A stretch of 64,000 nt of DNA from a virus. Shown piece by piece: positions 1 to 64,000 of the stretch. Numbering within the stretch: the stretch's first letter is position 1; each line of letters begins with the position of its first letter. The notes beneath the pieces were generated by a model. That model was not told where the DNA came from. It did not search any database and saw nothing but the letters and a program-made list of their open reading frames with translations. The translations under genes were made by a program, and so were the position numbers. Location: positions 1 through 64,000 of IMG/VR virus record IMGVR_UViG_3300028573_000014; one strand, 5' to 3'.

Positions 1-235
1 TTGCGCCACAGATCCGATACACATGGGAGAGAAAGGTTCACGGAGGATGTCCGGTTTGTGCTAGCCTGCCCCGTCATCTGATTCCGCTTGCCCCTTCTCT
101 CCGCTATATTGGGTTCCGTTGTTAAAGTGCGGTTCGCTTTGATTACCGTGAGCGCTCACCACAAACCTCTCACTGATGCCCGTTCAGACGTTCCTATGAG
201 GTGGACCTTCATCATACATCTGTTCTAAATGGGAG
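1..235. other. Left-end region without a gene
   Basis: No convincing coding frame with a ribosome site is visible here on either strand. The only structure seen is the 12-bp palindrome listed separately at 148-159. The stretch lies downstream of the small minus-strand gene at 236-379, so it may be its 3' untranslated region or a junction with sequence outside the window. Confidence 0.5.
148..159. promoter_or_regulatory. Perfect palindrome GTGAGCGCTCAC
   Basis: A perfect 12-bp dyad lies in otherwise non-coding DNA. Its core matches the symmetrised operator half-site GTGAGC known for LacI-type proteins. No LacI-family gene is in the window, so an operator role is inference; it could bind a host protein. 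Confidence 0.35.
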
Positions 236-379
236 TCAAGAAATTGGATTACCGTCGAGGTCCATGTGCCACTCATCGAGTTTTTGACAGGTAAGATGGC
301 ATAGCCAGATCCAGCGATCATGCAGGACAGTCTGATCAATGAACAACAGAATGCGGATTGCAATGCGGTTGAATAACAT
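236..379 (-). CDS. Small protein of 47 residues, divergent from the regulator gene
   Basis: An ATG at 379 follows an AAGGAG ribosome site at ideal spacing, and a TATACT -10-like box lies upstream, within the same intergenic strip that holds the promoter of the ribbon-helix-helix gene. The product is MLFNRIAIRILLFIDQTVL at its start: a hydrophobic N-terminal segment followed by a Trp, His and Cys-containing tail. I do not recognise it. The divergent arrangement with a DNA-binding protein recalls regulator/target or toxin/antitoxin layouts, but nothing in the protein itself shows a function. Confidence 0.45.
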   Translation of the reverse strand: MLFNRIAIRILLFIDQTVLHDRWIWLCHLTCQKLDEWHMDLDGNPIS

Positions 380-414
380 TTGAGACTCCTTTTATTGTCA
401 GTATAGCATATTTT

Positions 415-459
415 TTGACAGTTGACTGAGTATGCAGATGCGCATATAATAAGCATACT
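415..459 (+). promoter_or_regulatory. Promoter and operator of the left-end regulator gene
   Basis: A -35 box TTGACT (422-427) and a perfect TATAAT (445-450) are 17 bp apart. Overlapping the -35 is TTGACA followed by the dyad CAGTTGACTG (419-428), the same CAGT-NN-ACTG layout seen at the early promoters near 55.4, 56.6 and 60.2 kb. Around the -10 there is a wider dyad, AGTATGC (429-435) and GCATACT (453-459), with the palindrome ATGCGCAT (438-445) inside it. These are likely operator sites, possibly for autoregulation by the downstream ribbon-helix-helix protein. Confidence 0.65.
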
Positions 460-472
460 ACGGAGGCAAGAT

Positions 473-640
473 ATGGCAAATGATCGTACAAGTGTAGTCC
501 TGACCGATCAAGACCGCGAATATATCAAGGAGATCAAAAACATAGAAAATCTGGACAACGATTCGAGCGCCATCCGCTGGGCAATCCGGCAGCAGGTCAA
601 ACGTTCAAGAAAGAAATTGCTCAAGCAGCAACAGAGTTAA
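473..640 (+). CDS. Ribbon-helix-helix (Arc/CopG-like) regulator
   Basis: A 55-residue basic protein. The start at 473 is chosen because GGAGG lies just upstream and the promoter -10 sits at 445-450, so longer versions would begin before the transcript. The first residues form a short beta strand pattern (RTSVVLT) followed by two predicted helices, the classic ribbon-helix-helix order, and a Lys/Arg-rich tail. Such proteins bind operators as dimers. Its promoter carries several dyads, so autorepression is likely, and because the CAGT-NN-ACTG dyad recurs at early promoters it is a candidate for the shared regulator. That last point is inference. Confidence 0.55.
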   Translation: MANDRTSVVLTDQDREYIKEIKNIENLDNDSSAIRWAIRQQVKRSRKKLLKQQQS

Positions 641-658
641 GGATAGCTGCAAAATAAA

Positions 659-690
659 GGACGTGTTCCCTGTAGGCTGGGAACACGTCC
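659..690. terminator. Perfect 12-bp hairpin between regulator gene and parM
   Basis: Arms GGACGTGTTCCC (659-670) and GGGAACACGTCC (679-690) enclose an 8-nt loop. On the plus strand no T-run follows, so it may act as an attenuator or RNA-stability element between the two genes. Read on the minus strand the stem is followed by TTTATTTT, the form of an intrinsic terminator, which would suit an antisense transcript from the parM side. Confidence 0.5.
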
Positions 691-727
691 GGTCAAAAGG
701 AAACTCAACACAAAAGGATTATAGCAC

Positions 728-1852
728 ATGGTTATCAAATCTAAGCGAAGCATCATCCAGGAAGATGCACCTATCATTGAAATTCCCACGCTGCCTGGTT
801 ATGTTCTTGAGCACATGAGAGAGATTATTGAGAACATCCTCAATGGCAATCTCCTCCTGCTGGGATTGGATGTCGGATACGGTGTAACGAAAGCTCTGTC
901 ATGGGGATTTGAACCGATCCTGTTCAAAACTCTGTACGGTTACGGGCGTGACCTCGGTTATGACACCGACAAAATCTTGAAGCAAAACCCTGGCGAATCC
1001 ATTATTACCGAGGAAGGCAAATGGTTCGTGGGGAAACTTGCCTCAACTCACCTTGCGGCCCGTGAACAGCTATCTCTCCGTGGACGCGATGATGCCAATG
1101 TAGTGCGTCGGCTCATGATGCTGGCTGCTATTGGAAAGATGTTCCCTGGCCTCTATCGCAATGACCCTATTCGCGTCATTGTCGCCACGGGATTGCCCGA
1201 AGGTCATATGAAGGGCGCAGATCGCCTGAAGCATGAACTGGTCGGGCACTGGATGGTCGAGACAGATCAATCTCGCTTCCCAGTTGAGATCGAGTATGTC
1301 AGCGTGATGCCGCAGCCCACGGGCACAATCAATGCTTACAGCCTGCTCCCCAATGGCGCAGAAAATCCGCGCTTTATCTTCAACAAGATTGCAGTTGTGG
1401 ACAATGGGAAGTTCTCTGTTGACCTGAGCACCGAAGAAGCTGCGCTGCATGTAGAGGCACAATCGGGCACTTCTGAGACGGGAATGCACACTGCCTTTGA
1501 GCGTCTTGCCAATCGATACAACACGATGTTCGGAGAGTATCCAGAAGATCGCACTGTCGAAAGCATCCTGCTCAATGATGGCAAGTTCAAAGTCTATGGC
1601 GAAGCGCAGGATTGGAGCGCGGAAGTCGCAGATGACTTGAAGCCAATGCGCGAAGCTACCATTGCGCTGTGCCGCGAAAAGATTGGTCGGGCAGCCCAGC
1701 ATGAACTGATTCTCAATGTCGGTGGTCCTGCACCCCTGGTAAAAGAGCAGATCAAAAAGGAGTATCGGCAGGCCATGATGCCCGATCACTCCCAGACAAC
1801 AAACGCACTCGGATACCTGCATTACGCCAGCTTTATCGCCAGCGAATTATAG
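728..1852 (+). CDS. parM: ParM-type actin-like partition ATPase
   Basis: A 374-residue protein with the actin/Hsp70 ATPase fold signature. The phosphate-1 loop is LGLDVGYGVTKAL (residues 46-57, with D48), the phosphate-2 motif is VVDNGKFSVDLS (D225, G227 and D232 in a DxGxxxxD pattern), and the adenosine motif is VGGPAPL (331-337). The C-terminal TNALGYLHYA (358-367) also matches the family. Type II partition filaments of such proteins push plasmid copies apart when captured by ParR bound to the centromere. The length suits ParM/Alp proteins. AAAGGA precedes the ATG. It forms an operon with the parR-like gene 53 bp downstream. This is strong evidence for a stably kept extrachromosomal form. 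Actin-like phage proteins such as PhuZ are tubulins, so this is not one of those. Confidence 0.85.
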   Translation: MVIKSKRSIIQEDAPIIEIPTLPGYVLEHMREIIENILNGNLLLLGLDVGYGVTKALSWGFEPILFKTLYGYGRDLGYDTDKILKQNPGESIITEEGKWFVGKLASTHLAAREQLSLRGRDDANVVRRLMMLAAIGKMFPGLYRNDPIRVIVATGLPEGHMKGADRLKHELVGHWMVETDQSRFPVEIEYVSVMPQPTGTINAYSLLPNGAENPRFIFNKIAVVDNGKFSVDLSTEEAALHVEAQSGTSETGMHTAFERLANRYNTMFGEYPEDRTVESILLNDGKFKVYGEAQDWSAEVADDLKPMREATIALCREKIGRAAQHELILNVGGPAPLVKEQIKKEYRQAMMPDHSQTTNALGYLHYASFIASEL

Positions 1853-1854
1853 GG

Positions 1855-1894
1855 GTGTTACAACCGTAACACACGTAATACGTCTGTAACACCG
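1855..1894. repeat. GTAACAC repeats between parM and parR
   Basis: The gap between the two partition genes holds an inverted pair GTGTTAC (1855-1861) and GTAACAC (1866-1872), then GTAATAC (1875) and GTAACAC (1886). The copies are spaced 9 and 11 bp, close to one helical turn. They resemble the reverse complement of the TTGTGTAACCG units near 54 kb. ParR-type proteins bind such phased repeats, so this may be an operator or a minor parC element. Confidence 0.45.
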
Positions 1895-1905
1895 AGGAGC
1901 GTGGC

Positions 1906-2283
1906 ATGGCAAAAACAAGGCACAGGATCGCCATAAACGCATGGCTTTACCCTGAACGGGACAGTATGCTGATCGAGAGACTGAAAGACTATCAGGGAGA
2001 CAGAGCCACGTTGATTGTCAAGGCGCTGGAGAATTATCTGGAAATCCCCGCCGATCAGCGTCGTGATCCGGCAGAAAGACTCGTGGAGGAGATTGCGCAA
2101 CTTCGGCAGGCGATCAATCTTCTTCCGAGTCGACTATTGAACCAGCTTACAACATCACTGGCCGGTCTTGTTATCCGAAATCGCGGGAAGGATGACGATG
2201 ATAGCGAACTGGACACAAAGCCAGTGGTTACAGATGCTGAATTGAAGCGCCGAAGAGAAAATCGTTTAGCCAACAGATGGTAA
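1906..2283 (+). CDS. parR: ParR-like ribbon-helix-helix centromere-binding adaptor
   Basis: A 125-residue protein. The N-terminal half (residues 5-47) has the ribbon-helix-helix pattern: a strand HRIAINAWLY, a helix RDSMLIERLKDY and a second helix RATLIVKALENYL. The C-terminal half is charged, ends KRRRENRLANRW and has no recognisable domain, as is usual for ParR, whose C-terminal helix contacts ParM. Position directly after parM and the size both fit ParR. GGAGCG precedes the start. The function as adaptor between repeats and ParM filaments is inferred from gene order and fold; sequence identity between ParR families is always low. Confidence 0.7.
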   Translation: MAKTRHRIAINAWLYPERDSMLIERLKDYQGDRATLIVKALENYLEIPADQRRDPAERLVEEIAQLRQAINLLPSRLLNQLTTSLAGLVIRNRGKDDDDSELDTKPVVTDAELKRRRENRLANRW

Positions 2284-2294
2284 GGAGAATGTCT

Positions 2295-3236
2295 ATGAAA
2301 CACAATCTACTTCGCGGTATCACCCTTATTGCCTTCGCCCTGCTTATGGTCGCCTCTACCGAGGTGTCCGCCCGTATGCTGTCACCTCGTCCAACCGAGA
2401 ATGACTTTCTGCGCCAACACGCGCCTGTAATCGATAATATGATCGCCATCGCGCCACTTCGCATCGATGACAAGCTGCCAGACTATAGCAGTCCGCTGCT
2501 CAACGTCCGCAATGGTGAGCGTGTCACGGCTGGGCAACCATTGGTAGCCACACACGATATTTATATGTTCGGCAGTTCAACGCTATTTGGCTTCCTGAAC
2601 TCGGATGAAGAAACCCTGTCCAGCCAACTCCAACGCCTTATCCCCGATGCACGTATCCATAACATGGGACTGGTCGCAGACAACGCGACTCTGATGCTAG
2701 CTCATCTCAAGCATACAAAATTGCATCCAGGGGATTCGGTAATTTTCTACACTGGAAGTATGGAATTGATCAATGCCGCGCGTGAACTGGATGGGCAGCA
2801 CTATGATTTCTGTCGCTCTGCATTGTCGATGGCAAATGACATCCATCTACTGCACTGGTTATGCGATAATCGCATCACTCCTGTACCGCTGGACGACCAG
2901 ACTCGCGATGATATTGTCAGCCACTATGACAGTGCCATTACGCGAGCTCGCCAGTACACTGAGCAGGCAGGCGCAGCCTTTTACAACTTCCTTGAGCCAA
3001 CGCAGGCAATGGGAGCGCGGCAAACGTTCTTCAGTTCGACTTATGACGTGGACACAGCCACAGCCTATTCGCTGTATCCAATGCTGTATCCACTGCTGAG
3101 GCAGACTGGCGCTATCGACTTAAGCCGCCGCCTGGACAACGTGCCAGGGGCTTACATCGATGACTGGCATACCACGGGATCGGCAAATGCTTTGATAGCT
3201 CAAAGTATCAAACAGCATTTGATACTTCCGATCTAA
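2295..3236 (+). CDS. Secreted SGNH/GDSL-like hydrolase
   Basis: A protein of 313 residues from the ATG at 2295, which has AAGGAG 7 bp upstream; the frame also opens earlier at 2277. Residues 1-26 form a signal peptide ending STEVSA. The SGNH blocks can be traced: MFGSSTLFG (around residue 91, with Ser in a GSS context in place of GDS), HNMGLVADN, YTGSMELIN, and near the C-terminus YIDDWHTTGSAN with the Asp-x-x-His pair. Such enzymes deacylate lipids or O-acetylated sugars. A place at the end of the partition operon suggests a lysogeny-conversion gene acting at the cell surface, which is inference. Confidence 0.55.
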   Translation: MKHNLLRGITLIAFALLMVASTEVSARMLSPRPTENDFLRQHAPVIDNMIAIAPLRIDDKLPDYSSPLLNVRNGERVTAGQPLVATHDIYMFGSSTLFGFLNSDEETLSSQLQRLIPDARIHNMGLVADNATLMLAHLKHTKLHPGDSVIFYTGSMELINAARELDGQHYDFCRSALSMANDIHLLHWLCDNRITPVPLDDQTRDDIVSHYDSAITRARQYTEQAGAAFYNFLEPTQAMGARQTFFSSTYDVDTATAYSLYPMLYPLLRQTGAIDLSRRLDNVPGAYIDDWHTTGSANALIAQSIKQHLILPI

Positions 3237-3280
3237 TCATCTCTCCACGTCCAGGACGACCCCGACTTCCAGTATTGTCC

Positions 3281-3323
3281 CCGCCGTGGCTTGCGCTGAA
3301 ACAACCAGCGCAGGAAACGGCGG
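3281..3323. terminator. Stem-loop between convergent operons
   Basis: A two-part stem, CCGCCGT (3281) with ACGGCGG (3317-3323) outside and TGCGCTG (3292) with CAGCGCA (3306-3312) inside, fills the gap between the plus-strand partition operon and the end of the minus-strand late genes. Position argues for a bidirectional terminator, although no clear T-run follows on either strand. Confidence 0.5.
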
Positions 3324-3324
3324 A

Positions 3325-4635
3325 TCATAGCGTTAGATTGTTGTAACACCAGTCGGCTCCCTGAAATGCGCCTGTGCCATTGAGAACCCACGCCATCACC
3401 GGAATCCCCGCATTACCAAGCAATCGATAAGCATTGAGAACTGCCACAGGGGTCACAACTGCGGACCCTACAGGACCAATCTCGGTCCCAATAACGGGCT
3501 TGTTCCCAAACATCTGCCGCCACGCATTGATCGGCGGATTGAAGTCTGAGCCATCGTTCTTTTCCCAGTAACAATGCACGCCAACCCAGTCCGCAGATCG
3601 CACGGCTGCCGCAGCATCTGCGATAAACTGGATCTCATTCACGCGCACGCCTGCATAAGCTGGTCCGGGTGAGGTTGCCGGAAACCCTATCTTGCAACCG
3701 GGAAACGCATTCCGGTAAGTCTGCGCCACAGTAGCAAAGAACGAGGCGAAGCCTGCCCCATTCTGCCAGCCAACGGACAGTCCTTCACTGACAAGGTTCG
3801 GCTCGTTGTGCAGGGCAATCATCATGCCTGGTGCGCTGCCCAGTGCGGCATAGTATTCACGCAGGATCGGCATTGTGATATCCAGAAAGTGTTGAGCAGT
3901 AGAGATTGGCGACGTTGTACTGGCCCGCACGATAAGTTGTTTGATGCCTGCGGCCCGTACTTTCGGGATTAAATCTGCTGCCACGGCCTGATTATAAGCA
4001 ACAGCCAGCGCGACTTCGATATTGTTCCTCTGGATGAGCGCCAGTTCAGTGGGACTGGTCGTCCAGCCTCCGGCATTCAGGCCAACGCCGCGCATCGAAG
4101 CGCTAAAAGGCAGAGTCCACGGTAGGCTGGGCGGAAGTGGCGCTGGTGTAGGCTGCGGTACCGGCACCGGAGTCCCATCTGGAACAAGTACAACAAATTT
4201 TGCTGCAATCCAGCGCTGATCGCTCGTAGCCAGTTGATACCATGTGTAGCCATCGGCAATCTGGGAAACGTGGGCATACACAACTATGGTAACGCCTGCT
4301 GCGAGAGTCGTGACAACCGGATTGCTCAGTCCTGGACCGCTCCGCACTCGCAAACTGTCCGTGGTTTTCACCTTCATGGTGTCACCATTGGTAGCAGGCG
4401 GAACTGGTGTGGGCACTACAATGTCCAGTGGTTGTACAGTGGGCGCACCCGTGGCAGTCGCTGTAGCGATGTACCCGATATGTGGCGAAGTCACATGTAG
4501 CCATGCCATATCGGGCGCATAGCTATCGACTACTGCATGATCTCCATTAAAGAGGGCAGACGAGGCATTGAAGCCTACGCCTGCACCATCTCGCACATTG
4601 ATCGCATGTACAATTACCTGGACAACAACACTCAT
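3325..4635 (-). CDS. Endolysin-like protein: two SH3-type domains and a clan GH-A hydrolase
   Basis: 436 residues. Two bacterial-SH3-like cell-wall-binding domains come first (about residues 1-62 and 86-151; the second holds LRVRSGPGLSNPVV), separated and followed by Pro/Thr-rich linkers. Residues 180-436 look like a TIM-barrel glycosidase of clan GH-A: ALHNEPN places the acid/base at E278 and VIGTEIG the nucleophile at E385. The target glycan cannot be told from sequence. It sits directly after the holin candidate (TAATG overlap), the classic lysis-cassette position, which argues for a muralytic role. A virion-associated or host-envelope glycanase is the alternative. Confidence 0.6.
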   Translation of the reverse strand: MSVVVQVIVHAINVRDGAGVGFNASSALFNGDHAVVDSYAPDMAWLHVTSPHIGYIATATATGAPTVQPLDIVVPTPVPPATNGDTMKVKTTDSLRVRSGPGLSNPVVTTLAAGVTIVVYAHVSQIADGYTWYQLATSDQRWIAAKFVVLVPDGTPVPVPQPTPAPLPPSLPWTLPFSASMRGVGLNAGGWTTSPTELALIQRNNIEVALAVAYNQAVAADLIPKVRAAGIKQLIVRASTTSPISTAQHFLDITMPILREYYAALGSAPGMMIALHNEPNLVSEGLSVGWQNGAGFASFFATVAQTYRNAFPGCKIGFPATSPGPAYAGVRVNEIQFIADAAAAVRSADWVGVHCYWEKNDGSDFNPPINAWRQMFGNKPVIGTEIGPVGSAVVTPVAVLNAYRLLGNAGIPVMAWVLNGTGAFQGADWCYNNLTL

Positions 4636-5102
4636 TAGCCGTGTGGCTCCGCTCCAACATCAAGAGACTTCGTGGACTTTTTGGCTATGGTGTTGTTCGC
4701 TTTCACTGCGGCTTTTGTCGTAACCGTTATTGTATAAGCCTTAGCGAAAGCGTCCCGACCCATGAGAAAGCGCATACCGAGCAATTGCATACCGAACCAT
4801 ATTTGACCAATGGCCTGCGGAGCATAGTAAGCAGCAATCGCAGTTGCCAGAATTGCCCATAAGGGTTGGATGGCCGTCACGAAAGCAGGGGCAAACAGGG
4901 TAAGCCCATAGCTTGCCAGACCATCGACAATAAAGACGATGAACCGAACGAAGTTTTTCTGGTCAGGTGTGTCGTTGCTGGCAAACTCAGTGATGACGAG
5001 ATTTGCGAACAACGCGATAACGGCTGGCATCAGCAGCCATGCGCCCAGTTGGGTAAAATCGGTTGGGATAGGCGGAATTGCCTGAGCAAAGATGTGAAAC
5101 AT
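4635..5102 (-). CDS. Holin-like membrane protein
   Basis: 155 residues with about three hydrophobic segments (residues 20-40, 52-72 and 76-107) and a Lys-rich soluble tail. AAGGAG lies 7 bp upstream of the ATG. Its stop overlaps the start of the lysin gene. Size, topology and context fit a holin, which would form the membrane hole that releases the lysin. There is no diagnostic motif, so the call rests on position. Confidence 0.55.
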   Translation of the reverse strand: MFHIFAQAIPPIPTDFTQLGAWLLMPAVIALFANLVITEFASNDTPDQKNFVRFIVFIVDGLASYGLTLFAPAFVTAIQPLWAILATAIAAYYAPQAIGQIWFGMQLLGMRFLMGRDAFAKAYTITVTTKAAVKANNTIAKKSTKSLDVGAEPHG

Positions 5103-5145
5103 AGTTCTCTCCTTAACTTAACGCCTTATGGCGTATAATCGACCC

Positions 5146-5244
5146 ATGAAAGACGAACGATTCCTGCGTGCTGCACTTGGCTTACTGTGTCTTATTGCTT
5201 GCGAGGTGATCTATCTTGTTCAGATTCACCTGCTGCATCCATAA
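5146..5244 (+). CDS. Possible 32-residue membrane peptide
   Basis: An ATG at 5146 opens a short frame with a basic start (MKDERFLR) and one hydrophobic helix (AALGLLCLIACEVIYLV). TATAAT lies about 8 bp upstream, too close for a normal leader, and no clear ribosome site is seen. It lies opposite the minus-strand genes. Listed only because the peptide is a clean single membrane span. Confidence 0.2.
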   Translation: MKDERFLRAALGLLCLIACEVIYLVQIHLLHP

Positions 5245-5723
5245 TGCAAGCCATATAAATAGGCGTAGTGCTGCCATACGCCATTCCAGTTGCCGTAATC
5301 CTCCGCGCCGATTGAGTCAATGGAGTGAGGATAGTCTTCGGTCAATTCCATATCGACAAAGGGATGTTGACTGGTAGCCGTGAGCACACAGGTTATATCT
5401 GGCTCAACGACACGTACCTGACTAAGTTTCATCCTCACTGCATTTTCGACATCAGCAGTGCTGAATGAAACATTTAGCGTGTGATTATGGGTCATGATAC
5501 AGCCCTGACATACACTTGTGTCGATACGTACATCATCGGCAGTGCCATTGTCATAACGAGCCAGGATGTCACCGTTGGCATTGAACAGAATCGCGTGCTC
5601 TGTAGGCAAGCCTTGAATAGTGGCCTCGGCAATGCGAATTTTGACCAGTGGAGACTGAGTCGCACTGATCGGAGTGGGTAGAAAAGTACCGAGTAGAAAG
5701 ACGAGAATGAATAGTTTGCGCAT
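5226..5723 (-). CDS. Secreted JAB/MPN-like putative metallopeptidase
   Basis: 165 residues with a signal peptide (about 1-21, ending PISA). The segment THNHTLNVSFSTAD matches the H-x-H ... S-x-x-D zinc-site pattern of JAMM/MPN proteins, preceded by ILFNANGDILARYDNG, which looks like the usual strand before it; spacing between the second His and the Ser is one residue short of the standard motif. Three Cys residues lie around the site. Placed between holin and tail genes, it could process a virion or cell-wall component. Family membership is tentative. Confidence 0.4.
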   Translation of the reverse strand: MRKLFILVFLLGTFLPTPISATQSPLVKIRIAEATIQGLPTEHAILFNANGDILARYDNGTADDVRIDTSVCQGCIMTHNHTLNVSFSTADVENAVRMKLSQVRVVEPDITCVLTATSQHPFVDMELTEDYPHSIDSIGAEDYGNWNGVWQHYAYLYGLHYGCSR

Positions 5724-5751
5724 AGTAGTTTCTCCTTGATATATCTACAGT

Positions 5752-6027
5752 CTACGCTTCTTTGGGCTGCTGTTCCTGACTATCCACTGATACTTCGCGC
5801 CCATTTTTCGCAGATACAGACGCGAGAAGCGCAGCGTGTTCTGCTTCAAGGTAGTCAATCGCTTTCTGACAGCGCTCGACTGCTTTGATCTGCATTTCCA
5901 TCCTCTGCTCATCATCCAACACCTTAAAGGTGCGATAACGCAACGCTTCCATGTCTCGTTCAACCTTCCATGCGTGCAGAAGATTCTCGTTGTTGAAAAG
6001 CTGTTCCTGAAGTGTTATGTCTGTCAT
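5752..6027 (-). CDS. Small helical protein of unknown function downstream of the tail fibre
   Basis: 91 residues from the ATG at 6027, chosen because GGAG precedes it and it begins just after the tail-fibre stop. The sequence is Glu, Gln and Lys-rich and predicted almost wholly helical (NNENLLHAWKVERDMEAL and onward), probably a coiled coil. A place between fibre and lysis genes suggests a fibre chaperone or lysis accessory protein, without direct support. Confidence 0.55.
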   Translation of the reverse strand: MTDITLQEQLFNNENLLHAWKVERDMEALRYRTFKVLDDEQRMEMQIKAVERCQKAIDYLEAEHAALLASVSAKNGREVSVDSQEQQPKEA

Positions 6028-6035
6028 TTTTTCTC

Positions 6036-9000
6036 CTATGCTGCTGCTGGCAGCCATTCCCACGGCGCGAATTGCGCCAATATGTCATTTGTCGTTCCGC
6101 CTGTGCCGACCTGTCCAGTGACTTTAAATACCTGATCGTTAGATAGCGTCAGCCCTGTCACCGGAAGATAAACAGGCGAAGCAGCCATTGTCGTATTTGT
6201 CGATATGCGACAACTCGTTTTTACGCTGCTGCTACTATCGCGTGTAATTAGCACTTCTATGATCATGACCGCGTTAGCGAGAGAGGTGGCGACGGCTGCT
6301 GGCTGATAAATGGGAGTGCCACCGAAATCGACTTCGATCTGCTTGGTTCGAGCGTTATTGGCAAAGGTGATTGTGATGGTAGTGCGAAGCGTGTCACCAT
6401 TATTGACGAGCGTGTTGCCTTTGACTGTATGTGTGAACAGGTCAGTCTTTGTGGTGGTCGAATTGGAGACAGCAGTAACATCAGTGAAGATCATTCCGCC
6501 GACACGCGGAAGGTTTGTCGTCTGCGTGCCCGCTGCGATTGCTACAATGTCGCCAAGATGCACGATCCCGCTGTTTGTGAATATGGCGTAATTCGCTGCA
6601 CCCGTTGTGAGAGATTCAACATACAATCCATATTGCGTTGATACAGTTGCACCGACATTGCCTTTAACGCCGTTTCCAGCATAAAACGCATAATTACTAA
6701 TAGTGCCAGTATAGCTAGCGTTTGTATCAATACGTGCATAGATACCCGCTACGATTGTTATGTTTTTACTGGTCCCAGCGTTGTCGCTAATTGTTGGGAT
6801 AAACAACATCCCAAAGAGAGTATTTAAATTAGCGGTAGGTTTTGCAGTTGCCTGGGCACTAATAATAGGTAATCCGTCAGTACCTTGCAAAATCGTTGGC
6901 GAAAAACTGATGCCAGCCTGATTCGTGACTGTTGCAGAGACAGATACAGCTAACACACCACTCGCCAGACCTGTGCCTGTGACGCTAAATTGTGACGCTG
7001 TTATCGCCGCCGGGGTCGTGCCGCCGATAGCGGGTGGCGTGGTCAGTGCCGTGGTCAGGTCAGCGCTGGCAATTGTGCGCACGCTGACAACGTGACTACC
7101 GTCCTGTGCGAGAAAAGACGTAGCGCCACCCGTTGCACTCAGGTCTTGTCCTGTGCCGCCCTTTGCGGTTGACAGGATGCCTGTCAGAACCGAGATGGCA
7201 AGCGTGCCACCGCCCGCCGCGTTGGTGTGGTTGTGAGTGGAATTTGTGAAGTCAGCAATCGTCGGCGTGGTCAGCGTCTTGTTTGTGAGCGTCTGCGTTG
7301 CTGTGAGTGTGACAAGCGTGTCAGTTACATCAGGCAGCGTGTACGTGCGCGTTGTTGCTGTTGTGATGCTGGATAGTTGAAATTGCGCTTGTTTGGTCGT
7401 ATCGCCATCGTCTTGCAGGGTAAATAGCGTGTCTTTGAGTGTGACGGTATTAGTGTTGCCAATGGTCTTATTGGACAGCGATTCTGTACCCGTTGGGCTG
7501 GTATAATCCGTACCCGCCGCTGCAATGCTCTGTATGCCCGTTGTGGTCGTATTCTTGACGATGCCAGTGCCCAGCGCGCCCATAACCTGAGCGTTGGGTA
7601 CGTTGCTATCGGCAGTCCGCAAAAGGAATTGGGCGGGTAGTGTAGCGGCCTGTGAACCAGTACCAGGGCCAGCCGTTACGCCGCCTGTAAGCTGATTGAT
7701 GCCCGCGCCCTGAAACTTGACGAAAGTGACAGCAGTTACACCGATGGTAATCGCAGATGAATTGGAACACAGGAATGCTGTATCAGCATTAACTGTGCCT
7801 TGCAAGGCGAACGCATACGCCCCGATGAGTTCAGCGCTAGTATTTGCATCTACGGTGCGCGTGAGCACAAAGGATACGCCGACAGCACCCGCTGTAGTGC
7901 AGACGTAGATACCGTTCTGGAACTGTGTTGTCTGATCTTTGACACCGATACGCATTCCGAGCGTAACCGCCACGCCATCCACCGTAAGTACGCCTGTCAA
8001 AACGCCGGTCAGCGTGGCTCCTACGCCCGACGAGCCGTTGACATAAATAGCCGTTGGCAGGGGTGCATTGGTCCACAGAGCGAGGTCGGCTTTCGGGGCG
8101 AGGCCATTGATAGCGTTCTGGACAGCGTTATCGGTGTAAGTCTTCGCTGCCTTTTGTGACGGGATAAGACTATCACTGTTACCAGCAAATGAGCCATCAG
8201 TGGATAGCGATAATCCGGTGTCATTGATTGTGGTTGCGGTAATGTCATCCCACATAGCAAAGTCACCGATCACCGTAGATGGCACGCCTGTAACTGCTCC
8301 ACCCGCCGTGGTTGCATCCCACTGGGTTCCGTTGTAGGTAACAGTGACCGTGCCATAATTGTTGGACAGCACCAGAGTCGAGGCTCCGTTGATGTTGCCC
8401 GATGCAGGCGTTATCGTGATATGGTGAGTAGCAGCATCACCTTTGCCATCATGAATGACATAGGTGACACCCGTGGATGGGGTTGCTGGCAGATTAACCA
8501 CTGTAGCTGCGCCAGACGTTTTGTCAATCGATATAATGTCATCGCTGGTTGCGACTGTGACCGCGCCTGCGGCAGTGACAACCCGTGTCTTGCGCACCTT
8601 GCCAGATTGCGTCGTTTCAATGCCTGGGATAGTGATGTTGTTGCTGTCATCGATGATAACGCCGCTGTTCTGGATAGTGTCCGGCGTTGTACCACCAGGA
8701 TTATCATATCTGGCGATAGCATTGTCAGTCGATGAACCAGGACCAGTGACATTCCCACTGCCGCCTGCACCCTGCACATTGACAAGCTGACGATTGTCCA
8801 TATACGTGTCAGTGTCAAGCACAGTAGTCGCTGTATCTTTGAGGTCATACGACCATGCTGCCGTGCTGCCGGGTGTACACAGTGCCAGCGCTTCATTCAG
8901 GTCATCAACAGTAAGCGCCTGCACCAGAGACACTGGTGTTGAGGCAAACACCTCGGTAGTGGCATAGTCATTCTTAACGAAGATAACTACGCAGCAATGT

Positions 9001-9512
9001 AGGCCAGAGGACGGCACAAAGCTGGTGAGGTCAATGTCATCGCCCTGAAACTCATAGGCGAAGTTGGAGATAATAGGGACCCACTGCCCGATATGGACAA
9101 CCATTGAAGGTTGATCAGTGTTCTGGGAAACACGAAGCGTGGAAAGCTGGTCCTGAGTCGATCCGTCTCCAGCCCCGATAGCCGCAGGGGGATTTTGTAC
9201 TGGGTAGTAGCCCGAAATGACAGCGGCATGAACATCCACGTCATCGATGTAGGGTTCGGTGCTGCCATCGTACTTAATTTTTACATTCAAGCCATCCGTG
9301 AGAGCAGTTGCAAGTTGCTTTGAAGGACCACGTACCAGCGTAGGCGTGGAATAGCCGTTATCCGTCAGAAAACGTACCCAGACTCGTCCTGAGCCGACCC
9401 AGTAGGGATCATTGATATTGCCACTGCCATCTCCCACGATAGCAGTATTCCACTCGATATTGAGGGACTGACGAAAAGCGCCACGTGCGCGACTCTGCAT
9501 TACGTTGCTCAA
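6036..9512 (-). CDS. Tail fibre / receptor-binding protein
   Basis: 1158 residues, starting at TTG 9512 (TTGA overlap with the upstream stop) or at ATG 9500. The N-terminal 250 residues form the tail-attachment part. From about residue 270 the protein is Thr, Ser, Gly and Ala-rich with the short beta repeats typical of trimeric fibres: [21 protein letters not shown], and [11 protein letters not shown], the last like collagen-free fibre tips. The C-terminal 150 residues ([17 protein letters not shown] and after) are a beta-sandwich-like head that probably binds the host surface. This is the most distal structural gene, as expected for a receptor-binding protein. Confidence 0.75.
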
Positions 9513-12500
9513 TTGTAAATATCTCCCGCTGTAATGCTAACGCCCGGTGCGACGCGCGGCTTTTCACCGCTGTTAGCCCATGTCTTGGTGTACCCGCAGG
9601 GGGCATCAAAGACAAATATCTGGCCCTTGTGGCTACCGAGACTACTATCGTTTCGACGAACGCGCAGCACGGCATCACCCGACACATTCTCTATGAAGGT
9701 CCATGTGACCGTACCCGCTCCGGTCAGGTTCTCTGCTACGTACAATTTGCATACACCGCCAACGCTGACAATGACTGCGATCTTCTTGCCCCGTAGCATC
9801 GTGATTTTGTTGGGACCATCGACAATTGCACCGCTGGCAGGCGTAGTAATGGCGGTCAGGCTACCCGTACCGCTCATAATATATAGACAGGTTCCACTCA
9901 CCTCAGTGTCCAGACCGATGACGGCCTGTGGTGTGGACGAACTTCGCTGCGAAGTAGCATCTGAACCAACCTGGAAGTAGGGGATAACGATGCTGGTAGG
10001 GTTCCCGCCCAGACTTGCGGCAAGACTGCTATAGGACCCGCCTAGCGTGCTGGCCTTCAGCACCGTGGCTACCCCTGCTGCATAGCTAACGCCTGTTACG
10101 TTGGCAAGGTCGAAGCCACATTCAACAGGGGGCGATGAGCCAAGATCGAGTGCGCTACCAATGGTAGCCCCATAATCACTGATGAGGCGCACATTGGCGT
10201 TGGCGCTGCTGCCGTAGGTCAGGATAACTTTGCTGACCCAGCACGGTCCACCAGGCGGCAACTGAATAGTCGCGCCCCAGACTTCCATTGTTGTTGAATC
10301 TGTACCGCCCAGATCGACCAGTCCGCCTTCCTGCGGGAAATTATTTACTGTTAGCGAATCGAATGTCAGAACTGGATAAAAGAAAGTAGTGAAATTGCCC
10401 GATGTAAATACACGGCAACTTAGCAAATGGCGCGTTGACGGGAACGTAATCTTACAGGACAGCGGATAACTGTGGTCAGTCGGAGACAGTCCTGAAGTGC
10501 TGCCCTGAAAGCCTAGCCCAGCAGTCCAGCCCAGTGTACCAGTAGGCCAGCGTGCCGGGTTGACACTCCAACCTGCCTGCGAGGCAGTGAAGTCGTAAGT
10601 AACAGTTTGCCCATCCGGGTTGCTGGTATAAACTTCCACACTTCCAGCCACGCCTGCACCGCGTATCTGGGTATAAGCTCCGCTGAAGGTGGCGCTTTTC
10701 GACCATACTGGCGGATGTGCCAGAACATTGGGCGCATAGTACAACACACTGTCTGTACCGTCCTCAGCCAGGATGTATCCGCCGCAAGTGTTGGAAGAAG
10801 GTCCGAGAGGATCAAAGATCGCGTCTCGAATGACAAATGATCCCAGATCGCTTGGCGTAATCCCTATCCATGTAGGGGCAGCCAGCGCAGCGTAATTCTG
10901 CGTTATCCATGCATTTGTATCATCACTGGCCATTACCGTATTACCGTCCAGATGCGTGATTTTTCCCACGGCTGGCTTAAAGCCAGGGGGGAGAACAGGC
11001 AATCCTTCTTCAGGGAATGGCGGCAGAGTCGGTAGTGATGGGAACGGGATAGGCGCGAGTGGCGGCACAGTGTTAGCTACATCAGGCGAAGCTGGTGGCA
11101 CCAGTCCTGCTGGCGCATCCAGAACAACCCGACGATAGACCACACGCACTTTGCGAGTGCCATCATTGGCAGTCTGATAACTCACACTCTTCACAAACCA
11201 GAAGGTCGAGGTGTCGAAAACGATGCGATTGACACCATTGGTTCCCACCACGGTGCTATCAATCGTCCAGGTGTACAGCTCTGACTTGGAGGGAATGAGA
11301 AAGTCGTAACCATCAGGATGGTCGATGGTCAGTTCTTCCACGAAGTTCTGGACTGCAAAGTACGTTCCGCAGCGCTGACAAACTTCCAACTGCGACTCGA
11401 CAGGATTCCCGTTCTTCAATATCTGGTCGGTCAAATTAGCGCTGCCCTGTGCTTCGCCAAATGTGATGTAAGCCTTGTATGCCTGAACAGTCGATCCGTT
11501 CTGGCTTGCGCCAGTCATGTCTACGCGACCAATGGTATTGTCGTAGCTCACGGTATGATTGACTGCTACACCGTCGGAGATAGCCCCGACTCCAGCGGTA
11601 AAGTTAGCAATAACAGGCAGTGCTGCAAATTCAGCATCGGTTAGATACTGCGCATCGCGGCAGCCAAAGATTCGACCATCTGGCGCAAACTCCAACGCAC
11701 CGTTCACCTGCGCCAGCAAGTTGTTGCAGATGTCGAGTACATTGTTGCCCTTGAAGGGAATCGCAGGCAGTTCAAAGTCCTCGGTGAGCAGTTCAGTATC
11801 GAAGTCGAGATCGCAGAGCGTGGCAACGGTGCTATGTCGCGTAAGAACATGCCAGACAGATCGCCGCGGGACGGCAAACCATATCTGGTCCCACACTGAA
11901 GGCGAACTCTGATTGATGATCATAAGCAACTGCTGGATGAGATAGGCCATGCGTGCCCCGACTCCAGCCAGTGAGAATGTTACATCCGAGGTCGTACTAT
12001 AAGTCTTGTCGCCTTTGATATTGCCGTTTTCACTGACAAACCAACCGATGAACTCAATATTGTTATCGGTTAGTCCGCCGTAAGTGTTCCCGTAGACCTC
12101 ATCTGAGCGCCACAGCACCGCAGGCGTTCCAGGCAGAATGTCATCCACGCCAGCAAACGCAGGCAGCGTGGCTGTATAGTTTTGCGTCCATGCCGCTGCA
12201 TTTTGCAGATTATCAAAGGATACATTCGGGGGATGATCGGCATCATGAATCTTGATCCCGAACTGCCGTTCAATGAATACACCATCGCTCTGGGTAACGA
12301 GCAGTGTGCCCCAGGTCTCACCCCACTCCGCGCAGGCTGCCGGATCAATGTCTACGGTAACAGTCGGGCTGGACAGCGATCCACTGATCACTGTAGCGAT
12401 GCCAGACCGGAATGAGTAGAGATAAGCCGTGATCGTTTCGCCTGCCTGCTCGACTTTGGCAGTGATATGCAGGTTCATGCGAAATTTGCCAGTGATAGGA

Positions 12501-13003
12501 TCGGGCGTTCCCGCATAGCAGGTCTGCAATCCTGTGACACGTGGCAGCATATCCTGATAAGCCAGTGTCGTGTCTTTATACTGCACAATGGCGGGCACAG
12601 TACCAACCGGGCGGGAAAGACGGTTCAGGATCTCGAATTCGTCCAGCACCCAGAAGTAGTAGTCGTCTGATACAGGCGCATTGGTGATATTACAGGTAAT
12701 GACTGACGAGGTGGGAATCAGACGAATACGCCCGTGAAACAGCCGCTCCTGAAGCGCTGAGTATTTCAGATCGTTGGTCGAACCAATGATGAGGGTCATG
12801 CCGTCCATCACATCGGTATAAGAACCGACGGTGACATTATCGTAATTGAACTGATACCAGGGGAAAGGGGATGGCAGGTTGCCGCTGACCTGACCTGCGA
12901 ACACCACACGCTGGCTGAAAAATGACACGTTAACCTGGCCTGCGTAGCGTCCAGAGCGCAGGAGATTGTACTGGTCAGTGGTCAGCGGTTCGTTGAAGGC
13001 CAT
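9509..13003 (-). CDS. Tail tip / baseplate hub protein with long C-terminal extension
   Basis: 1164 residues. The N-terminal half looks like the tail-associated hub proteins that follow the distal tail protein in siphophages, with successive beta domains and a CQRCGTYFA motif near residue 540. A Pro-rich hinge (about residues 640-690, with [18 protein letters not shown]) divides it from a C-terminal half of repeated beta modules likely to form a tip fibre or carbohydrate-binding part. Gene order (tape measure, distal tail, this gene, fibre) supports the call. No peptidase motif was recognised. Confidence 0.65.
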
Positions 13004-13428
13004 TAGCTCAGTTGCACCAATCTGGTATAGGATAAAGTGAAGGTTTTGAAGGCAGGAGCCATCTGTTTGCCCTGATTTGGCAACTGCTCAATTTTCAGGA
13101 TAGCGTTATAGACATGCCAGACGTTGGGATTTTCCTGTCTGAATTCCGCTGTAACAAACGACCAGTATTTATCGCTGTTGATATTGTGGAAGATGTAATA
13201 GAACTGCGCCTCGGTAACGTATCCCCACACCGGTTTGGCAGACGAGAAGCCTGCATAATAGAACGAACCATCGGTGTTGGTCTTTTCCTGACCCAACATA
13301 AATGATCCGTAGATCACTGGCGCAAGAAATGGCACGTCTCCCGCAGGTGTAATAGATTCCCATGCCGCCAGTCCTGCTGCGTTGTTATAGCCCACGGCTA
13401 TTTTGGAGTTAGCGTATTGATAACTCAT
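13003..13428 (-). CDS. Distal tail-like protein
   Basis: 141 residues between tape measure and hub genes, with 1- to 4-nt overlaps on both sides. Mostly beta and rich in aromatic residues (FYYAGFSSAKPVWGYV). In siphophages this slot is filled by the distal tail protein that links tube to tip; the assignment is by position only, and a minor tail protein is equally possible. Confidence 0.5.
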   Translation of the reverse strand: MSYQYANSKIAVGYNNAAGLAAWESITPAGDVPFLAPVIYGSFMLGQEKTNTDGSFYYAGFSSAKPVWGYVTEAQFYYIFHNINSDKYWSFVTAEFRQENPNVWHVYNAILKIEQLPNQGKQMAPAFKTFTLSYTRLVQLS

Positions 13429-16325
13429 TGGCCTTTTGTCCAGTTCTGTAGCATTGCAGCTACGGCATCGGCATTGGCCTGCGGGTCGGAGACACCCTGA
13501 ATGGTAATGCTAATAGGTCCAAGATTATTGTTGTTCTGAGGTGCTTGCACGTTACCACCTTGCAGGGGGGTGACATAAGCCGCACCGCCGCCGACGCGGT
13601 AAGAGCGTCCAGCGATATTGAGCGTTTCATCCTGACCTGCTTCGCTCATCACGAAGCCCTGGCCTGCACTAAAATCACCGCCGCCAGCAAACTCCGAGAA
13701 AGTGGAATGGCCCGCATAACTTGTTCCGCCGCCAGTAGCACCGCCGCTAGCGCCTGTGAGAACATCCAACTCCTGTTGAAGGAGTGCCATCCGCGCATTG
13801 TAATTTTCCTGATAGAGCGTAAGTTCACGGTTCAGATTTACGCCAATCTGGGTCAGCTTGGCCTGTTCAGCCGTGTCCAGATCTTCCTGCTGGCGCTGCG
13901 CCCATGTGTTGAGGTCACGAGTTTTGCGATCCTCGTTGGTATTTTCCTGATCAATGGCTCGATTGGCAGCCACCTGATCCGCTTCGACCTTGCGCTGCTC
14001 AGCCGTGATCTGCGCCGTCTCCTGATTCTTGATCGACGTGTTCAATGCATCCTGCTGCTGCTGAAGATGCTGTTGAAGCAATGCTTCCTGATTGGAATAG
14101 GAATTAACCTCATCCTGTTCCTGCTGTTGGAGTTGGAGGTGAAGCTGAGCCAGTTTGTTATCATAACTGGTGTTTTCAGTCGCCTCTTTATCCTTTTCGG
14201 CCTGCTGATCCTGATACAGCTTCTCGAAGTTGCCATTGAGAACATCATCCTGCTCGGACTGCATCGCGTTCTGGCGAATACTAGCGAGAGTCTGTTCATG
14301 GGTCAGTTCATCGGAAACTTCGCTATCGTGCTCTTTAACAACCAGGTCTGACATCTTCTGCTGCTCTTTGAGAAGATCGTCAGCCTGAGTATTGTGATTG
14401 TCTTGAATAAGTTTCGCGGAATCTTCCTGATATTTAGTCTGGTCGTCCGCAAGCTGATTTAAGTAAGCATTCCAGGCATCTTCATCCTTCTGAGAAGCGC
14501 TGGTGCGTATATCTGCGATCTTGTCAGCAGAAGCCTGAACAATATCTTCTTCTTTGCGAGTGCCATCCGTAACAATTTTTTGGAGATTGGCGCTGCCCTG
14601 ATTTACTGCATCCTGATATGCCTGGTCAGCTTTCGTCTTGGCATCAGACACTTGCTGCGTGTACTGATCTTCTGTCGATGTCAGTTGCTGGAGAACTGCC
14701 GTGCGCTCTTTGTCGGCCTCGGCAGCAGCCTTGCTAGCATCTGCAAGGTCTTGCTCATGCTGCGCCCAGTCATCTGCTGCCTGCCCCGCCGGGATAACAA
14801 CATCGGTCAGGTGCTGTTGGGCATATCTGTTATCATCCAGCGCTTTGTTGTTAGCAGCAATGGCATCGGTGGTCGCTTTGGATGTGTCATTGATCTGGGC
14901 AAGTTGATCATGCTGCGCCTGAAGATTCGTCTGCTCTTCTTTAAGCTGTGCGAGTTTCCCCTGAGCCTGCTCAGCAGTAAGCCCATCCAATGACTGATTA
15001 ATCTGCTCTTGATCCGCCAGCTTCTGAGCAGCTTGCGTATGATTGTAGATGGCATCAGCGGCTTTGTTCGACCCACCCTGGATTGCCAGAAACGCATTAG
15101 TATCTGTTTCCTGCATCGCCTCAACACTGGTGTTGAGCTTATCCACAGCGTCCTGAGCATCCTTGTAGCCTTTAGTGCCTTTGGCTTGCGAGGCTGCACC
15201 GACTTCTTGTTCATTGCCAGCGACATCCTCAGCGTTACTGGCCTTCTGGAATTCCTGTGCCTTAGCCTTGAGTTGATCCTCTGTGGTTCCAGGATCGGCA
15301 TAGGGGCGAATAGCATCTTCTAGAAGTTTAGTTTGGCCGGCCTGAAGGTCTTTGACTTTCTGCTGATTATCAGAGATCGTCTGCTGGTTATCATTGAGGT
15401 CCTGAGTAGCCTGAGTAGTGTTTTCATGCGATATCTTAGCAAACTGATCTTCCTCAGTAACCTGACGTTCTAGCCCTGAAGCAGCCAGGTCTGCCTGTTC
15501 CTGCAAAGTATGCAGCACTGCAATAAGACCGATAATTGCAGTAGCAACCGCAGCCACAGGAAGGGCAACACCTGCGATGCCAGCCAGCGGCACTTCCATT
15601 GCAACCAGACCTTCAGTGAAGCCTGGGATCAGCCCACCAGTTTCAACCAGCTTGTCATTGAGACCAACAAAAGCATCCTGAACTTCCTGGATACCGCGCT
15701 GGATAAAGAGAACGTCTGCGCCACCGGTGAGCGGACCGGCCAACCCTGGCGCACCTGCTAATCTTGCCAGACCACCTGCGGCACGCGCACCTCGCCCGAT
15801 AGCAAGAGGATTGCCAATACCGCCGCCGCCACCTTCACTATCATCTTCAGCGGGTCCAATGAGACCGCCTTCTGCACCATAGCCAATATCACCAGGTTGG
15901 GATAATCCAGGCGTGTAGGACCCAGTAGGTGAACTAGCTAACTGCTGCTGGACCGCAGCCTGCTGTTCAGCTTCAGCACGATAAGCATCTGCCAGCGCAT
16001 TGATCTGGTCGATTTGCTTTTGCGTGGTGTCGATGGATTTGTTCTGCTCATCATCAAATGTCTGCCATGCATCAGACTGAGCACGAAACGAATCAGCCAG
16101 TGAGTTGATCTGCTGCATTTCCTGATCAACCACGGCTTGAAGATCGTTGACCGATTGAGCAACCTGATTGCTGCTCTGGTCAACGGCATCAGAAAAGGCT
16201 TTAGGCGCGGCTGAGGCACGCTGAAAGGCATCTGCAATCTGGTCCAGACTTGCAGCAGCCTGATCATCGCCTGTAACCTGAATCTGGATGCTTTCCAGAA
16301 TCTGCCGTACAGTCTGATCTGCCAT
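13425..16325 (-). CDS. Tape measure protein
   Basis: 966 residues. Long Gln, Asp, Ala and Lys-rich coiled coil (about residues 60-130 and 280-850) broken by a Gly/Ala hydrophobic stretch (about 240-275, IAGVALPVAAVATAIIGLIAVL) that fits the membrane-active part of tape measures. The C-terminal 60 residues include an Asn-rich stretch and SITIQGVSDPQANADAV, a motif common at tape-measure ends. It sets tail length and may help DNA cross the membrane. At the usual 0.15 nm per residue it predicts a tail near 145 nm. It follows the frameshifted chaperone genes, as is standard. Confidence 0.85.
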   Translation of the reverse strand: MADQTVRQILESIQIQVTGDDQAAASLDQIADAFQRASAAPKAFSDAVDQSSNQVAQSVNDLQAVVDQEMQQINSLADSFRAQSDAWQTFDDEQNKSIDTTQKQIDQINALADAYRAEAEQQAAVQQQLASSPTGSYTPGLSQPGDIGYGAEGGLIGPAEDDSEGGGGGIGNPLAIGRGARAAGGLARLAGAPGLAGPLTGGADVLFIQRGIQEVQDAFVGLNDKLVETGGLIPGFTEGLVAMEVPLAGIAGVALPVAAVATAIIGLIAVLHTLQEQADLAASGLERQVTEEDQFAKISHENTTQATQDLNDNQQTISDNQQKVKDLQAGQTKLLEDAIRPYADPGTTEDQLKAKAQEFQKASNAEDVAGNEQEVGAASQAKGTKGYKDAQDAVDKLNTSVEAMQETDTNAFLAIQGGSNKAADAIYNHTQAAQKLADQEQINQSLDGLTAEQAQGKLAQLKEEQTNLQAQHDQLAQINDTSKATTDAIAANNKALDDNRYAQQHLTDVVIPAGQAADDWAQHEQDLADASKAAAEADKERTAVLQQLTSTEDQYTQQVSDAKTKADQAYQDAVNQGSANLQKIVTDGTRKEEDIVQASADKIADIRTSASQKDEDAWNAYLNQLADDQTKYQEDSAKLIQDNHNTQADDLLKEQQKMSDLVVKEHDSEVSDELTHEQTLASIRQNAMQSEQDDVLNGNFEKLYQDQQAEKDKEATENTSYDNKLAQLHLQLQQQEQDEVNSYSNQEALLQQHLQQQQDALNTSIKNQETAQITAEQRKVEADQVAANRAIDQENTNEDRKTRDLNTWAQRQQEDLDTAEQAKLTQIGVNLNRELTLYQENYNARMALLQQELDVLTGASGGATGGGTSYAGHSTFSEFAGGGDFSAGQGFVMSEAGQDETLNIAGRSYRVGGGAAYVTPLQGGNVQAPQNNNNLGPISITIQGVSDPQANADAVAAMLQNWTKGQ

Positions 16326-16328
16326 TAA

Positions 16329-17002
16329 CTAAAACGCTCCCTTATAATCTGCCGCGCGTGGTCCCATCTCCTCAAGATCCTCGTCTTCAATGAGGCCATG
16401 AGCTTTCGACCACTTCCGATAGTTCACCTGTCTGTCCATCAGCATGATGTCATCCATCAATGCCTCGTCCTGATCTTCCAGACCACCTCTCCGAGGCCAC
16501 ATTTGAAAGCGGTCCAGGAAGAAATAGGCTAGCTTAACTTCATTCTCATCACTGTGGAATTTGGCTTCAATGTCCACAGGTTCCGGCGCATCATCGCTCA
16601 GTGGCTCTGGGTTGAGGACCCCGCTTCCGACGTACCGCTTGACGATATTGCGGATACTATTTTTTTTTCAGCGTCCACCGTTGAATAGCCGTTCAATGCT
16701 GGGACGCGCATTTCCAGTAGTTCGCACAACTTTTCATCAGTCTGTGCAATGAATTTCAGGAATATTTCCAGCGTGGCGGCATCACCCGCAAAAGCAGTCA
16801 TCTTCGCAAAATCGAAGTTTTCACACTTCACGATCTGCGTGATGAAGAAGCCAAAGATAGTGATATAGCGCTTATAGAAGGGGGTTTCATCCCCCGCTGG
16901 CTTCAGCGATACCCACACCTGCCGCCTCACCTGCCCGTCCAAAATGGTTGGACGGGCAAGTTCGATGCGGATGTCACCGTACTCGATGGTATCCGTTTGC
17001 AT
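16329..17002 (-). CDS. Tail assembly chaperone, -1 frameshift fusion (GT type)
   Basis: Predicted product of a -1 ribosomal frameshift. Reading starts at ATG 17002, runs 114 codons to the slippery run at 16661-16667, slips back one base and continues through 110 more codons to the stop at 16329, giving about 224 residues. I checked the -1 frame base by base from the A run to the downstream open frame and found no stop. The added part is acidic and Trp/Arg-containing (FQMWPRRGGLEDQD). In lambda-like phages gpGT recruits the major tail protein to the tape measure. A separate start at GTG 16577 exists but has no strong ribosome site. Confidence 0.75.
16598..17002 (-). CDS. Tail assembly chaperone, unshifted form (G type)
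   Basis: 134 residues from ATG 17002, one base after the major tail protein stop; a TTG at 17026 would extend it into that gene but is less likely. GGAG lies about 10 bp upstream. The protein is a mixed alpha/beta domain (residues 1-110) with a short Ser-rich end after the slip site. It is the abundant partner of the frameshifted form and coats the tape measure during tail assembly. Confidence 0.7.
   Translation of the reverse strand: MQTDTIEYGDIRIELARPTILDGQVRRQVWVSLKPAGDETPFYKRYITIFGFFITQIVKCENFDFAKMTAFAGDAATLEIFLKFIAQTDEKLCELLEMRVPALNGYSTVDAEKKIVSAISSSGTSEAGSSTQSH
16660..16669 (-). promoter_or_regulatory. Slippery sequence for -1 frameshifting
   Basis: On the minus strand the codons read GAA AAA AAA ATA, a run of nine A (plus-strand T run 16660-16668) that contains the classic A-AAA-AAA heptamer in the correct register. 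Both lysine anticodons can re-pair after a -1 slip. It sits 20 codons before the stop of the short form. Confidence 0.75.
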
Positions 17003-17003
17003 C

Positions 17004-17870
17004 CTACAAAAACTCCACTTGGGCAATCAACCGCAGGCCAGCCGTTGGCACAGACCCGAAGTCGAACTGGTAGTTCGTGCTCACCAGTGTCACCGTCGGT
17101 GTCACCAACACGCCATCCTTACGAGTGACGTTCGGATAGCCTGGGGCCAGCAAACCGCTGCCAGGGATCGCGCTCTGAGGCAGGTTGAACACCGAAGCAA
17201 TGCCGTCGGCCTTCCAGCCGTAGTACATCGCCTTGTTCGGGCTGCTGAACGGGAACTCAACACCATTGCTGGTCTTGAAATTCGAGGACGTGATCGCCAG
17301 ACCGTTCGGCAATATGCTCGACGGGTTGCAGATCACATGGCGCTTCCAGTCGGTGATCTTCTTTTCCGCCATGCCGTCAGACGACATGGGGACTGCTTTC
17401 ACCTTCGGGAAGAGAACGCCGTCCCAGTTACCCTGACCCTGGCTTGCCTGGTCCTTCGAGATTGACAGCCGCTGCATGAGCAGAGCGCCATCAATGTAGG
17501 CTGGCAGATAGGGCTGGATAACACCGAACGAAAGGTTGCCCTCAGCGACCACGGCTGTGGTCTGCGTGAGTGCGTCCAGCGTGAGGTCGGAGACACTACC
17601 AACAATGTCGAAACTCGGCAGTGTTTGTTGTGGCTCAACGATCTGACCCTGAACCTGATCTTCGCCCGTGCCCAGAAGAACCAATGGTTCTATGGCCTTA
17701 TAGGCTGCGGTTTTCACGCCGGACATGAAGTAACCGGCCTGCCCATTGTTGGGTCCAGGCACAAGCGTACCCGTTGCTCCGGCAAAGTATCCGTCCTGGT
17801 CGAGCGGAATGAACCATGCGATTCGGAATCCGCCCGACAGGACCTTGATAACGTTGTCAATTGCTGGCAT
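17004..17870 (-). CDS. Major tail protein
   Basis: 288 residues, immediately before the chaperone pair. Mixed beta composition with a Gly/Pro-rich start (WFIPLDQDGYFAGATGTLVPG) and the long strands expected of a tail-tube subunit, and it ends with a C-terminal segment rich in Val and Thr (DGVLVTPTVTLVSTNYQFDF). Six copies per ring would build the tube. Order and size are the evidence; no motif is unique to this family. TAA of the preceding gene abuts its ATG. Confidence 0.7.
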   Translation of the reverse strand: MPAIDNVIKVLSGGFRIAWFIPLDQDGYFAGATGTLVPGPNNGQAGYFMSGVKTAAYKAIEPLVLLGTGEDQVQGQIVEPQQTLPSFDIVGSVSDLTLDALTQTTAVVAEGNLSFGVIQPYLPAYIDGALLMQRLSISKDQASQGQGNWDGVLFPKVKAVPMSSDGMAEKKITDWKRHVICNPSSILPNGLAITSSNFKTSNGVEFPFSSPNKAMYYGWKADGIASVFNLPQSAIPGSGLLAPGYPNVTRKDGVLVTPTVTLVSTNYQFDFGSVPTAGLRLIAQVEFL

Positions 17871-18368
17871 TTAGTAGTCCCTCTCCGGGTTTGTCAGATA
17901 GAAACCCAGTGTCCATAAAAATTTCGCAGCGATGATGTCACCTGGCATCAGGGGAGTAGTTAATTCCAGTGACGCACCCAGAAAGTTATTGATCCGACCC
18001 GGTTTCGCGTCGGAGGTCAGCAACGGTCTGGACCGACCCATCGCCATTGTGTAAGGAATCCAGGTATACAGTTGTTCTTCCAGTGCGCCATCAAAGCCCT
18101 CGGTTCGCTTTCCGAGCTGTAGTTCAGTCACAATTGCTGTGACCTCAGCATCTTCCCAGATACCGATGGGCTGTGGCTTGATAGTCGATATCCCGTTCAA
18201 CCACTTGGGATAGATAGCCTCGGCTTCATAGCGCATAAAAGGCTTTGCTGCTGTCCCAAAGTTCTGACCGAGTATTTGCCCGACTGCCGTGGATATTTCC
18301 TGTTCAATGGCAACAAGATGATCCATCGCGTCCTGGACGTTGATATAGTTGAGCAGGGTGACGGTCAT
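17871..18368 (-). CDS. Tail terminator / tail completion protein
   Basis: 165 residues from ATG 18368, whose ATGA overlaps the stop of the neck gene before it. The slot directly upstream of the major tail protein normally holds the tail terminator, which caps the tube and docks it to the head. The sequence (LVAIEQEISTAVGQIL, LTTPLMPGDIIAAKFLWTLGFYL) is alpha/beta and compatible, but the call is mainly positional. Confidence 0.55.
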   Translation of the reverse strand: MTVTLLNYINVQDAMDHLVAIEQEISTAVGQILGQNFGTAAKPFMRYEAEAIYPKWLNGISTIKPQPIGIWEDAEVTAIVTELQLGKRTEGFDGALEEQLYTWIPYTMAMGRSRPLLTSDAKPGRINNFLGASLELTTPLMPGDIIAAKFLWTLGFYLTNPERDY

Positions 18369-19297
18369 ACCGCGCTCCATCCCCAGTCACGGGTCTGGTT
18401 AGTGATATTCAAGATCTCCGACGGTGCATCACTCGGATAGATCATCGTCTTGCCCTGCGACAGGTCGGTTTTTACTGCCTCGTAAGCCCCACGCCGTGAG
18501 TACCAGTATCCCAGCCATCGGTAGGCTGCCCGGTTGATCTCTGGCTGGACCTGCCATGTGGATATCTTAGTTCCCGCAGGCCATGCCTGAGCGGTAGATC
18601 CGTTCTGCCCACGAAGAGCAGTGATCGTTAGCCCGACAGGATCTGTGGAGAGAACCATCATCCATTCAAACACAGCGGGAGTCGCCAGACTATCTCCGAC
18701 CTGAATCATGTTTCCGGCAGACAGCGCTGGACTGTAGCCCCAGCTATTCATGCCTGCCGGAGTCGAAACTGCAAACGTGATAATGTGGTTATCGATGTCA
18801 CTCGTAATGGTTTGCAAGCTGTCTATCCAGCTTTGTGGGTAGTTCTGTCCGTAGCCCCAGTAGCCCGTGACTCGAATCTTTCGCAGAAACTGACCGGGGG
18901 CAATCCAGAAGTACGTGCCAAAACCAAAACCATACGACCAGCCATAGACCTGATTGCTGATAAGCTGCAACTGCATGTTTGGCGAGTCTTTCTGCACAAA
19001 CACATAATCCACATCGAATACCAGCACATTGTCAAAGGCATCAATAACCTGAGTCGGATACAGGATGGGACGGCCCAGATCTAACTTGCGCTGAACGTCA
19101 TCGATCCATGTGCCGAAAGCATCATAGCGATATTCCTGATAGTAAGGCAGATAGCGCTGGCGTGTCATGACATTCAGACGCGATCCCAGATCGACCAGAT
19201 TGTTGACAATCCAGTTGTCACCGGAATGATCGCTATCAGGCACTTTAGCCTCGTCACGAACCTGCGCCAGCGTACATAACCTGTCAGGAGGGAACAT
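18365..19297 (-). CDS. Head-tail connector (gp6-like adaptor)
   Basis: 310 residues. The first 70 residues are helical (CTLAQVRDEAKV ... LGSRLNVMTRQRYL), like the adaptor proteins that sit under the portal. A long aromatic beta insertion follows (YGWSYGFGFGTYFW), and the C-terminus returns to helix (EINRAAYRWLGYWYSRRGAYEAV). Larger than the usual 100-residue gp6, so the beta insertion is unusual. GGAGGG precedes the ATG. Confidence 0.6.
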   Translation of the reverse strand: MFPPDRLCTLAQVRDEAKVPDSDHSGDNWIVNNLVDLGSRLNVMTRQRYLPYYQEYRYDAFGTWIDDVQRKLDLGRPILYPTQVIDAFDNVLVFDVDYVFVQKDSPNMQLQLISNQVYGWSYGFGFGTYFWIAPGQFLRKIRVTGYWGYGQNYPQSWIDSLQTITSDIDNHIITFAVSTPAGMNSWGYSPALSAGNMIQVGDSLATPAVFEWMMVLSTDPVGLTITALRGQNGSTAQAWPAGTKISTWQVQPEINRAAYRWLGYWYSRRGAYEAVKTDLSQGKTMIYPSDAPSEILNITNQTRDWGWSAV

Positions 19298-19299
19298 CG

Positions 19300-19623
19300 C
19301 TAATCCGTCTCCACAATCACAGTGACCGTCGCATCGGCTGAGCCATCCCGAATCATCAGAAGCGCAGCAGTATTTTCCCGACCAACGACCTCGAAGATCG
19401 GGAAATTATTCGTCGGCAGTCGCAACCCGGCAGTTGTTGTGGGTGGATTGGTCGTCACAGGGTGATCCCACGCCACGCGAAGGGCATTGGCTCCGACGCT
19501 GATAAAGACTCGGTCTGCTGCCGCAGCCACACCGGGATCAAATCCGAACGCCACCAGACTCAATGCCACTGTAGACACGGTGCCTGTGATGTGAACTGAC
19601 TGCGAACTACCGTTAACTGCCAT
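19300..19623 (-). CDS. Small beta-rich head or neck protein
   Basis: 107 residues, almost entirely beta (VHITGTVSTVALSLVAF, VTVIVETD at the end). Gly, Ala and Thr-rich. Lies between capsid and connector genes without gaps. Possible capsid decoration or neck-fibre subunit. Not recognised by motif. Confidence 0.5.
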   Translation of the reverse strand: MAVNGSSQSVHITGTVSTVALSLVAFGFDPGVAAAADRVFISVGANALRVAWDHPVTTNPPTTTAGLRLPTNNFPIFEVVGRENTAALLMIRDGSADATVTVIVETD

Positions 19624-19633
19624 GCTGCACCGC

Positions 19634-20047
19634 CTACTTCAACACGTAGCGACAGGCCAGATAGGCCAACCCTACGGTTGGAGATCCGCCCATCGTGACG
19701 TACACGGGCTTCTGCGAACTGAACTTGGTGAACCACTTGTTGAGAGTGATCCATGCTGTGCTGAACACCGGTCCTGCTGTACCCAGAACAGACTGGGCGT
19801 TCAGGAACGAGGTGGGCAGCGCCACGCTCTCACCCACGGACAGAGTTGCGCTACCATCGAAGATCGTCTGGACATCCAGATCGAAGCCGATGATCGTTGC
19901 GCCCTGTGGAAGGGTGAAGGCCAACTTGTTTGAACCCGTGGTCGGTGTCAATTGGAAGTACTTGACACCGAGAGTGCCCCCCAACATCGGGGGGGCATAG
20001 CCGTCGCCATCACTGGCGTATACTGCGGGGAAAGGTCCATCTACCAT
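19634..20047 (-). CDS. Capsid-module protein, possible decoration or head fibre
   Basis: 137 residues, beta-rich, with GVKYFQLTPTTGSNKLAFTL near residue 25. Same length as its neighbour and similar in overall make-up, but no clear alignment was found by eye. Probably a structural protein displayed on the head. Confidence 0.45.
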   Translation of the reverse strand: MVDGPFPAVYASDGDGYAPPMLGGTLGVKYFQLTPTTGSNKLAFTLPQGATIIGFDLDVQTIFDGSATLSVGESVALPTSFLNAQSVLGTAGPVFSTAWITLNKWFTKFSSQKPVYVTMGGSPTVGLAYLACRYVLK

Positions 20048-20059
20048 GAGGTTCCCCCT

Positions 20060-20473
20060 TTATACGCTCAGTGAGGTGTAGGATTGAAGGTGCAGCTCGA
20101 TGGCGTTGACCGTGACACTGACCGCACCAACTGGAGCCAGCGTGACGCTGAGATAGCGCATCAACTCATCGCGCTTCAGGCCGAACTGAACTTTGCCGCC
20201 AGCAGAGCCAACGACATTGGGAATGGTGTAACCGGGCACACCAGTCACAGGATTGAGAATGGCATCGGCTGGGACATTCACGAATGTCGTGTTGTCAGTA
20301 GCCATCACGGGCTGAATAGACAGCGTGCCAGTGCCGCCGCTTGGGACCTGAATGGCCATCAAGACTGGTCCAACTGCGTTCACCAGGTCCACGCCCGCAG
20401 GTGTGGTGCTGGACGTAACCGCACCGTTTTGCAGCCAGTTGATGCCAAGAGCATTATCTAAATACGTAAACAT
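20060..20473 (-). CDS. Capsid-module protein, possible decoration or head fibre
   Basis: 137 residues directly downstream of the capsid polyprotein, with AAGGAG before its ATG. Beta-rich (VGPVLMAIQVPSGGTGTLSIQP), ending in VTVNAIELHLQSYTSL, which resembles small phage proteins that bind ligands as trimers on capsids. The strong ribosome site fits a protein needed in many copies. Confidence 0.5.
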   Translation of the reverse strand: MFTYLDNALGINWLQNGAVTSSTTPAGVDLVNAVGPVLMAIQVPSGGTGTLSIQPVMATDNTTFVNVPADAILNPVTGVPGYTIPNVVGSAGGKVQFGLKRDELMRYLSVTLAPVGAVSVTVNAIELHLQSYTSLSV

Positions 20474-20485
20474 GCTTCATTCTCC

Positions 20486-23400
20486 TTAGTTGGTACCGGT
20501 GGTTACGCCGGAGATGGAGACGGGAAGAACGCCCTTCATGACGAAGAACGCCTGGGGGTACACGATTTTCACATCCGCGTACACATAGATCAGCAGGCCA
20601 GCCTGCAAGTTCCCAGCGAAGGTCTGGTCCAGACGCACCTCAACCTGATCGCTCAGGCCGATGTACATATACTGCCAGTCGCCACCAAAGACATAGGACG
20701 AGTTGGTGCTGGTCCCTTCAACGACATTGGTCGGAATCTGGTTGGAGATCGCATATGGCATCGCCATGATCTCACGCTCGGCTGCGGCACGCCACGCAGG
20801 ACGCAGCAGAGGATTGCCCAGAGTGTCAGTCGCCAGCGTAAAGGCGCGGCTGATCTGGCTGTGGAGTGCGATACCGCGACGTGACCCGTCATCATAGGGC
20901 ACGTTGGCATCGTCCAGCAAACCAAACGCCTGACCAATATCCGTGAACTGAGGAATACGCCCGTTCCCGCCCATGTCATAGGTCTGAGCCGATGGTGTGT
21001 TCAGGATACCGACGATTTCCATACCGCCGCCGGACACGAGCGCACCGCCCGTACCAAGCAAAGCAGCCTTGTCGATCTTCAAGGCAATCGACTTCGCCAT
21101 CTGGTTGCGCAACTGCGACTCGGCTTGTGGAGTCATATTTGCTTCAACGTTGAAGGGGACCTTCACCAGGCTTGAGACACCGTGCGGGTACAACGTAACC
21201 GTGCGGTACCCAGGCTGGCTGTCAGAGACGGCCTGATTCTCACCAACCCATTGCGCATCGGGCGCTGAGTTCATGATAGGAACGGTCAGGACGTTCGTGC
21301 CCTGCATGTCGATGTGCTCAGCCCCAAGCTGATAACAAACGACTTTGGCACGCAGCGGGTCCAACACGACTGGAGAAATCTCCTGGTGCAGGATATAACC
21401 ACCGTTTGGACCCGAAGCGGAGGACATTGCCTTTTCCGCGCCGATCACAAAACGAGGACGTTCCATCCGCGCGATGCGCTTCAGGTCGGCATACACACCA
21501 GCCAGAGGCGTTTTGGTGATGCCAGTGTTTTGATTGATGCCCTTCTGGGCGATTGAACCAGTCATATATGGCCCCACTGACTTTGAACCACCGCCGCTTG
21601 ATAAGTGACGGCTAAGGACGGAATAGTTGTACGGTGCTGGATCGCTCATCGTCGCGGTAGGAACATCGTCCTTTTCGCTTGACATCGCAGCGCTGTACAG
21701 GTTGTTGAGGTGGCTGGTCACATCTTCGGCCTTGCTATCTTCGGGCATACCAAGTGCCTTGATCAGATCCGGGTGAGCTTTGCCTTCGGTATTAATCGCT
21801 GCAATGTGGTTGTCCATTGCACCGCGTACCGCAGTAGGCTCCGGTTCACAGCCATACATCTGTGCCAGGGCGTGCAGGGTTGATTCGGGCTGCTCGTCGG
21901 CATCGAAGTCGTCATTTGCATCATTGACTTCTTCGAGACCGTCCTTTGCAGCGTCTTCCTTCTGCTCTTCCTGGTCTTCCTTCTCGTCTTCTTTATCCAT
22001 TTTTCCCTCTCTTATTTCTGCTTTTGTGGCTTCCTCAAGCGTGTCAGTCGCCTCCCGCTCCTGCATCACACTCTTCAAAGCCAGTTCCAAACTCTTGGCG
22101 GCAAGCACGGGGCCAAGTCCCGGTTCGGCAGGGGTGCGAGTAAGGCTGCATCCCGCTAACGGCCACAATCCCAGATGTCCGTCAGCGGGGTCATACCCCT
22201 GCTGCGCATAATGGGAAAGGCTGTCACTAGAGTAGGCAAACACACCGTTCGCTGCGTCTTTCGCAGTGCGGACGTAAAGTGGATGGTCGGTGTGGAGAGC
22301 GTGCTCTCCCCAGATTCCCCGTGGGTACACCTTTACCAGGGTGCGTTGCCCAATAGGGTCCCCGCCGTAATCGGGGTTTTTGCCGTGTTCCATCCACAGA
22401 GGCGCGTTCGGGTAGTAATCCGCAAACGTTTTGGTCATGTCATCAAAAAAGGTATCCTGCAAATCGAGATTTTCAGGATCCGTGAAAAGCATCATCCAGC
22501 CCTCAACCGAGGTCGGTAGACCATCGACTGCCTTCGAGCCAATCATTGAGGCACGGTTGCAAGCACCCTGCGCTGCCAGCGTAGCCTTAACGTCATCCCC
22601 GGTTTCTTGCATCACCTGATCGTAGACTTTTGCCCACAGGCTAAAGTCTTTCTCGCTCAGATCGGATGGCATTTTGCCAGACAGATAAGCCGCAACCTTT
22701 GCCTTATCCTCTTTGGACAGGCCAAGTTCAGCCGCGCGTGCCCGAATGCGGGAACGAACTGTTGGCTTGTCAGCATCGGGAATGTCGGCACGATTACCGT
22801 GCGGAGGGTTAGGTCCCATCGCTGCGGCTGCCAGCAACACATGTCGAGCGTCTGGCATCGGCAGTTTCCACGAAGATGGTGTGTCCTTATCGGGCACATA
22901 ACCATACGTGTCAGGATTGGCATCCTTGCCTGCTGCTTCTTCCTCTGGCGCTTCACCGTAGAAGTAGGCATTGAAGTCTTCTGAGCCACGAGGATGATGA
23001 GCCTTTTCGCCTGCCACTTCATCGACTGCTGTTTCAGTCTCAGCAGGCGCATCGGAGATCTCTTCGATCACTTCCTCATCTGGCTCAGACTTGGTAGCAA
23101 CGGGCACTTCCCCGTGCGCATGGGCAATGGCTTCTTCGCGTGTGGCGTAGCCTTCTTCAGGAGAACGCACACCGGAAGTCATGTCCAGAACGCGGTATTT
23201 ACCGTCGGTCTTGCTCTTTACAATTTTCACTGTCAAGGACTTCTTTCCTTTCCCGCCGGATAGCGGAATGGTGTAATCCCCTGCCTCTCCATAGGATTCC
23301 CAGAGACTGTCAAAGGTCACAGGGACAGGTTGGAGTGGGATTGTCGGGGTAGGCATCTCTTTATCGATATAGGCCAACGTCATATGCGGCGTGTAGCCAT

Positions 23401-23863
23401 GAGTCTCCAGCGGATCGGCATCCGCACCTTTCAGGAAAGCAACCAGTGCCTGCCGGAAACGTGGAAGGTCAGGGCAATCGAAGTTCAGGTAGATGCAGTC
23501 CTTATCAGGCGCATCCATGAACCGACCAATGCCGTTCAGAGTGCCACTGAGCGCAGGCCAGCCCTGTGCGAACTTAGTCAGTTCGGACTCCAGCGCTTCC
23601 TCATCTGGCATCCAACCGGGATCATCAGTGCTGCCCAGATAGGCCAGCGTGACATGCATTTCATCGACTGGCATCAGGCAGTCTTCTGGTAGTCCAGCGC
23701 CCTTCGCCAGTGCGATCAGATGTTGGGCAATAACAGGCGGAATCTTGAACGCGATCATGATTCCGTCCTGGTGGTCAGCATCCTTTGCCGGGATACCAAT
23801 GGTAGAACGGAGAACATAACCGCCTGCTGCCCCTGTCGCGCTGCTCATCGCTTTGGCCGTCAT
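20486..23863 (-). CDS. Capsid polyprotein: 2H phosphoesterase, protease, scaffold and HK97-fold major capsid protein
   Basis: 1125 residues in one open frame. Residues 35-205 are a 2H (LigT/2'-5' ligase) phosphoesterase with both motifs, H70-V-T72 and H160-M-T162. Residues 206-395 are a linker with an acidic stretch and a Lys/Arg helix. Residues 400-600 resemble the prohead protease, with LWMEHGKNP (H493) as the probable catalytic His and VFAYSSDSLS (541-550) as the probable Ser strand. Residues 600-760 are Asp/Glu/Lys-rich scaffold-like coil. From about residue 808 (KAMSSASGPNGGYIL) to the end is an HK97-type capsid subunit of about 315 residues. The extreme N-terminus carries a near copy of that cleavage-site segment. 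Self-cleavage during assembly is inferred. The ATG overlaps the preceding stop. Confidence 0.85.
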   Translation of the reverse strand: MTAKAMSSATGAAGGYVLRSTIGIPAKDADHQDGIMIAFKIPPVIAQHLIALAKGAGLPEDCLMPVDEMHVTLAYLGSTDDPGWMPDEEALESELTKFAQGWPALSGTLNGIGRFMDAPDKDCIYLNFDCPDLPRFRQALVAFLKGADADPLETHGYTPHMTLAYIDKEMPTPTIPLQPVPVTFDSLWESYGEAGDYTIPLSGGKGKKSLTVKIVKSKTDGKYRVLDMTSGVRSPEEGYATREEAIAHAHGEVPVATKSEPDEEVIEEISDAPAETETAVDEVAGEKAHHPRGSEDFNAYFYGEAPEEEAAGKDANPDTYGYVPDKDTPSSWKLPMPDARHVLLAAAAMGPNPPHGNRADIPDADKPTVRSRIRARAAELGLSKEDKAKVAAYLSGKMPSDLSEKDFSLWAKVYDQVMQETGDDVKATLAAQGACNRASMIGSKAVDGLPTSVEGWMMLFTDPENLDLQDTFFDDMTKTFADYYPNAPLWMEHGKNPDYGGDPIGQRTLVKVYPRGIWGEHALHTDHPLYVRTAKDAANGVFAYSSDSLSHYAQQGYDPADGHLGLWPLAGCSLTRTPAEPGLGPVLAAKSLELALKSVMQEREATDTLEEATKAEIREGKMDKEDEKEDQEEQKEDAAKDGLEEVNDANDDFDADEQPESTLHALAQMYGCEPEPTAVRGAMDNHIAAINTEGKAHPDLIKALGMPEDSKAEDVTSHLNNLYSAAMSSEKDDVPTATMSDPAPYNYSVLSRHLSSGGGSKSVGPYMTGSIAQKGINQNTGITKTPLAGVYADLKRIARMERPRFVIGAEKAMSSASGPNGGYILHQEISPVVLDPLRAKVVCYQLGAEHIDMQGTNVLTVPIMNSAPDAQWVGENQAVSDSQPGYRTVTLYPHGVSSLVKVPFNVEANMTPQAESQLRNQMAKSIALKIDKAALLGTGGALVSGGGMEIVGILNTPSAQTYDMGGNGRIPQFTDIGQAFGLLDDANVPYDDGSRRGIALHSQISRAFTLATDTLGNPLLRPAWRAAAEREIMAMPYAISNQIPTNVVEGTSTNSSYVFGGDWQYMYIGLSDQVEVRLDQTFAGNLQAGLLIYVYADVKIVYPQAFFVMKGVLPVSISGVTTGTN

Positions 23864-24405
23864 GATTGGAAAGCTCCCAACGCTTCGTCCAGCGCTTCAA
23901 GTAACATGTCTTCGACCAGATCTGCAATCTCATTCTCAGCGTCCTCGAAGTCGTTGCCCCAGCCTGTATTCTCATGGCCTGGAACAGCATCTGGACCGTA
24001 GACCGCCTGCGCGTAGTTGTCACCCTTCCAGTCCACAGCGTCATTCTCTATGGTCAGGAAAGTATCATTGGCACTGGTGTTTTCGGAGACGACCCAACTG
24101 CTTTCCAGTTTGTCGGTGCGGTCCCACTGTCCACCGTTCGGGTCCCAGTCCTGTCCAGGGATCTGCCCGGTTCTCTTCATCCAGAAATACCAGTTGCGAC
24201 TGGGAAGGGTTGCGAAATCAAAGGGATGCACAACATCACCAGGTGGAGGGGCAAAGCGGTCATTGACCACTTCCACCACTGCCTCATGGATGGGACCATG
24301 CACAGCTTCGTAGATTGGTTCGCGGATGGCAGCGACCTTCTGGCGAATGTCACGCAGAACATCTACAGCGACTGAGGGGTTGTACTCCACGCTGAAGAAA
24401 CTCAT
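23860..24405 (-). CDS. Head-module protein of unknown exact role
   Basis: 181 residues between portal-MuF and capsid polyprotein, linked to both by ATGA overlaps. N-terminus is helical (RDIRQKVAAIREPIYEAV); the middle is Trp/Asp/Asn-rich (WDPNGGQWDRTDKLESSW); the C-terminus is an acidic helix (FEDAENEIADLVEDMLLEALDEAL). The layout recalls HK97 gp10-type minor proteins that complete the neck or tail, but here it lies on the portal side. Structural role by context. Confidence 0.5.
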   Translation of the reverse strand: MSFFSVEYNPSVAVDVLRDIRQKVAAIREPIYEAVHGPIHEAVVEVVNDRFAPPPGDVVHPFDFATLPSRNWYFWMKRTGQIPGQDWDPNGGQWDRTDKLESSWVVSENTSANDTFLTIENDAVDWKGDNYAQAVYGPDAVPGHENTGWGNDFEDAENEIADLVEDMLLEALDEALGAFQS

Positions 24406-26762
24406 ATCGCCACCGCCTCAGTGTCAATGACCATATTGTGCTCATGGTCATGATGGTCATGTGACTTTGTGCCTGCGATGGGTACGCCTGCCAGTGAACC
24501 ATTGGCCGGTTCAGTTGTGTCATCGAGCGTACACAGACAGTTAATCCCCGTGCAGATACAACTATCGGAGCGGGGATAGATTCCATATTTGAGCCAGGTA
24601 CGCGCACGATGCACCTGCCCGTCAGCACCAGAACACGTTTCGCAGTGGTCTTTCGTGCCGCCAAGCGTAAATTTCTTCATGCCGTTCATCTTGCCGTACA
24701 TGTTGCCCAGTATCTTCATGCCCTGTAGACCCTTATTGATCCACAGTTCAATTCGACTAAGCATGGCATTACGGGCTGCTGAAAACTCAGGGGTCTCCCT
24801 GAGCGGAATCACATTGCGATACATGTCGTTTGCCAGCGCAGTCCAGTAACTGCGTTCCTGCTTTGTTTCCAGATCGAGCGCTGACTTTTCTTCATCGGTC
24901 ATCTCAGCGGGATCTGTACCCGCTTCCTGCATTCCGTTCTTAAACGCATTCAGGAAAGCCATCTCAATTTCGCTACGCCCTGCTACTCCGAACTGATTGC
25001 GATTCAAGTTTCCCTGGAAAGCATCGGTCATGAGTTCATATAGAGCAGTGCGATACTGTGCCTCGGTGTCCTCGTAGCCTTTAACCGCCTGCACCCGGAT
25101 GGCATTCCAGATTGATTCCGACGGTTCTTCACCGGAAAGCAGGAAACGACCAAACGCTACTGCATGGGCGGGTAGAGAGTCGCTCTTAAATGCATAATTT
25201 CTGCCCTTGCGCTCAATGAGAACACGCCAGTTCTTCAACTCTTTGTGCTGGGCATCGGGCAGGAACGGAATAGGATCGACACTTTTGCCTGTTGGTGCGG
25301 TAGGTGCAGTCGCTTCGGTAGATGCGCCCACTTCCGCAGCACGTGGAGTGCTTTCGCCTGTGCGGGATGGCTTATCGGGCTTAGCATTTTCTCCACCGGA
25401 AACCATGCCTGGATTACCAGGGGCCACACGCCAGTAGTTCTGCATTTCAGCGGATGGCACTGGAATGCCGCCGATAAGGTACAGACCTGTCAGGTTTTCG
25501 TCTACATTCAGCCCCAGTGTTTTCTGAGCATTTGCCAGATCCAGAACACCGTCCTTAAGCTGCTTGCTCACGGTATCCGTGCGGGATGAGATATCCTCGT
25601 CCAGGCCACGTACACGCTTGAAGGTGGGGACAATGCGCCATTCAGGATTGAGTGGCTTGGCAACCTGCTCAGTGAAGATGTCGGCATAGCGTTCTGACTG
25701 CGGGACCAGCCAGCTAATGAGCCATTCACGCTTCTGGTCGTAGAACTTTGTGCCCTGCGCACGCTGCGCCTGACGTGGCTCAATAAGTTCAAGTGGAACG
25801 CGCAGGATACGCAGACAGGCATCACGCGCCTGGTCGGTCAGGTTGGGCATTCCCAGCTTATCGAAGTCTTGCTGGAATTTCAGCATTTCCCAACGTGTGG
25901 GTAGAACAACCGTGCGACCTGCATTGGCTGCGCCCTGATACATCCGGCGCAGGTATTCACTCAGTTCGAGTTTCTGGTCAGGACCAGGGACATAACTCGA
26001 CCCGTCCGCAGGCTGAATAACAAAGGATGGCATCGCCATGTTGCGAAAGAACATCAATTGCGTGGCTGTGATCTCTGTCTCGGTAGCAGCCTGCGCATAA
26101 GCGACCATCAGCGGACCCGTGCCGCCAAAGTCTTCAAAGAAGTCAATGTTATGGAAATAAACAGTGTCTTCCGGCGGCAACCAGTCCAGATCTGGTTCAA
26201 GCTCGCTGCCCCAGACCGGACGGATATGGAAACCGCCCAGACCGCGTGAAGTATCGGTCTCACGGCGGAAGAAGTTATTGTTAATCCACTGAAACCCGTC
26301 GAGAATGCCAGACTGAGTCTTCAACCGACGCAGCAACACTTCGCCATAGCAGCAGTAGGACGTTTCAGACCGCTCAATAATGCTCTGGAAGTTAGACTGG
26401 AATGCCGCCTGAATGCCCTGAGCGCGAGGGGTGAAGAATTTGGGATCTCCCTCTTCGAGCAGTTCTCCAGCGGCATTGGCGATCTTAAAGTCAACCTGGC
26501 GCAGCGACTCAGCGCGGAGTTCAATGGCAGAACGTGCTGTAACTGCTGTCCTGAACAAATGTGCGATCTCGCTGTAGGAGACCTGCGGACGTAGCAGTGC
26601 GACTTCCTGATTCAGGTAAGTCTTGATAGCGCTGCCGCTGTTTTCCATGACGTTGAAGGGCAGGTCATTCAGGTCCAGTTCAAAGCGATTCTTGCGAATC
26701 GTTTGCGTGATCTGCTTTGATCGATTCTTTTTGCCCTGGAAGTGTCGATTACGGTGACTCAT
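24402..26762 (-). CDS. Portal protein fused to a MuF-like head morphogenesis domain
   Basis: 786 residues from ATG 26762 (ATGA overlap with terminase); the frame also opens at 26789. Residues about 60-420 have the portal pattern: a helical start with TAVTARSAIELRAESL, the wing and stem strands, and a C-terminal helix rich in Gln/Arg. After a Pro/Thr linker (about 430-480) comes a MuF-type domain (about 500-740) ending in a Cys cluster, KDHCETCSGADGQVHRAR and CICTGINCLCTLDD, the Cys-rich zinc-like end of gpF proteins. A His-rich tail (SHDHHDHEHN) follows. The portal forms the DNA gate; MuF proteins sit inside near it and help assembly. Such fusions are known but uncommon. Confidence 0.8.
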   Translation of the reverse strand: MSHRNRHFQGKKNRSKQITQTIRKNRFELDLNDLPFNVMENSGSAIKTYLNQEVALLRPQVSYSEIAHLFRTAVTARSAIELRAESLRQVDFKIANAAGELLEEGDPKFFTPRAQGIQAAFQSNFQSIIERSETSYCCYGEVLLRRLKTQSGILDGFQWINNNFFRRETDTSRGLGGFHIRPVWGSELEPDLDWLPPEDTVYFHNIDFFEDFGGTGPLMVAYAQAATETEITATQLMFFRNMAMPSFVIQPADGSSYVPGPDQKLELSEYLRRMYQGAANAGRTVVLPTRWEMLKFQQDFDKLGMPNLTDQARDACLRILRVPLELIEPRQAQRAQGTKFYDQKREWLISWLVPQSERYADIFTEQVAKPLNPEWRIVPTFKRVRGLDEDISSRTDTVSKQLKDGVLDLANAQKTLGLNVDENLTGLYLIGGIPVPSAEMQNYWRVAPGNPGMVSGGENAKPDKPSRTGESTPRAAEVGASTEATAPTAPTGKSVDPIPFLPDAQHKELKNWRVLIERKGRNYAFKSDSLPAHAVAFGRFLLSGEEPSESIWNAIRVQAVKGYEDTEAQYRTALYELMTDAFQGNLNRNQFGVAGRSEIEMAFLNAFKNGMQEAGTDPAEMTDEEKSALDLETKQERSYWTALANDMYRNVIPLRETPEFSAARNAMLSRIELWINKGLQGMKILGNMYGKMNGMKKFTLGGTKDHCETCSGADGQVHRARTWLKYGIYPRSDSCICTGINCLCTLDDTTEPANGSLAGVPIAGTKSHDHHDHEHNMVIDTEAVAI

Positions 26763-28132
26763 AAGAATATGTACTCCGCAGTGGGCCATGCAACATCAAT
26801 GGGCGGAGGAGGCGGAAACTGGACATTTCCATAAAGCACATCAGCGGGGATAATGCCCTGCGAGGCGTGCGGGATATCGATAAGTTCCGGTGCCCACTTG
26901 GGAACACCGTAGGTTGCGCCATGATAGGCCAGCGCTAGAGACATCACCATATCGTCATTCGAGTCACGGGGACCGGAATAACGGAATGCGCCAGATGGCA
27001 GTCGCTCCATCTGGAATGCATGGAGTTCGTCCAGAAGAAGCTGACCTATCGGCTGACCGTCAATGGCTTCACCCTTGTGAAGAACCTGTAGCTGACGATT
27101 GTCGAAGGCGGCAGCCAGTGCCTCAATGATGAGCGCCTTACTGCTACCACTGGTAGTGAAGGGCATAATGGGCAAGCCAGTGTCCATGAGACTTTCCATG
27201 AACGCCAGGTTGGTATTCTGCTCGACAATGATGCCTGCTGCGTGGAAAAGATTTGCCAGTGCAACAATGCGACCTTTTTGCAGCTTGTAGTCCACATGGT
27301 TGGCCCGGTCAATATAACAAACCGACATCAACGTTACGTCGATGACGGTGAACACGGAAAAGTCATTGGTCTTGGCAAGGTCAACGCCGATGACGTAGGT
27401 ATGACCGGCCTTTGGCTGAGCCTGAACAAAGCCCTGCGCCATCTCTTCCAGATTGCGGAACACAGATCCTGCATCCGAAATGAACTCGGCCAGGTATTCC
27501 TGCGAGAAAATGTTGACGGGCGTAGTTTTACGTGCATCTTCAATTTCACTTGCAGGCAGGAACGGATTGTCGGAAGAAGGCTTGTGCCAGCTCTCCCAGT
27601 CGGGAAAAGCGTCGTTTTTGCCCAGTCGATACAGATTCCAGAACCAGTTGTAACCCTTTGGCGTTGAGGCAAACAGGGCACGACCCTGCGTGGTCATGAG
27701 CATGGGTCGGATAACTTCTTGCCAGGTGTCACCAGAGGGAACAACCGCAGCCTCGTCAATGAGCACGAGATCGTATTCGCGTCCACGAGGACCATCTGGG
27801 TTGTCCAGTGACCACATTTCCACGACTGCACCGTTGATGGTCTCAATACGGTGTTCGTCTTCCTTCTTTTCCTTCGTGATGGGCGCAAGCATGTTCTTGA
27901 CAATGCGCCACATGTCTGCCAGCATCTTGTAGGTCGGGCACATGTAGGCAATGCGCTTGGCCTCGGACACTGCTCGAAGTATTTCAGCACGAAGGGTAAC
28001 GGTCTTGCCCCATCGTCGACCACAGTCCAGAACACGGAACCGGGCAGGCGACTCATAGACTTCTATCTGTCCAGGATGAAGGGCGAGACCCAGATAGACA
28101 TTAATCCTGTTGTCCATCGACCACCTGTGCAT
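26759..28132 (-). CDS. terL: Terminase large subunit
   Basis: 457 residues. ATPase part: Walker A GRRWGKT (38-44), Walker B LVLIDE (122-127, catalytic E127), coupling motif STP (156-158). Nuclease part with RNase H-like acidic residues D251 (VIGVDLAKTND), E304 (IIVEQN) and D393/D394 (SNDDMVMSLALA). All expected residues are present. It cuts and pumps DNA into the prohead through the portal encoded next to it. The start may be ATG 28132 or ATG 28117; AGGTGG precedes the latter only closely. Its gene overlaps that of the small subunit. Confidence 0.9.
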   Translation of the reverse strand: MHRWSMDNRINVYLGLALHPGQIEVYESPARFRVLDCGRRWGKTVTLRAEILRAVSEAKRIAYMCPTYKMLADMWRIVKNMLAPITKEKKEDEHRIETINGAVVEMWSLDNPDGPRGREYDLVLIDEAAVVPSGDTWQEVIRPMLMTTQGRALFASTPKGYNWFWNLYRLGKNDAFPDWESWHKPSSDNPFLPASEIEDARKTTPVNIFSQEYLAEFISDAGSVFRNLEEMAQGFVQAQPKAGHTYVIGVDLAKTNDFSVFTVIDVTLMSVCYIDRANHVDYKLQKGRIVALANLFHAAGIIVEQNTNLAFMESLMDTGLPIMPFTTSGSSKALIIEALAAAFDNRQLQVLHKGEAIDGQPIGQLLLDELHAFQMERLPSGAFRYSGPRDSNDDMVMSLALAYHGATYGVPKWAPELIDIPHASQGIIPADVLYGNVQFPPPPPIDVAWPTAEYIFL

Positions 28133-28598
28133 CTATGACTCTGGTGGTCTCTTCATCCTTCTTTTGCGGAGCGCCCAGAACGAAATTGATAACAATGTCG
28201 CCCCGTCCAGATTCCTGCTTCGGGCTGTACTTCTCTGGCCGGTTGCCTTTCAGGTGAATTTCAATCGCCTTGATTTTGGCTCCGGCAGGCGTATCCGGGG
28301 CAAGCGCCATGTCAACCAGCGCATCTTCGACATCATCTACAATGGACTCTTGAACATCATCCATAAGCTGGCGGAAGGCTGGATCAGTCTCACGCCAACG
28401 ATAGACCATAAACTTTTGTAGATCCGCTGCTTTACAGGCTTTACCGAGGTGCGCCCGAAACTCGGAATAGGTCCGCAGAAAGCGTTCTTTCTGGTCCTGA
28501 ATCTCAGCAAGCCGTTCTTCTTCCACATTGAATGCAGGAGAAAACGACTTGATATCTCGGTCTGGAGTTTGATCTAAGCGCTGCTGCCCGTCAGTCAC
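28101..28598 (-). CDS. terS: Terminase small subunit
   Basis: 165 residues from a GTG at 28598. Helical N-terminus with a helix-turn-helix-like stretch (HLGKACKAADLQKFMVYRWRETDPAF), then an oligomerisation helix (QESIVDDVEDALVDMAL) and a C-terminal tail that begins NRPEKYSPK, a motif frequent in phage small terminases, and ends in a charged peptide. It recognises the packaging site and overlaps terL by 32 bp. Confidence 0.8.
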   Translation of the reverse strand: MTDGQQRLDQTPDRDIKSFSPAFNVEEERLAEIQDQKERFLRTYSEFRAHLGKACKAADLQKFMVYRWRETDPAFRQLMDDVQESIVDDVEDALVDMALAPDTPAGAKIKAIEIHLKGNRPEKYSPKQESGRGDIVINFVLGAPQKKDEETTRVIDAQVVDGQQD

Positions 28599-28620
28599 AT
28601 GATTTAGCCCATAAACAAAG

Positions 28621-28650
28621 AAGCATCTAATGGCAACAGATTAGATGCTT
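28621..28650. terminator. Hairpin upstream of the terminase genes
   Basis: Perfect 11-bp arms AAGCATCTAAT (28621-28631) and ATTAGATGCTT (28640-28650) with an 8-nt loop. On the minus strand it is followed by CTTTGTTT, so it can end transcripts coming from the accessory genes or act as a processing site before the packaging genes. No promoter fits in the 20 bp between it and terS, so some read-through must occur. Confidence 0.55.
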
Positions 28651-28694
28651 TTGAGGCTATAGACAATTAAGTAGTCTGGGGTAATAAAACTATC

Positions 28695-29048
28695 CTACGA
28701 GGTGTGTATTACCTCAGAAAATCTACTCTCTCTTATGACGGGATGGCTATATTGAGAATTGACCAGAAAGAATTCACCGTTCTTTTTAACGGCACGGCAT
28801 TCCCAGGGACGGGTCAGTTGCATTGCATAGTTGAACGCATTGCCCGTCGAGATGCCCATGATTTTCCCGATCTTCTCGTAGGTCGGTGTATTGCCACCGT
28901 GATCTGCGGCATAGAAAGCAATAATGAGTTCGACCCGATCTCGCTGCAATAAATCCTTGTTTGCAATGAGTTCAATGAGTTCATCGGGCGGGATCCACTC
29001 GTCCAGGTCAGGCTGGAAGGGTTTGCGTTCTGTAGATTTATTTGACAT
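28695..29048 (-). CDS. LexA-like winged helix DNA-binding protein (copy 1)
   Basis: 117 residues. Residues 40-85 match the LexA N-terminal winged helix: RVELIIAFYAADHGGNTPT, then a turn and a recognition helix IGKIMGISTGNAFNYAMQL. No LexA peptidase domain follows, so it is a stand-alone binding protein. It is the last gene before the terminase block and overlaps the next copy, suggesting a late-gene regulator. Confidence 0.65.
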   Translation of the reverse strand: MSNKSTERKPFQPDLDEWIPPDELIELIANKDLLQRDRVELIIAFYAADHGGNTPTYEKIGKIMGISTGNAFNYAMQLTRPWECRAVKKNGEFFLVNSQYSHPVIRESRFSEVIHTS

Positions 29049-29277
29049 CGGTCAATGCCTTTAATCGCTCAGATATATCCCACGAGGACTCACTTAGCCA
29101 GTACTTCTTGTCTTTGCAGGATACTTTTCCATATGATACCAGTTCCCTGACATACATGTGGGCGTTCCCTGCGCTTGTGGCAGCCCCTTCCGCTATTTCG
29201 CGCATCGTGGGAAACTGTCCACCATGAGAAAGTCCATAGGTTGCAATAAAGAGTTCTATTTGATCGCGTTTTACCAT
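29038..29277 (-). CDS. LexA-like winged helix DNA-binding protein (copy 2)
   Basis: 79 residues; the same winged helix as its neighbour with clear similarity: RDQIELFIATYGLSHGGQFPT followed by a helix ending SAGNAHMYVREL. The wing is KVSCKDKKYWL. The two genes look like a tandem duplication whose members have since diverged. It lies between the first copy and the proteasome-like gene with short overlaps. Confidence 0.65.
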   Translation of the reverse strand: MVKRDQIELFIATYGLSHGGQFPTMREIAEGAATSAGNAHMYVRELVSYGKVSCKDKKYWLSESSWDISERLKALTDVK

Positions 29278-29813
29278 GATTTTGACTTTACCATAAAAGG
29301 TCCACGGACGTTAGGACTAAAGCGTGCAGCAACAGTCAGCGCCAGTTCGATCCGATGATCAACATCCCTCATTTTCTCAGTAGACCCAAGCGATCCGAGT
29401 GCATAATCTTCGCCAGATCCACAGGCAGCATAGTTCTCTGCGTAATGATTGACCTGAAAATCACTACAGACGCAGTAGATAGTTCCATGATAGCCTACCA
29501 GAAATTCTCCGCTGCTTTCCAGATTGTTTTCGATCTTGGAGATACCATGTTCTTTGAACAAACTGCGAACGTTTTCTGCAAAAACTTTGACCATGTAGGC
29601 ATCGTCAGAAACACCGTCTTTCTGCCTGGGAACAGTCAGATGATGCTGCAAGATTTGCCCCATCCTGAATGACCAGGTATAGCCAATGAGGAAGTCTCCG
29701 ACCTCGAAAACCTTTGGCAGCAGGCTGGTTCGCATTGTATTGCCTACGCTGGATGAACTATCAGCGCCTATGTATACCGTGTCGTTTTTAGCGATGCCAA
29801 CAATGCAGGTCAT
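29271..29813 (-). CDS. Proteasome-like Ntn hydrolase
   Basis: 180 residues beginning MTCIVGIAKNDTVYIGADSS. If the first Met is removed, Thr1, Asp17 and Lys33 (in LLPKVF) fall exactly where the catalytic residues of proteasome beta subunits and HslV lie, without a propeptide. Later parts (SSGEFLVGYHGTIYCV, AACGSGEDYALGSL) also match the fold, the latter like the Gly-rich SGS loop. It would form a threonine protease, probably oligomeric. No partner ATPase is seen in the window. AAAGGA precedes the ATG. Single phage copies of this family are known but their targets are mostly unknown. Confidence 0.75.
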   Translation of the reverse strand: MTCIVGIAKNDTVYIGADSSSSVGNTMRTSLLPKVFEVGDFLIGYTWSFRMGQILQHHLTVPRQKDGVSDDAYMVKVFAENVRSLFKEHGISKIENNLESSGEFLVGYHGTIYCVCSDFQVNHYAENYAACGSGEDYALGSLGSTEKMRDVDHRIELALTVAARFSPNVRGPFMVKSKSW

Positions 29814-30217
29814 TTGTATCCTTTGCTACTATCGTTTATGCTGCTAATTTCACTGGATATTGTGGCAATATAGGCGCGGCCATCCTTAAATTTCACAATT
29901 ACTTTTGTGCCCGGATATTTACCAGCCGCAACCCCCAATGGATCGTCAATGGAAATAGAGATAAAGGAGCCTTTTCGCATAAACCGTACAAAGGTTTTCC
30001 CTTCGGAATCTGGGTCGTAAATATAGCCTTCCGCAGTCCCTAATATGCCAACCTCACCTTCCTCAGTGTCTGGCGTATCGGATGGCGGACTCCACCAGGG
30101 CAAATAGAGATCAGGCCACATTTCGCGCTGATCGAAGTACCGATCCCGCTTCGACTGCCACTTGTGCTGCCGTGCATCTCGCCCCAGTCGGCGGATGGCT
30201 TCCAGTAAGGTTGTCAT
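29810..30217 (-). CDS. Protein of unknown function next to the split terminase
   Basis: 135 residues. Basic helical start (RRLGRDARQHKWQSKRDRYF), a Trp/Pro segment (LYLPWWSPPSD), then a beta-rich half (KTFVRFMRKGSFISISIDD, TKVIVKFKDGRAYIATI). ATGA overlap with the upstream ATPase-like gene. Not recognised. Confidence 0.55.
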   Translation of the reverse strand: MTTLLEAIRRLGRDARQHKWQSKRDRYFDQREMWPDLYLPWWSPPSDTPDTEEGEVGILGTAEGYIYDPDSEGKTFVRFMRKGSFISISIDDPLGVAAGKYPGTKVIVKFKDGRAYIATISSEISSINDSSKGYK

Positions 30218-30822
30218 GATATCCTGTAAGGACTTTCCATGACAGGCGGATCATCCCCGGTAAGTTCAACAAACTCTCCGAGCATATCCGCGCGAAACCC
30301 GACCTCGGAGGAGGACTCCACCACACTGCGAAGATCCTCGGCATTAAGGAACGGGTTGGTTTTGATGGGGAACATGAAGAACGCTGCATCGAGAAAGTGC
30401 TTCTTGCTCTGGGCGAACTTCTTCAACTCGATAAACAGGTCGGTCTGGTGCTTATGGCTTGGAACAGGCGTACCGACTGCCAGCAGTTTCCCGTCTGGGA
30501 TTAAGCACGGCAAAAGTTCATCGAGCAAATAAGGAGTCATGGTCGCAGGCTCATTGATGATGACGAGATCGAACTGATGTCCCCTGTATTTATCCTCGTT
30601 TTTCTCCATGTAGACAATTTTTCTGCCGCTGCTTACCACCATTGTTGTTTTGAAGAATTTGTTCATCCCGTGATTTGGACCAACAAAGAGGATTTCACGA
30701 GCATCGGATATCTCTATGCAAAATCTGCATAGTGCATCTTTGCCCCAGCGCCGACTGGTAGACACAACACGGTAGCGATCTCTGGAGTCCAGGACTAATT
30801 GCTGTCCAGTATGCGGGATCAT
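30214..30822 (-). CDS. Terminase-like ATPase domain, stand-alone and altered
   Basis: 202 residues that align along their whole length with the ATPase half of the full terminase at 26759-28132: HTGQQLVLDSRDRYRVV with HPGQIEVYESPARFRVL, SRRWGKD (23-29) with GRRWGKT, DLVIINE (85-91) with DLVLIDE, and TNPFLNAEDLRSV with DNPFLPASEIEDA. The Walker A Thr is Asp and the Walker B Asp is Asn, while the Lys and the catalytic Glu remain, so ATP binding is probably weak. It ends where the ATPase domain ends; a matching nuclease domain is encoded separately at 37344-37892. Confidence 0.8.
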   Translation of the reverse strand: MIPHTGQQLVLDSRDRYRVVSTSRRWGKDALCRFCIEISDAREILFVGPNHGMNKFFKTTMVVSSGRKIVYMEKNEDKYRGHQFDLVIINEPATMTPYLLDELLPCLIPDGKLLAVGTPVPSHKHQTDLFIELKKFAQSKKHFLDAAFFMFPIKTNPFLNAEDLRSVVESSSEVGFRADMLGEFVELTGDDPPVMESPYRIS

Positions 30823-31085
30823 TCTGTTGCCGCCTTGATCTCCTGATCGATCTGATCTGCCAGTGAACGCAATTCATTGGCGCGACTTTTGACCTGCATC
30901 CACGAAGCAATGGAATTAAGCAATGGTTCGTAATTGAAGTCGGGCAAAATCGCTGGTCCGTTAGGCAAAAAACGGGGAAGTGAATTCCCGCTGGCAACAT
31001 CATTTAGTAGATGGAAAGCCCGAATTTCCTCCTCGGTGCAGGTTACAATAATCTCACCCTGAGACGTATAGCCAATTTGTTTCAT
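30819..31085 (-). CDS. Small protein with C-terminal coiled coil
   Basis: 88 residues; N-terminal strands (GYTSQGEIIVTCTEEEIRAF) and a C-terminal helix rich in charged residues (RANELRSLADQIDQEIKAA). ATGA overlaps on both sides tie it to the aminotransferase and the ATPase-like gene. Not recognised. Confidence 0.55.
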   Translation of the reverse strand: MKQIGYTSQGEIIVTCTEEEIRAFHLLNDVASGNSLPRFLPNGPAILPDFNYEPLLNSIASWMQVKSRANELRSLADQIDQEIKAATE

Positions 31086-32209
31086 TTCGTTTTCACTCCT
31101 TCAATAGCCTTCCGTAGTTCTTCAGCAACTCTGCCCACCTCTACCGATCTCATCTTCAAGTGCATGGGGAGCGACAATAGACGGTTACTGGCCTCGGTTG
31201 CTCTGGGCAAGTATCCGTGATACATCGGATACTGCGTGTTATCGACATAATGTACACCCGTTCCAATGCCAGCCAACTTCAGCGCATTGACCACTTCATT
31301 GCGGTTATCTACCAGTACCTGATACAGATGGCGAGACGGGACGCAATCTGGGGACATGGGCACGGTCTCGCAGACACCTGCTAACAGCTTGTCATACAGG
31401 GCTGCGATGCTCCGTCGATGCTGATTGTCATCGTCCAGATATTGCAGGGCAACCAGTCCCATTGCTGCCATGATACTGTTGCCGTTGTATTTCCAGCCAA
31501 CATTCTCCACGTCATATTCCCATGAGTATCCGGTGCCGGAAGACCTTGCATAGGTATCCTTGTCGATGCCCATCCAGGACAATTTGCGCGACTGAGCATC
31601 CATTTCAGGATCTGCCCAACAGATCATGCCAGAATCGCCCGTCGGTAGATTTTTCACTGCCTGAAAGCTGAACACGGAAACATCAGCGGTTGCACCAACA
31701 TGATCGCCATCTAGCCAGCGCGTTCCTGCCATGTGAGCAGCGTCCAGAATGAGCTTTAACCCATGAGATTGGCATATCTCCCAGATTTTGGCGTACTGTC
31801 CTACATTGCCTCCAAGTCCTACGAAAACTACGGCTCTGGTGCGCGGGGTGATTTGCTCCTCTACACTGTCGGGGTCCAGACACATGTACTGGTCAACATC
31901 TGCGAATACAGGTGTTAATCGTTCATACAAAATAGGATGATTCGTGCTGACGAAGGTGATCGGCGTGGTGATCACTTCATCACCATCGGACCATCCATAA
32001 CTGAGTTCGTGCATTGCCAAATGAAGTCCTGCTGTCGCACTATTCAAGAAGCACGCATTTGGCAGTCCAGTGTATTTCTTCCACGCTTCTTCAAACTCAA
32101 CAGTCTTGTAACCGATGCCCGTCCAGCCCTTTTCGAGACACTGGCGAATCTCGGCAAGCACTTCTTCGGTGCGAAAGACGGGGGTGAAAAGTTGGATGGA
32201 ATCGCTCAT
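31082..32209 (-). CDS. DegT/DnrJ/EryC1/StrS-type sugar aminotransferase
   Basis: 375 residues of the PLP-dependent sensory aminotransferase fold. SATAGLHLAM (57-66) is the cofactor phosphate loop, ILDAAHMAG (154-162) holds the Asp that binds the PLP ring, and SFQAVKNLPTGDSG (181-194) carries the Schiff-base Lys186. These enzymes put an amino group on a nucleotide-linked keto sugar. The glycosyltransferases downstream in the same operon suggest that the phage makes or alters an amino sugar. Nothing shows the acceptor. Confidence 0.8.
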   Translation of the reverse strand: MSDSIQLFTPVFRTEEVLAEIRQCLEKGWTGIGYKTVEFEEAWKKYTGLPNACFLNSATAGLHLAMHELSYGWSDGDEVITTPITFVSTNHPILYERLTPVFADVDQYMCLDPDSVEEQITPRTRAVVFVGLGGNVGQYAKIWEICQSHGLKLILDAAHMAGTRWLDGDHVGATADVSVFSFQAVKNLPTGDSGMICWADPEMDAQSRKLSWMGIDKDTYARSSGTGYSWEYDVENVGWKYNGNSIMAAMGLVALQYLDDDNQHRRSIAALYDKLLAGVCETVPMSPDCVPSRHLYQVLVDNRNEVVNALKLAGIGTGVHYVDNTQYPMYHGYLPRATEASNRLLSLPMHLKMRSVEVGRVAEELRKAIEGVKTK

Positions 32210-32463
32210 TTGATCACCTGCGAATTACCACTGCCACCAACAATATTCTGTGTCGTACTGATCGGCGGACCATCGTAGCAGTCAATGATGGTCGATTGTC
32301 GTCCTGTACCATGCCAGAACGCCCACTTAATGAAGTGTCGATGTTCCATCCAGAACTCGATCAATTCTTCAGCAGCCTCTTTGCCATCGTTGCCATGCGG
32401 ATACATTTCACTGGCGTTATCGACCAGTTCCTGAAATTTTTTGCGAAGTTGTGCAGGAGTCAT
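32206..32463 (-). CDS. Small protein of unknown function
   Basis: 85 residues, acidic helical first half (LRKKFQELVDNASEMY, EAAEELIEFWMEHRHF), polar C-terminus. ATGA overlap with the aminotransferase. Not recognised. Confidence 0.5.
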   Translation of the reverse strand: MTPAQLRKKFQELVDNASEMYPHGNDGKEAAEELIEFWMEHRHFIKWAFWHGTGRQSTIIDCYDGPPISTTQNIVGGSGNSQVIK

Positions 32464-32594
32464 TTCGTTGTTTTTCCTCTCATTTTGCGGTAAAATACGA
32501 ATTACTGTGGTCTAGGGTAGCTCCCGAAAAGGTGGTTTCGTCACCGCCCTGACCCATATACATCTTGACGAACTAGCACAAGACGAGGTGCTAA

Positions 32595-33386
32595 GTGATC
32601 TACCAGCCGTCTCCAATTGGTCGGATATGCAAAAAGTGCAACGAATGGAAACCGCGAGCAAGGCTCGTAAAGGAAAAACGCTGTCTCTGGGGCGTACATG
32701 CCCTTTGCCTTGACTGTGTTGCTGCGAGAATAAGAGAAGACAGACAGAAAAATCCTCTCAAATACCGTATTTATGAGCGGAAATTTAGAAAAGAACATCC
32801 AGATCGGTATCGCACATATCAAAGAAGCCATAACGAACAGAGAAACGCAGGAAACCGTCGCCGCCGCGCTCTCAATCCACAACATGCTAGAGACTATCAC
32901 AATAGATGGCGAAAGAAGAATCGTGAACTTGTCAGACGGTATGAACAAGCGACTAATAGCCGTCATCCTGATCGCGTAAAGCAAAAATCGCAGGTGAGAA
33001 GATCCCGAAAGCATAACCTTCCCTCCGAATTCACTGAAAAACATTGGTTGGAATGTCTTCAATACTTCAACAATAGATGCGCATACTGCGGTAGACCACA
33101 AGGACTGTGGCATTCTCTTTCGCAAGATCACTTTATCCCAGTTAAAAAAGAGGGCGGTTATATTCCAGGCAACATCGTACCAGCATGTCATGGTATAGAT
33201 GGTTGCAATGAGAGCAAACACGACAAGGATGCCGTTGATTGGCTGACTGCAAAGTACGGAAAGCGAACAAGCAAATTGATCTTGCAAAGAATATTTGCCT
33301 ATTTTCAATGGGTCGAGCATTCTAGCGCGTTACCCTCAACTGAAAATCCCGCGCAGGTTCATGCCACACACCAGGGACAATCGTAA
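32595..33386 (+). CDS. HNH homing endonuclease
   Basis: 263 residues from GTG 32595 with GAGGTG upstream, on the strand opposite to the surrounding genes. A zinc ribbon (CKKCNEWKP ... LCLDC, residues 12-40) comes first, then a very basic linker rich in Arg, Tyr and His, then the HNH domain: CAYCGR, LSQDHFIPVKKEGG, NIVPACHGIDGCNESKHDKD. Zinc-ribbon plus HNH is typical of free-standing phage homing endonucleases. Its 3' end overlaps the methyltransferase gene on the other strand by 65 bp. A recent insertion is likely. Confidence 0.8.
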   Translation: MIYQPSPIGRICKKCNEWKPRARLVKEKRCLWGVHALCLDCVAARIREDRQKNPLKYRIYERKFRKEHPDRYRTYQRSHNEQRNAGNRRRRALNPQHARDYHNRWRKKNRELVRRYEQATNSRHPDRVKQKSQVRRSRKHNLPSEFTEKHWLECLQYFNNRCAYCGRPQGLWHSLSQDHFIPVKKEGGYIPGNIVPACHGIDGCNESKHDKDAVDWLTAKYGKRTSKLILQRIFAYFQWVEHSSALPSTENPAQVHATHQGQS

Positions 33387-33840
33387 TGTTTTCACGATTG
33401 AACCCGGCATCCACTACCATATCTGACAGTGACTGCGGCGTATAACCCCAGCGGTGTCCCATTAACGGTTCATCGGGCGAACTATTTCCGAAGACTCCCC
33501 ACCATCCGAACTGCTCAACCGATCTGCCATCTGGTGGTTGAATAACACCTGCGATCACTTTGCAGCAGTATGCCAGATCGGGCTGCTCAAGGATCAGAAG
33601 ACCTTCAGGCAGCAAAACATCATAGCATTGCTTGAGCACAATCAAAGCGTCCTGTTTGAAGAAATGCTCGATAATGTGCGATGCTACGACTTCTGTGAAT
33701 TTTTGTGACATCACTTCGTCGGGTAACGGCGGTAGCATAGCGCAAATATCAGGTTCGTTGGCAGGATTCCCATCAATGGTTACATATTCCTGCCAATGCC
33801 ATTCTCCGCTGCCTATGAGCAACTTCGTCTTATTTATCAC
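33322..33840 (-). CDS. SAM-dependent methyltransferase-like protein
   Basis: 172 residues from GTG 33840, which has AAGGA 5 bp upstream. The second half of a class I methyltransferase fold is clear (FTEVVASHIIEHFFKQD, LKQCYDVLLPEGLLILEQPD), but the N-terminal SAM loop is short (LLIGSGEWHW ... TIDGNP). The pattern is that of enzymes in sugar and polysaccharide clusters. It lies among glycosyltransferase genes. Confidence 0.6.
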   Translation of the reverse strand: MINKTKLLIGSGEWHWQEYVTIDGNPANEPDICAMLPPLPDEVMSQKFTEVVASHIIEHFFKQDALIVLKQCYDVLLPEGLLILEQPDLAYCCKVIAGVIQPPDGRSVEQFGWWGVFGNSSPDEPLMGHRWGYTPQSLSDMVVDAGFNRENITIVPGVWHEPARDFQLRVTR

Positions 33841-34084
33841 GGTCTTCCTTTCCCTTCACTAATTCTTTCCAGATTACAGGTTGTGCTGTCAAATCTTCAC
33901 AGATATAAAAATGTCCGCTGCCGTCCTGCACCATCACCCTGTTACTGGGAGGTGATATCTTGAAAATAGCCAACTCTGCAAACGATGGCATTGTCATCGG
34001 CAAGATAATCGTTCTCAGTGGCTGATATATCATGCAGCCCCACCGATAGTCTCCTGCGACATAGTATGGTTTCATTGATCTCAT
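33830..34084 (-). CDS. Small protein of unknown function in glycosylation island
   Basis: 84 residues from ATG 34084 (ATGA overlap with the glycosyltransferase). Beta-rich (NRVMVQDGSGHFYICEDL). Not recognised. Confidence 0.5.
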   Translation of the reverse strand: MRSMKPYYVAGDYRWGCMIYQPLRTIILPMTMPSFAELAIFKISPPSNRVMVQDGSGHFYICEDLTAQPVIWKELVKGKEDRDK

Positions 34085-34980
34085 GGCTTGAAACCCGCAA
34101 GCACCTTTATCCACTTGAGCGCCACCTTGTCCGCTGTGAATTGCTGTGCAGCGACCCATCCCAACTCAGCATCCGACTCGCGCAGGGTTTTGTCGTTTGC
34201 GCTGGACAGAGCTGCGCACCATTGCTCAGTAGTCTCTGCCATCCAGAACAATCCTATCTCCTGATAAGAAGGGATAGGCGTTCCTACCACTGGTAGACCG
34301 AGGCCATAGGCTTTCAGCAGTCGGTTGGCACTCTTGGTCATCACCCAGTTGACCGACCATTGGGGACTGCCAAACACGAACGGGAAGATCGCCATATCAT
34401 GCTCGACCATCAATTGGTCTACTGTATCAGCGGACCACTGCTGCGCATTCCAGCCTTCTTTAGGCAGTTGATCCGTCTGCTCGGAGAAATGCGGATTGTT
34501 GAGATCCGTAATAATGGTCAGATTAATGCCCAGTGTACGGCAAGCACGGGCTGCATAGCATAGATGATACATGTTCTGAGTATTGCCGACCCAGACAGCG
34601 CTATTCAAGTTGTCTGCGTGTACTTTCTTGCGAGGGCTGGTCGGCTCAGTATCCAGACAATCTGGAATAACGATTGCCCCAGGGAAATGAGCGAGCTTGG
34701 ACTCAGTGTCCACTGTGATCTGATCCACCTCGGCAGGGATAGGCGTGGAAATAAGATCGTCAATGTCGAAAATGATACGCTTCCCCGCAGCCTTGAACAT
34801 CTTCATTGAGCCATCCTGCGGCCAGACCTTCTGATACACCACAACGTCACAATCCGATGAATTGTAACTGTTGAAGGTAACGGTATGCCCCATCGCTCGG
34901 AGCGCTGTAGCGACCTTCCAGACACGGAGTCGACTACTGGCAAAGTCTGTGCTGCCTGCGGGGAAATAGTTAATGCGCAT
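34081..34980 (-). CDS. Glycosyltransferase, GT-B fold
   Basis: 299 residues. The N-terminal domain begins MRINYFPAGSTDFASSRLRVW and contains KRIIFDIDDLIS, a motif common in family 4-like glycosyltransferases that act on cell-surface polysaccharides. The C-terminal domain ends in the nucleotide-sugar-binding pattern MTKSANRLLKAYGLGLPVVG. The donor and acceptor are unknown. Part of the island that includes the aminotransferase. Confidence 0.75.
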   Translation of the reverse strand: MRINYFPAGSTDFASSRLRVWKVATALRAMGHTVTFNSYNSSDCDVVVYQKVWPQDGSMKMFKAAGKRIIFDIDDLISTPIPAEVDQITVDTESKLAHFPGAIVIPDCLDTEPTSPRKKVHADNLNSAVWVGNTQNMYHLCYAARACRTLGINLTIITDLNNPHFSEQTDQLPKEGWNAQQWSADTVDQLMVEHDMAIFPFVFGSPQWSVNWVMTKSANRLLKAYGLGLPVVGTPIPSYQEIGLFWMAETTEQWCAALSSANDKTLRESDAELGWVAAQQFTADKVALKWIKVLAGFKP

Positions 34981-35353
34981 TGTTGTCTCTCAATTCACTG
35001 AACAACTGGTCAATGGCACCAGCTTCGATATAAACGCTAGCTTTTACTGACTCTGCCATTCTCCGATAAGCATCCTCGTAAGTATCTGCCCACATACAAT
35101 CAATGAAGTCTGGCTGCTTACCTTCCTTCCAGATGTCCCATGCGATGCGACGTTCAATGCCCGATTCTGCTATCTCTAGCGGAGGTGCTGTATATGTATG
35201 CAATGTCCACCAGTTAACTTCAAGCGGTTTAATTTGCGCCACATTGTAAGGGAAAGCGATGCCGCGATAATCGAAGTCGCCGCGGTTGGTTCCCACATGG
35301 AATGTCCACTGCTTTGAAATAAGAAGGATGGCAGGAGCCAGTTTGATCTTCAT
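34970..35353 (-). CDS. Protein of unknown function
   Basis: 127 residues, aromatic-rich beta N-terminus (QWTFHVGTNRGDFDYRG, VNWWTLHTYTAPPL) and an Ala/Glu helix at the end. Overlaps the glycosyltransferase start by 11 bp. Not recognised. Confidence 0.5.
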   Translation of the reverse strand: MKIKLAPAILLISKQWTFHVGTNRGDFDYRGIAFPYNVAQIKPLEVNWWTLHTYTAPPLEIAESGIERRIAWDIWKEGKQPDFIDCMWADTYEDAYRRMAESVKASVYIEAGAIDQLFSELRDNNAH

Positions 35354-35847
35354 CGTCTGCCTACAAACAATCTATCCGACATGGGATCATAAGCGGCAAA
35401 AATATCGAGATAGTCATATGGATTAGAGGGGTAGCCATGATAATTACCAACCATATAACGTTCAAATCGGATAGTGCGAACACTAACACTGGGACTAACA
35501 CCGAAGTTGAGATCGATCATGCCAATATGTTCGATGCTCATTGGTCGCCAGTTGGCGGGCCGGTCCGCCGGATGGTAGCGATTATCGACCAGCCACTTGT
35601 GAAACCGCTTGACGCAGCGCAAATAGAACGCCTTCCAGCCTTTTGCGGGATACCAGTTATTCCGATAAGGACGCATCATTGAATCGTCCTGTACAGGGAT
35701 CTGTATCTCACGGGGAGAATTGTACACAAGTTCAATGGTCGTCTTGTCATTCAACTGTGGAATTTTGCTGCGCATTTCGCGCCACAGATAAAAGGCAAGC
35801 GGACCATCTCCGATAACTGACTGCAAAGGATGAACGGGCGCTCTCAT
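35350..35847 (-). CDS. Protein of unknown function in glycosylation island
   Basis: 165 residues, rich in Arg, Pro and Tyr (DDSMMRPYRNNWYPAKGW, HPADRPANWRPM). ATGA overlaps both sides. The segment SVRTIRFERYMVGNYHGY suggests an alpha/beta fold but I recognise no family. Confidence 0.5.
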   Translation of the reverse strand: MRAPVHPLQSVIGDGPLAFYLWREMRSKIPQLNDKTTIELVYNSPREIQIPVQDDSMMRPYRNNWYPAKGWKAFYLRCVKRFHKWLVDNRYHPADRPANWRPMSIEHIGMIDLNFGVSPSVSVRTIRFERYMVGNYHGYPSNPYDYLDIFAAYDPMSDRLFVGRR

Positions 35848-36809
35848 GCCTTTACCCCCACATGCTCCAGTATATCCATAACACGCTGACGACTTCGTTC
35901 AAAGGTGAATTGTTCAACCATTCGATATTGTTCAGCAACTGCATTCCCATAATAACTGTTGCTGCTGAGCAATTCAGCCATCACGCTAGCCTGCGCAGGG
36001 TCAAAGGGGTCAATATGTAGTCCTGGCGCATCATTGCACCACTCAGAACTGATCACAGGTGTACCGACCATCGCGCACAGAACCTGCTGCCGACCATAGC
36101 TATGGCGCGTGTAAATGTCCACGCACATCTGCGCCTTAGCCGTAATCGCCACAAAATAAGGCCATGCGACGTGCCCCAGAAACTCAGCCTTGAGGCCAGC
36201 GATACGCGCATAGTCCGAGGTCCAGTCCCGCTGCGCTGCATACAGCACCCGACAGCCTGTTTTGCGCTGGATGGCAGCCACTGCCGCAACGTTATTGGCA
36301 GTATTGTTGTCAATGTCGATGCTGTGGTCGAGCGTGAGAATGTAGTCTTCTTTGGGCAAGTCACGATAAGGCAAGAAGAATTCTGTGTCACCGATAGGGG
36401 ATGGGAGATAAAACGTTGGTTTGTTCAATAGCTCGCCATACACATTGCAATCTGCATGTGTACGCCCCCCAATGGCATCTGCCATGCTCATCTGGTGCAG
36501 CATAAACATCCAGTCTGGACGAGTCAACACAATATCCACGCAGGCATCCGGGCAGGCAATACAGTAACAGGTCGGGTTGACCGCTTTTATCTGCTCAATG
36601 TGACGCGAGTCTGTGGTGTGGAATAAGTTAACTATAACGATCCTTGCTTTCCGCACCGCATCTGGCATTGTCCCTGGTTGCCGTGTATCCCAGCGTTGCC
36701 ACGGCAAATCCAACACGGTAGACCAATTAGAGACGCTTACGGTAGGCGGACCACCTGGTCCGCTTGTAACGAACTCGCCCCACACAAGCGCAAGATCACT
36801 CAGTTGCAT
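35844..36809 (-). CDS. Glycosyltransferase-like protein, GT-B fold
   Basis: 321 residues. The C-terminal half follows the GT-B pattern: a strand/helix start (EFLGHVAWPYFVAITAKAQM), then SYGRQQVLCAMVGTPVISSE, which fits the donor-binding helix and loop, and a closing helix (FTFERSRQRVMDIL). The N-terminal half is more divergent. Probably the second transferase of the island. Confidence 0.65.
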   Translation of the reverse strand: MQLSDLALVWGEFVTSGPGGPPTVSVSNWSTVLDLPWQRWDTRQPGTMPDAVRKARIVIVNLFHTTDSRHIEQIKAVNPTCYCIACPDACVDIVLTRPDWMFMLHQMSMADAIGGRTHADCNVYGELLNKPTFYLPSPIGDTEFFLPYRDLPKEDYILTLDHSIDIDNNTANNVAAVAAIQRKTGCRVLYAAQRDWTSDYARIAGLKAEFLGHVAWPYFVAITAKAQMCVDIYTRHSYGRQQVLCAMVGTPVISSEWCNDAPGLHIDPFDPAQASVMAELLSSNSYYGNAVAEQYRMVEQFTFERSRQRVMDILEHVGVKA

Positions 36810-37092
36810 TGTTAACCACCTTGTTCATTTCTTCCCGCACAATAAGGCGGATCATTCTGGTCAAGTCAACCGACTTCTCCAGCGGGACATAATTTGCCGC
36901 GTAATCAGTGGAGATGCCCAGTGCCACCACGCCCGGAATGCTTGCCCTCATTCTTTGCAAAACAGCATTGATAAGTTCCCCGTCTCGGCCTGCAACAATC
37001 CAGACATCATCACCCAGATTGAACATTTTCATCTTTCCCAGGTCGAAGATTCCAGGTTGAGTAGCATCAATTGGCTCAGGTAGATCACTCAT
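36796..37092 (-). CDS. Small protein of unknown function
   Basis: 98 residues, alpha/beta (GDDVWIVAGRDGELINAVLQ), overlapping neighbours by 8-14 bp. Not recognised. Confidence 0.5.
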   Translation of the reverse strand: MSDLPEPIDATQPGIFDLGKMKMFNLGDDVWIVAGRDGELINAVLQRMRASIPGVVALGISTDYAANYVPLEKSVDLTRMIRLIVREEMNKVVNNATE

Positions 37093-37342
37093 CCAACATT
37101 CCTTTCACAACACCCTCAATGTATTTCTTTAAAACTTCATTGTCATTAAGATTAAGCACTATTTCCAGCGAGAAGGGCAAGACTACCATTCGCACACCGA
37201 TAGGAGCCAGCCTTTCCTGGTACACACTCACAACATGATCGAGCTTTTCATGATATAGTGGCGATGCACCGAGCGGTAGTCCAAACAGTATCAGCGTCGG
37301 GCTAACAACGATAACCGAAAGCAGAATGTCAGGCGTAGCCAT
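37085..37342 (-). CDS. Small protein of unknown function
   Basis: 85 residues from ATG 37342 (AAGG upstream); the longer version at 37351 would use TTG. Alpha/beta with a hydrophobic N-terminus (ILLSVIVVSPTLILFGL). Similar in size and composition to its downstream neighbour, but not clearly homologous by eye. Confidence 0.5.
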   Translation of the reverse strand: MATPDILLSVIVVSPTLILFGLPLGASPLYHEKLDHVVSVYQERLAPIGVRMVVLPFSLEIVLNLNDNEVLKKYIEGVVKGMLDE

Positions 37343-37343
37343 A

Positions 37344-37892
37344 TTATGCAAACCTTATCGATAGGCCACCGTGCCGCGTGCCATGCAAAGCCAGTGCGGT
37401 AGCCACTACTGTTTCAGTGTTTCTGACGGGCAGAAAATCTCCCTGTCCGCCAGCGCGGTATTCATAGCCAGATAGCTCATTGATAAGCCCTTCGTCAGGA
37501 ACAATGCGCAATCGCCCCATATTTAATTCCAGCGCCAGATTATTGAGCATGTCGGCTCTGCTTGCCCTGGTCATACGTAGTGGGTACACGGGTAATCCCT
37601 CCGATCGCAACGCTTCGATGTTAGGACCGCCAATGCTGGCCGCCTCAACATAGATAAGCTGCGGTTTCCATATTTTGTGCAACGCGGATACTCGATCTCG
37701 CTGCACTGCATAACCCTCACCTATGGTTCGGTCCAGCGCGACCAGTTGATGCGTTGTAGCATCCATAATGGCTACGCCCATACGGTCCATATGGTTTCCC
37801 CAGTCCAGCCCGAAGACTATCCGATGACCAACAACAGGCTTATCCTGCGGCTCAACTCTGGCATATCGTTCTGGATTGGGGAAGAGCCTCAT
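37344..37892 (-). CDS. Terminase-like nuclease domain, stand-alone
   Basis: 182 residues that match the nuclease half of a large terminase: RIVFGLDWGNHMDRMGV (D30) with the first Asp strand, QLIYVEAAS (E83) with IIVEQN of the full terminase, and RNTETVVATALALHGT (E160) where the full enzyme has the Asp pair before SLALAYHG. The third acidic residue is thus Glu. No ATPase domain is attached; its natural partner is encoded at 30214-30822, with the glycosylation island between. Could be a relic or a working nuclease for something other than packaging. RuvC-like resolvase is a less likely alternative. Confidence 0.75.
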   Translation of the reverse strand: MRLFPNPERYARVEPQDKPVVGHRIVFGLDWGNHMDRMGVAIMDATTHQLVALDRTIGEGYAVQRDRVSALHKIWKPQLIYVEAASIGGPNIEALRSEGLPVYPLRMTRASRADMLNNLALELNMGRLRIVPDEGLINELSGYEYRAGGQGDFLPVRNTETVVATALALHGTRHGGLSIRFA

Positions 37893-38518
37893 CTCTTTGT
37901 TGCCTTTCGTGCTGGCGCTTTGGCCTTTGCCTTTGTGGTAATGGCTCCAGTACCTTCGCCTATCGTAGGCGTTCCACCGGACACTTCAAACTCATAGTGG
38001 GCAGGAGAAGACTTTGGCTCATCAATCTCACCCCACACTCGTACAGCACTGGCGCAGACATCGTAGCCAGATTCCACGGTGCGAATATCATCGAGTACGC
38101 CCGTGTTCGTCATGAGTTCACGCAGGGCTTCTTCGGACATTCGCCACAGGTCCGGTCCAGATTTTACGGGCGGTTTGGTGAAGGAGGGGGTAACAATTAC
38201 CAGTAACCCCTGCGGATGCATTACGCGGACCAATTCTTTCATCCATGACACGAGATCCAGCACTGCGTAAGCCACGCTGCCTGAGATAACAATGTCATAG
38301 TGACCGCTTTCGATGGGATAGTGGTAGGGATTATCTGCCACGATATCCACATTGGAGTTGGCTTCCAGGTCCAGCCCCGTGTAATGCCAGCCAAGCGACA
38401 CGATGTACTCCCTGTAGGACCCGTTTACGTTGAAAGCGCCAACGTCCAGCACTGAAGCGCCAGTCTCAGGGTAGCGTTGCAAAGCGTCAGCCATAAGGTC
38501 CAGACTTCCCTGGTGCAT
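37889..38518 (-). CDS. SAM-dependent methyltransferase with basic tail
   Basis: 209 residues. Class I fold: SVLDVGAFNVNGSYREYI (motif I, residues 23-40), YTGLDLEANSNVDIV (motif II), HYDIVISGSVAYAVLD (motif IV) and GLLVIVTPSF (motif V). The end is Lys/Ala-rich (TTKAKAKAPARKATKR), as in proteins that touch nucleic acid. Type 11-like; the substrate could be a sugar or a protein. Confidence 0.75.
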   Translation of the reverse strand: MHQGSLDLMADALQRYPETGASVLDVGAFNVNGSYREYIVSLGWHYTGLDLEANSNVDIVADNPYHYPIESGHYDIVISGSVAYAVLDLVSWMKELVRVMHPQGLLVIVTPSFTKPPVKSGPDLWRMSEEALRELMTNTGVLDDIRTVESGYDVCASAVRVWGEIDEPKSSPAHYEFEVSGGTPTIGEGTGAITTKAKAKAPARKATKR

Positions 38519-38526
38519 AATTCTCC

Positions 38527-38703
38527 CTATCCTGTAATATGAGCGGTTAAAATGACGATCCCGAAGAAAAACAGTGCAGCGGCAAGGCTAGCCCAGTCGG
38601 GCAGTTTCATCTTGCCACCAATCCAGCGAACCAATCCGCCTACGAGGGCAGCAACAAGGCACAACACAATAACAACCGCGGCGACATGCGTATCGACAGT
38701 CAT
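38527..38703 (-). CDS. Small membrane protein of 58 residues
   Basis: ATGA overlap with the stop of the next glycosyltransferase gene. Two hydrophobic helices (VAAVVIVLCLVAALVGGLV and SLAAALFFFGIVILTA) joined by a short basic loop. Too short to be found by simple length cut-offs. Function unknown; a membrane partner for the glycosyltransferase is possible. Confidence 0.6.
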   Translation of the reverse strand: MTVDTHVAAVVIVLCLVAALVGGLVRWIGGKMKLPDWASLAAALFFFGIVILTAHITG

Positions 38704-40049
38704 AGATTCTCCGTTTTCTTTATTTCCTGTAGCACACGTTTTTTGTCCCAGATAGGGGCAACTTTTTCAGGTTCAGTCTTCTTCCTCAACCATTCGGCAT
38801 GAGGTTCGGCCTTCAACTGTGCATCAATCTCATTGAGCACAGGGATAAAATGATCTTTCAGCACTGTCTCTACATCATAGACCAGTGCAGCCTTACGGGT
38901 ACGCTCACGCAGTTCTGGCATCTCGCCTGCCTTCCAGATGCTATAAGCGTGCGCCAGACAGTCAGCGGCATCATAAGGGTCTGCCAGCATCTGATAGCTT
39001 CGCGGAATGCGTTCTGGCTGAAAACGAATACCGCTGACTTTCCAGCCGGTCAGGTTAATCTCACTGCTAGCGGCAAAATCGATGGCGATCAGTGGACAAC
39101 CACACGCCTGCGCCTCAACATCGGTCAGGCCAAAACCTTCGCCATAGGAGAGCATCAGTTTCGCGTCCGCTGCGTTGTAAACATCGACCAGATGATCATC
39201 CGTGGGAATGCCAGTCACCATCATGTAAGTACCGAGGCTGCGCAGGCTACCATTACCATCGCCATCGACCAGAAGATGGTTCCCGCCGGGGAAGATAACC
39301 TTGTCGGCAATGCCCAGTTGAGCAGCCATCGCATCGATGGGATGGCCATGGACTCCAGAAGGGTCAGCGTGGACGTAAAGAAGCGCATCGGGATGGTCAT
39401 GCGAAAAGAGTTGGAACGCCTCGAACATTCCCGCGAAATTCTTGCGCCCACCTTCGCCATTGTTGGCTACGATAACGACCAGGAATGCATCATCGGGGAT
39501 AACCTGATCGATCAGGTTCTTGGTGAACATGTTCTTCCGCGCCTGACTTCGATCAGTGGGTTTAAACACCTCAGTCTCAATGCCGTGTGGCACATAGAGA
39601 GGCTTCAATCCAATTTCCTTCATCTGCGCTTCGCCATGTCGTGAAATAGCGATGGGCCAGCGGCAAGCATTGAACTGAGCACGCTCGTTTTGCAGAATAG
39701 GTTCACAATCTACCGGACACCAGGCTGCCCACGGGAGCGGCATCCACAGGTCTGGACGCATCGCAAAAATGTCAATGAGCGACCAGATTACACTGGTGCG
39801 TTGATGGTTCGGAAAGTATGTCTGGGCGTACAGATAGTGACCGTAGATCACGTCATTGCCGTGCTGTTCTTTGACACGTGGCAAATGCACAATGCCTGCT
39901 GCATCAGCCAGCGGAGATCCTTCCAGGCCACGATAAGCGCTGACGACTACACCATAGCCTGCTTCTTTAAGACGGTGAGTCCAGATGCGCGATTGTGTGC
40001 CGTACCCGCTGGGCATCCAGGTTGCGTTAGAGTGCCAGAGTATATTCAC
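38700..40049 (-). CDS. Glycosyltransferase family 1/4, GT-B fold
   Basis: 449 residues from GTG 40049, which overlaps the previous stop (GTGA). N-terminal domain starts VNILWHSNATWMPSGYGTQS. The C-terminal domain is the clear family 4 donor-binding region: FLVVIVANNGEGGRKNF, then DVYNAADAKLMLSYGEGFGL and the Glu-containing TDVEAQACGCPLIAID. It would transfer a sugar from a nucleotide donor. Third transferase of the accessory region. Confidence 0.85.
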   Translation of the reverse strand: MNILWHSNATWMPSGYGTQSRIWTHRLKEAGYGVVVSAYRGLEGSPLADAAGIVHLPRVKEQHGNDVIYGHYLYAQTYFPNHQRTSVIWSLIDIFAMRPDLWMPLPWAAWCPVDCEPILQNERAQFNACRWPIAISRHGEAQMKEIGLKPLYVPHGIETEVFKPTDRSQARKNMFTKNLIDQVIPDDAFLVVIVANNGEGGRKNFAGMFEAFQLFSHDHPDALLYVHADPSGVHGHPIDAMAAQLGIADKVIFPGGNHLLVDGDGNGSLRSLGTYMMVTGIPTDDHLVDVYNAADAKLMLSYGEGFGLTDVEAQACGCPLIAIDFAASSEINLTGWKVSGIRFQPERIPRSYQMLADPYDAADCLAHAYSIWKAGEMPELRERTRKAALVYDVETVLKDHFIPVLNEIDAQLKAEPHAEWLRKKTEPEKVAPIWDKKRVLQEIKKTENL

Positions 40050-40501
40050 GATTCGTCCTTTACTACATAAATAGTCCGCTGATCTTCCCAGACCACGCGG
40101 CAACTGAACGGACCTATAGTCATAAATCCACCGAACTTGTGGGTTTCAAACGAGTCTGCCAAAAGCTCTTTAGCAACCCCCACAATTTCTTTATTCCCCC
40201 ACATATACTGATAAGTGATCATGTTGTTCGTCATGTCTTTCTCACGAACGACTGTAATAACGCCTGTATCTGTCGGTCTCGGATACGACCTTATCAGTTC
40301 ATCGATCTTCTTATAACCAGCGTCGGATAAGCCGCGCAGGAATTTCTGCGTTCCGATGGATCTTGTCCATACATAGGGACTATCTAGCAATTCAGTATAT
40401 TCGGCATCAGTGATGACCTGAACGAAATTATCATTCGGGTGTTTCCCAGCCCTCTCTAGCCAGGGCAGTATTCTGAGCAGGTCGAGATCACTTAGGGGCA
40501 T
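40046..40501 (-). CDS. Protein of unknown function
   Basis: 151 residues, helical start (LSDLDLLRILPWLERAG), alpha/beta remainder. TAATG overlap upstream. Not recognised. Confidence 0.5.
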   Translation of the reverse strand: MPLSDLDLLRILPWLERAGKHPNDNFVQVITDAEYTELLDSPYVWTRSIGTQKFLRGLSDAGYKKIDELIRSYPRPTDTGVITVVREKDMTNNMITYQYMWGNKEIVGVAKELLADSFETHKFGGFMTIGPFSCRVVWEDQRTIYVVKDES

Positions 40502-41019
40502 TATTTTCTCTTCTTTCTGGACTTCCGTTCAAAATCGCCAGTTTCAATGAGAGCAAGCACTTCGCTGCGTCTGACATAAGTCGAGTGATAAATGCGACCA
40601 GTCTGTTTGTATCTGGCAGCGATAACATTTGGATTGAAATAACTATGCAAATATTCATATTCTATAAGTCGAGCGACTTTGCGCAGTTGCAAATTCCCTG
40701 CCGATCCCCAGAACAACCGGGCAGCCTGACTGGGCGTGAGCGCTTCTTCGCTGTACAACTTCCACTGCGCCCAAGCAACCTTACGTCCACCTTTTGTCTC
40801 CCATAACCACGGGGAGATTTTGAGCGCAGGGAATGGACACAGCGCTTTGACCACATGCTTGACTGCATCCTCCAGAACCGATGGTTCTGCCGTGCATTCT
40901 TCTACAATGTCGATGTATTTTTGCTTGCAATGCTTCTGGCAAAGTTCAGTGAGCGATGCAGTCCAGACATTCTTAGCCTGCTTGCGAACCCTTTTAAGGA
41001 CTACGGGATCAACGTTCAT
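40501..41019 (-). CDS. Basic protein, possible nucleic-acid binding
   Basis: 172 residues, strongly basic, ending FERKSRKKRK. Several Cys and His near the start (CQKHCKQKYIDIVEEC). The middle, LWETKGGRKVAWAQW ... ALTPSQAARLFWG, resembles the product at 54815-55141 (FWTTKRGKCFAEKLW ... AMTINKAYRLIYG), and the final part looks like a helix-turn-helix with a wing (STYVRRSEVLALIETG). Likely a DNA-binding protein; family not known. Confidence 0.5.
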   Translation of the reverse strand: MNVDPVVLKRVRKQAKNVWTASLTELCQKHCKQKYIDIVEECTAEPSVLEDAVKHVVKALCPFPALKISPWLWETKGGRKVAWAQWKLYSEEALTPSQAARLFWGSAGNLQLRKVARLIEYEYLHSYFNPNVIAARYKQTGRIYHSTYVRRSEVLALIETGDFERKSRKKRK

Positions 41020-41323
41020 AGGATTCCAGCCTTTTGATAAGCGCTGACAGGTCTCGGCCTTCTATTTCCCAGTAACGGAAGAAGTCGGCATGGAAGAAAA
41101 TCTCTTTCGTCATTTCTGCTATCAGGAGAAAGCCACCAGCGCCAGCATCATTCGCAAAAAACTGTTTCATCCGCGCCTGCACGTCTGCGGCAATGTCTGT
41201 TGCTGAGGATGCGTTTATAGTGACAGTGAGTTTCGACTCGCGCATTTCACGCGGAGTGATTGTGCCTTCAGGCCAGCTTTCAGAATGTCCGTTTACATTG
41301 ATCATTTTACGGCTCATTGTCAT
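41009..41323 (-). CDS. Small protein of unknown function
   Basis: 104 residues; a second ATG lies at 41317. Alpha/beta (SKLTVTINASSATDIAADVQ) with an aromatic C-terminus. Overlaps neighbours. Not recognised. Confidence 0.5.
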   Translation of the reverse strand: MTMSRKMINVNGHSESWPEGTITPREMRESKLTVTINASSATDIAADVQARMKQFFANDAGAGGFLLIAEMTKEIFFHADFFRYWEIEGRDLSALIKRLESYER

Positions 41324-41483
41324 CCCAATCTTCTGGTTTCTCCGCAGTCCACAACGGCGTTTTCTCCTTCGGTGGCGCTGAGGGATAAGGGACCGTGCGA
41401 AAGTGATTGCGCAGCTCTGGATAGTTGCGTCGGTGCGCCATCTTCTTTCTCATCTTTTTGGTTTTGTAGTGTCGTTTGACCAT
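41307..41483 (-). CDS. Very basic small protein of 58 residues
   Basis: Starts MVKRHYKTKKMRKKMAHRR: twelve Lys/Arg in the first twenty residues or so, then an acidic Pro/Trp tail ending EDWDDNEP. Overlaps the gene downstream by 17 bp and the one upstream by 34 bp. Possibly nucleic-acid binding. The start could also be the ATG ten codons further in. Confidence 0.45.
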   Translation of the reverse strand: MVKRHYKTKKMRKKMAHRRNYPELRNHFRTVPYPSAPPKEKTPLWTAEKPEDWDDNEP

Positions 41484-41752
41484 ATCTTCAGCCCTTCGTA
41501 CATAGCTCTGGCCTGCGCAATGCCCGCCTCTGGCAATACACCTGCTTCAAATGCTCTGAATGAACCGACTGGAATGCGAAGCGTACCAACGATGAGTTCC
41601 ACATGATTCCACCAGAGACTGTGTGTAGCAGTATCCATTTTCTCAGTGATCTGTATCTGGGCATCTTCGAGATTGATCACCGTGATTAGAGGATGCTCAT
41701 TGTTCTCCCATGCCGTTTTTGTCCATAACTGCCAGATGTCACTCAGGTTCAT
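41450..41752 (-). CDS. Small protein of unknown function
   Basis: 100 residues, Trp-rich N-terminus (LSDIWQLWTKTAW), alpha/beta. ATGA overlap with the 45-residue membrane protein upstream. Not recognised. Confidence 0.5.
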   Translation of the reverse strand: MNLSDIWQLWTKTAWENNEHPLITVINLEDAQIQITEKMDTATHSLWWNHVELIVGTLRIPVGSFRAFEAGVLPEAGIAQARAMYEGLKIWSNDTTKPKR

Positions 41753-41886
41753 TGTGGTTTAATCCGACTGATCACTGCACGAATAGCAGACTTCCCGCCC
41801 TCAAACGCTCCGATGAGCCACACGCGATAGCCAATTATTACAACCGCAGCGATAATTAGCGGGATGTAAATGCATAGGTCGCTCAT
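41749..41886 (-). CDS. Single-span membrane peptide of 45 residues
   Basis: MSDLCIYIPLIIAAVVIIGY: one clear membrane helix, then a basic cytoplasmic-type tail (RAVISRIKPQ). ATGA overlaps at both ends show it is a real gene translated with its neighbours. Function unknown. Confidence 0.6.
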   Translation of the reverse strand: MSDLCIYIPLIIAAVVIIGYRVWLIGAFEGGKSAIRAVISRIKPQ

Positions 41887-42338
41887 TGAGTAGCCTTCCA
41901 TTTACCGAAACGCATCATCAATGCATCGACCAGTTGGTACAGATCGAAGAAAACATACTGAAGATATCTCTCTGCTGAGATTTCCAGATTGCGCCGTCGG
42001 TAGAACTGGCTACCGGCACCAACAATTAACTTCCCAGACTTCCAGTACAAACCCGCCTCAAAAAAGCTGATCGGCGCTTTCGATGAGGATGGCAACCACA
42101 TAAAGATAAGGTCAGCCTTCTCCAGTGCGTCCAGTTCCCAGTGAATTTGCCCGTCTAGCGTATCTGGCGTGAATGCTGCTCGACGGGGATTGATCAGCAC
42201 CAGATCGTCGTAGTCCTTCAATGTCTCAATAACTTTTGCCTGCCAGTCTTCGGCAGCACCCATATCAATTGCGCCTGCCAGAAAGACGCGATAACCAGGA
42301 ACATCGACAGACTCAGGGGCAGTAATTACAGTGGTCAC
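41883..42338 (-). CDS. Nucleoside 2-deoxyribosyltransferase-like protein
   Basis: 151 residues. YRVFLAGAIDMGAAEDWQ begins a Rossmann-like fold as in these enzymes, followed by LVLINPRRAAF, QIHWELDALEKADLIFMWL and the active-site-like SFFEAGLY with its Glu. Family members swap bases on 2'-deoxyribose in nucleotide salvage; some act on odd bases. With ThyX nearby it fits nucleotide metabolism. A TIR-like or sirtuin-like NAD enzyme is a less likely alternative. Confidence 0.6.
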   Translation of the reverse strand: MTTVITAPESVDVPGYRVFLAGAIDMGAAEDWQAKVIETLKDYDDLVLINPRRAAFTPDTLDGQIHWELDALEKADLIFMWLPSSSKAPISFFEAGLYWKSGKLIVGAGSQFYRRRNLEISAERYLQYVFFDLYQLVDALMMRFGKWKATQ

Positions 42339-42772
42339 AGGTCAATCTTTCTGGCATTCACAATCGCTCTGAAGAAACGCTGTCGCATCTCTTCTTCGGA
42401 AAGTTCTTCAATCTTCTCAATCTCCGGCGGACCAACGGTCACTGCCCCGTCTTTCAGGGTAACAGTATTGACAACCGTCTTGTCCTCATACTCGCCACCG
42501 CAATGCACTTTGAGTGAGAGAGAAGGGCACGCTGCGCCCAATTTGAGCAACGTTTTAGCCACACTCTCTACGGTATAATTGCGCTCAGCCAGATTGCCAC
42601 GCGCATTGATCTTCGCAGCAGGCCAGTCGCCCAGACCGCCAAGCCCATCGGTTACAGACAGACAGTGGAAATGCTTGTAGTCTTCGCCTGGATCGCACTC
42701 ATGGCGAAGATCGCGCACCTCGGATTCGGCACAATCCCCGATAATTTGAACAGACATCCAATCGCCCATCAT
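42335..42772 (-). CDS. Protein of unknown function
   Basis: 145 residues, start ATG 42772 or the adjacent ATG. Has GLGGLGDWPAAKINARGNL, then KVHCGGEYEDKTVVNTVTL, and ends in an acidic then helical segment. ATGA overlap with the gene downstream. Not recognised. Confidence 0.5.
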   Translation of the reverse strand: MMGDWMSVQIIGDCAESEVRDLRHECDPGEDYKHFHCLSVTDGLGGLGDWPAAKINARGNLAERNYTVESVAKTLLKLGAACPSLSLKVHCGGEYEDKTVVNTVTLKDGAVTVGPPEIEKIEELSEEEMRQRFFRAIVNARKIDL

Positions 42773-43405
42773 CTACTCCTTCACCGGCCACGGCAAACCA
42801 AAGTCTCGGCGCTTGATCTTCGCCATTCTGCCATCGGGATGATGCCAGACAATGCCTTCGATGGCATGGGGAATTTCGAGGTCCCTATCCCACAGCGCAT
42901 CATGCGCCACAAAGCTACCTCTTGAAAGATAGGCGATCAGCCCGATGTAATCACGCGGAGCATCGAGCAATTGAGTCTCGCCATGCCGATAGAGACCATG
43001 CGTGTGAAGCCGATAGATGTTCCCCTGCACCTTTGGTCCCACCAGTTCGTAAGTGCCATCGAGAATTGGACGATCCGTCATTTTCGTCCAGCCCTCATAG
43101 TTCTCCATTGCTTCCCGATGCCACTTATCTTCAGGACCATCAGTAACTCGCACCCAACCGGGAACATCCCCCGTTACAGGATCGGGACCCTGCGCAGGAA
43201 TAAAGTCTTTCGGGACAGGTCTGCCATTTTTGAGTTCATAACGCTTGAACATAACGCCGTTCTGGATGAGGCAGCATGTGCCATCCGTTTTCTCTGTGGC
43301 AACGCCTTCGCCTGCTAGCACCCACTCGCAGCCTGCTGCAACCTCGTCACGAACCTGACGATCAGTCTCGTAATTCCGCTCAAAGAGCGTTGGAATTTTC
43401 TTCAT
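42773..43405 (-). CDS. RNA ligase-like nucleotidyltransferase
   Basis: 210 residues. Motif I is EKTDGTCC with the adenylated lysine K39; motif III-like region PILDGTYELVGPK; motif IV HAIEGIVWHH (E183); motif V MAKIKRRDF (K196, K198). These are the core residues of the ATP-dependent RNA ligase/capping superfamily. Short length fits stand-alone phage RNA ligases. Probable role is repair of RNA, such as tRNA cleaved by host defences; this is inferred from phage T4 Rnl1. Confidence 0.75.
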   Translation of the reverse strand: MKKIPTLFERNYETDRQVRDEVAAGCEWVLAGEGVATEKTDGTCCLIQNGVMFKRYELKNGRPVPKDFIPAQGPDPVTGDVPGWVRVTDGPEDKWHREAMENYEGWTKMTDRPILDGTYELVGPKVQGNIYRLHTHGLYRHGETQLLDAPRDYIGLIAYLSRGSFVAHDALWDRDLEIPHAIEGIVWHHPDGRMAKIKRRDFGLPWPVKE

Positions 43406-44109
43406 TTCGCATACCTACCATACCCAGTATCTCCACCAGGCCACGCGCTGGGCAACTGCGGATTAACAATGCCGTTCTCCAGCAGCCACGCCATCGACCT
43501 GTACTGAATCTCGACCATTGCGGCAGGAAACACATTGGCCCGCTCGAATACAGTGTGCCCCACGGAATCATGTCGCGTTTCGCCCATGCCAGTGCCAAGA
43601 TCGGCAGTCCGACTCATGTCACCAGTCAGACTTTTCACAGTCATTTCAGACCGAAAGGCGCTGTCCATAACAGATTGACCAGATGCCCTTGAGTACGAGG
43701 CTGAAGCACGGTAAACAGGCGCTTTCTCAGTGAAGATCGCCACGCCGATCACGCCAACATTTTCTGCACTGCCCGTGGCCTGCGCAGCAATGGAAGACGC
43801 TGGGTCGGAGAACACAAAATCACGGGTTGTATTGTCATCGATGCGCCAGCCGTGATTTGTCCATTCTCCGGTGATGATCATGCCCTTATTACTGAGCAAA
43901 GCTAACTGGTCCCGCAGCACATCCCGACCATCCACGCTTTCCAACACTTCGATGCGTCCACTTACCCGATGGCGCACCACAATGGCGTAGGCTTTGCCCG
44001 GTTCTCCAGCAATCCAGTTCCGCCCGTTCTTCTCGTAGATGGGCAGCGGCAGACCATCTACTGCAATGGCAATATCGACACCGCCTGGTAACACAATCAA
44101 GTTTCTCAA
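43402..44109 (-). CDS. Protein of unknown function
   Basis: 235 residues from TTG 44109, accepted because AGGAGG lies 5 bp upstream. Beta-rich N-terminus (GKAYAIVVRHRVSGRIEV). A Ser/Ala region (FSDPASSIAAQATGSAEN) precedes a Gly/Thr stretch. No family recognised. Follows the RNA ligase with ATGA-type overlap. Confidence 0.55.
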   Translation of the reverse strand: MRNLIVLPGGVDIAIAVDGLPLPIYEKNGRNWIAGEPGKAYAIVVRHRVSGRIEVLESVDGRDVLRDQLALLSNKGMIITGEWTNHGWRIDDNTTRDFVFSDPASSIAAQATGSAENVGVIGVAIFTEKAPVYRASASYSRASGQSVMDSAFRSEMTVKSLTGDMSRTADLGTGMGETRHDSVGHTVFERANVFPAAMVEIQYRSMAWLLENGIVNPQLPSAWPGGDTGYGRYAK

Positions 44110-44118
44110 TTCAGCCTC

Positions 44119-44874
44119 CTATTCGTTATCGTACCGATGATGTTTGTTGTGTAGTTCAGCGAGCTTGTCCATCCAGACTTTGGCTGGAACACTCTCGTAA
44201 CACACCTTGCATAGAAAATCAGGCGGATCGCCTTCCTGCACTTGAATGAGATCCACCGTGCGCTTTTCATGACACAGATTGCAGGTGAAGGTGTCCAACC
44301 CCTGCTCCGCGCATACATCGCAGATATAGCCATCCTTCGAGACTGACCATGCGCCAACCTTGTGGATGCCAGCACGCGCCATCTGCGCTTTCTGGTCAAG
44401 TTTATTCCACACAGGCCAATGTCCATGCCATTCGCTCAGCATCGGCATCATCGGATTGCCACAGATGGGACATTTCTTTATCTCTAGCGCAAAATCCATG
44501 TAGATTTTGCTGCCAGACTCGTTAGGCTTCAGGTTATGTGGCGTGAACTCTGCAATGTCGATCTTCAAGTCTTCTCGATGGCGCACTCCTTCATAGATCA
44601 AATTCTTCAACTGTCCCTTCAGGTCGCCAAGTTCAGGCTCAGTCGAGAAGCCCGTAAAGTGCGACAGATACAGGACAACTCTCGATGGATAACTAACCGT
44701 GTTGGCTATCACTTCTGAGATTTTTCGAGTAAGTTCTATATCCACATCGCTTTTGAAGGCCAGGATAGTCTCCTTATCGCTCAGAGAGATAATCGTCAAC
44801 TCATCGGAGTTCACAATGCTGGGCGACTCTAGCGCCGTCACTGGCAGTTGCACATTGATAGATTTAACGGTCAT
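44119..44874 (-). CDS. Zinc-ribbon protein
   Basis: 251 residues from ATG 44874 (a GTG at 44883 is possible). The N-terminal half is alpha/beta (LPVTALESPSIVN, RKISEVIANTVSY); the C-terminal half holds three Cys pairs, CPICGNPM, CDVCAEQG with CNLCHEKR, and CKVCYES, each a zinc ribbon or treble-clef knuckle. The fingers suggest nucleic-acid or protein binding. Confidence 0.6.
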   Translation of the reverse strand: MTVKSINVQLPVTALESPSIVNSDELTIISLSDKETILAFKSDVDIELTRKISEVIANTVSYPSRVVLYLSHFTGFSTEPELGDLKGQLKNLIYEGVRHREDLKIDIAEFTPHNLKPNESGSKIYMDFALEIKKCPICGNPMMPMLSEWHGHWPVWNKLDQKAQMARAGIHKVGAWSVSKDGYICDVCAEQGLDTFTCNLCHEKRTVDLIQVQEGDPPDFLCKVCYESVPAKVWMDKLAELHNKHHRYDNE

Positions 44875-45094
44875 GAGGATCACGCTTCATTTCTACCAGT
44901 CCACCTGGCGCATCCTTGCCGTCCCACGTCTTTGTGTGATCTACCCTGTCGCGCATGATATAACTGCCATCGGGCAGGAGCGTCACCGTATAATGTTTGT
45001 GGCATTCTGAGCAGAACACATCGAAACTGTCAGCATTGTCACCAAAAACCCATCGACCCCTGTGACCTGCTGGACACTTAAGATTAATTTCCAT
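44864..45094 (-). CDS. Small zinc-ribbon protein
   Basis: 76 residues with CPAGHRGRW near the start and CSECHKHY at residues 28-35, forming one ribbon. Overlaps the larger zinc protein. Role unknown. Confidence 0.55.
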   Translation of the reverse strand: MEINLKCPAGHRGRWVFGDNADSFDVFCSECHKHYTVTLLPDGSYIMRDRVDHTKTWDGKDAPGGLVEMKRDPHDR

Positions 45095-45272
45095 TTTTCA
45101 CCTCGGCCTGTGGGGGCAGCGCTGCGATCAACGTTGTGCGTATCCAGTCGGCAGCCGTGCCCTTCTCGGTCAGCTTCTGGTAATAGGTCCACAGCAATTT
45201 TTGCTGGGCATTATCCATGTCCAGCGTTACTGGCTGAAGGCGCTGCACATTGACCAGTTTTTTACGTGACAT
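45084..45272 (-). CDS. Small helical protein, related to the product at 53746-54048
   Basis: 62 residues from ATG 45272. Residues 20-55 (QQKLLWTYYQKLTEKGTAAD, WIRTTLIAALPPQ) match the other protein (EQKRLHEYLGMLALSGKAS, WMIETLIAALPAQ). The same helix-turn-helix-sized unit occurs in both, so they form a small family inside this phage. Function unknown. Confidence 0.55.
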   Translation of the reverse strand: MSRKKLVNVQRLQPVTLDMDNAQQKLLWTYYQKLTEKGTAADWIRTTLIAALPPQAEVKNGN

Positions 45273-45273
45273 G

Positions 45274-45480
45274 TTACTCAGATTCTGGAGTAATTTGATA
45301 CCAGGCGATTGAATTGCTCCGCACAACTAGAACCCCCAGCGCTCCTGTTACACGCAGAATATCCGCGTCCTCGGAGAATTCACCCTCAAACTCTTCTCGC
45401 CCCTCGTCACTAACCGAGTGCATTTCCAATAGCTGCCCATCGTGCAGCTTAATCTTTATTGTAAATGTCGGGTTTTCCAT
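45274..45480 (-). CDS. Small beta-rich protein
   Basis: 68 residues, strands FTIKIKLHDGQLLEMHSV and GALGVLVVRSNSIAWYQI. One base separates it from the gene downstream. Not recognised. Confidence 0.5.
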   Translation of the reverse strand: MENPTFTIKIKLHDGQLLEMHSVSDEGREEFEGEFSEDADILRVTGALGVLVVRSNSIAWYQITPESE

Positions 45481-45481
45481 G

Positions 45482-45769
45482 TTATTCCCCTTTTCTCATT
45501 TTATCTGCCACGTCTTTTGAAGATGTGACCACGCGGGCTGTAGATCCACGCTGAATAAGCGCACCAATGGCAGCATCGAAAGCTGAAGCAAAAGAAGTGT
45601 GATGCTCAATATCCCGTCCAGCCTCCAGAATGTGCCAGAGGCCATCCTTGCCTTCCAGCATCACCAGCGCATGGGCGTGCAATCGTCTGTTGAGAATCTT
45701 TACCGCCTCGCGCATATGAGTGCCGTCGGCAAGCATTCCACGAATAATTTCTTCAGTTGATTCGTTCAT
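45482..45769 (-). CDS. Small protein of unknown function
   Basis: 95 residues, alpha/beta; LNRRLHAHALVMLEGKDGLW then a helix. Overlaps the thyX stop. Not recognised. Confidence 0.5.
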   Translation of the reverse strand: MNESTEEIIRGMLADGTHMREAVKILNRRLHAHALVMLEGKDGLWHILEAGRDIEHHTSFASAFDAAIGALIQRGSTARVVTSSKDVADKMRKGE

Positions 45770-46533
45770 TTTATTTCCTCAAATGCTTCGGCAGTCCAGG
45801 GGAGGACCACTTTGAAAAAGTTATCGTAAATCACCTGAGCATAGACGCGAATTTCATACTGGGCATCGCTGGCCATGCGCAAGCGCAGGAAGTTCATCAG
45901 ATTGTGAGCATCGATCTTAATCACGCCCGTGTAGTAGACTGCAAATCCGGGCAGGAACAACCGTGCAATCTCCCGTGCCACGCCCTTCTTCAGCGCTGCC
46001 TCATACAACTCATACGAGTGCGCGTAGTGGGCAATAAGGGCTGCTGTGGTCTCATTGCCCACAGCCTCGTCCAGTTCGCCTTCACTGGCCTGTTTGTTGT
46101 TCTTAGCCTGCTGCCGCCAGACATCCGGCACATAGAAGTCGTTTTCCTCAAAGGGGGTATAGCGGCCCGATTGCAGGTTAATATTAAAAGTCCGGTGTCG
46201 GACCAGTTGCCACCATGTTACCAGTGGGGCACGCAGCCTGAACTTGAACTCGACCATCTCAAAGGGACTGGTGTGATGATTGCGCAGCAGGTAGAAGAGT
46301 AACTTCTTGTCGGACTCTGCGCCCTTGCTCTGTCCGAGGAAGGAAACGCGAGCTGCATTGACAATGGCGAGATCATTGCCCATGACAGATTGCAGTTCCA
46401 CGAAGCCTTTGTCGAGCACAGGAATAGTATTGCCGATAGGAGCCTGCGCTTTGGGATGTCGTTCACGCAATTCTTCCCATAAATTGTTATCTATCAACTC
46501 GTCATCAGTTAATTTGTCGTTACCCTTTTGCAT
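45766..46533 (-). CDS. thyX: Flavin-dependent thymidylate synthase
   Basis: 255 residues. The signature RHRX7S is present as RHRTFNINLQS (112-122), followed by GRY, and the C-terminal conserved block reads AREIARLFLPGFAVYYTG and MNFLRLRMASDAQYEIR, including the Arg and His/Asn positions that bind dUMP and FAD. It makes dTMP from dUMP with methylene-tetrahydrofolate and FAD. Common in phages that boost DNA precursor supply. Confidence 0.9.
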   Translation of the reverse strand: MQKGNDKLTDDELIDNNLWEELRERHPKAQAPIGNTIPVLDKGFVELQSVMGNDLAIVNAARVSFLGQSKGAESDKKLLFYLLRNHHTSPFEMVEFKFRLRAPLVTWWQLVRHRTFNINLQSGRYTPFEENDFYVPDVWRQQAKNNKQASEGELDEAVGNETTAALIAHYAHSYELYEAALKKGVAREIARLFLPGFAVYYTGVIKIDAHNLMNFLRLRMASDAQYEIRVYAQVIYDNFFKVVLPWTAEAFEEIK

Positions 46534-46723
46534 CCCACACCTTTGCTCTCAAGTCTTTGATATAAGCCTGCGCCCACAACGGCAATTCCGACATTTTGCC
46601 TATAAGCGCTCCGTCCACAAACAGTATATTTTCGTCTTCAATGTAGGCTGTACGTTCATGCTTTAGTCGATCATACTCGGATAGAGCACGCACTTCGTCT
46701 ATCAAGTCCTGCATTTTACTCAT
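46520..46723 (-). CDS. Small paralog A
   Basis: 67 residues; nearly the same plan as the gene at 46943-47149. Both start with a DxIDEx-L-x-DRL helix and share the segment LPLWAQAYIKD followed by RAKVWDA here and RAKLWDA there. ATGA overlap with the membrane protein gene between the two copies. Function unknown. Confidence 0.6.
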   Translation of the reverse strand: MSKMQDLIDEVRALSEYDRLKHERTAYIEDENILFVDGALIGKMSELPLWAQAYIKDLRAKVWDAKG

Positions 46724-46953
46724 CGATCTCCGCCATTCTTTTTCTTCTCCTTATCCTCATCTCCTGGACCTGGACCAGCGCCCGCGATAATCCCAAATCC
46801 CACAATAGCAATGAAAACAGCCAAGACAGCGATAAGCACTTTCTCTGGATCTAAAAACAAAGAAAAGAACAGGAAAGCGGCAAAGTGCATTGCGATTAGT
46901 CCTACGAGTACTTGTTTGTCCTCGGCATCCATTTTTATAAACTTATCTATCAT
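46720..46953 (-). CDS. Small membrane protein between two paralogs
   Basis: 77 residues. Two membrane helices (LVGLIAMHFAAFLFFSLF and VLIAVLAVFIAIVGFGII) and a charged tail with GPGPGDEDKEKKK. Lies between the paralogs at 46520 and 46943, overlapping both. Confidence 0.65.
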   Translation of the reverse strand: MIDKFIKMDAEDKQVLVGLIAMHFAAFLFFSLFLDPEKVLIAVLAVFIAIVGFGIIAGAGPGPGDEDKEKKKNGGDR

Positions 46954-47149
46954 TTCTTGCGTCCCATAATTTGGCTCTCATGTCCTTGATGTAAGCCTGC
47001 GCCCATAGTGGCAAGTCCGCCAATTTACCGACAATAGCGCCTGTGAGGCATATAAAATCATCGTTAATATAGGCTTCGCGTTCACGCGCCAGCCGATCCC
47101 TTTCGGCAAGGTCCTTTATCTCATCGATGGCATCCTGTAGGGTGCTCAT
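46943..47149 (-). CDS. Small paralog B
   Basis: 68 residues, homologous to the product at 46520-46723 (shared LPLWAQAYIKD and EREAYIND against ERTAYIED). The pair probably arose by duplication of a unit that included part of the membrane gene boundary. Function unknown. Confidence 0.6.
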   Translation of the reverse strand: MSTLQDAIDEIKDLAERDRLAREREAYINDDFICLTGAIVGKLADLPLWAQAYIKDMRAKLWDARNDR

Positions 47150-47589
47150 TACTGATCTTCGCCCATATAGTTGTCCATCAATCGTTCGACTTTTCCCTTT
47201 AATTTCACATTATCGGCTTCTAGGGCTTCAATCCGTCGGAGCGCAGCCACCAGATTGGCGACCAGAAACACACCCCAGTGATTATTGGTATCCAACGTCG
47301 CAGGAAGATCAGGCAACTTGTAGCCATAATCGGTAGAGAGCACGTATAGGGGCGATGAGGTGAGGCGATTCAGATTGTCGAGTGCTTTCGCTACCAGTTG
47401 GTCATCAGCCTTACGGGATAGGTCGGAGAGGATTACGCGCGCTTTCACTGTTTGTTGCACGCGAAACTCGAACTCTTCCATCGATGCTGACATTTCCCAT
47501 AGCTGGTTGATGGTAGACAGATACAGGATGGCACTCATATCGTGCGCGGAGGCATAATTCATTGCTTCGATTGGAGCAGGAGATTGCAT
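47149..47589 (-). CDS. Protein of unknown function with coiled-coil end
   Basis: 146 residues. GAGGTAACAA precedes the ATG, a good ribosome site. Helical core (EFEFRVQQTVKARVILSDL) and a C-terminal coiled coil (RRIEALEADNVKLKGKVERL). The first gene after a 178-bp gap, so it may be expressed from a new promoter. Confidence 0.55.
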   Translation of the reverse strand: MQSPAPIEAMNYASAHDMSAILYLSTINQLWEMSASMEEFEFRVQQTVKARVILSDLSRKADDQLVAKALDNLNRLTSSPLYVLSTDYGYKLPDLPATLDTNNHWGVFLVANLVAALRRIEALEADNVKLKGKVERLMDNYMGEDQ

Positions 47590-47766
47590 TTGTTACCTCG
47601 TAATAGCGCAGGTCATGGTAAATCCGGCTTTTGTCTGCTAAGTTAAAAGGGGCATGACCTACGCCACGATCTATCCTATCAGAACTCCTGTTCGGAGTGC
47701 ATTGAGGTTACGTTAAGGTTTCATGCGTTGCGCATGTATTATTCATGCATTGGATACATAGCGAAG
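47590..47766. promoter_or_regulatory. Intergenic gap inside the accessory operon
   Basis: 178 bp without a gene. It holds the inverted pair GGTCATG ... CATGACC about 30 bp apart, a short dyad ATGCG-TTG-CGCAT, and the hairpin-like GAAC-TCCT-GTTC. No certain promoter was found. Probably a regulatory or RNA-processing site. Confidence 0.35.
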
Positions 47767-47961
47767 CTATTTCAAAAAACGCGCAAGCATATTGGCGACT
47801 TGCCCCAGCAGCCCGACCACAACAAGATCGATTCCGATAATAGCCAATAACATAGCTGGGAAGGGTAGCGGATGAAATATAATCAAAACAAACACACAGC
47901 CTGCATCGAACAGTGAGAGCGAAAGTAGAAAGTGCCCAGTTAAGCGTGTGTCGTCATCCAT
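47767..47961 (-). CDS. Small membrane protein
   Basis: 64 residues from ATG 47961 (GGAATTCAAA upstream); the frame opens earlier. Two membrane helices (LSLFDAGCVFVLIIF and FPAMLLAIIGIDLVVVGLL). Overlaps the upstream gene by 8 bp. Confidence 0.55.
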   Translation of the reverse strand: MDDDTRLTGHFLLSLSLFDAGCVFVLIIFHPLPFPAMLLAIIGIDLVVVGLLGQVANMLARFLK

Positions 47962-48229
47962 TTTGAATTCCATGTAATATTCGTGCAAGACGTTCCCGAA
48001 ACTCATTAAAATTCTCAGGGCTGGCATCGATGCCCAGATTTTGCAGTGCAAGGTCGATGATTTTCTGCTGCCGCTCGATCTCATCGGCAGCCTCCACCAT
48101 AAACCGCGCAGTGAGAGGCAGGCGTTGATCAGCGTTTTTCTCTGCCATCAATCGCAGGTTGTTGAGCAGGATATCCTGACTCACCTGAAGGTCTTTCATG
48201 GTCTGGGCATCTGCGTTACTTATTGTCAT
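47954..48229 (-). CDS. Small helical protein
   Basis: 91 residues, all-helical pattern (TMKDLQVSQDILLNNLRLMAEK). Gene overlaps its neighbours by 8 and 14 bp. Not recognised. Confidence 0.5.
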   Translation of the reverse strand: MTISNADAQTMKDLQVSQDILLNNLRLMAEKNADQRLPLTARFMVEAADEIERQQKIIDLALQNLGIDASPENFNEFRERLARILHGIQNG

Positions 48230-48578
48230 TGTTGCCTCGACAATCTACTGAGTGCGCCATCTGGTTATCCTTCACAGCGAAGATGCAGGTATCCCCTACA
48301 TTGACCAATCCGATCTGTTCAGCGTACAGGCCAACCACGGCGGGTTTGCCGTTGCTGTCGAGCACTACATAGGTCGTTGACGTGCCTGAGAAAAGAGTCG
48401 CGTAGGTGCGCACAACCTTGCCTGAAACAGAGGTGGTAGGCGGGTTGCTGATATAATTGGACAGCACAGAGAAAAAGACTAAAATAAGACCAACTATCAT
48501 CAGACCAATAAAGATCGGCAACAGCCATTTCAGCCATTCGATGGTATCAATCCATATGGTCGATCTTTGTTCATTCAT
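48216..48578 (-). CDS. Membrane-anchored protein
   Basis: 120 residues. One membrane helix (LLPIFIGLMIVGLILVFFSVL), then a beta-rich outer domain (TSVSGKVVRTYATLFSG, TYVVLDSNGKPAVVGL). The topology suggests an outward-facing domain, possibly an exclusion or envelope protein. Confidence 0.55.
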   Translation of the reverse strand: MNEQRSTIWIDTIEWLKWLLPIFIGLMIVGLILVFFSVLSNYISNPPTTSVSGKVVRTYATLFSGTSTTYVVLDSNGKPAVVGLYAEQIGLVNVGDTCIFAVKDNQMAHSVDCRGNNDNK

Positions 48579-49012
48579 GATACGCGCATATCCTCATACT
48601 TCCATCTATTCCAGTTTAAGGCCAATCCTTCGCCGCACTCCATGACCAGATACTGCATAAGGTCATAGCCATTACTAAGTGCCTGCGCCAGCTCCGATAA
48701 CCGCTGATTATCTTTCTCCAGCATAATTCTCTTTTCCAGCACTTCGCAATCTGCGTGGACCCGATGCCATGTCTGACATATCTTCATATAGGGACACCAT
48801 TCGCGCAGTAGCCTCCCTGAAATCCACCATTGAACGCCAGACGGGGAGACTTTGACGTGGCACAATCTCATCTCGACCATCTCTCTCAGGTCATCGTACA
48901 GGTCATTGCTGGAAATATGATGACTGTTGATGCAGTGGGCAATCATGAGCAAACCCAGAACTTCGACCTGGCCTCTGGATGGGGACAGTTTGATAGCAGG
49001 TTCAGGGATCAT
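48575..49012 (-). CDS. Protein of unknown function
   Basis: 145 residues, helical, with Cys and His at several points (CPYMKICQTWHRVHADC). ATGA-type overlap downstream. Not recognised. Confidence 0.5.
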   Translation of the reverse strand: MIPEPAIKLSPSRGQVEVLGLLMIAHCINSHHISSNDLYDDLREMVEMRLCHVKVSPSGVQWWISGRLLREWCPYMKICQTWHRVHADCEVLEKRIMLEKDNQRLSELAQALSNGYDLMQYLVMECGEGLALNWNRWKYEDMRVS

Positions 49013-49027
49013 TCTGGCCTCGGCAGT

Positions 49028-49237
49028 CTAGGGATGGACGGGTAAAGGTCTGGCAATGTTACCTCCCATTGCGCTGCGGATCAGTGCTTGCACTTCATCA
49101 ATGGTCTCAGTGCAGCGAATCGAGTCGCCGCTAACGGTCTTTATCAGGGTATCTCCATCGTCACGATAAACGTACTGTATCTGTCCGACCAGAATCAACA
49201 CAGGTCCAACATCCCTTATGCCAGTAACTCTAATCAT
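49028..49237 (-). CDS. Small protein of unknown function
   Basis: 69 residues from ATG 49237, ATGA overlap with the next gene's stop. Beta-rich (VGPVLILVGQIQYVYRDDG). The frame opens further upstream, but only this start is coupled. Confidence 0.5.
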   Translation of the reverse strand: MIRVTGIRDVGPVLILVGQIQYVYRDDGDTLIKTVSGDSIRCTETIDEVQALIRSAMGGNIARPLPVHP

Positions 49238-49878
49238 CCCATCCACCTGAAGCCTTTCCGTATGAGTAGTTCTTTCATTTCCCGCTTGAAGGCCCATGCG
49301 CCCTGAAACTTCACCCGCTTGGAGAGCGTGTGGATCATTCTGGCGTGCCACAGGTCCAGATGGGATGGGTCTTCGTCATGATTGACCCACAGATCATGCC
49401 ACGCACATGTAAACGGCTGCGTGTTCTGGACAGTCCACTCCAGTGCATCGGCCTCAATAATCCTCAACCGATCAGTCTGTGGCATATAAGGCTGGACCAG
49501 CTTAAGCACATCGGGCGAGTTCTCAATAACAGTAATATGCTCGACCTTCGGATTGAGCAGCAGTCCCCTGACGACGCAGCCCAGACCCAGCCCTGTTACC
49601 AGCACATGCCCGTAGGCTTTCATGGCGAAGCCCAGATGGGTGCTGAGTTCAAAGGGTGTATCTTCCATGACCAGATCGCCAGGAGGGTTGTTGTAGAGCG
49701 TGGCATCAGTGATGCAGCGCAGATAAGTATAAGTTCCGGCGGGAAGGGTGATCATCTTCCAGTTGCGGTAGGTCGTGTGATCCTTTTTGATACGGTACTT
49801 GCTAATATGCCACAGACCGGAGTATCCGGCAGGGATAGCCTTAGCGCTCATGGCAGCCAGATAATCTTTAGCGTTCAT
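49234..49878 (-). CDS. Spermidine synthase-like methyltransferase-fold protein
   Basis: 214 residues from ATG 49878 (ATGA overlap). The Rossmann core is clear: GHVLVTGLGLGCVVRGLL (nucleotide loop), VEHITVIENSPDVLKLV, LRIIEADALEW and FTCAWHDLWVN. This is the pattern of polyamine synthases and related methyltransferases. The N-terminal strand SGLWHISKYRIKKDHTTYRN forms the usual cover. Substrate unknown. Confidence 0.65.
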   Translation of the reverse strand: MNAKDYLAAMSAKAIPAGYSGLWHISKYRIKKDHTTYRNWKMITLPAGTYTYLRCITDATLYNNPPGDLVMEDTPFELSTHLGFAMKAYGHVLVTGLGLGCVVRGLLLNPKVEHITVIENSPDVLKLVQPYMPQTDRLRIIEADALEWTVQNTQPFTCAWHDLWVNHDEDPSHLDLWHARMIHTLSKRVKFQGAWAFKREMKELLIRKGFRWMG

Positions 49879-50120
49879 TCTATTTCCGAATCTGCCTGCG
49901 CGGCATCCATTGCGTCCTGTCGGGTCGGGAATCTGTTTTTCCCACCAGCAACGATGAATCCCTTGTACGCATCGTACCGCACCCAGCACCATTTGCCGTC
50001 GCCGTTTTCTTGCCCAACCACGTAGGTGAGACCTTCTTTCACCTTTGCCTCCCACGAAATAACAGGCTCTCGTTTATCCTGGGGGACGTGGCTAGTTTCT
50101 CGCCATTCCAGTGTTGTCAT
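49875..50120 (-). CDS. Small protein of unknown function
   Basis: 81 residues. Strands (LTYVVGQENGDGKWCWVRYD) then a helix (RQDAMDAAQADSE), a compact beta-alpha unit that resembles the C-terminal part of the gene at 51720-53093. Not recognised. Confidence 0.5.
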   Translation of the reverse strand: MTTLEWRETSHVPQDKREPVISWEAKVKEGLTYVVGQENGDGKWCWVRYDAYKGFIVAGGKNRFPTRQDAMDAAQADSEIE

Positions 50121-50365
50121 GCTCGTCCTGTCTCCTGGTCGATCTTGCGGATAATCTTACCATCATCACTGATCTCATTGACCCAGAAATCCCACGGCCC
50201 CACATTGTCCACCGTGTCCCAGCCAATATTATTGGCACGGATCAGGTCAGTGATCACACTCTCATCGTAGGGATCACGATCAATGGTCTCTGTTCCACCG
50301 TCAAAGCAGCCATCATAATCTTCACCGGTGCAATCGTGGCAGAATATAACGACTTCGTAATGCAT
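50117..50365 (-). CDS. Small acidic protein
   Basis: 82 residues from ATG 50365 (overlap TGATG). CHDCTGEDYDGCFDGG near residue 12 has Cys and Asp clusters. Acidic overall. Not recognised. Confidence 0.5.
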   Translation of the reverse strand: MHYEVVIFCHDCTGEDYDGCFDGGTETIDRDPYDESVITDLIRANNIGWDTVDNVGPWDFWVNEISDDGKIIRKIDQETGRA

Positions 50366-50622
50366 CAGTTGCTCTCCCAACTGCGATAAACGGCATCGAC
50401 AATGATCGAATCGATGGCCTGTTTTTCTTCTTCGGTTGCCCTGTCGTCACATTCCCGATGAACACGGTAGAAGTAGCTGCGGCTGTCACCTGGGACCATC
50501 AGTGACGGGGAACGCATCGGCTCACTCAACTTCTTATGGCAGAAGGGGCACTCCATATCAAAGCCAGGGTCATAGGCTGGAGTGTTGCTATCATCATCAA
50601 AGTACCCGAACATTTTGTTCAT
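50365..50622 (-). CDS. Small zinc-finger-like protein
   Basis: 85 residues from ATG 50622 (ATGA overlap). CPFCHKKL at 23-30 and VHRECDDRA later give a possible zinc site. Helical C-terminus. Confidence 0.5.
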   Translation of the reverse strand: MNKMFGYFDDDSNTPAYDPGFDMECPFCHKKLSEPMRSPSLMVPGDSRSYFYRVHRECDDRATEEEKQAIDSIIVDAVYRSWESN

Positions 50623-51152
50623 CCCCAGTAACTCGATAGCCACCACTTGGGCTGCTCATTCCCGATTTCAATGTTGTAGGTCTTGCAGAACTCAATGAGC
50701 GCTGCCACTTTATCAGGACTGACTACCAATTCTGCCGGGTCGAATGCTTCTGGCGATCCCCGATAAGCCACCTTAATGCTGGTCGGTACAGCCAGAATGA
50801 TCATCGGATACTCACCGCTGCAATAGTTAATCTCTGCCACGGGGAGAGGATGAGCAGCCTCGAAGGCATTCTTTTCATTGAAGTAAGGTGCGTATTCTTC
50901 TTTTGTAGGCCGTTTCCCATGAAGATAGATGGCGTTCTCTCTATCTACGTGCGTTTTAGCCACTGCCATCCTCTGGGCGTAAATCTCGTCATCAGCATAG
51001 ATAGGATGTTCAGGCTTGAACTGGCAGATGCCATTAATCCACCAGCCATCCATATCGTTATCGTCCTCATATTCGCCGGAATTCCAGGGCAATTCAGTGC
51101 CCTCTTCCAGCATTATCCCGAAGCATATCTGACCATCGGCTGATGTTGACAT
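50619..51152 (-). CDS. Acidic protein of unknown function
   Basis: 177 residues, alpha/beta, rich in Glu and Tyr (ELPWNSGEYEDDNDMDGWW). TAATG overlap upstream. Similar-looking acidic proteins occur in other phages, but no function is known to me. Confidence 0.5.
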   Translation of the reverse strand: MSTSADGQICFGIMLEEGTELPWNSGEYEDDNDMDGWWINGICQFKPEHPIYADDEIYAQRMAVAKTHVDRENAIYLHGKRPTKEEYAPYFNEKNAFEAAHPLPVAEINYCSGEYPMIILAVPTSIKVAYRGSPEAFDPAELVVSPDKVAALIEFCKTYNIEIGNEQPKWWLSSYWG

Positions 51153-51397
51153 TAGTACACCGCCCAGACTTCGATGGTGCTAGCTTTTCTCAGCACCTGG
51201 ATCAACTCCTCGTAAGGATTTACCGAATCGCCTTCGTTCAAGGCCGCCAGAACTTCCAATCTGGGGATATCGTCTGTGTCCAGCACTGTCGGGAAAGCAC
51301 CGAAGACCTTTTCCATTTCCGAAATGAAGGTCGATGGTCCATTCACGTCCAGACTCGTGCCTTCATCGAGCGGTTTCCATAGAATTGATGCGGTCAT
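51152..51397 (-). CDS. Small acidic protein
   Basis: 81 residues (ILWKPLDEGTSLDVNGPSTF), helical C-terminal half. Overlaps the gene downstream by one base. Not recognised. The 84 bp upstream contain no convincing gene. Confidence 0.5.
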   Translation of the reverse strand: MTASILWKPLDEGTSLDVNGPSTFISEMEKVFGAFPTVLDTDDIPRLEVLAALNEGDSVNPYEELIQVLRKASTIEVWAVY

Positions 51398-51481
51398 GCC
51401 AGATTCCTCTCTATCTTGAGGGCGAAGATGTTTGCCCAGTTCGATGGGAGAAGGATGCCAGTTGGTTTAATGCGTTATTGG

Positions 51482-51733
51482 TCACTTCTTCTCCACTTCC
51501 GCCAGTATCGCCCCAGCAATCACTTCTTCGTCATCTCCATATGGATTATCAGGGGAAGAGCGTATTACCGATATGGCCTCATCACACCACGCAAGTGCAT
51601 CTCGCATCCGTGGGGCAATGTTTTTCAACGACTCCATGGCCGCTGCCATCGGATTGCTACCCTGAGCGGCATCACGCGCCATCTTGAGGATCATCAACTT
51701 TTTCAGGTTGGGACCAATCTTACGATCTGCCAT
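51482..51733 (-). CDS. Small helical protein
   Basis: 83 residues from ATG 51733, basic start (ADRKIGPNLKKLMILKMARD) and acidic end. Overlaps the upstream stop by 14 bp. Not recognised. Confidence 0.5.
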   Translation of the reverse strand: MADRKIGPNLKKLMILKMARDAAQGSNPMAAAMESLKNIAPRMRDALAWCDEAISVIRSSPDNPYGDDEEVIAGAILAEVEKK

Positions 51734-53093
51734 TTTGCCAGCGCTCCAATGATGCCTGCGCAGCTTGCCGTGCTTCCTGAGCAGTAGTGCCTTCCCCGAA
51801 ATCATGATAGGCCGCAAAGACAGCCCCGCTGCGCTTCGTTGTTGTAGTCCACACCCATTTGTCGTTATATAAATTGTGACTCACCACCATCATGCAGTTG
51901 TAGTCGGGAATCGCAGTCTGGCAGGAGTAGAGGCTGCTATTATCCTTCCATTTATAGACGGAGGGTTGCCACGTCTCTGGCTTTTCGTAACCCTTATCGG
52001 TCAGCCACTCCTCGAACATCTTGCGCTGCTCAGCGTAAGCGCCCTTCGCTATCTCCACCTCGTGGCGCATGAACTCCTCGGCAGTTATTGCCATCCGCCA
52101 CTCGTCCAGCAGGCTACAAATAACATGAGCGTCACCGTCGGAACGATGGGCATACTGCTGTTCAAGAGCATCAGCACGCCATTTGGTCAGTGGCAGCCAG
52201 ACACCATCTTCCGCCGGAGCAGGGACTGCCACAATCCGTCCTTCTACCCCATCGTAGATATGGTACTTTGCGTCGGGCGTTTCGGGAGTATCTTGAAGCC
52301 ACTTGAGCCACATCAGTGCCAGATCGAGATTGTCAGTGCTATGACCTTCGACCATATTCTTGCCATTCCAGATCGAGTATCGGAGTTTCTGCACCTTGTT
52401 TGCCTCAATGATCTCCAGCAGTCCTCTTATATATTTCGCTGCCGCCCGTGCCACGCCAGCAGCCTCACGAGGCATCCAGCCCAGTTGTCTTTCATCACTC
52501 CAGACTGCCAGCGCTGTACGCGCCCCGGCAAGCGATAGCTGTTGAAGACCAGGCAAATCTGGCAGTGGCTGTCGGTCTATCAGATCGAATTGCGCCAGTC
52601 CGCCTGCCTGTCTGTCTCGGAGAAATTGCTGGGCTTCAGCCAGATCGTCGGTTTCAAAGGCATCCCACCTGAAATCGAACTTTATGCCCTGGATTAGATA
52701 CCGTTTTGAAGTAATCACCTCCACCGTACTTGCGCTCACGCTGAACTTCTTATCGGGTATATCGAGATACACCACCACAACTTGATATTCGCCCACCTGT
52801 ACAACCTGCGCCTCGGATGGGACCCGCACAACTCCACCCTGGGCATTCACTGTAGCCTTATGGACGAACACGCGCTGTCCAACTTTTATCTCCACGCCAT
52901 TGCGGTCATGCAGTGGCGCTGGTCTCTCGACATCAATCCTTATTTTCGATGCAGTGTCCAGTATCTGGTACTTCACCTGCGGATTGCGCGACTGGAGTTC
53001 CCTGACCTCCTGCACAGCGAGTTGCAGATCATCCGTGTCATAGAAGTTGACCGCACCACCATCGTTCTTTATCTGCACGACAAATCGTTTCAT
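51720..53093 (-). CDS. Large protein with three copies of a small repeat
   Basis: 457 residues. A unit of about 50 residues appears near 1-53, 131-175 and 237-288, each with strand, turn with TDDL or TDNL, helix, strand and IxD: for example NFYDTDDLQLAVQEVRELQ, AFETDDLAEAQQFLRDRQ and HSTDNLDLALMWLKWLQ. Between copies one and two lies a beta-barrel-like region (64-128). The C-terminal third ends in a beta-alpha unit with TTAQEARQAAQASLERW, similar to the products at 49875 and 53090. Function unknown; the repeats suggest a multi-domain binding protein. Confidence 0.6.
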   Translation of the reverse strand: MKRFVVQIKNDGGAVNFYDTDDLQLAVQEVRELQSRNPQVKYQILDTASKIRIDVERPAPLHDRNGVEIKVGQRVFVHKATVNAQGGVVRVPSEAQVVQVGEYQVVVVYLDIPDKKFSVSASTVEVITSKRYLIQGIKFDFRWDAFETDDLAEAQQFLRDRQAGGLAQFDLIDRQPLPDLPGLQQLSLAGARTALAVWSDERQLGWMPREAAGVARAAAKYIRGLLEIIEANKVQKLRYSIWNGKNMVEGHSTDNLDLALMWLKWLQDTPETPDAKYHIYDGVEGRIVAVPAPAEDGVWLPLTKWRADALEQQYAHRSDGDAHVICSLLDEWRMAITAEEFMRHEVEIAKGAYAEQRKMFEEWLTDKGYEKPETWQPSVYKWKDNSSLYSCQTAIPDYNCMMVVSHNLYNDKWVWTTTTKRSGAVFAAYHDFGEGTTAQEARQAAQASLERWQNGRS

Positions 53094-53557
53094 TCTATGT
53101 CATCCTCATTGAACTTCTTCGCCCACGTCACTGCCAGCATCTTGGCTTCTTCGGGCGTATAGCATTTACCCCAGCCATCTTTCCGCCGGATGTTAAGATC
53201 CTTGCCATACTGTACATCCCAGTACCAGTGGGCTTCACTCGGAAAGCCTGCCATCCGATTGAGATCGTACTGGACCCGAATCTTTACCCCGTTGACCACT
53301 GCCTCGTAGCGAGGGTTGATCTTCTCGTCCACTGTCCAGTCCACATCTCTCACCATGTTGGTTCTGGCAAGGTACGTCAACTCTTCCACACCTGCGGCAT
53401 CCTCATCTATCAGAAACTGATACTTCTCACCCATCTCGGCAAGGCGGATCAAGTCCGGCAGAATATCCGCCAGCTCTTCTTCGCTCAATCCGAGAAAATT
53501 CCAGTTGACCAGCCTATTGTACAGAGACTTCGCCCGTTGGATTACATTCTCAGCCAT
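53090..53557 (-). CDS. Protein of unknown function
   Basis: 155 residues. Helical N-terminal half; the C-terminal part (HWYWDVQYGKDLNIRR ... YTPEEAKMLAVTWAKKF) is the same kind of beta-alpha module seen in the neighbours. ATGA overlap with the 457-residue gene. Confidence 0.5.
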   Translation of the reverse strand: MAENVIQRAKSLYNRLVNWNFLGLSEEELADILPDLIRLAEMGEKYQFLIDEDAAGVEELTYLARTNMVRDVDWTVDEKINPRYEAVVNGVKIRVQYDLNRMAGFPSEAHWYWDVQYGKDLNIRRKDGWGKCYTPEEAKMLAVTWAKKFNEDDIE

Positions 53558-53566
53558 CTATTCCCC

Positions 53567-53749
53567 TTACCACATCAACAGCATCACGGCTGCCCCGCCC
53601 AACAACACCGCACAGTGAATGCCTGCCAGCCAGTAGTCATCGAACGTCAGGCTGCGCTGACTGGCTATATATCTCAATGTCCTGATCACATACACGAAGA
53701 CCATCATGGCGAATATATCTACTGCGATGATGATGGCGTGGATGATCAA
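53567..53749 (-). CDS. Small membrane protein of 60 residues
   Basis: Two membrane helices (AIIIAVDIFAMMVFVYVI and WLAGIHCAVLLGGAAVMLLM) with a basic loop. ATGA overlap with the upstream gene. Function unknown. Confidence 0.6.
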   Translation of the reverse strand: MIIHAIIIAVDIFAMMVFVYVIRTLRYIASQRSLTFDDYWLAGIHCAVLLGGAAVMLLMW

Positions 53750-54048
53750 TCGACATCCTCATAGGTTATCTCATCATCGGATGGCGGGAGTTCTTCGTCT
53801 GGCACCGGATAACCATATTCAATCTTCCCGTCTGGCGATTGGAACTCTGGGGAGAGGATGCCAGCTTTGCGAAGATGCTCGACAGGCTGGGCAGGCAGCG
53901 CTGCGATCAGTGTCTCTATCATCCACTGCGATGCCTTACCGCTCAATGCCAGCATACCCAGATATTCGTGTAACCGCTTCTGCTCACTGTCATCGGAGGA
54001 CAGGTTGAAGCCATGTCGCCAGATGTCTACGTTCTTTTTGTGGGACAT
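53746..54048 (-). CDS. Small protein related to the product at 45084-45272
   Basis: 100 residues. The middle (SEQKRLHEYLGMLALSGKAS, then WMIETLIAALPAQPVEHL) is homologous to the 62-residue protein at 45084. The C-terminus is acidic. First gene to the left of the 11-bp repeat array, so it may be a regulator that acts there, which is inference. Confidence 0.5.
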   Translation of the reverse strand: MSHKKNVDIWRHGFNLSSDDSEQKRLHEYLGMLALSGKASQWMIETLIAALPAQPVEHLRKAGILSPEFQSPDGKIEYGYPVPDEELPPSDDEITYEDVD

Positions 54049-54057
54049 ATGTCACCT

Positions 54058-54123
54058 TTGTGTAACCGTTACATCACTGTTGAGTAAGGGTTACTCAACC
54101 CTTGTGTGACTGTTGTGCGTCAC
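54058..54123. repeat. Array of 11-bp repeats, left block
   Basis: Six tandem 11-bp units: TTGTGTAACCG, TTACATCACTG, TTGAGTAAGGG, TTACTCAACCC, TTGTGTGACTG and TTGTGCGTCAC. Consensus TTGTGTAACYG; units three and four form an inverted pair (GTTGAGTAA and TTACTCAAC, 54079-54099). One unit per helical turn is the layout of the R1 parC centromere and of some iteron sites. It sits in the gap between two minus-strand genes and touches the end of the one on its right. Confidence 0.65.
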
Positions 54124-54401
54124 GCGCCTTGCCATCTTTCGTGGGTCAGTTCGTAGAACCGATCATATACATGATCGTCATCCTCTGGGACGAAGGCAGG
54201 ATCAAGTATCTTCAGCACTACCTGCTCGACGGTCAGATCATCCTTCGTGACCAGTCCATAGTCATATCCACCGCTGTCGATGTCAGGGTAGTAGTAGAAC
54301 GTCTCGCCTACCAGATCGAGCGACTTTATGTCCAGCTTATCCAGATCGTATAGCCCGATCACCATTTGTTGGAAGTCTCGTCCAGCCTGGTTGTTGCCCA
54401 T
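54120..54401 (-). CDS. Small acidic protein, first gene of the minus-strand operon
   Basis: 93 residues from ATG 54401 with GAGGT 5 bp upstream. Tyr/Asp-rich (TFYYYPDIDSGGYDYG), alpha/beta. Flanked by the two 11-bp repeat blocks and directly behind the promoter at 54428-54456. Not recognised. Confidence 0.6.
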   Translation of the reverse strand: MGNNQAGRDFQQMVIGLYDLDKLDIKSLDLVGETFYYYPDIDSGGYDYGLVTKDDLTVEQVVLKILDPAFVPEDDDHVYDRFYELTHERWQGA

Positions 54402-54427
54402 CAATACCTCGTTGTTATTTACTGTCT

Positions 54428-54456
54428 ATGATATGACCTCATATATCGTCTGTCAA
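54428..54456 (-). promoter_or_regulatory. Sigma70-type promoter for the minus-strand operon
   Basis: On the minus strand TTGACA (54451-54456) and TATCAT (54428-54433) are 17 bp apart. The start would be near 54420, 20 bp before the first gene. The right repeat block begins 6 bp upstream of the -35, so a protein bound there would regulate this promoter. Confidence 0.7.
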
Positions 54457-54461
54457 CACTC

Positions 54462-54527
54462 TTGTGTAACCGTTGAGTAAGTGTTGTGCTACCGTTGTGT
54501 AACTGTCACCCAACTGTTGTGTGATGG
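54462..54527. repeat. Array of 11-bp repeats, right block
   Basis: Six tandem 11-bp units: TTGTGTAACCG, TTGAGTAAGTG, TTGTGCTACCG, TTGTGTAACTG, TCACCCAACTG and TTGTGTGATGG. Same consensus as the block at 54058 and the same number of units. The two blocks flank a promoter and its first gene, reminiscent of R1 parC, where repeat groups flank the par promoter. Confidence 0.7.
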
Positions 54528-54564
54528 TCTATTTGAGAGTTGTCGTTTCATTGCGGAAGTGTTG

Positions 54565-54813
54565 ATGCTCATCAATGATCCAGTTCGATTTTTTGATCTG
54601 GCCTTAGATCAGCTAACGCGACTGGGGCATCGCGGCTCGGCTATTAGTACCCCTCCGGGGATGGTATTATTGCAATGTTTACTGATTATTTCCGATAATA
54701 ACTATTATCGCGTAAGGTCGGCAAATTATGCGATAGCTAGGCGCTGGATTGCGATTGTGAACGATGGCACAAGCGCGGTTAAGTTCATTAACGAAGCATT
54801 GCCTAAAAATTGA
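54565..54813 (+). CDS. Small protein in the control region
   Basis: 82 residues from ATG 54565 with GGAAG upstream. Helical, with ANYAIARRWIAIVNDGTSAV near the end. Convergent with the gene at 54815. Not recognised; a role in control of the region is possible from position alone. Confidence 0.45.
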   Translation: MLINDPVRFFDLALDQLTRLGHRGSAISTPPGMVLLQCLLIISDNNYYRVRSANYAIARRWIAIVNDGTSAVKFINEALPKN

Positions 54814-54814
54814 T

Positions 54815-55141
54815 TTAAAATTGTTTAGTTCGTTCACTAAAGAATAGTTTCATGTCTCTAAGCAAAACGTAGTATTTAGCTTGCAATCCATAGGATCGGT
54901 TAAGCATGTTGATTGCACTATCTGGAATAGGATAGATTGGTACACTATGCGAGATCATAACGTACACATGAGGATTAGGTCGACGACCATAAATCAGGCG
55001 ATAAGCCTTATTGATCGTCATAGCATCATGACAGTTTTGAGTCCACAATTTTTCTGCGAAGCATTTACCGCGCTTCGTGGTCCAGAATGCCGGGTCTATC
55101 CCTTCGCACCATAACGGTATTAAATCACTTAGTTCTATCAT
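54815..55141 (-). CDS. Small protein related to the product at 40501-41019
   Basis: 108 residues from ATG 55141; the frame opens earlier at 55297 through repeat-rich DNA that is unlikely to be coding. FWTTKRGKCFAEKLW and MTINKAYRLIYGRRPN resemble the middle of the basic protein at 40501. Convergent with the plus-strand gene, one base apart. Possibly DNA-binding. Confidence 0.5.
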   Translation of the reverse strand: MIELSDLIPLWCEGIDPAFWTTKRGKCFAEKLWTQNCHDAMTINKAYRLIYGRRPNPHVYVMISHSVPIYPIPDSAINMLNRSYGLQAKYYVLLRDMKLFFSERTKQF

Positions 55142-55397
55142 AGTTAAGCGATTGTAGCACGTAGCAGGCGCAAGGCGCAACGATGCATCGTAACAGTACT
55201 GAATTACAGGGCCGCAATCGATAGCGAAGCATAGCACGAAGGATTGCGCAATCGATGCAAGGCGAAGCATAGGCCAGGTCGTAGCAGGCGCGATCATAGT
55301 CCAGTGTTATCGCCTGCTCAATTTGCTGGCAAGGTAGAACAGAATAGAACATAAACCTACGCTTTGAAAATTGGTGAAAATTGGTTGTCTAAACCTA
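55142..55397. other. Repeat- and palindrome-rich region, possible origin or control site
   Basis: Gene-free. It holds two perfect 12-bp palindromes, ACGATGCATCGT (55180-55191) and GATTGCGCAATC (55242-55253), two direct copies of GCGAAGCATAG (55224 and 55262), two of AGCAGGCGC (55163, 55283) plus an inverted partial copy at 55311, and a tandem GAAAATTGGT (55366 and 55376). It lies directly upstream of the first early promoter. The mix is typical of replication origins and control regions, but no protein known to bind it has been identified. Confidence 0.45.
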
Positions 55398-55426
55398 TTG
55401 ACAGTGTACTGCAATAAGAGTATAAT
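55398..55426 (+). promoter_or_regulatory. Early promoter 1 with CAGT-NN-ACTG dyad
   Basis: TTGACA (55398-55403), 17-bp spacer, TATAAT (55421-55426): a perfect sigma70 consensus. The dyad CAGTGTACTG (55402-55411) overlaps the -35. The leader contains GACGCGAGCACA, also found after promoter 2. It drives the first early gene at 55467. Confidence 0.85.
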
Positions 55427-55466
55427 TCTCTCATAAGACGCGAGCACACACGAAGGATTAAACAAC

Positions 55467-55688
55467 ATGTTTTCACTAAAAGCCACAATCGCCGAAAGAA
55501 ACAACGAAACAATAGTGATGTTTTCCGACGAAGGTGCGAAGTTTCAGGAAGATTGCTTAAACACTGTCGGGTTAGTCAAGTTCTCACCCGCTCACAAAAT
55601 GATCGGTTCACTAGTAACGGCTATCAACAATAACCAGATTTCAGTAAGCGAAGCAACCAAAAAGTTTAACGCCGCATTAAGCAACTAA
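55467..55688 (+). CDS. Small early protein of 73 residues
   Basis: Good ribosome site (GAAGGA) and consensus promoter 41 bp upstream. Sequence MFSLKATIAERNNETIVMFS then a helical end (SVSEATKKFNAALSN). Single-stranded-binding or inhibitor proteins can look like this, but there is no motif. First gene of the early operon. Confidence 0.65.
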   Translation: MFSLKATIAERNNETIVMFSDEGAKFQEDCLNTVGLVKFSPAHKMIGSLVTAINNNQISVSEATKKFNAALSN

Positions 55689-55718
55689 GTCAATCGACAC
55701 AATAAGGGATAAGCTACC

Positions 55719-56186
55719 ATGATCACAAATTGCCCTAAGTGCGGCGGACTCGGTCACATTGCCTGCTATGGTCACATAGCGCAAGGTGCGTGCTTTAAAT
55801 GTAATGGGACGGGCAAAATTAATGCACCGGTGGCACGCAAGGATCGCAAGGTGCAATCCCCTGAGCGCAAAGCAGAATTAGCGGCATTAAAAGCAGATAA
55901 GCTAATTATTGGTACAGTCGATGACGCGATCAAACGTGCCATTGATGCTATTGCAGATAAGCCATCGTATAAGGCAGAAATAAGCTTGCTTATCAATTGC
56001 TTCGTGCGTGAGGTAAGCATAGCAGGCTTGACACTCTACCAGGCAAGGATCGCAGATGAGAAGTTAAGCAAGGCGATCTACCGCTTGCCATCTAGCAGCG
56101 ATCTATCCTGGTTGACTATCAACAAGCCTTACACGCTTAACGATGGCATTATAAAGCAGGCAATCCATAATCACATAGGACGGTAA
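55719..56186 (+). CDS. DnaJ-type zinc-finger protein
   Basis: 155 residues. CPKCGGLGHI (4-13) and CFKCNGTGKI (26-35) form a DnaJ-like CxxCxGxG zinc pair. A basic linker (RKDRKVQSPERKAELAALKA) follows, then helices. No J domain, so it is not a full co-chaperone. AAGGG precedes the ATG. Confidence 0.65.
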   Translation: MITNCPKCGGLGHIACYGHIAQGACFKCNGTGKINAPVARKDRKVQSPERKAELAALKADKLIIGTVDDAIKRAIDAIADKPSYKAEISLLINCFVREVSIAGLTLYQARIADEKLSKAIYRLPSSSDLSWLTINKPYTLNDGIIKQAIHNHIGR

Positions 56187-56189
56187 AAA

Positions 56190-56384
56190 ATGATCGAACG
56201 AATAAGCATTGTACGCAAACTCATAGAACTAAACCAGAAACAACTTGAACACGATCAATTGATTCTAGAGTCCTCGTCTTACAATAGCGCTCAATGGTTA
56301 GTTTATCGGCAAGCGGTAGAGTCAGATAAACGGACAATTGAGCGTTATGAGAACGAATTAAAACAATTGGAGAATCAATCATGA
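56190..56384 (+). CDS. Small coiled-coil protein
   Basis: 64 residues, nearly all one helix (IVRKLIELNQKQLEHDQLIL, VESDKRTIERYENELKQL). AGGACGG upstream; ATGA overlap with the next gene. Not recognised. Confidence 0.55.
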   Translation: MIERISIVRKLIELNQKQLEHDQLILESSSYNSAQWLVYRQAVESDKRTIERYENELKQLENQS

Positions 56385-56560
56385 TCGCATTAACCATAGT
56401 CTCACTTCGCACCGGTGATCTTGTATTGCAAGACACGTTTAACGATAGCTTCGTGTGGGAAATTATCGCCACATACACAGAATGCACCGATCTTCCCTAC
56501 GATTGTACTAGCTTCGTAGCAGGCGCGTTTTATGTGGCCCTGGATGATATCGATAACTGA
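56381..56560 (+). CDS. Small protein of 59 residues
   Basis: Starts in the ATGA overlap with the previous stop. SLRTGDLVLQDTFNDSFVWE and three Cys; beta-rich with an acidic end (VALDDIDN). SH3-like in pattern, not recognised. Confidence 0.6.
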   Translation: MIALTIVSLRTGDLVLQDTFNDSFVWEIIATYTECTDLPYDCTSFVAGAFYVALDDIDN

Positions 56561-56605
56561 GAATTTTCGTTATGTGTCTGTTATGCTAATTCAGTAAATT
56601 GGTTA

Positions 56606-56634
56606 TTGACAGTACACTGCAAAAAGCATATAAT
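56606..56634 (+). promoter_or_regulatory. Early promoter 2 with CAGT-NN-ACTG dyad
   Basis: TTGACA (56606-56611), 17-bp spacer, TATAAT (56629-56634). Dyad CAGTACACTG (56610-56619) overlaps the -35. The leader has ACGCGAGCACA as after promoter 1. Confidence 0.85.
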
Positions 56635-56672
56635 GGTATTCATAGACACGCGAGCACATGAGGGTAACGAAA

Positions 56673-56912
56673 ATGAACGGGTTTAACTTCACTTCACAGA
56701 ATTGGCAAGTCGACGAACACGAAGTAACGCCTACATTCGATAATGATGTTTTTAGCGCCATCGCCGCCGGCCAGGCTTGTGCAATTGCCCGTAAAGATAA
56801 GAGCGGTATTGAGTTTTTCAAGAGCATTGCAAAGAAAGGCAACATCGCATCGTTAACCAGCAAGGAGCAATCCCTAATCCGTATCTGGTATATGCGCTCA
56901 TTGGAGAGCTAA
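56673..56912 (+). CDS. Small early protein
   Basis: 79 residues from ATG 56673, chosen because GAGGG lies 9 bp before it while the ATG at 56658 has none. QACAIARKDKSGIEFFKSIA then a helical end. Not recognised. Confidence 0.6.
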   Translation: MNGFNFTSQNWQVDEHEVTPTFDNDVFSAIAAGQACAIARKDKSGIEFFKSIAKKGNIASLTSKEQSLIRIWYMRSLES

Positions 56913-56918
56913 GTCAAC

Positions 56919-57137
56919 ATGAACACGGTAAACGATAAGCGCCTGCTCTTAATCTCAGTACTGGAAGATCGCCGCACCAATGCCATTATGCGGGGAAACT
57001 TCAAAACCGCGAAAAACTTAACACGTTGGATCTGCTTCTTGCGTGGTCCTGCTACCAGATACGATATCGCGGCCCTGTATACAGAATATCGATGCAATCA
57101 TGAAACTATCGCGCCTGCTCAGTTAACTCTATTTTAA
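56919..57137 (+). CDS. Small basic early protein
   Basis: 72 residues, Arg-rich (LEDRRTNAIMRGNFKTAKNL, RWICFLRGPATRYD). Helical. Possibly nucleic-acid binding. Confidence 0.55.
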   Translation: MNTVNDKRLLLISVLEDRRTNAIMRGNFKTAKNLTRWICFLRGPATRYDIAALYTEYRCNHETIAPAQLTLF

Positions 57138-57151
57138 AAGGGGTGATCACC

Positions 57152-57241
57152 ATGAAACAAGCGAAGCATATGAAACGCGCCACGCGTAACAATCGGCAAT
57201 TTGTCAAGGCTTATCTCAAGTCTAAGACTCGCAAGTTCTAA
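57152..57241 (+). CDS. Tiny very basic peptide of 29 residues
   Basis: MKQAKHMKRATRNNRQFVKA and nine more residues; twelve Lys or Arg in 29. AAGGGG ribosome site 8 bp before the ATG, and the next gene has its own site right after the stop, so the frame is kept as a gene. Too short for routine calls. Possibly a nucleic-acid binding or host take-over peptide. Confidence 0.55.
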   Translation: MKQAKHMKRATRNNRQFVKAYLKSKTRKF

Positions 57242-57256
57242 AAGGATATACCAATC

Positions 57257-57556
57257 ATGATCAAGTCAATGTTTTCTATCGATGATGAACCGGGCGTTAT
57301 CTATCCTGGTTATACAGATGAACTAACCGCTTACATGGGGTTTGAGGATCCTTCGTTTGAACTTGCGATAGTACTGGAAATTTTAAAGGATCGGAGCGTC
57401 GAATATACATTCGATAACGATACTTTCAGCATACCAGAATTCGCGGATTTTACGCCAGAAAACGTATACAGCGGATTCGATATCGCCATCGATGGCGAAG
57501 TGAAGCACGTGTATAACGTGGGACAATGGTTGTTTATCTGGAATAGGGCGGTTTAG
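57257..57556 (+). CDS. Acidic early protein
   Basis: 99 residues, rich in Asp, Glu, Phe and Tyr (DDEPGVIYPGYTDEL, GFDIAIDGEVKHVYN). Acidic small phage proteins sometimes mimic DNA, but there is no direct sign. AAAGGA precedes the ATG. Confidence 0.6.
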   Translation: MIKSMFSIDDEPGVIYPGYTDELTAYMGFEDPSFELAIVLEILKDRSVEYTFDNDTFSIPEFADFTPENVYSGFDIAIDGEVKHVYNVGQWLFIWNRAV

Positions 57557-57565
57557 TAACACATA

Positions 57566-57593
57566 GCGCCTGCTAATTGGAGTTAGCAGGCGC
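57566..57593. terminator. Hairpin built from two AGCAGGCGC copies
   Basis: Arms GCGCCTGCTAA (57566-57576) and TTAGCAGGCGC (57583-57593) with a 6-nt loop. It follows the acidic gene's stop by 10 bp. No T-run follows, so it may slow or protect the RNA rather than end it. Confidence 0.5.
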
Positions 57594-57630
57594 AATTGTG
57601 AGACTAAGCATATTACAGGGGATATCATCG

Positions 57631-58380
57631 ATGTTAACCAATGGTTGTAGAGTAGCAGGCATATACGATGGCAAGTCATTTACTGGCAACTTGTATGAGT
57701 TAAATCATATTAGCAGTATTGAGTTAGACAATGGGATCATAGGGTTTGACGGGCGATATACTGAGCGCTTGCATATGTACACTGATAACCATAAGGCAAG
57801 CCAGCAATTTTGGGAAATCCCAGAATCCCCGGTTAATAGTGAATATGCCATTGGTGATCTCTCCGAGATTGCACGCGAATCCCTTGCCAAACAATTTAAG
57901 CCTGTAAAGTTAAGTGAATATCGCGCTATGGTGCAAAATAGGTTAATGACCTATAAGACGGTAAAGCAGGCAGTAACTTGTGAATATGGTCATAAGCATA
58001 TGATTGATCGTCGTGTCCCGGTTGCGCCTGCTATCGATGAGAAGCTTCTCAATATTGAATTCTTTTTCTACTGTTTAGCAGAATACGCGCGTTATCTGGA
58101 GGAACGTGAGTATGTGGCACGTAACGAAACGTGGAATCGCCTGGCTCGCAAGTTGTCATTGTCGGCAATTGCCTATGATGGCACGTTTGAGGGACTAGAT
58201 ACAGAGACAATTAAGCATATACGTGCGGAATTGTCGAAGCAATACGACGATCTATGCTTCGATTATCAGGTCAAAATCTATGGTGCGAAGTATATGCCGC
58301 GTCATATCCGATCTTGTGAGCTATGCTACAAAAACGATCTAGGCAAGCGTTATAGTGCTTACCTCGAAGGGATTAAATAA
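57631..58380 (+). CDS. Early protein with possible zinc sites
   Basis: 249 residues from ATG 57631 (AGGGG upstream); the frame opens at a TTG inside the hairpin. CEYGHKHMIDRR and, at the end, RSCELCYKNDLGKRY suggest metal binding. Helical middle (RNETWNRLARKLSLSAIAYD). Three bases separate it from the next gene. Not recognised. Confidence 0.55.
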   Translation: MLTNGCRVAGIYDGKSFTGNLYELNHISSIELDNGIIGFDGRYTERLHMYTDNHKASQQFWEIPESPVNSEYAIGDLSEIARESLAKQFKPVKLSEYRAMVQNRLMTYKTVKQAVTCEYGHKHMIDRRVPVAPAIDEKLLNIEFFFYCLAEYARYLEEREYVARNETWNRLARKLSLSAIAYDGTFEGLDTETIKHIRAELSKQYDDLCFDYQVKIYGAKYMPRHIRSCELCYKNDLGKRYSAYLEGIK

Positions 58381-58382
58381 CT

Positions 58383-58901
58383 ATGTGTAACGCGAAGCAT
58401 GCCTATAAATCAGCATACCGTAAAGAGCGCCAGTACTTTAACAACCTGATAAATCCCCTGGATTATCATGATCGCTATGTCGATACTCTACAGGAAAAAC
58501 AGACTCGTGAGACCTATATGTTTTGGGACGGTATGCAGAATCCGTGGAGTAATGATCGTTACTTCGATGCAATGATCGCCTGCTATGCATCGAAGTCAAT
58601 CTATACGCTTAAAGTACGATCTATGATGCTATGTCAATCATGTGGTGCGGTAAGTGATGAGTTAGACCATGATACTTGTCCTCATTGCCTGCTTATGGCG
58701 AGTCAGGCACTACTTAACGCTGCCAATGATACTTATGAGGATATCGCCAAAATATGGATCAATACCTTCGTGTGGCGTGATGATAATTACTTCGAGATTC
58801 AGCGCTTATACGATGATGCAAGCCAGCACGTGCAAGCAATGATCAATCTACAGGATGAGTATCATGTGGCATATTACAATGCCACCGGTAAGGAATCCTA
58901 A
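58383..58901 (+). CDS. Zinc-finger early protein
   Basis: 172 residues. LCQSCGAVSDELDHDTCPHC (82-101) is a clear zinc ribbon. Tyr/Asp-rich helical parts on both sides. Function unknown. Confidence 0.6.
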   Translation: MCNAKHAYKSAYRKERQYFNNLINPLDYHDRYVDTLQEKQTRETYMFWDGMQNPWSNDRYFDAMIACYASKSIYTLKVRSMMLCQSCGAVSDELDHDTCPHCLLMASQALLNAANDTYEDIAKIWINTFVWRDDNYFEIQRLYDDASQHVQAMINLQDEYHVAYYNATGKES

Positions 58902-58902
58902 C

Positions 58903-59136
58903 ATGATCCTGCTACTATGTGCAAAGAATCCACGCACGAAGCAGGAACGAAACTACATTCTAAAAATGTGCTATAAGGCTGCCCGCGCGGTAAATGGCGA
59001 TAAGACTGGGAATAATAATGGATCGAGAGTCTTAGATGGCAAGGTGATCATTGTAGACTTAGCTGGCAATGCCAGAATTGAAACACAGACAACATATACT
59101 CATCGCCCGCTCTTCACATGGATAGACCAGGACTAA
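58903..59136 (+). CDS. Small early protein
   Basis: 77 residues from ATG 58903 with AAGGA 9 bp upstream. Basic start (LCAKNPRTKQERNYILKMCY), beta end (KVIIVDLAGNARIET). Not recognised. Confidence 0.55.
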   Translation: MILLLCAKNPRTKQERNYILKMCYKAARAVNGDKTGNNNGSRVLDGKVIIVDLAGNARIETQTTYTHRPLFTWIDQD

Positions 59137-59142
59137 AACAAC

Positions 59143-59739
59143 ATGAAAACTAAACGACAAGTTGCGCCAATGCTCACAAAAAACCAGTTGATTGATCTAC
59201 TCATTACAGGAATCGCGCATGAACTTGTGAGCGATTATAAAAGCAACTATCCCTCGATTCAAACGCCTGCTAAGAATTACAAGACAATTGAGAAGTTAGT
59301 AAAAACAGGCGTTTTTAAATGGTCTCGCATATACCAATCGGGTGATCATGGTGCTGGCGTATACTTTACTGAGCAGGCGCTAAAACGATATGAGAAAATG
59401 ATCCGAGATCGCGCTTATGGGATCGTGCTCCGAGAGTCAATCTTTGATCTTAAATACGCTCCGAGATTGCGTGAACAGTTTGCAAACGAATCATGGTTAA
59501 AGTACTGCAATACCGAGCCAACTATCTGGCGCTGGTGGAATCACGGTAAGGGAAGTGCTTTTGAGTTTTTAGAGATAACGTTTACTAATGGGCTGGATCA
59601 ACGTGTCGAGATTAACTGCAATTATGACACCGATTGTATGGTCTCTTATGAGGAACGTTTACAACATGCTGATCTGCAATACTCACGCGCTGAAATTGCA
59701 CGTCTACCAATGGTAGAGCTATATCCCTTCTCACTATAG
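59143..59739 (+). CDS. Early protein of unknown function
   Basis: 198 residues. Helical start (LLITGIAHELVSDYKSNYPS), possible winged helix near residues 45-85 (IEKLVKTGVFKWSRIYQS, AGVYFTEQALKRYEKM). Beta C-terminus. Possibly a DNA-binding protein. Confidence 0.55.
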   Translation: MKTKRQVAPMLTKNQLIDLLITGIAHELVSDYKSNYPSIQTPAKNYKTIEKLVKTGVFKWSRIYQSGDHGAGVYFTEQALKRYEKMIRDRAYGIVLRESIFDLKYAPRLREQFANESWLKYCNTEPTIWRWWNHGKGSAFEFLEITFTNGLDQRVEINCNYDTDCMVSYEERLQHADLQYSRAEIARLPMVELYPFSL

Positions 59740-59751
59740 AGGATTCTAACT

Positions 59752-60162
59752 ATGAACACTAAACAAGCCTATGTCGAAGCCTACCGCGTATACCGTCAAT
59801 TTGATGGATCTTGCACCAATTTACAACTATATAGAACGTCTATACTTTGCAAGTATGGCACTATAGGCGCGAAGGCAATTGAATCGAGGGATAACCGATC
59901 CTATGCTTCGCCAATGCCAACAAAAAAGCATGCTTATCCTGCTATTTATCGGGCAACCTATCGGTTAGGGCAAATGTACGAACGTTCGATCTTGCTGGCA
60001 AGGTTTACACGCAATCCAGGAGACTACGACAAGGCGATAGAAGCGGAAAAGATCTTAGATGGCCTGGTGCGAAGCAATCCAGAACACTGGTTATATACTG
60101 ATTTTGTCAATGGGCGCAATTCCATCCGCGCGGCCCGACAATTGGAGTTGATCAATTTATAA
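59752..60162 (+). CDS. Early protein of unknown function
   Basis: 136 residues, basic, Tyr-rich, helical (TKQAYVEAYRVYRQFDGS, AIYRATYRLGQMYERSI). GAGG precedes the ATG by 11 bp. Not recognised. Confidence 0.55.
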   Translation: MNTKQAYVEAYRVYRQFDGSCTNLQLYRTSILCKYGTIGAKAIESRDNRSYASPMPTKKHAYPAIYRATYRLGQMYERSILLARFTRNPGDYDKAIEAEKILDGLVRSNPEHWLYTDFVNGRNSIRAARQLELINL

Positions 60163-60173
60163 CACTTTCGTTA

Positions 60174-60202
60174 TTGACAGTACACTGTAAACCTGCTACA
60201 AT
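60174..60202 (+). promoter_or_regulatory. Early promoter 3 with CAGT-NN-ACTG dyad
   Basis: TTGACA (60174-60179), 17-bp spacer, TACAAT (60197-60202). Dyad CAGTACACTG (60178-60187). Full element TTGACAGTACACTGTAA. It drives the sliding-clamp gene. Confidence 0.8.
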
Positions 60203-60232
60203 TCGATACATAAGCAAATGAGGGACTAAACC

Positions 60233-61852
60233 ATGACAGTAACAAACAACATGCGCCAGAATTGGCAACAATTGAGCGTAAAAAGCAATAATCCTGATTT
60301 CAAGCCTTTCTATGTGCCAATGGCGACAAGCTACCAGGGACGGCGCGCCAATTATGATTATGCAAGGGTTGAGTATACTTTCGAGTACTGGGCAAAGTCA
60401 TTGCAAGGCGAAGCGTCGAATGATCCTTACCTGAGCAATCATGATACAGCATACTTCGCCGACGAATACCGGCAGGCTTATGAAAAGTTTTTAGATAAGT
60501 TTGCCAGCATCGAAGCAGACAAGCGCCAAAAGGATGAGCACGCGGTAAGGATCGCGCTATATCATGCCAACGTGGCAAACGAAACAACATTCGACATTGC
60601 CAGCTATGCCAACGATATGATCTCGGATTATGAGCATAGCGCCGGGTCAATTGTGTCAAGTGTCCTCCAGGAGAATTTAGAGCAGGCGCTTAAACTGCTA
60701 GAAAAAGGATACGGTAAAACGCCAGATCAACATATGGTGCAGATTAAATCTGGCAAGTATGAATTGCAATTAACTGCTACCAATGGTTCTATGTGGTTAC
60801 AAACTGGCGTTACTTATGCGCCAGGGCTGCCGGTTAATATCTTCCTTCCCGCGAAGCGCTTGCAAGACCTGGTTAAGGCATTGCCAGCATTTAGAATCGA
60901 TATGAATACCACGACGCGCGAAGTTGACAGTATTAAGCACTTATACGCGCCTGCTTTGCACCTTGTGTCTGGTTGCGCTAGTGCCAATGTGATCGGCACT
61001 AGAACGCCTAAAAAGGTGCGGGAAATGCCAGCGCTACCAATTGGTGACTATATCCTGATTAATGATGTTATTGGCTTTCGTAGCAAGTTGGAGCAGGCGC
61101 TTGCAATAACGGCAAAAAATGATCGTCGCCCTATACTCGAATGTGTAAACCTCAAGATTGAGAATAACACGCTATCGATTGTCGCCGCGGATGGCTGGCG
61201 CTTGTCGGTAGATAAGATCGAAGTTGAATCGGGCGATATCGCTGGCAATTGGAATTTACACAATACTGATATCCGCGCTTTACTGGCAATACTGCCAGCC
61301 AAAAACGCTCAATCTACATTGACTCTAAGCACGGCGGGCGAGTGTATGTTTTTTGTGTATGATCGCGTGATTGCCTGCTTTACCGCTGTTAAGGGAAAGT
61401 TTCCAGATTATGATCAGATTATTCCTCGTCAACCTGCTATGAACGTAGCGTTAAACCTTAACGATACTATCCGCCAGATAAAGAGTCTCAAACCCTTCTA
61501 TAAGGAAAGCGCTAATACTGTCAAAATTGAGATTGTCCAGGGGACAAGCGGCAATATATATCATGATCCTGCTACCGTAACACTGAGCGCCACAAGCCAG
61601 GAAAAAGGATCTAGAACGGTAGAGCTTAGAGCAGGCGAGTCAACCGGTAATATCAAGGCTTCGGTCAATGGTGCTTACTTGCTGGAGATACTCGAAAAAA
61701 TGGCGAAGGCGCTACCCAAAACAAAAAGCACCATTGAGCCTTCCTTCCTGCTCAGTTTGAGCGATCAAGCACCCTGGAAGATCGACTCGTGGGACGCGCA
61801 AGGCTGCCCGGGTACGACTTATGTTATTATGCCAATGAGTGAACCACGCTAG
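60233..61852 (+). CDS. dnaN: DNA polymerase III beta clamp with N-terminal extension
   Basis: 539 residues, about 165 more than a normal clamp. From residue 165 on the three clamp domains can be followed: YELQLTATNGSMWLQTG and LPAKRLQDLVKALP (domain 1), ENNTLSIVAADGWRLSV and KGKFPDYDQIIP near residue 388 (domain 2, the second almost the family motif), and VNGAYLLEILEKM (domain 3). The first 165 residues are helical, rich in Tyr and Asp, with no recognised match. The clamp tethers a polymerase to DNA; a phage copy may pull host polymerase to its own replication. Own promoter directly upstream; GAGGG precedes the ATG. Confidence 0.8.
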   Translation: MTVTNNMRQNWQQLSVKSNNPDFKPFYVPMATSYQGRRANYDYARVEYTFEYWAKSLQGEASNDPYLSNHDTAYFADEYRQAYEKFLDKFASIEADKRQKDEHAVRIALYHANVANETTFDIASYANDMISDYEHSAGSIVSSVLQENLEQALKLLEKGYGKTPDQHMVQIKSGKYELQLTATNGSMWLQTGVTYAPGLPVNIFLPAKRLQDLVKALPAFRIDMNTTTREVDSIKHLYAPALHLVSGCASANVIGTRTPKKVREMPALPIGDYILINDVIGFRSKLEQALAITAKNDRRPILECVNLKIENNTLSIVAADGWRLSVDKIEVESGDIAGNWNLHNTDIRALLAILPAKNAQSTLTLSTAGECMFFVYDRVIACFTAVKGKFPDYDQIIPRQPAMNVALNLNDTIRQIKSLKPFYKESANTVKIEIVQGTSGNIYHDPATVTLSATSQEKGSRTVELRAGESTGNIKASVNGAYLLEILEKMAKALPKTKSTIEPSFLLSLSDQAPWKIDSWDAQGCPGTTYVIMPMSEPR

Positions 61853-61868
61853 AAAGTTGCTATACTTT

Positions 61869-61902
61869 GGTGATTGACAGATAATTGTCAATCACCTATA
61901 CT
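61869..61902 (+). promoter_or_regulatory. Early promoter 4 with 11-bp inverted repeat
   Basis: TTGACA (61874-61879), 17-bp spacer, TATACT (61897-61902). The -35 lies inside a perfect dyad with arms GGTGATTGACA (61869-61879) and TGTCAATCACC (61886-61896) and a 6-nt loop GATAAT. The dyad fills the spacer. Its centre differs from the CAGT-NN-ACTG of the other promoters, so a second or variant operator is likely. Confidence 0.75.
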
Positions 61903-61938
61903 AAACCTACACGACGCGAACAATTGGAGAAAACAACT

Positions 61939-62601
61939 ATGTATAAATCAAACGACACAACCAGCAAAGTTAAGACCCTCGCCGACGAACTTTACAGCGC
62001 CTTCCAGAACGACAAGCGCAACGATGGGACAGAGTTTGTACATTTGAAGGATGGATCGCCAGAATGGATGACTCAGGTTATCCACACGGCACACGGTGAC
62101 AAGTTCCCCGATGATACCGTTTACGAATTTGTATATCGCGCGGCGATGGCGCTGGCAGACGCTGGCGATTATTTACAGGATGCCATCTCGGAGATTGAGC
62201 CAGATATCTATACTCATGATTTAACCGCGTGGCTTCATGCACGGGTGGATCACATTGAGTATATTGATCAGGCTATCTCGGAATTCGGGCAATTTGACAG
62301 CGGTTTCAACCTGCTCTCAGCGGCCCAGAAAATGCAGATCGATGAGATTAGTTACAGTGTACTGTCAAGCCTGGAAAGCCTCGCAGATGACGCAATAGAG
62401 GAAGAATACCAGGCAGACGAAGAAGAAGAATCACACGGCTTTGACTGGGATAATTATCCGCCGATTCAGTCTCGATTTTACTTCGATCAATTGTGGAAGG
62501 GACGCGATTATTTGCTGGCGGATGTTCACAATAACGATCTAGTCCTGGCTGATCTCGATTATTGGTTCTGGCTTGATACCAATACCTACAGCGCCGAATA
62601 A
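61939..62601 (+). CDS. Acidic early protein of unknown function
   Basis: 220 residues from ATG 61939 with GGAG upstream; earlier starts lie too close to the promoter. Strongly acidic (EEEYQADEEEESHGFDWDNY). Helical with several aromatic residues. Not recognised. Confidence 0.6.
   Translation: MYKSNDTTSKVKTLADELYSAFQNDKRNDGTEFVHLKDGSPEWMTQVIHTAHGDKFPDDTVYEFVYRAAMALADAGDYLQDAISEIEPDIYTHDLTAWLHARVDHIEYIDQAISEFGQFDSGFNLLSAAQKMQIDEISYSVLSSLESLADDAIEEEYQADEEEESHGFDWDNYPPIQSRFYFDQLWKGRDYLLADVHNNDLVLADLDYWFWLDTNTYSAE
62353..62369 (-). promoter_or_regulatory. Exact second copy of the early promoter 3 operator inside a gene
   Basis: On the minus strand the sequence is TTGACAGTACACTGTAA, identical over 17 bp to promoter 3. 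No -10 box lies at the right distance, so it is more likely a binding site than a promoter, perhaps for looping. Confidence 0.55.
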
Positions 62602-62675
62602 GCCAGCGTAAACCGCGCGGACCTGGCAACAGGTCCGCTATACCTCATCAAAGCATAAGAGAAGGCTAAAACACT

Positions 62676-63317
62676 ATGAAAACAGACAATATACACGGCT
62701 TCACAGTAGGACCAGCAAAGATCGGCACAAACAAGATCGCTATCACACGAATCTCAACCGGTAGGGTTGTTCGCTCCTTCAATGCTAGCGATGCTTATAC
62801 CAATTGCCAGCAGGCGCTTGAATGGCTCAAGGAAAACAAAAAAGGCGCTCCGATCTATGTCTCCGACTCTGAGCCGAAATTCTCGCAGTATGTGATCGAT
62901 CATCCTGGCAATGGATACTATGATAAAGCGACCAGCAAGCGCATTAACGCGGCAGCCCAAAAGATCGAGGCGATCAAGTATCTGCAAACCATCGTTAAAC
63001 CAGGCCAAACCGTCTCGGTCTCGCTGGTTAGCGTGGCACGCTCCGGCCTGAGCAGGCGAGTCAAGTTGTTCTATACCGTGAAGGGTCAAAACCTGAATAT
63101 TACAGCCTGCGCGGCGACTATTCTGGGCTGGCATTATGACGGGGACTCGGTGCGTGTCGATGGCTGCGGCACAGATGCGGCGTTCCAGGTTGTGTATCAC
63201 CTTTCCAGCGCTCTATACCCGAAAGGCGCAAAAGTGCCCGCCAGCTATCGCGGGAAGAAGGATGCAAGCGGTTTTGTTCGTGATGGCGGTTATGTTCTGC
63301 TGAATCGCTGGCTATAA
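62676..63317 (+). CDS. Conserved phage-type protein of unknown function
   Basis: 213 residues. The segment VSLVSVARSGLSRRVKLFYT followed by GWHYDGDSVRVDGCGTDAAF resembles proteins widely seen in phage genomes with SRSGMSRR and GCGMD signatures, whose role is unknown to me. GAGAAGG lies upstream. Confidence 0.6.
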   Translation: MKTDNIHGFTVGPAKIGTNKIAITRISTGRVVRSFNASDAYTNCQQALEWLKENKKGAPIYVSDSEPKFSQYVIDHPGNGYYDKATSKRINAAAQKIEAIKYLQTIVKPGQTVSVSLVSVARSGLSRRVKLFYTVKGQNLNITACAATILGWHYDGDSVRVDGCGTDAAFQVVYHLSSALYPKGAKVPASYRGKKDASGFVRDGGYVLLNRWL

Positions 63318-63376
63318 ACTGACAGATCGCACGTAAGCACGCTATACCCGAAAAGCAATAGAGAAAGACAGCGCAA

Positions 63377-64000
63377 CATGAAAACACAATTGACTCCACG
63401 GACAAGTATCAAGACTATTCAGCAAATGATCGCAGATGATTTCCAGGTCTTTATCGACAATGATCTGGCTGAAAACATCCGCAAGCACGCAGGCCGCGAT
63501 CTGATCGTGTGGACTCCTGATCATTTAAAGTGTGTAGCCAATGATCTGCAACTTGAGATTATGACTAACAGCATTGTGTGGTTTGGCACTGGCTATACCA
63601 ATAAGGAATGGAACATTGAAGCGCCAAACCAGATAGATGATTGGAATACTGTTATCAACCATCTCACAACGCCAGAGTTTGATCCCTTCGTGGATGAGTG
63701 GCACGCCGATCAACTTCGCGGTGCATCGTTTGAGTTTGTGCGCACCTTCCTGGATCAGTCTAATAATGATTATTGGTACTGGGAAGACTACAACGTATAC
63801 CCGTTTGAGCATCAGGCGCAGCCCGTTGTCAAGTTGACCGCGTATCGGCTCGGCCTGCTGCGAGATTGTAACCGCGAAAATGGGATCGATGCGCAGACAT
63901 TGACGCGCTTTAAACCACAGGCAAAAAGCGCTGTAAACTGGCTCATCCGACAGGGACTCATGATCAAGCATAAGAATGGCGACATGTTTGTAGCCCTTCT
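63377..64000 (+). CDS. Early protein, cut off by the window end
   Basis: 208 residues so far and still open at 64000, so the gene is incomplete. Begins MKTQLTPRTSIKTIQQMIAD. Acidic, Trp-rich middle (NNDYWYWEDYNVYPF), and a helix-turn-helix-like end (TAYRLGLLRD, then KSAVNWLIRQGLMIKHK with a wing). Possibly a replication or regulatory protein. Confidence 0.6.

Follow-up and report, generated by a model that had tools for sequence, protein, structure and literature searches.

An asymmetric, HIP1-like iterated word with a strict hexamer core is concentrated in one 8-kb gene block of a viral genome

Chi is a strictly recognised short asymmetric word with a graded 3′ context. HIP1 (GCGATCGC) is a palindrome spread over whole genomes; it was first described decades ago, and there is still debate about what it is for. 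The density of HIP1 is near 1 per 1000 nt, and single-base departures from it fall preferentially on its first and last positions, which flank the methyltransferase site CGATCG (PMC4390886). The stoperators of cluster A mycobacteriophages (L5, D29) are short asymmetric sites present in about 20–30 copies per phage genome, mainly between genes or at gene edges, and the orientation of the site is essential for the repressor (PMC9283540). Here we describe the 9-mer AGCAGGCGC, which occurs at about 25 times expectation across 8 kb of a viral genome. Like cyanobacterial HIP1 and the alternative HIPs, it is a short word found in genes and gaps and in all frames; like the stoperators it is a short asymmetric site, and with Chi it shares strictness as well.

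The stretch of DNA that was analysed, referred to as the window, comprises bases 1–64000 of an IMG/VR virus record of 79,953 bp. An exact search found 14 copies of AGCAGGCGC in the window and the same 14 in the whole record, with none in the final 16 kb (positions 64001–79953). A first-pass annotation, made by eye, had listed 13 copies between 55163 and 62817 and had supposed the word to be scarce in the rest of the window. On recount all 13 were exact, 8 on the plus strand and 5 on the minus strand, and a single further copy was found, at 23042. AGCAGGCGC is the most frequent 9-mer in the window, where dinucleotide shuffles gave a mean of 0.92 copies and a maximum of 3. The 8-mer AGCAGGCG occurs 24 times in the record, and 18 of these copies lie between 55163 and 63058. 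This clustering was matched in 0 of 20,000 uniform placements, so the density elsewhere is not equal to that of the block, and with 18 of 24 copies in 10% of the record the word is not spread over the whole replicon. Against an expectation of 1.3, the 18 copies correspond to a z-score of 13.2, the largest among the 8-mers of the region; the null for this score, built on the whole phage, took automatic open reading frames, two of them on the wrong strand, and the curated codon null agrees with it. As the annotation had also claimed, copies lie in genes and in gaps and in both orientations (10 plus and 8 minus for AGCAGGCG, with no strand bias along the block).

Table 1. Word sites, promoters and other features of the block, in window coordinates
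Feature	Coordinates	Strand	Remark
Domain with 13 AGCAGGCGC, 18 AGCAGGCG, 34 AGCAGG	55163..63058		counts
AGCAGGCGC	55163..55171	+	upstream of early block, or in ORF 54815-55297 if most upstream start used
AGCAGGCGC	55283..55291	+	imperfect inverted partner of 55311
AGCAGGCG	55311..55318	-	intergenic
Sigma-70 promoter TTGACA-17-TATAAT, dyad CAGTGTACTG	55398..55426	+	consensus-like
AGCAGGCGC	56518..56526	+	gene 56381-56560, VAGA
Sigma-70 promoter TTGACA-17-TATAAT, dyad CAGTACACTG	56606..56634	+	consensus-like
AGCAGGCGC	56939..56947	-	gene 56919-57137, KRLLL
AGCAGGCGC	57111..57119	-	gene 56919-57137, IAPAQ
AGCAGGCGC	57566..57574	-	intergenic; left arm of perfect 11-bp hairpin
AGCAGGCGC	57585..57593	+	intergenic; right arm of hairpin 57566-57593
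AGCAGGCGC	58024..58032	-	gene 57631-58380, VAPAI
AGCAGGCG	58577..58584	-	gene 58383-58901, IACYA
AGCAGGCG	59264..59271	-	gene 59143-59739, TPAK
AGCAGGCGC	59372..59380	+	gene 59143-59739, EQALK
Sigma-70 promoter TTGACA-17-TACAAT, dyad CAGTACACTG	60174..60202	+	consensus-like
DNA polymerase III beta (sliding clamp) homologue	60233..61852	+	three 9-mers and one 8-mer
AGCAGGCGC	60681..60689	+	clamp gene, EQALK
AGCAGGCGC	60947..60955	-	clamp gene, YAPAL; variable loop
AGCAGGCGC	61092..61100	+	clamp gene, LEQALA; ungapped homologous stretch of clamp fold
AGCAGGCG	61630..61637	+	clamp gene
Sigma-70 promoter TTGACA-17-TATACT, diverged dyad	61874..61902	+	consensus-like
AGCAGGCGC	62809..62817	+	gene 62676-63317, QQALE
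AGCAGGCG	63051..63058	+	gene 62676-63317, SRRV

The sites are spread throughout a block of rightward genes (55.1–63.1 kb) in which GC is 0.42–0.48 over most of the length, versus about 0.51 elsewhere, and codon usage is outlying (GC3 0.48 versus 0.55; distance 3.79 versus a null maximum of 3.47). The annotation had called this region early. The region does contain a sliding clamp gene and four sigma-70 promoters within a rightward block (Table 1), and from these we infer the early status. The first three promoters share a CAGTRYACTG dyad, which the fourth carries in a diverged form. In the window the dyad CAGTACACTG was seen at 55398, 56606, 60174, 62355 and 2952, and three of these copies extend over the −35 box and the spacer of consensus promoters; the dyads are probably operators of one repressor. 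When the early promoter-operator was sought in viral contigs, the matches were unrelated. An Rfam search of the block gave no match, and no DNA relatives of the block were found among phages or plasmids.

We examined the anatomy of the word in the 36 copies of AGCAGG in the block. The first six bases are strictly required and behave as an all-or-none unit, while the next three, C-G-C, are graded: the C is present in 26 of the 36, followed by the G in 18 and the final C in 17. One-mismatch variants of the hexamer were nowhere significantly above the codon-shuffle expectation and at several positions were below it (TGCAGG, for example, was observed 0 times versus 6.5 expected), and the excess of mismatches is confined to positions 7 and 9 of the word. 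These results indicate an all-or-none core with a graded right edge. The flanks also set the block apart: a C stands immediately before the hexamer in 3 of 36 block copies versus 42 of the 83 copies in the rest of the phage, and immediately after it in 26 of 36 versus 30 of 83. Neither AGCAGGCGC nor AGCAGG is self-complementary, and the word is thus not palindromic. Near-identical strains show no variation at the word sites that they cover.

The contribution of codon usage was evaluated with nulls in which the proteins were fixed and codons were either shuffled between positions encoding the same amino acid or sampled from the usage of the block. In 1000 synonymous-codon shuffles of the region, AGCAGGCGC had a mean of 0.4–0.6 copies and never exceeded 4, compared with the 13 observed, which excludes codon usage alone as the explanation; AGCAGG was expected about 7 times in the block. 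Of the 18 AGCAGGCG sites, 13 are within genes, where they cover all six strand and frame classes (EQAL, APA, AGA, RLL, SRR and ACY). The remaining 5 lie in gaps, which make up 10% of the block, a weak excess (P=0.03). Sites 55163 and 55283 count as intergenic if the leftward gene starts near 55144 and as genic if the start is 55297. That genic sites occupy every frame and both strands points to recognition of the DNA itself, and not of the protein or RNA. The coding sequence is bent to keep the signal in all reading frames.

Among the comparators, the only match in kind was the HIP1 of viral contig L055, which is perhaps a cyanophage. The same pipeline found 39 HIP1 sites in 20.5 kb of this contig, with mismatches almost all at the two edge positions, in all three frames, and with 22 genic sites versus 2.7 by codon shuffle. 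AGCAGGCGC shares with it a strict hexamer core, graded edges and a density on the order of 1 per 500 bp. Two features of words of the HIP type are found in AGCAGGCGC: genic sites in all frames at a frequency far above what codon usage and composition predict, and a strict core with deviations at the edges only. However, HIP1 is palindromic and genome-wide, whereas AGCAGGCGC lacks that symmetry and is limited to a single 8-kb block of the phage. Moreover, the core of HIP1 is a methyltransferase site, whereas for AGCAGGCGC the methyltransferase link is putative and no host with the same word appeared among about 800 genome draws.

The explanation that we favour, tentatively and at somewhat less than an even chance, is by analogy with HIP1: AGCAGGCGC may be an iterated word of this kind, carried by a module that has a separate history, and the strictness of its hexamer core, AGCAGG, makes it most likely the recognition site of a DNA enzyme. 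AGCAGG would then be the asymmetric target of this sequence-specific enzyme, which would most likely be a methyltransferase and would belong to the host, to the phage or to the replicon where the module evolved. The sites would accumulate by point substitution favouring recognition, as proposed for HIP1 around CGATCG, and the sharp regional limit would reflect either the separate history of the module or a need for the sites in this block only. The annotation had offered Chi-like, uptake, methylation-linked and protein-binding motifs and a mobile short repeat as candidates; the anatomy best fits a methylation-linked word in the HIP1 sense, one that acts at the DNA level, and the mobile repeat is disfavoured. 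A second word with the anatomy of HIP1, but asymmetric and local to one phage block, would offer a compact setting for testing which enzyme reads such words and why they exist. The phage itself carries an N6/N4 methyltransferase gene, at G000:72118-73551 (record numbering), outside the word block; it belongs to a methyltransferase pair that spans G000:71762-73551. It is also conceivable, though doubtful in our view, that a phage-specific word, asymmetric but strand-symmetric in its use, marks one gene domain for the phage's own DNA-binding or DNA-modifying protein. Such a mark would run through coding sequence and would be distinct from promoter operators, from stoperators and from HIP or Chi words derived from the host.

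The most weight among the rival explanations falls on a protein of the phage, either a regulator or an organiser of DNA, that would silence the early block or give it structure in the manner of stoperators but without dependence on orientation; we consider it unlikely. The sites coincide with a block of four promoters with operator-like dyads, two of them form an inverted pair in a hairpin, flank preferences extend around the sites, and the weak excess in gaps rather suits a regulatory role. As a control, we located the stoperators of D29. The 30 sites at ≤2 mismatches lie for the most part in intergenic DNA or at the edges of genes, nearly all point the same way relative to transcription, and mismatches are tolerated, in agreement with published work (PMC9283540 and PMC6550527). 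In contrast, the sites described here are predominantly genic, run in both directions in a rightward block and have a strict core, and no repressor candidate was found among the protein family matches of the phage. A Chi-like word, or another host signal for recombination, replication or repair, would likewise be strict, short and asymmetric with a graded 3′ context, as observed, yet we regard it as quite improbable, since the block shows no strand bias, the sampled Chloroflexota have no enrichment beyond coding words, the word is local within the phage, and the replication origin apparently lies elsewhere, at four dyads in the initiator gene.

Many insertions of a short repeat, either mobile or duplicated, could also have produced identical 9-mers in both genes and gaps. 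Decaying copies of such a repeat would scatter mismatches over all positions; the strict core without an excess of one-mismatch decay products, the graded C-G-C, and flanks that are unlike those of other phage AGCAGG and are unshared beyond the graded positions disfavour this explanation and leave it very improbable. In addition, when the clamp is aligned with bacterial beta clamps, no gap interrupts the stretch that contains site 61092 (LEQALAITAKNDRRPILE), which indicates that this site arose by substitution, while site 60947 is uninformative about insertion because it lies in a variable loop. Least credible of all is that codon or codon-pair usage, or chance, explains the word. Four sites do encode (E/Q)QAL in one frame and four on the other strand (A/T)PA, and in host-like genomes the word is mostly a coding word of this type. 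However, four further frame classes and the gaps also hold sites, the remaining 70 kb of the phage, with a similar kind of proteins, has one copy, and both codon nulls refute this explanation.

The ten nearest relatives of the phage TerL in GTDB genomes (about 38–43% identity) are all Chloroflexota, mostly Anaerolineae, and on this basis the virus probably infects Chloroflexota bacteria. In 400 Chloroflexota genomes the density of the word was at most about 165 per Mb, versus about 1,400 per Mb in the block, and in 396 genomes of one class WAGCAGGCG reached at most about 61 per Mb, versus about 1,100 per Mb in the block; these comparisons cover about 800 Chloroflexota genome draws, and the true host may lie outside the sample. 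In four of the richest genomes most copies were coding words, and about half of these were CAGCAGGCGC. The iterated words of Chloroflexota prophage contigs themselves were only coding words, tandem arrays and repeats, and paired-motif scans of viral contigs gave, among the matches listed, mostly tandem or coding CAGCAGGCGC arrays. Relatives sought among viral contigs through the clamp, TerL, DnaB, RNA ligase and one early protein were either near-identical strains or too distant to compare, and none of intermediate distance was found.

Among the clustered 9-mers of 207 phage loci, AGCAGGCGC ranked second. The other leading words that were inspected had one orientation and long shared flanks, and several were directly upstream of start codons. 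The iterated 5′ gene signals GATAGGAGC (L053) and AGTCAGTAA (L257) are likewise 9-mers with similar counts per similar length, but, unlike AGCAGGCGC, they have one orientation and long shared flanks, and those of L053 lie just before start codons. Elsewhere, at L037:17670-19764, GTCACTTCGGG occurs about 20 times in 2.1 kb in a single orientation and with irregular spacing.

Several other features of the phage were observed. A lambda-like replication origin is probably located near 77.7 kb, inside an O-like initiator gene and away from the block; the candidate region, G000:77684-77790 (L009:15684-15790), contains four TAAACCWGGTTTAGTACC dyads beside AT-rich 13-mers. The dyad word ACCAWTGGT has 12 copies dispersed over the whole record. 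In addition to the intact TerL (26759-28132), the window contains two extra ORFs similar to parts of a terminase large subunit: 30214-30822 to its ATPase half (5e-14 in comparison with the intact copy of the phage) and 37344-37892 (minus strand) to its nuclease half (9e-13 in the same comparison). The second ORF is up to 48% identical to Chloroflexota TerL. The DnaB helicase gene (G000:74382-76799) has a long insert matching terminase profiles, perhaps an intein common to terminases. The ORF at 29271-29813 (minus strand), close to the head genes, has a weak Pfam match to a proteasome subunit and is a possible head protease. A tRNA-Phe gene (G000:66925-66999; L009:4925-4999) has G at position 33, which is a near-universal U in tRNA. 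Finally, a hypervariable patch of about 215 bp distinguishes positions 49931-50144 of the window from the near-identical strain IMGVR 3300028666_000033.
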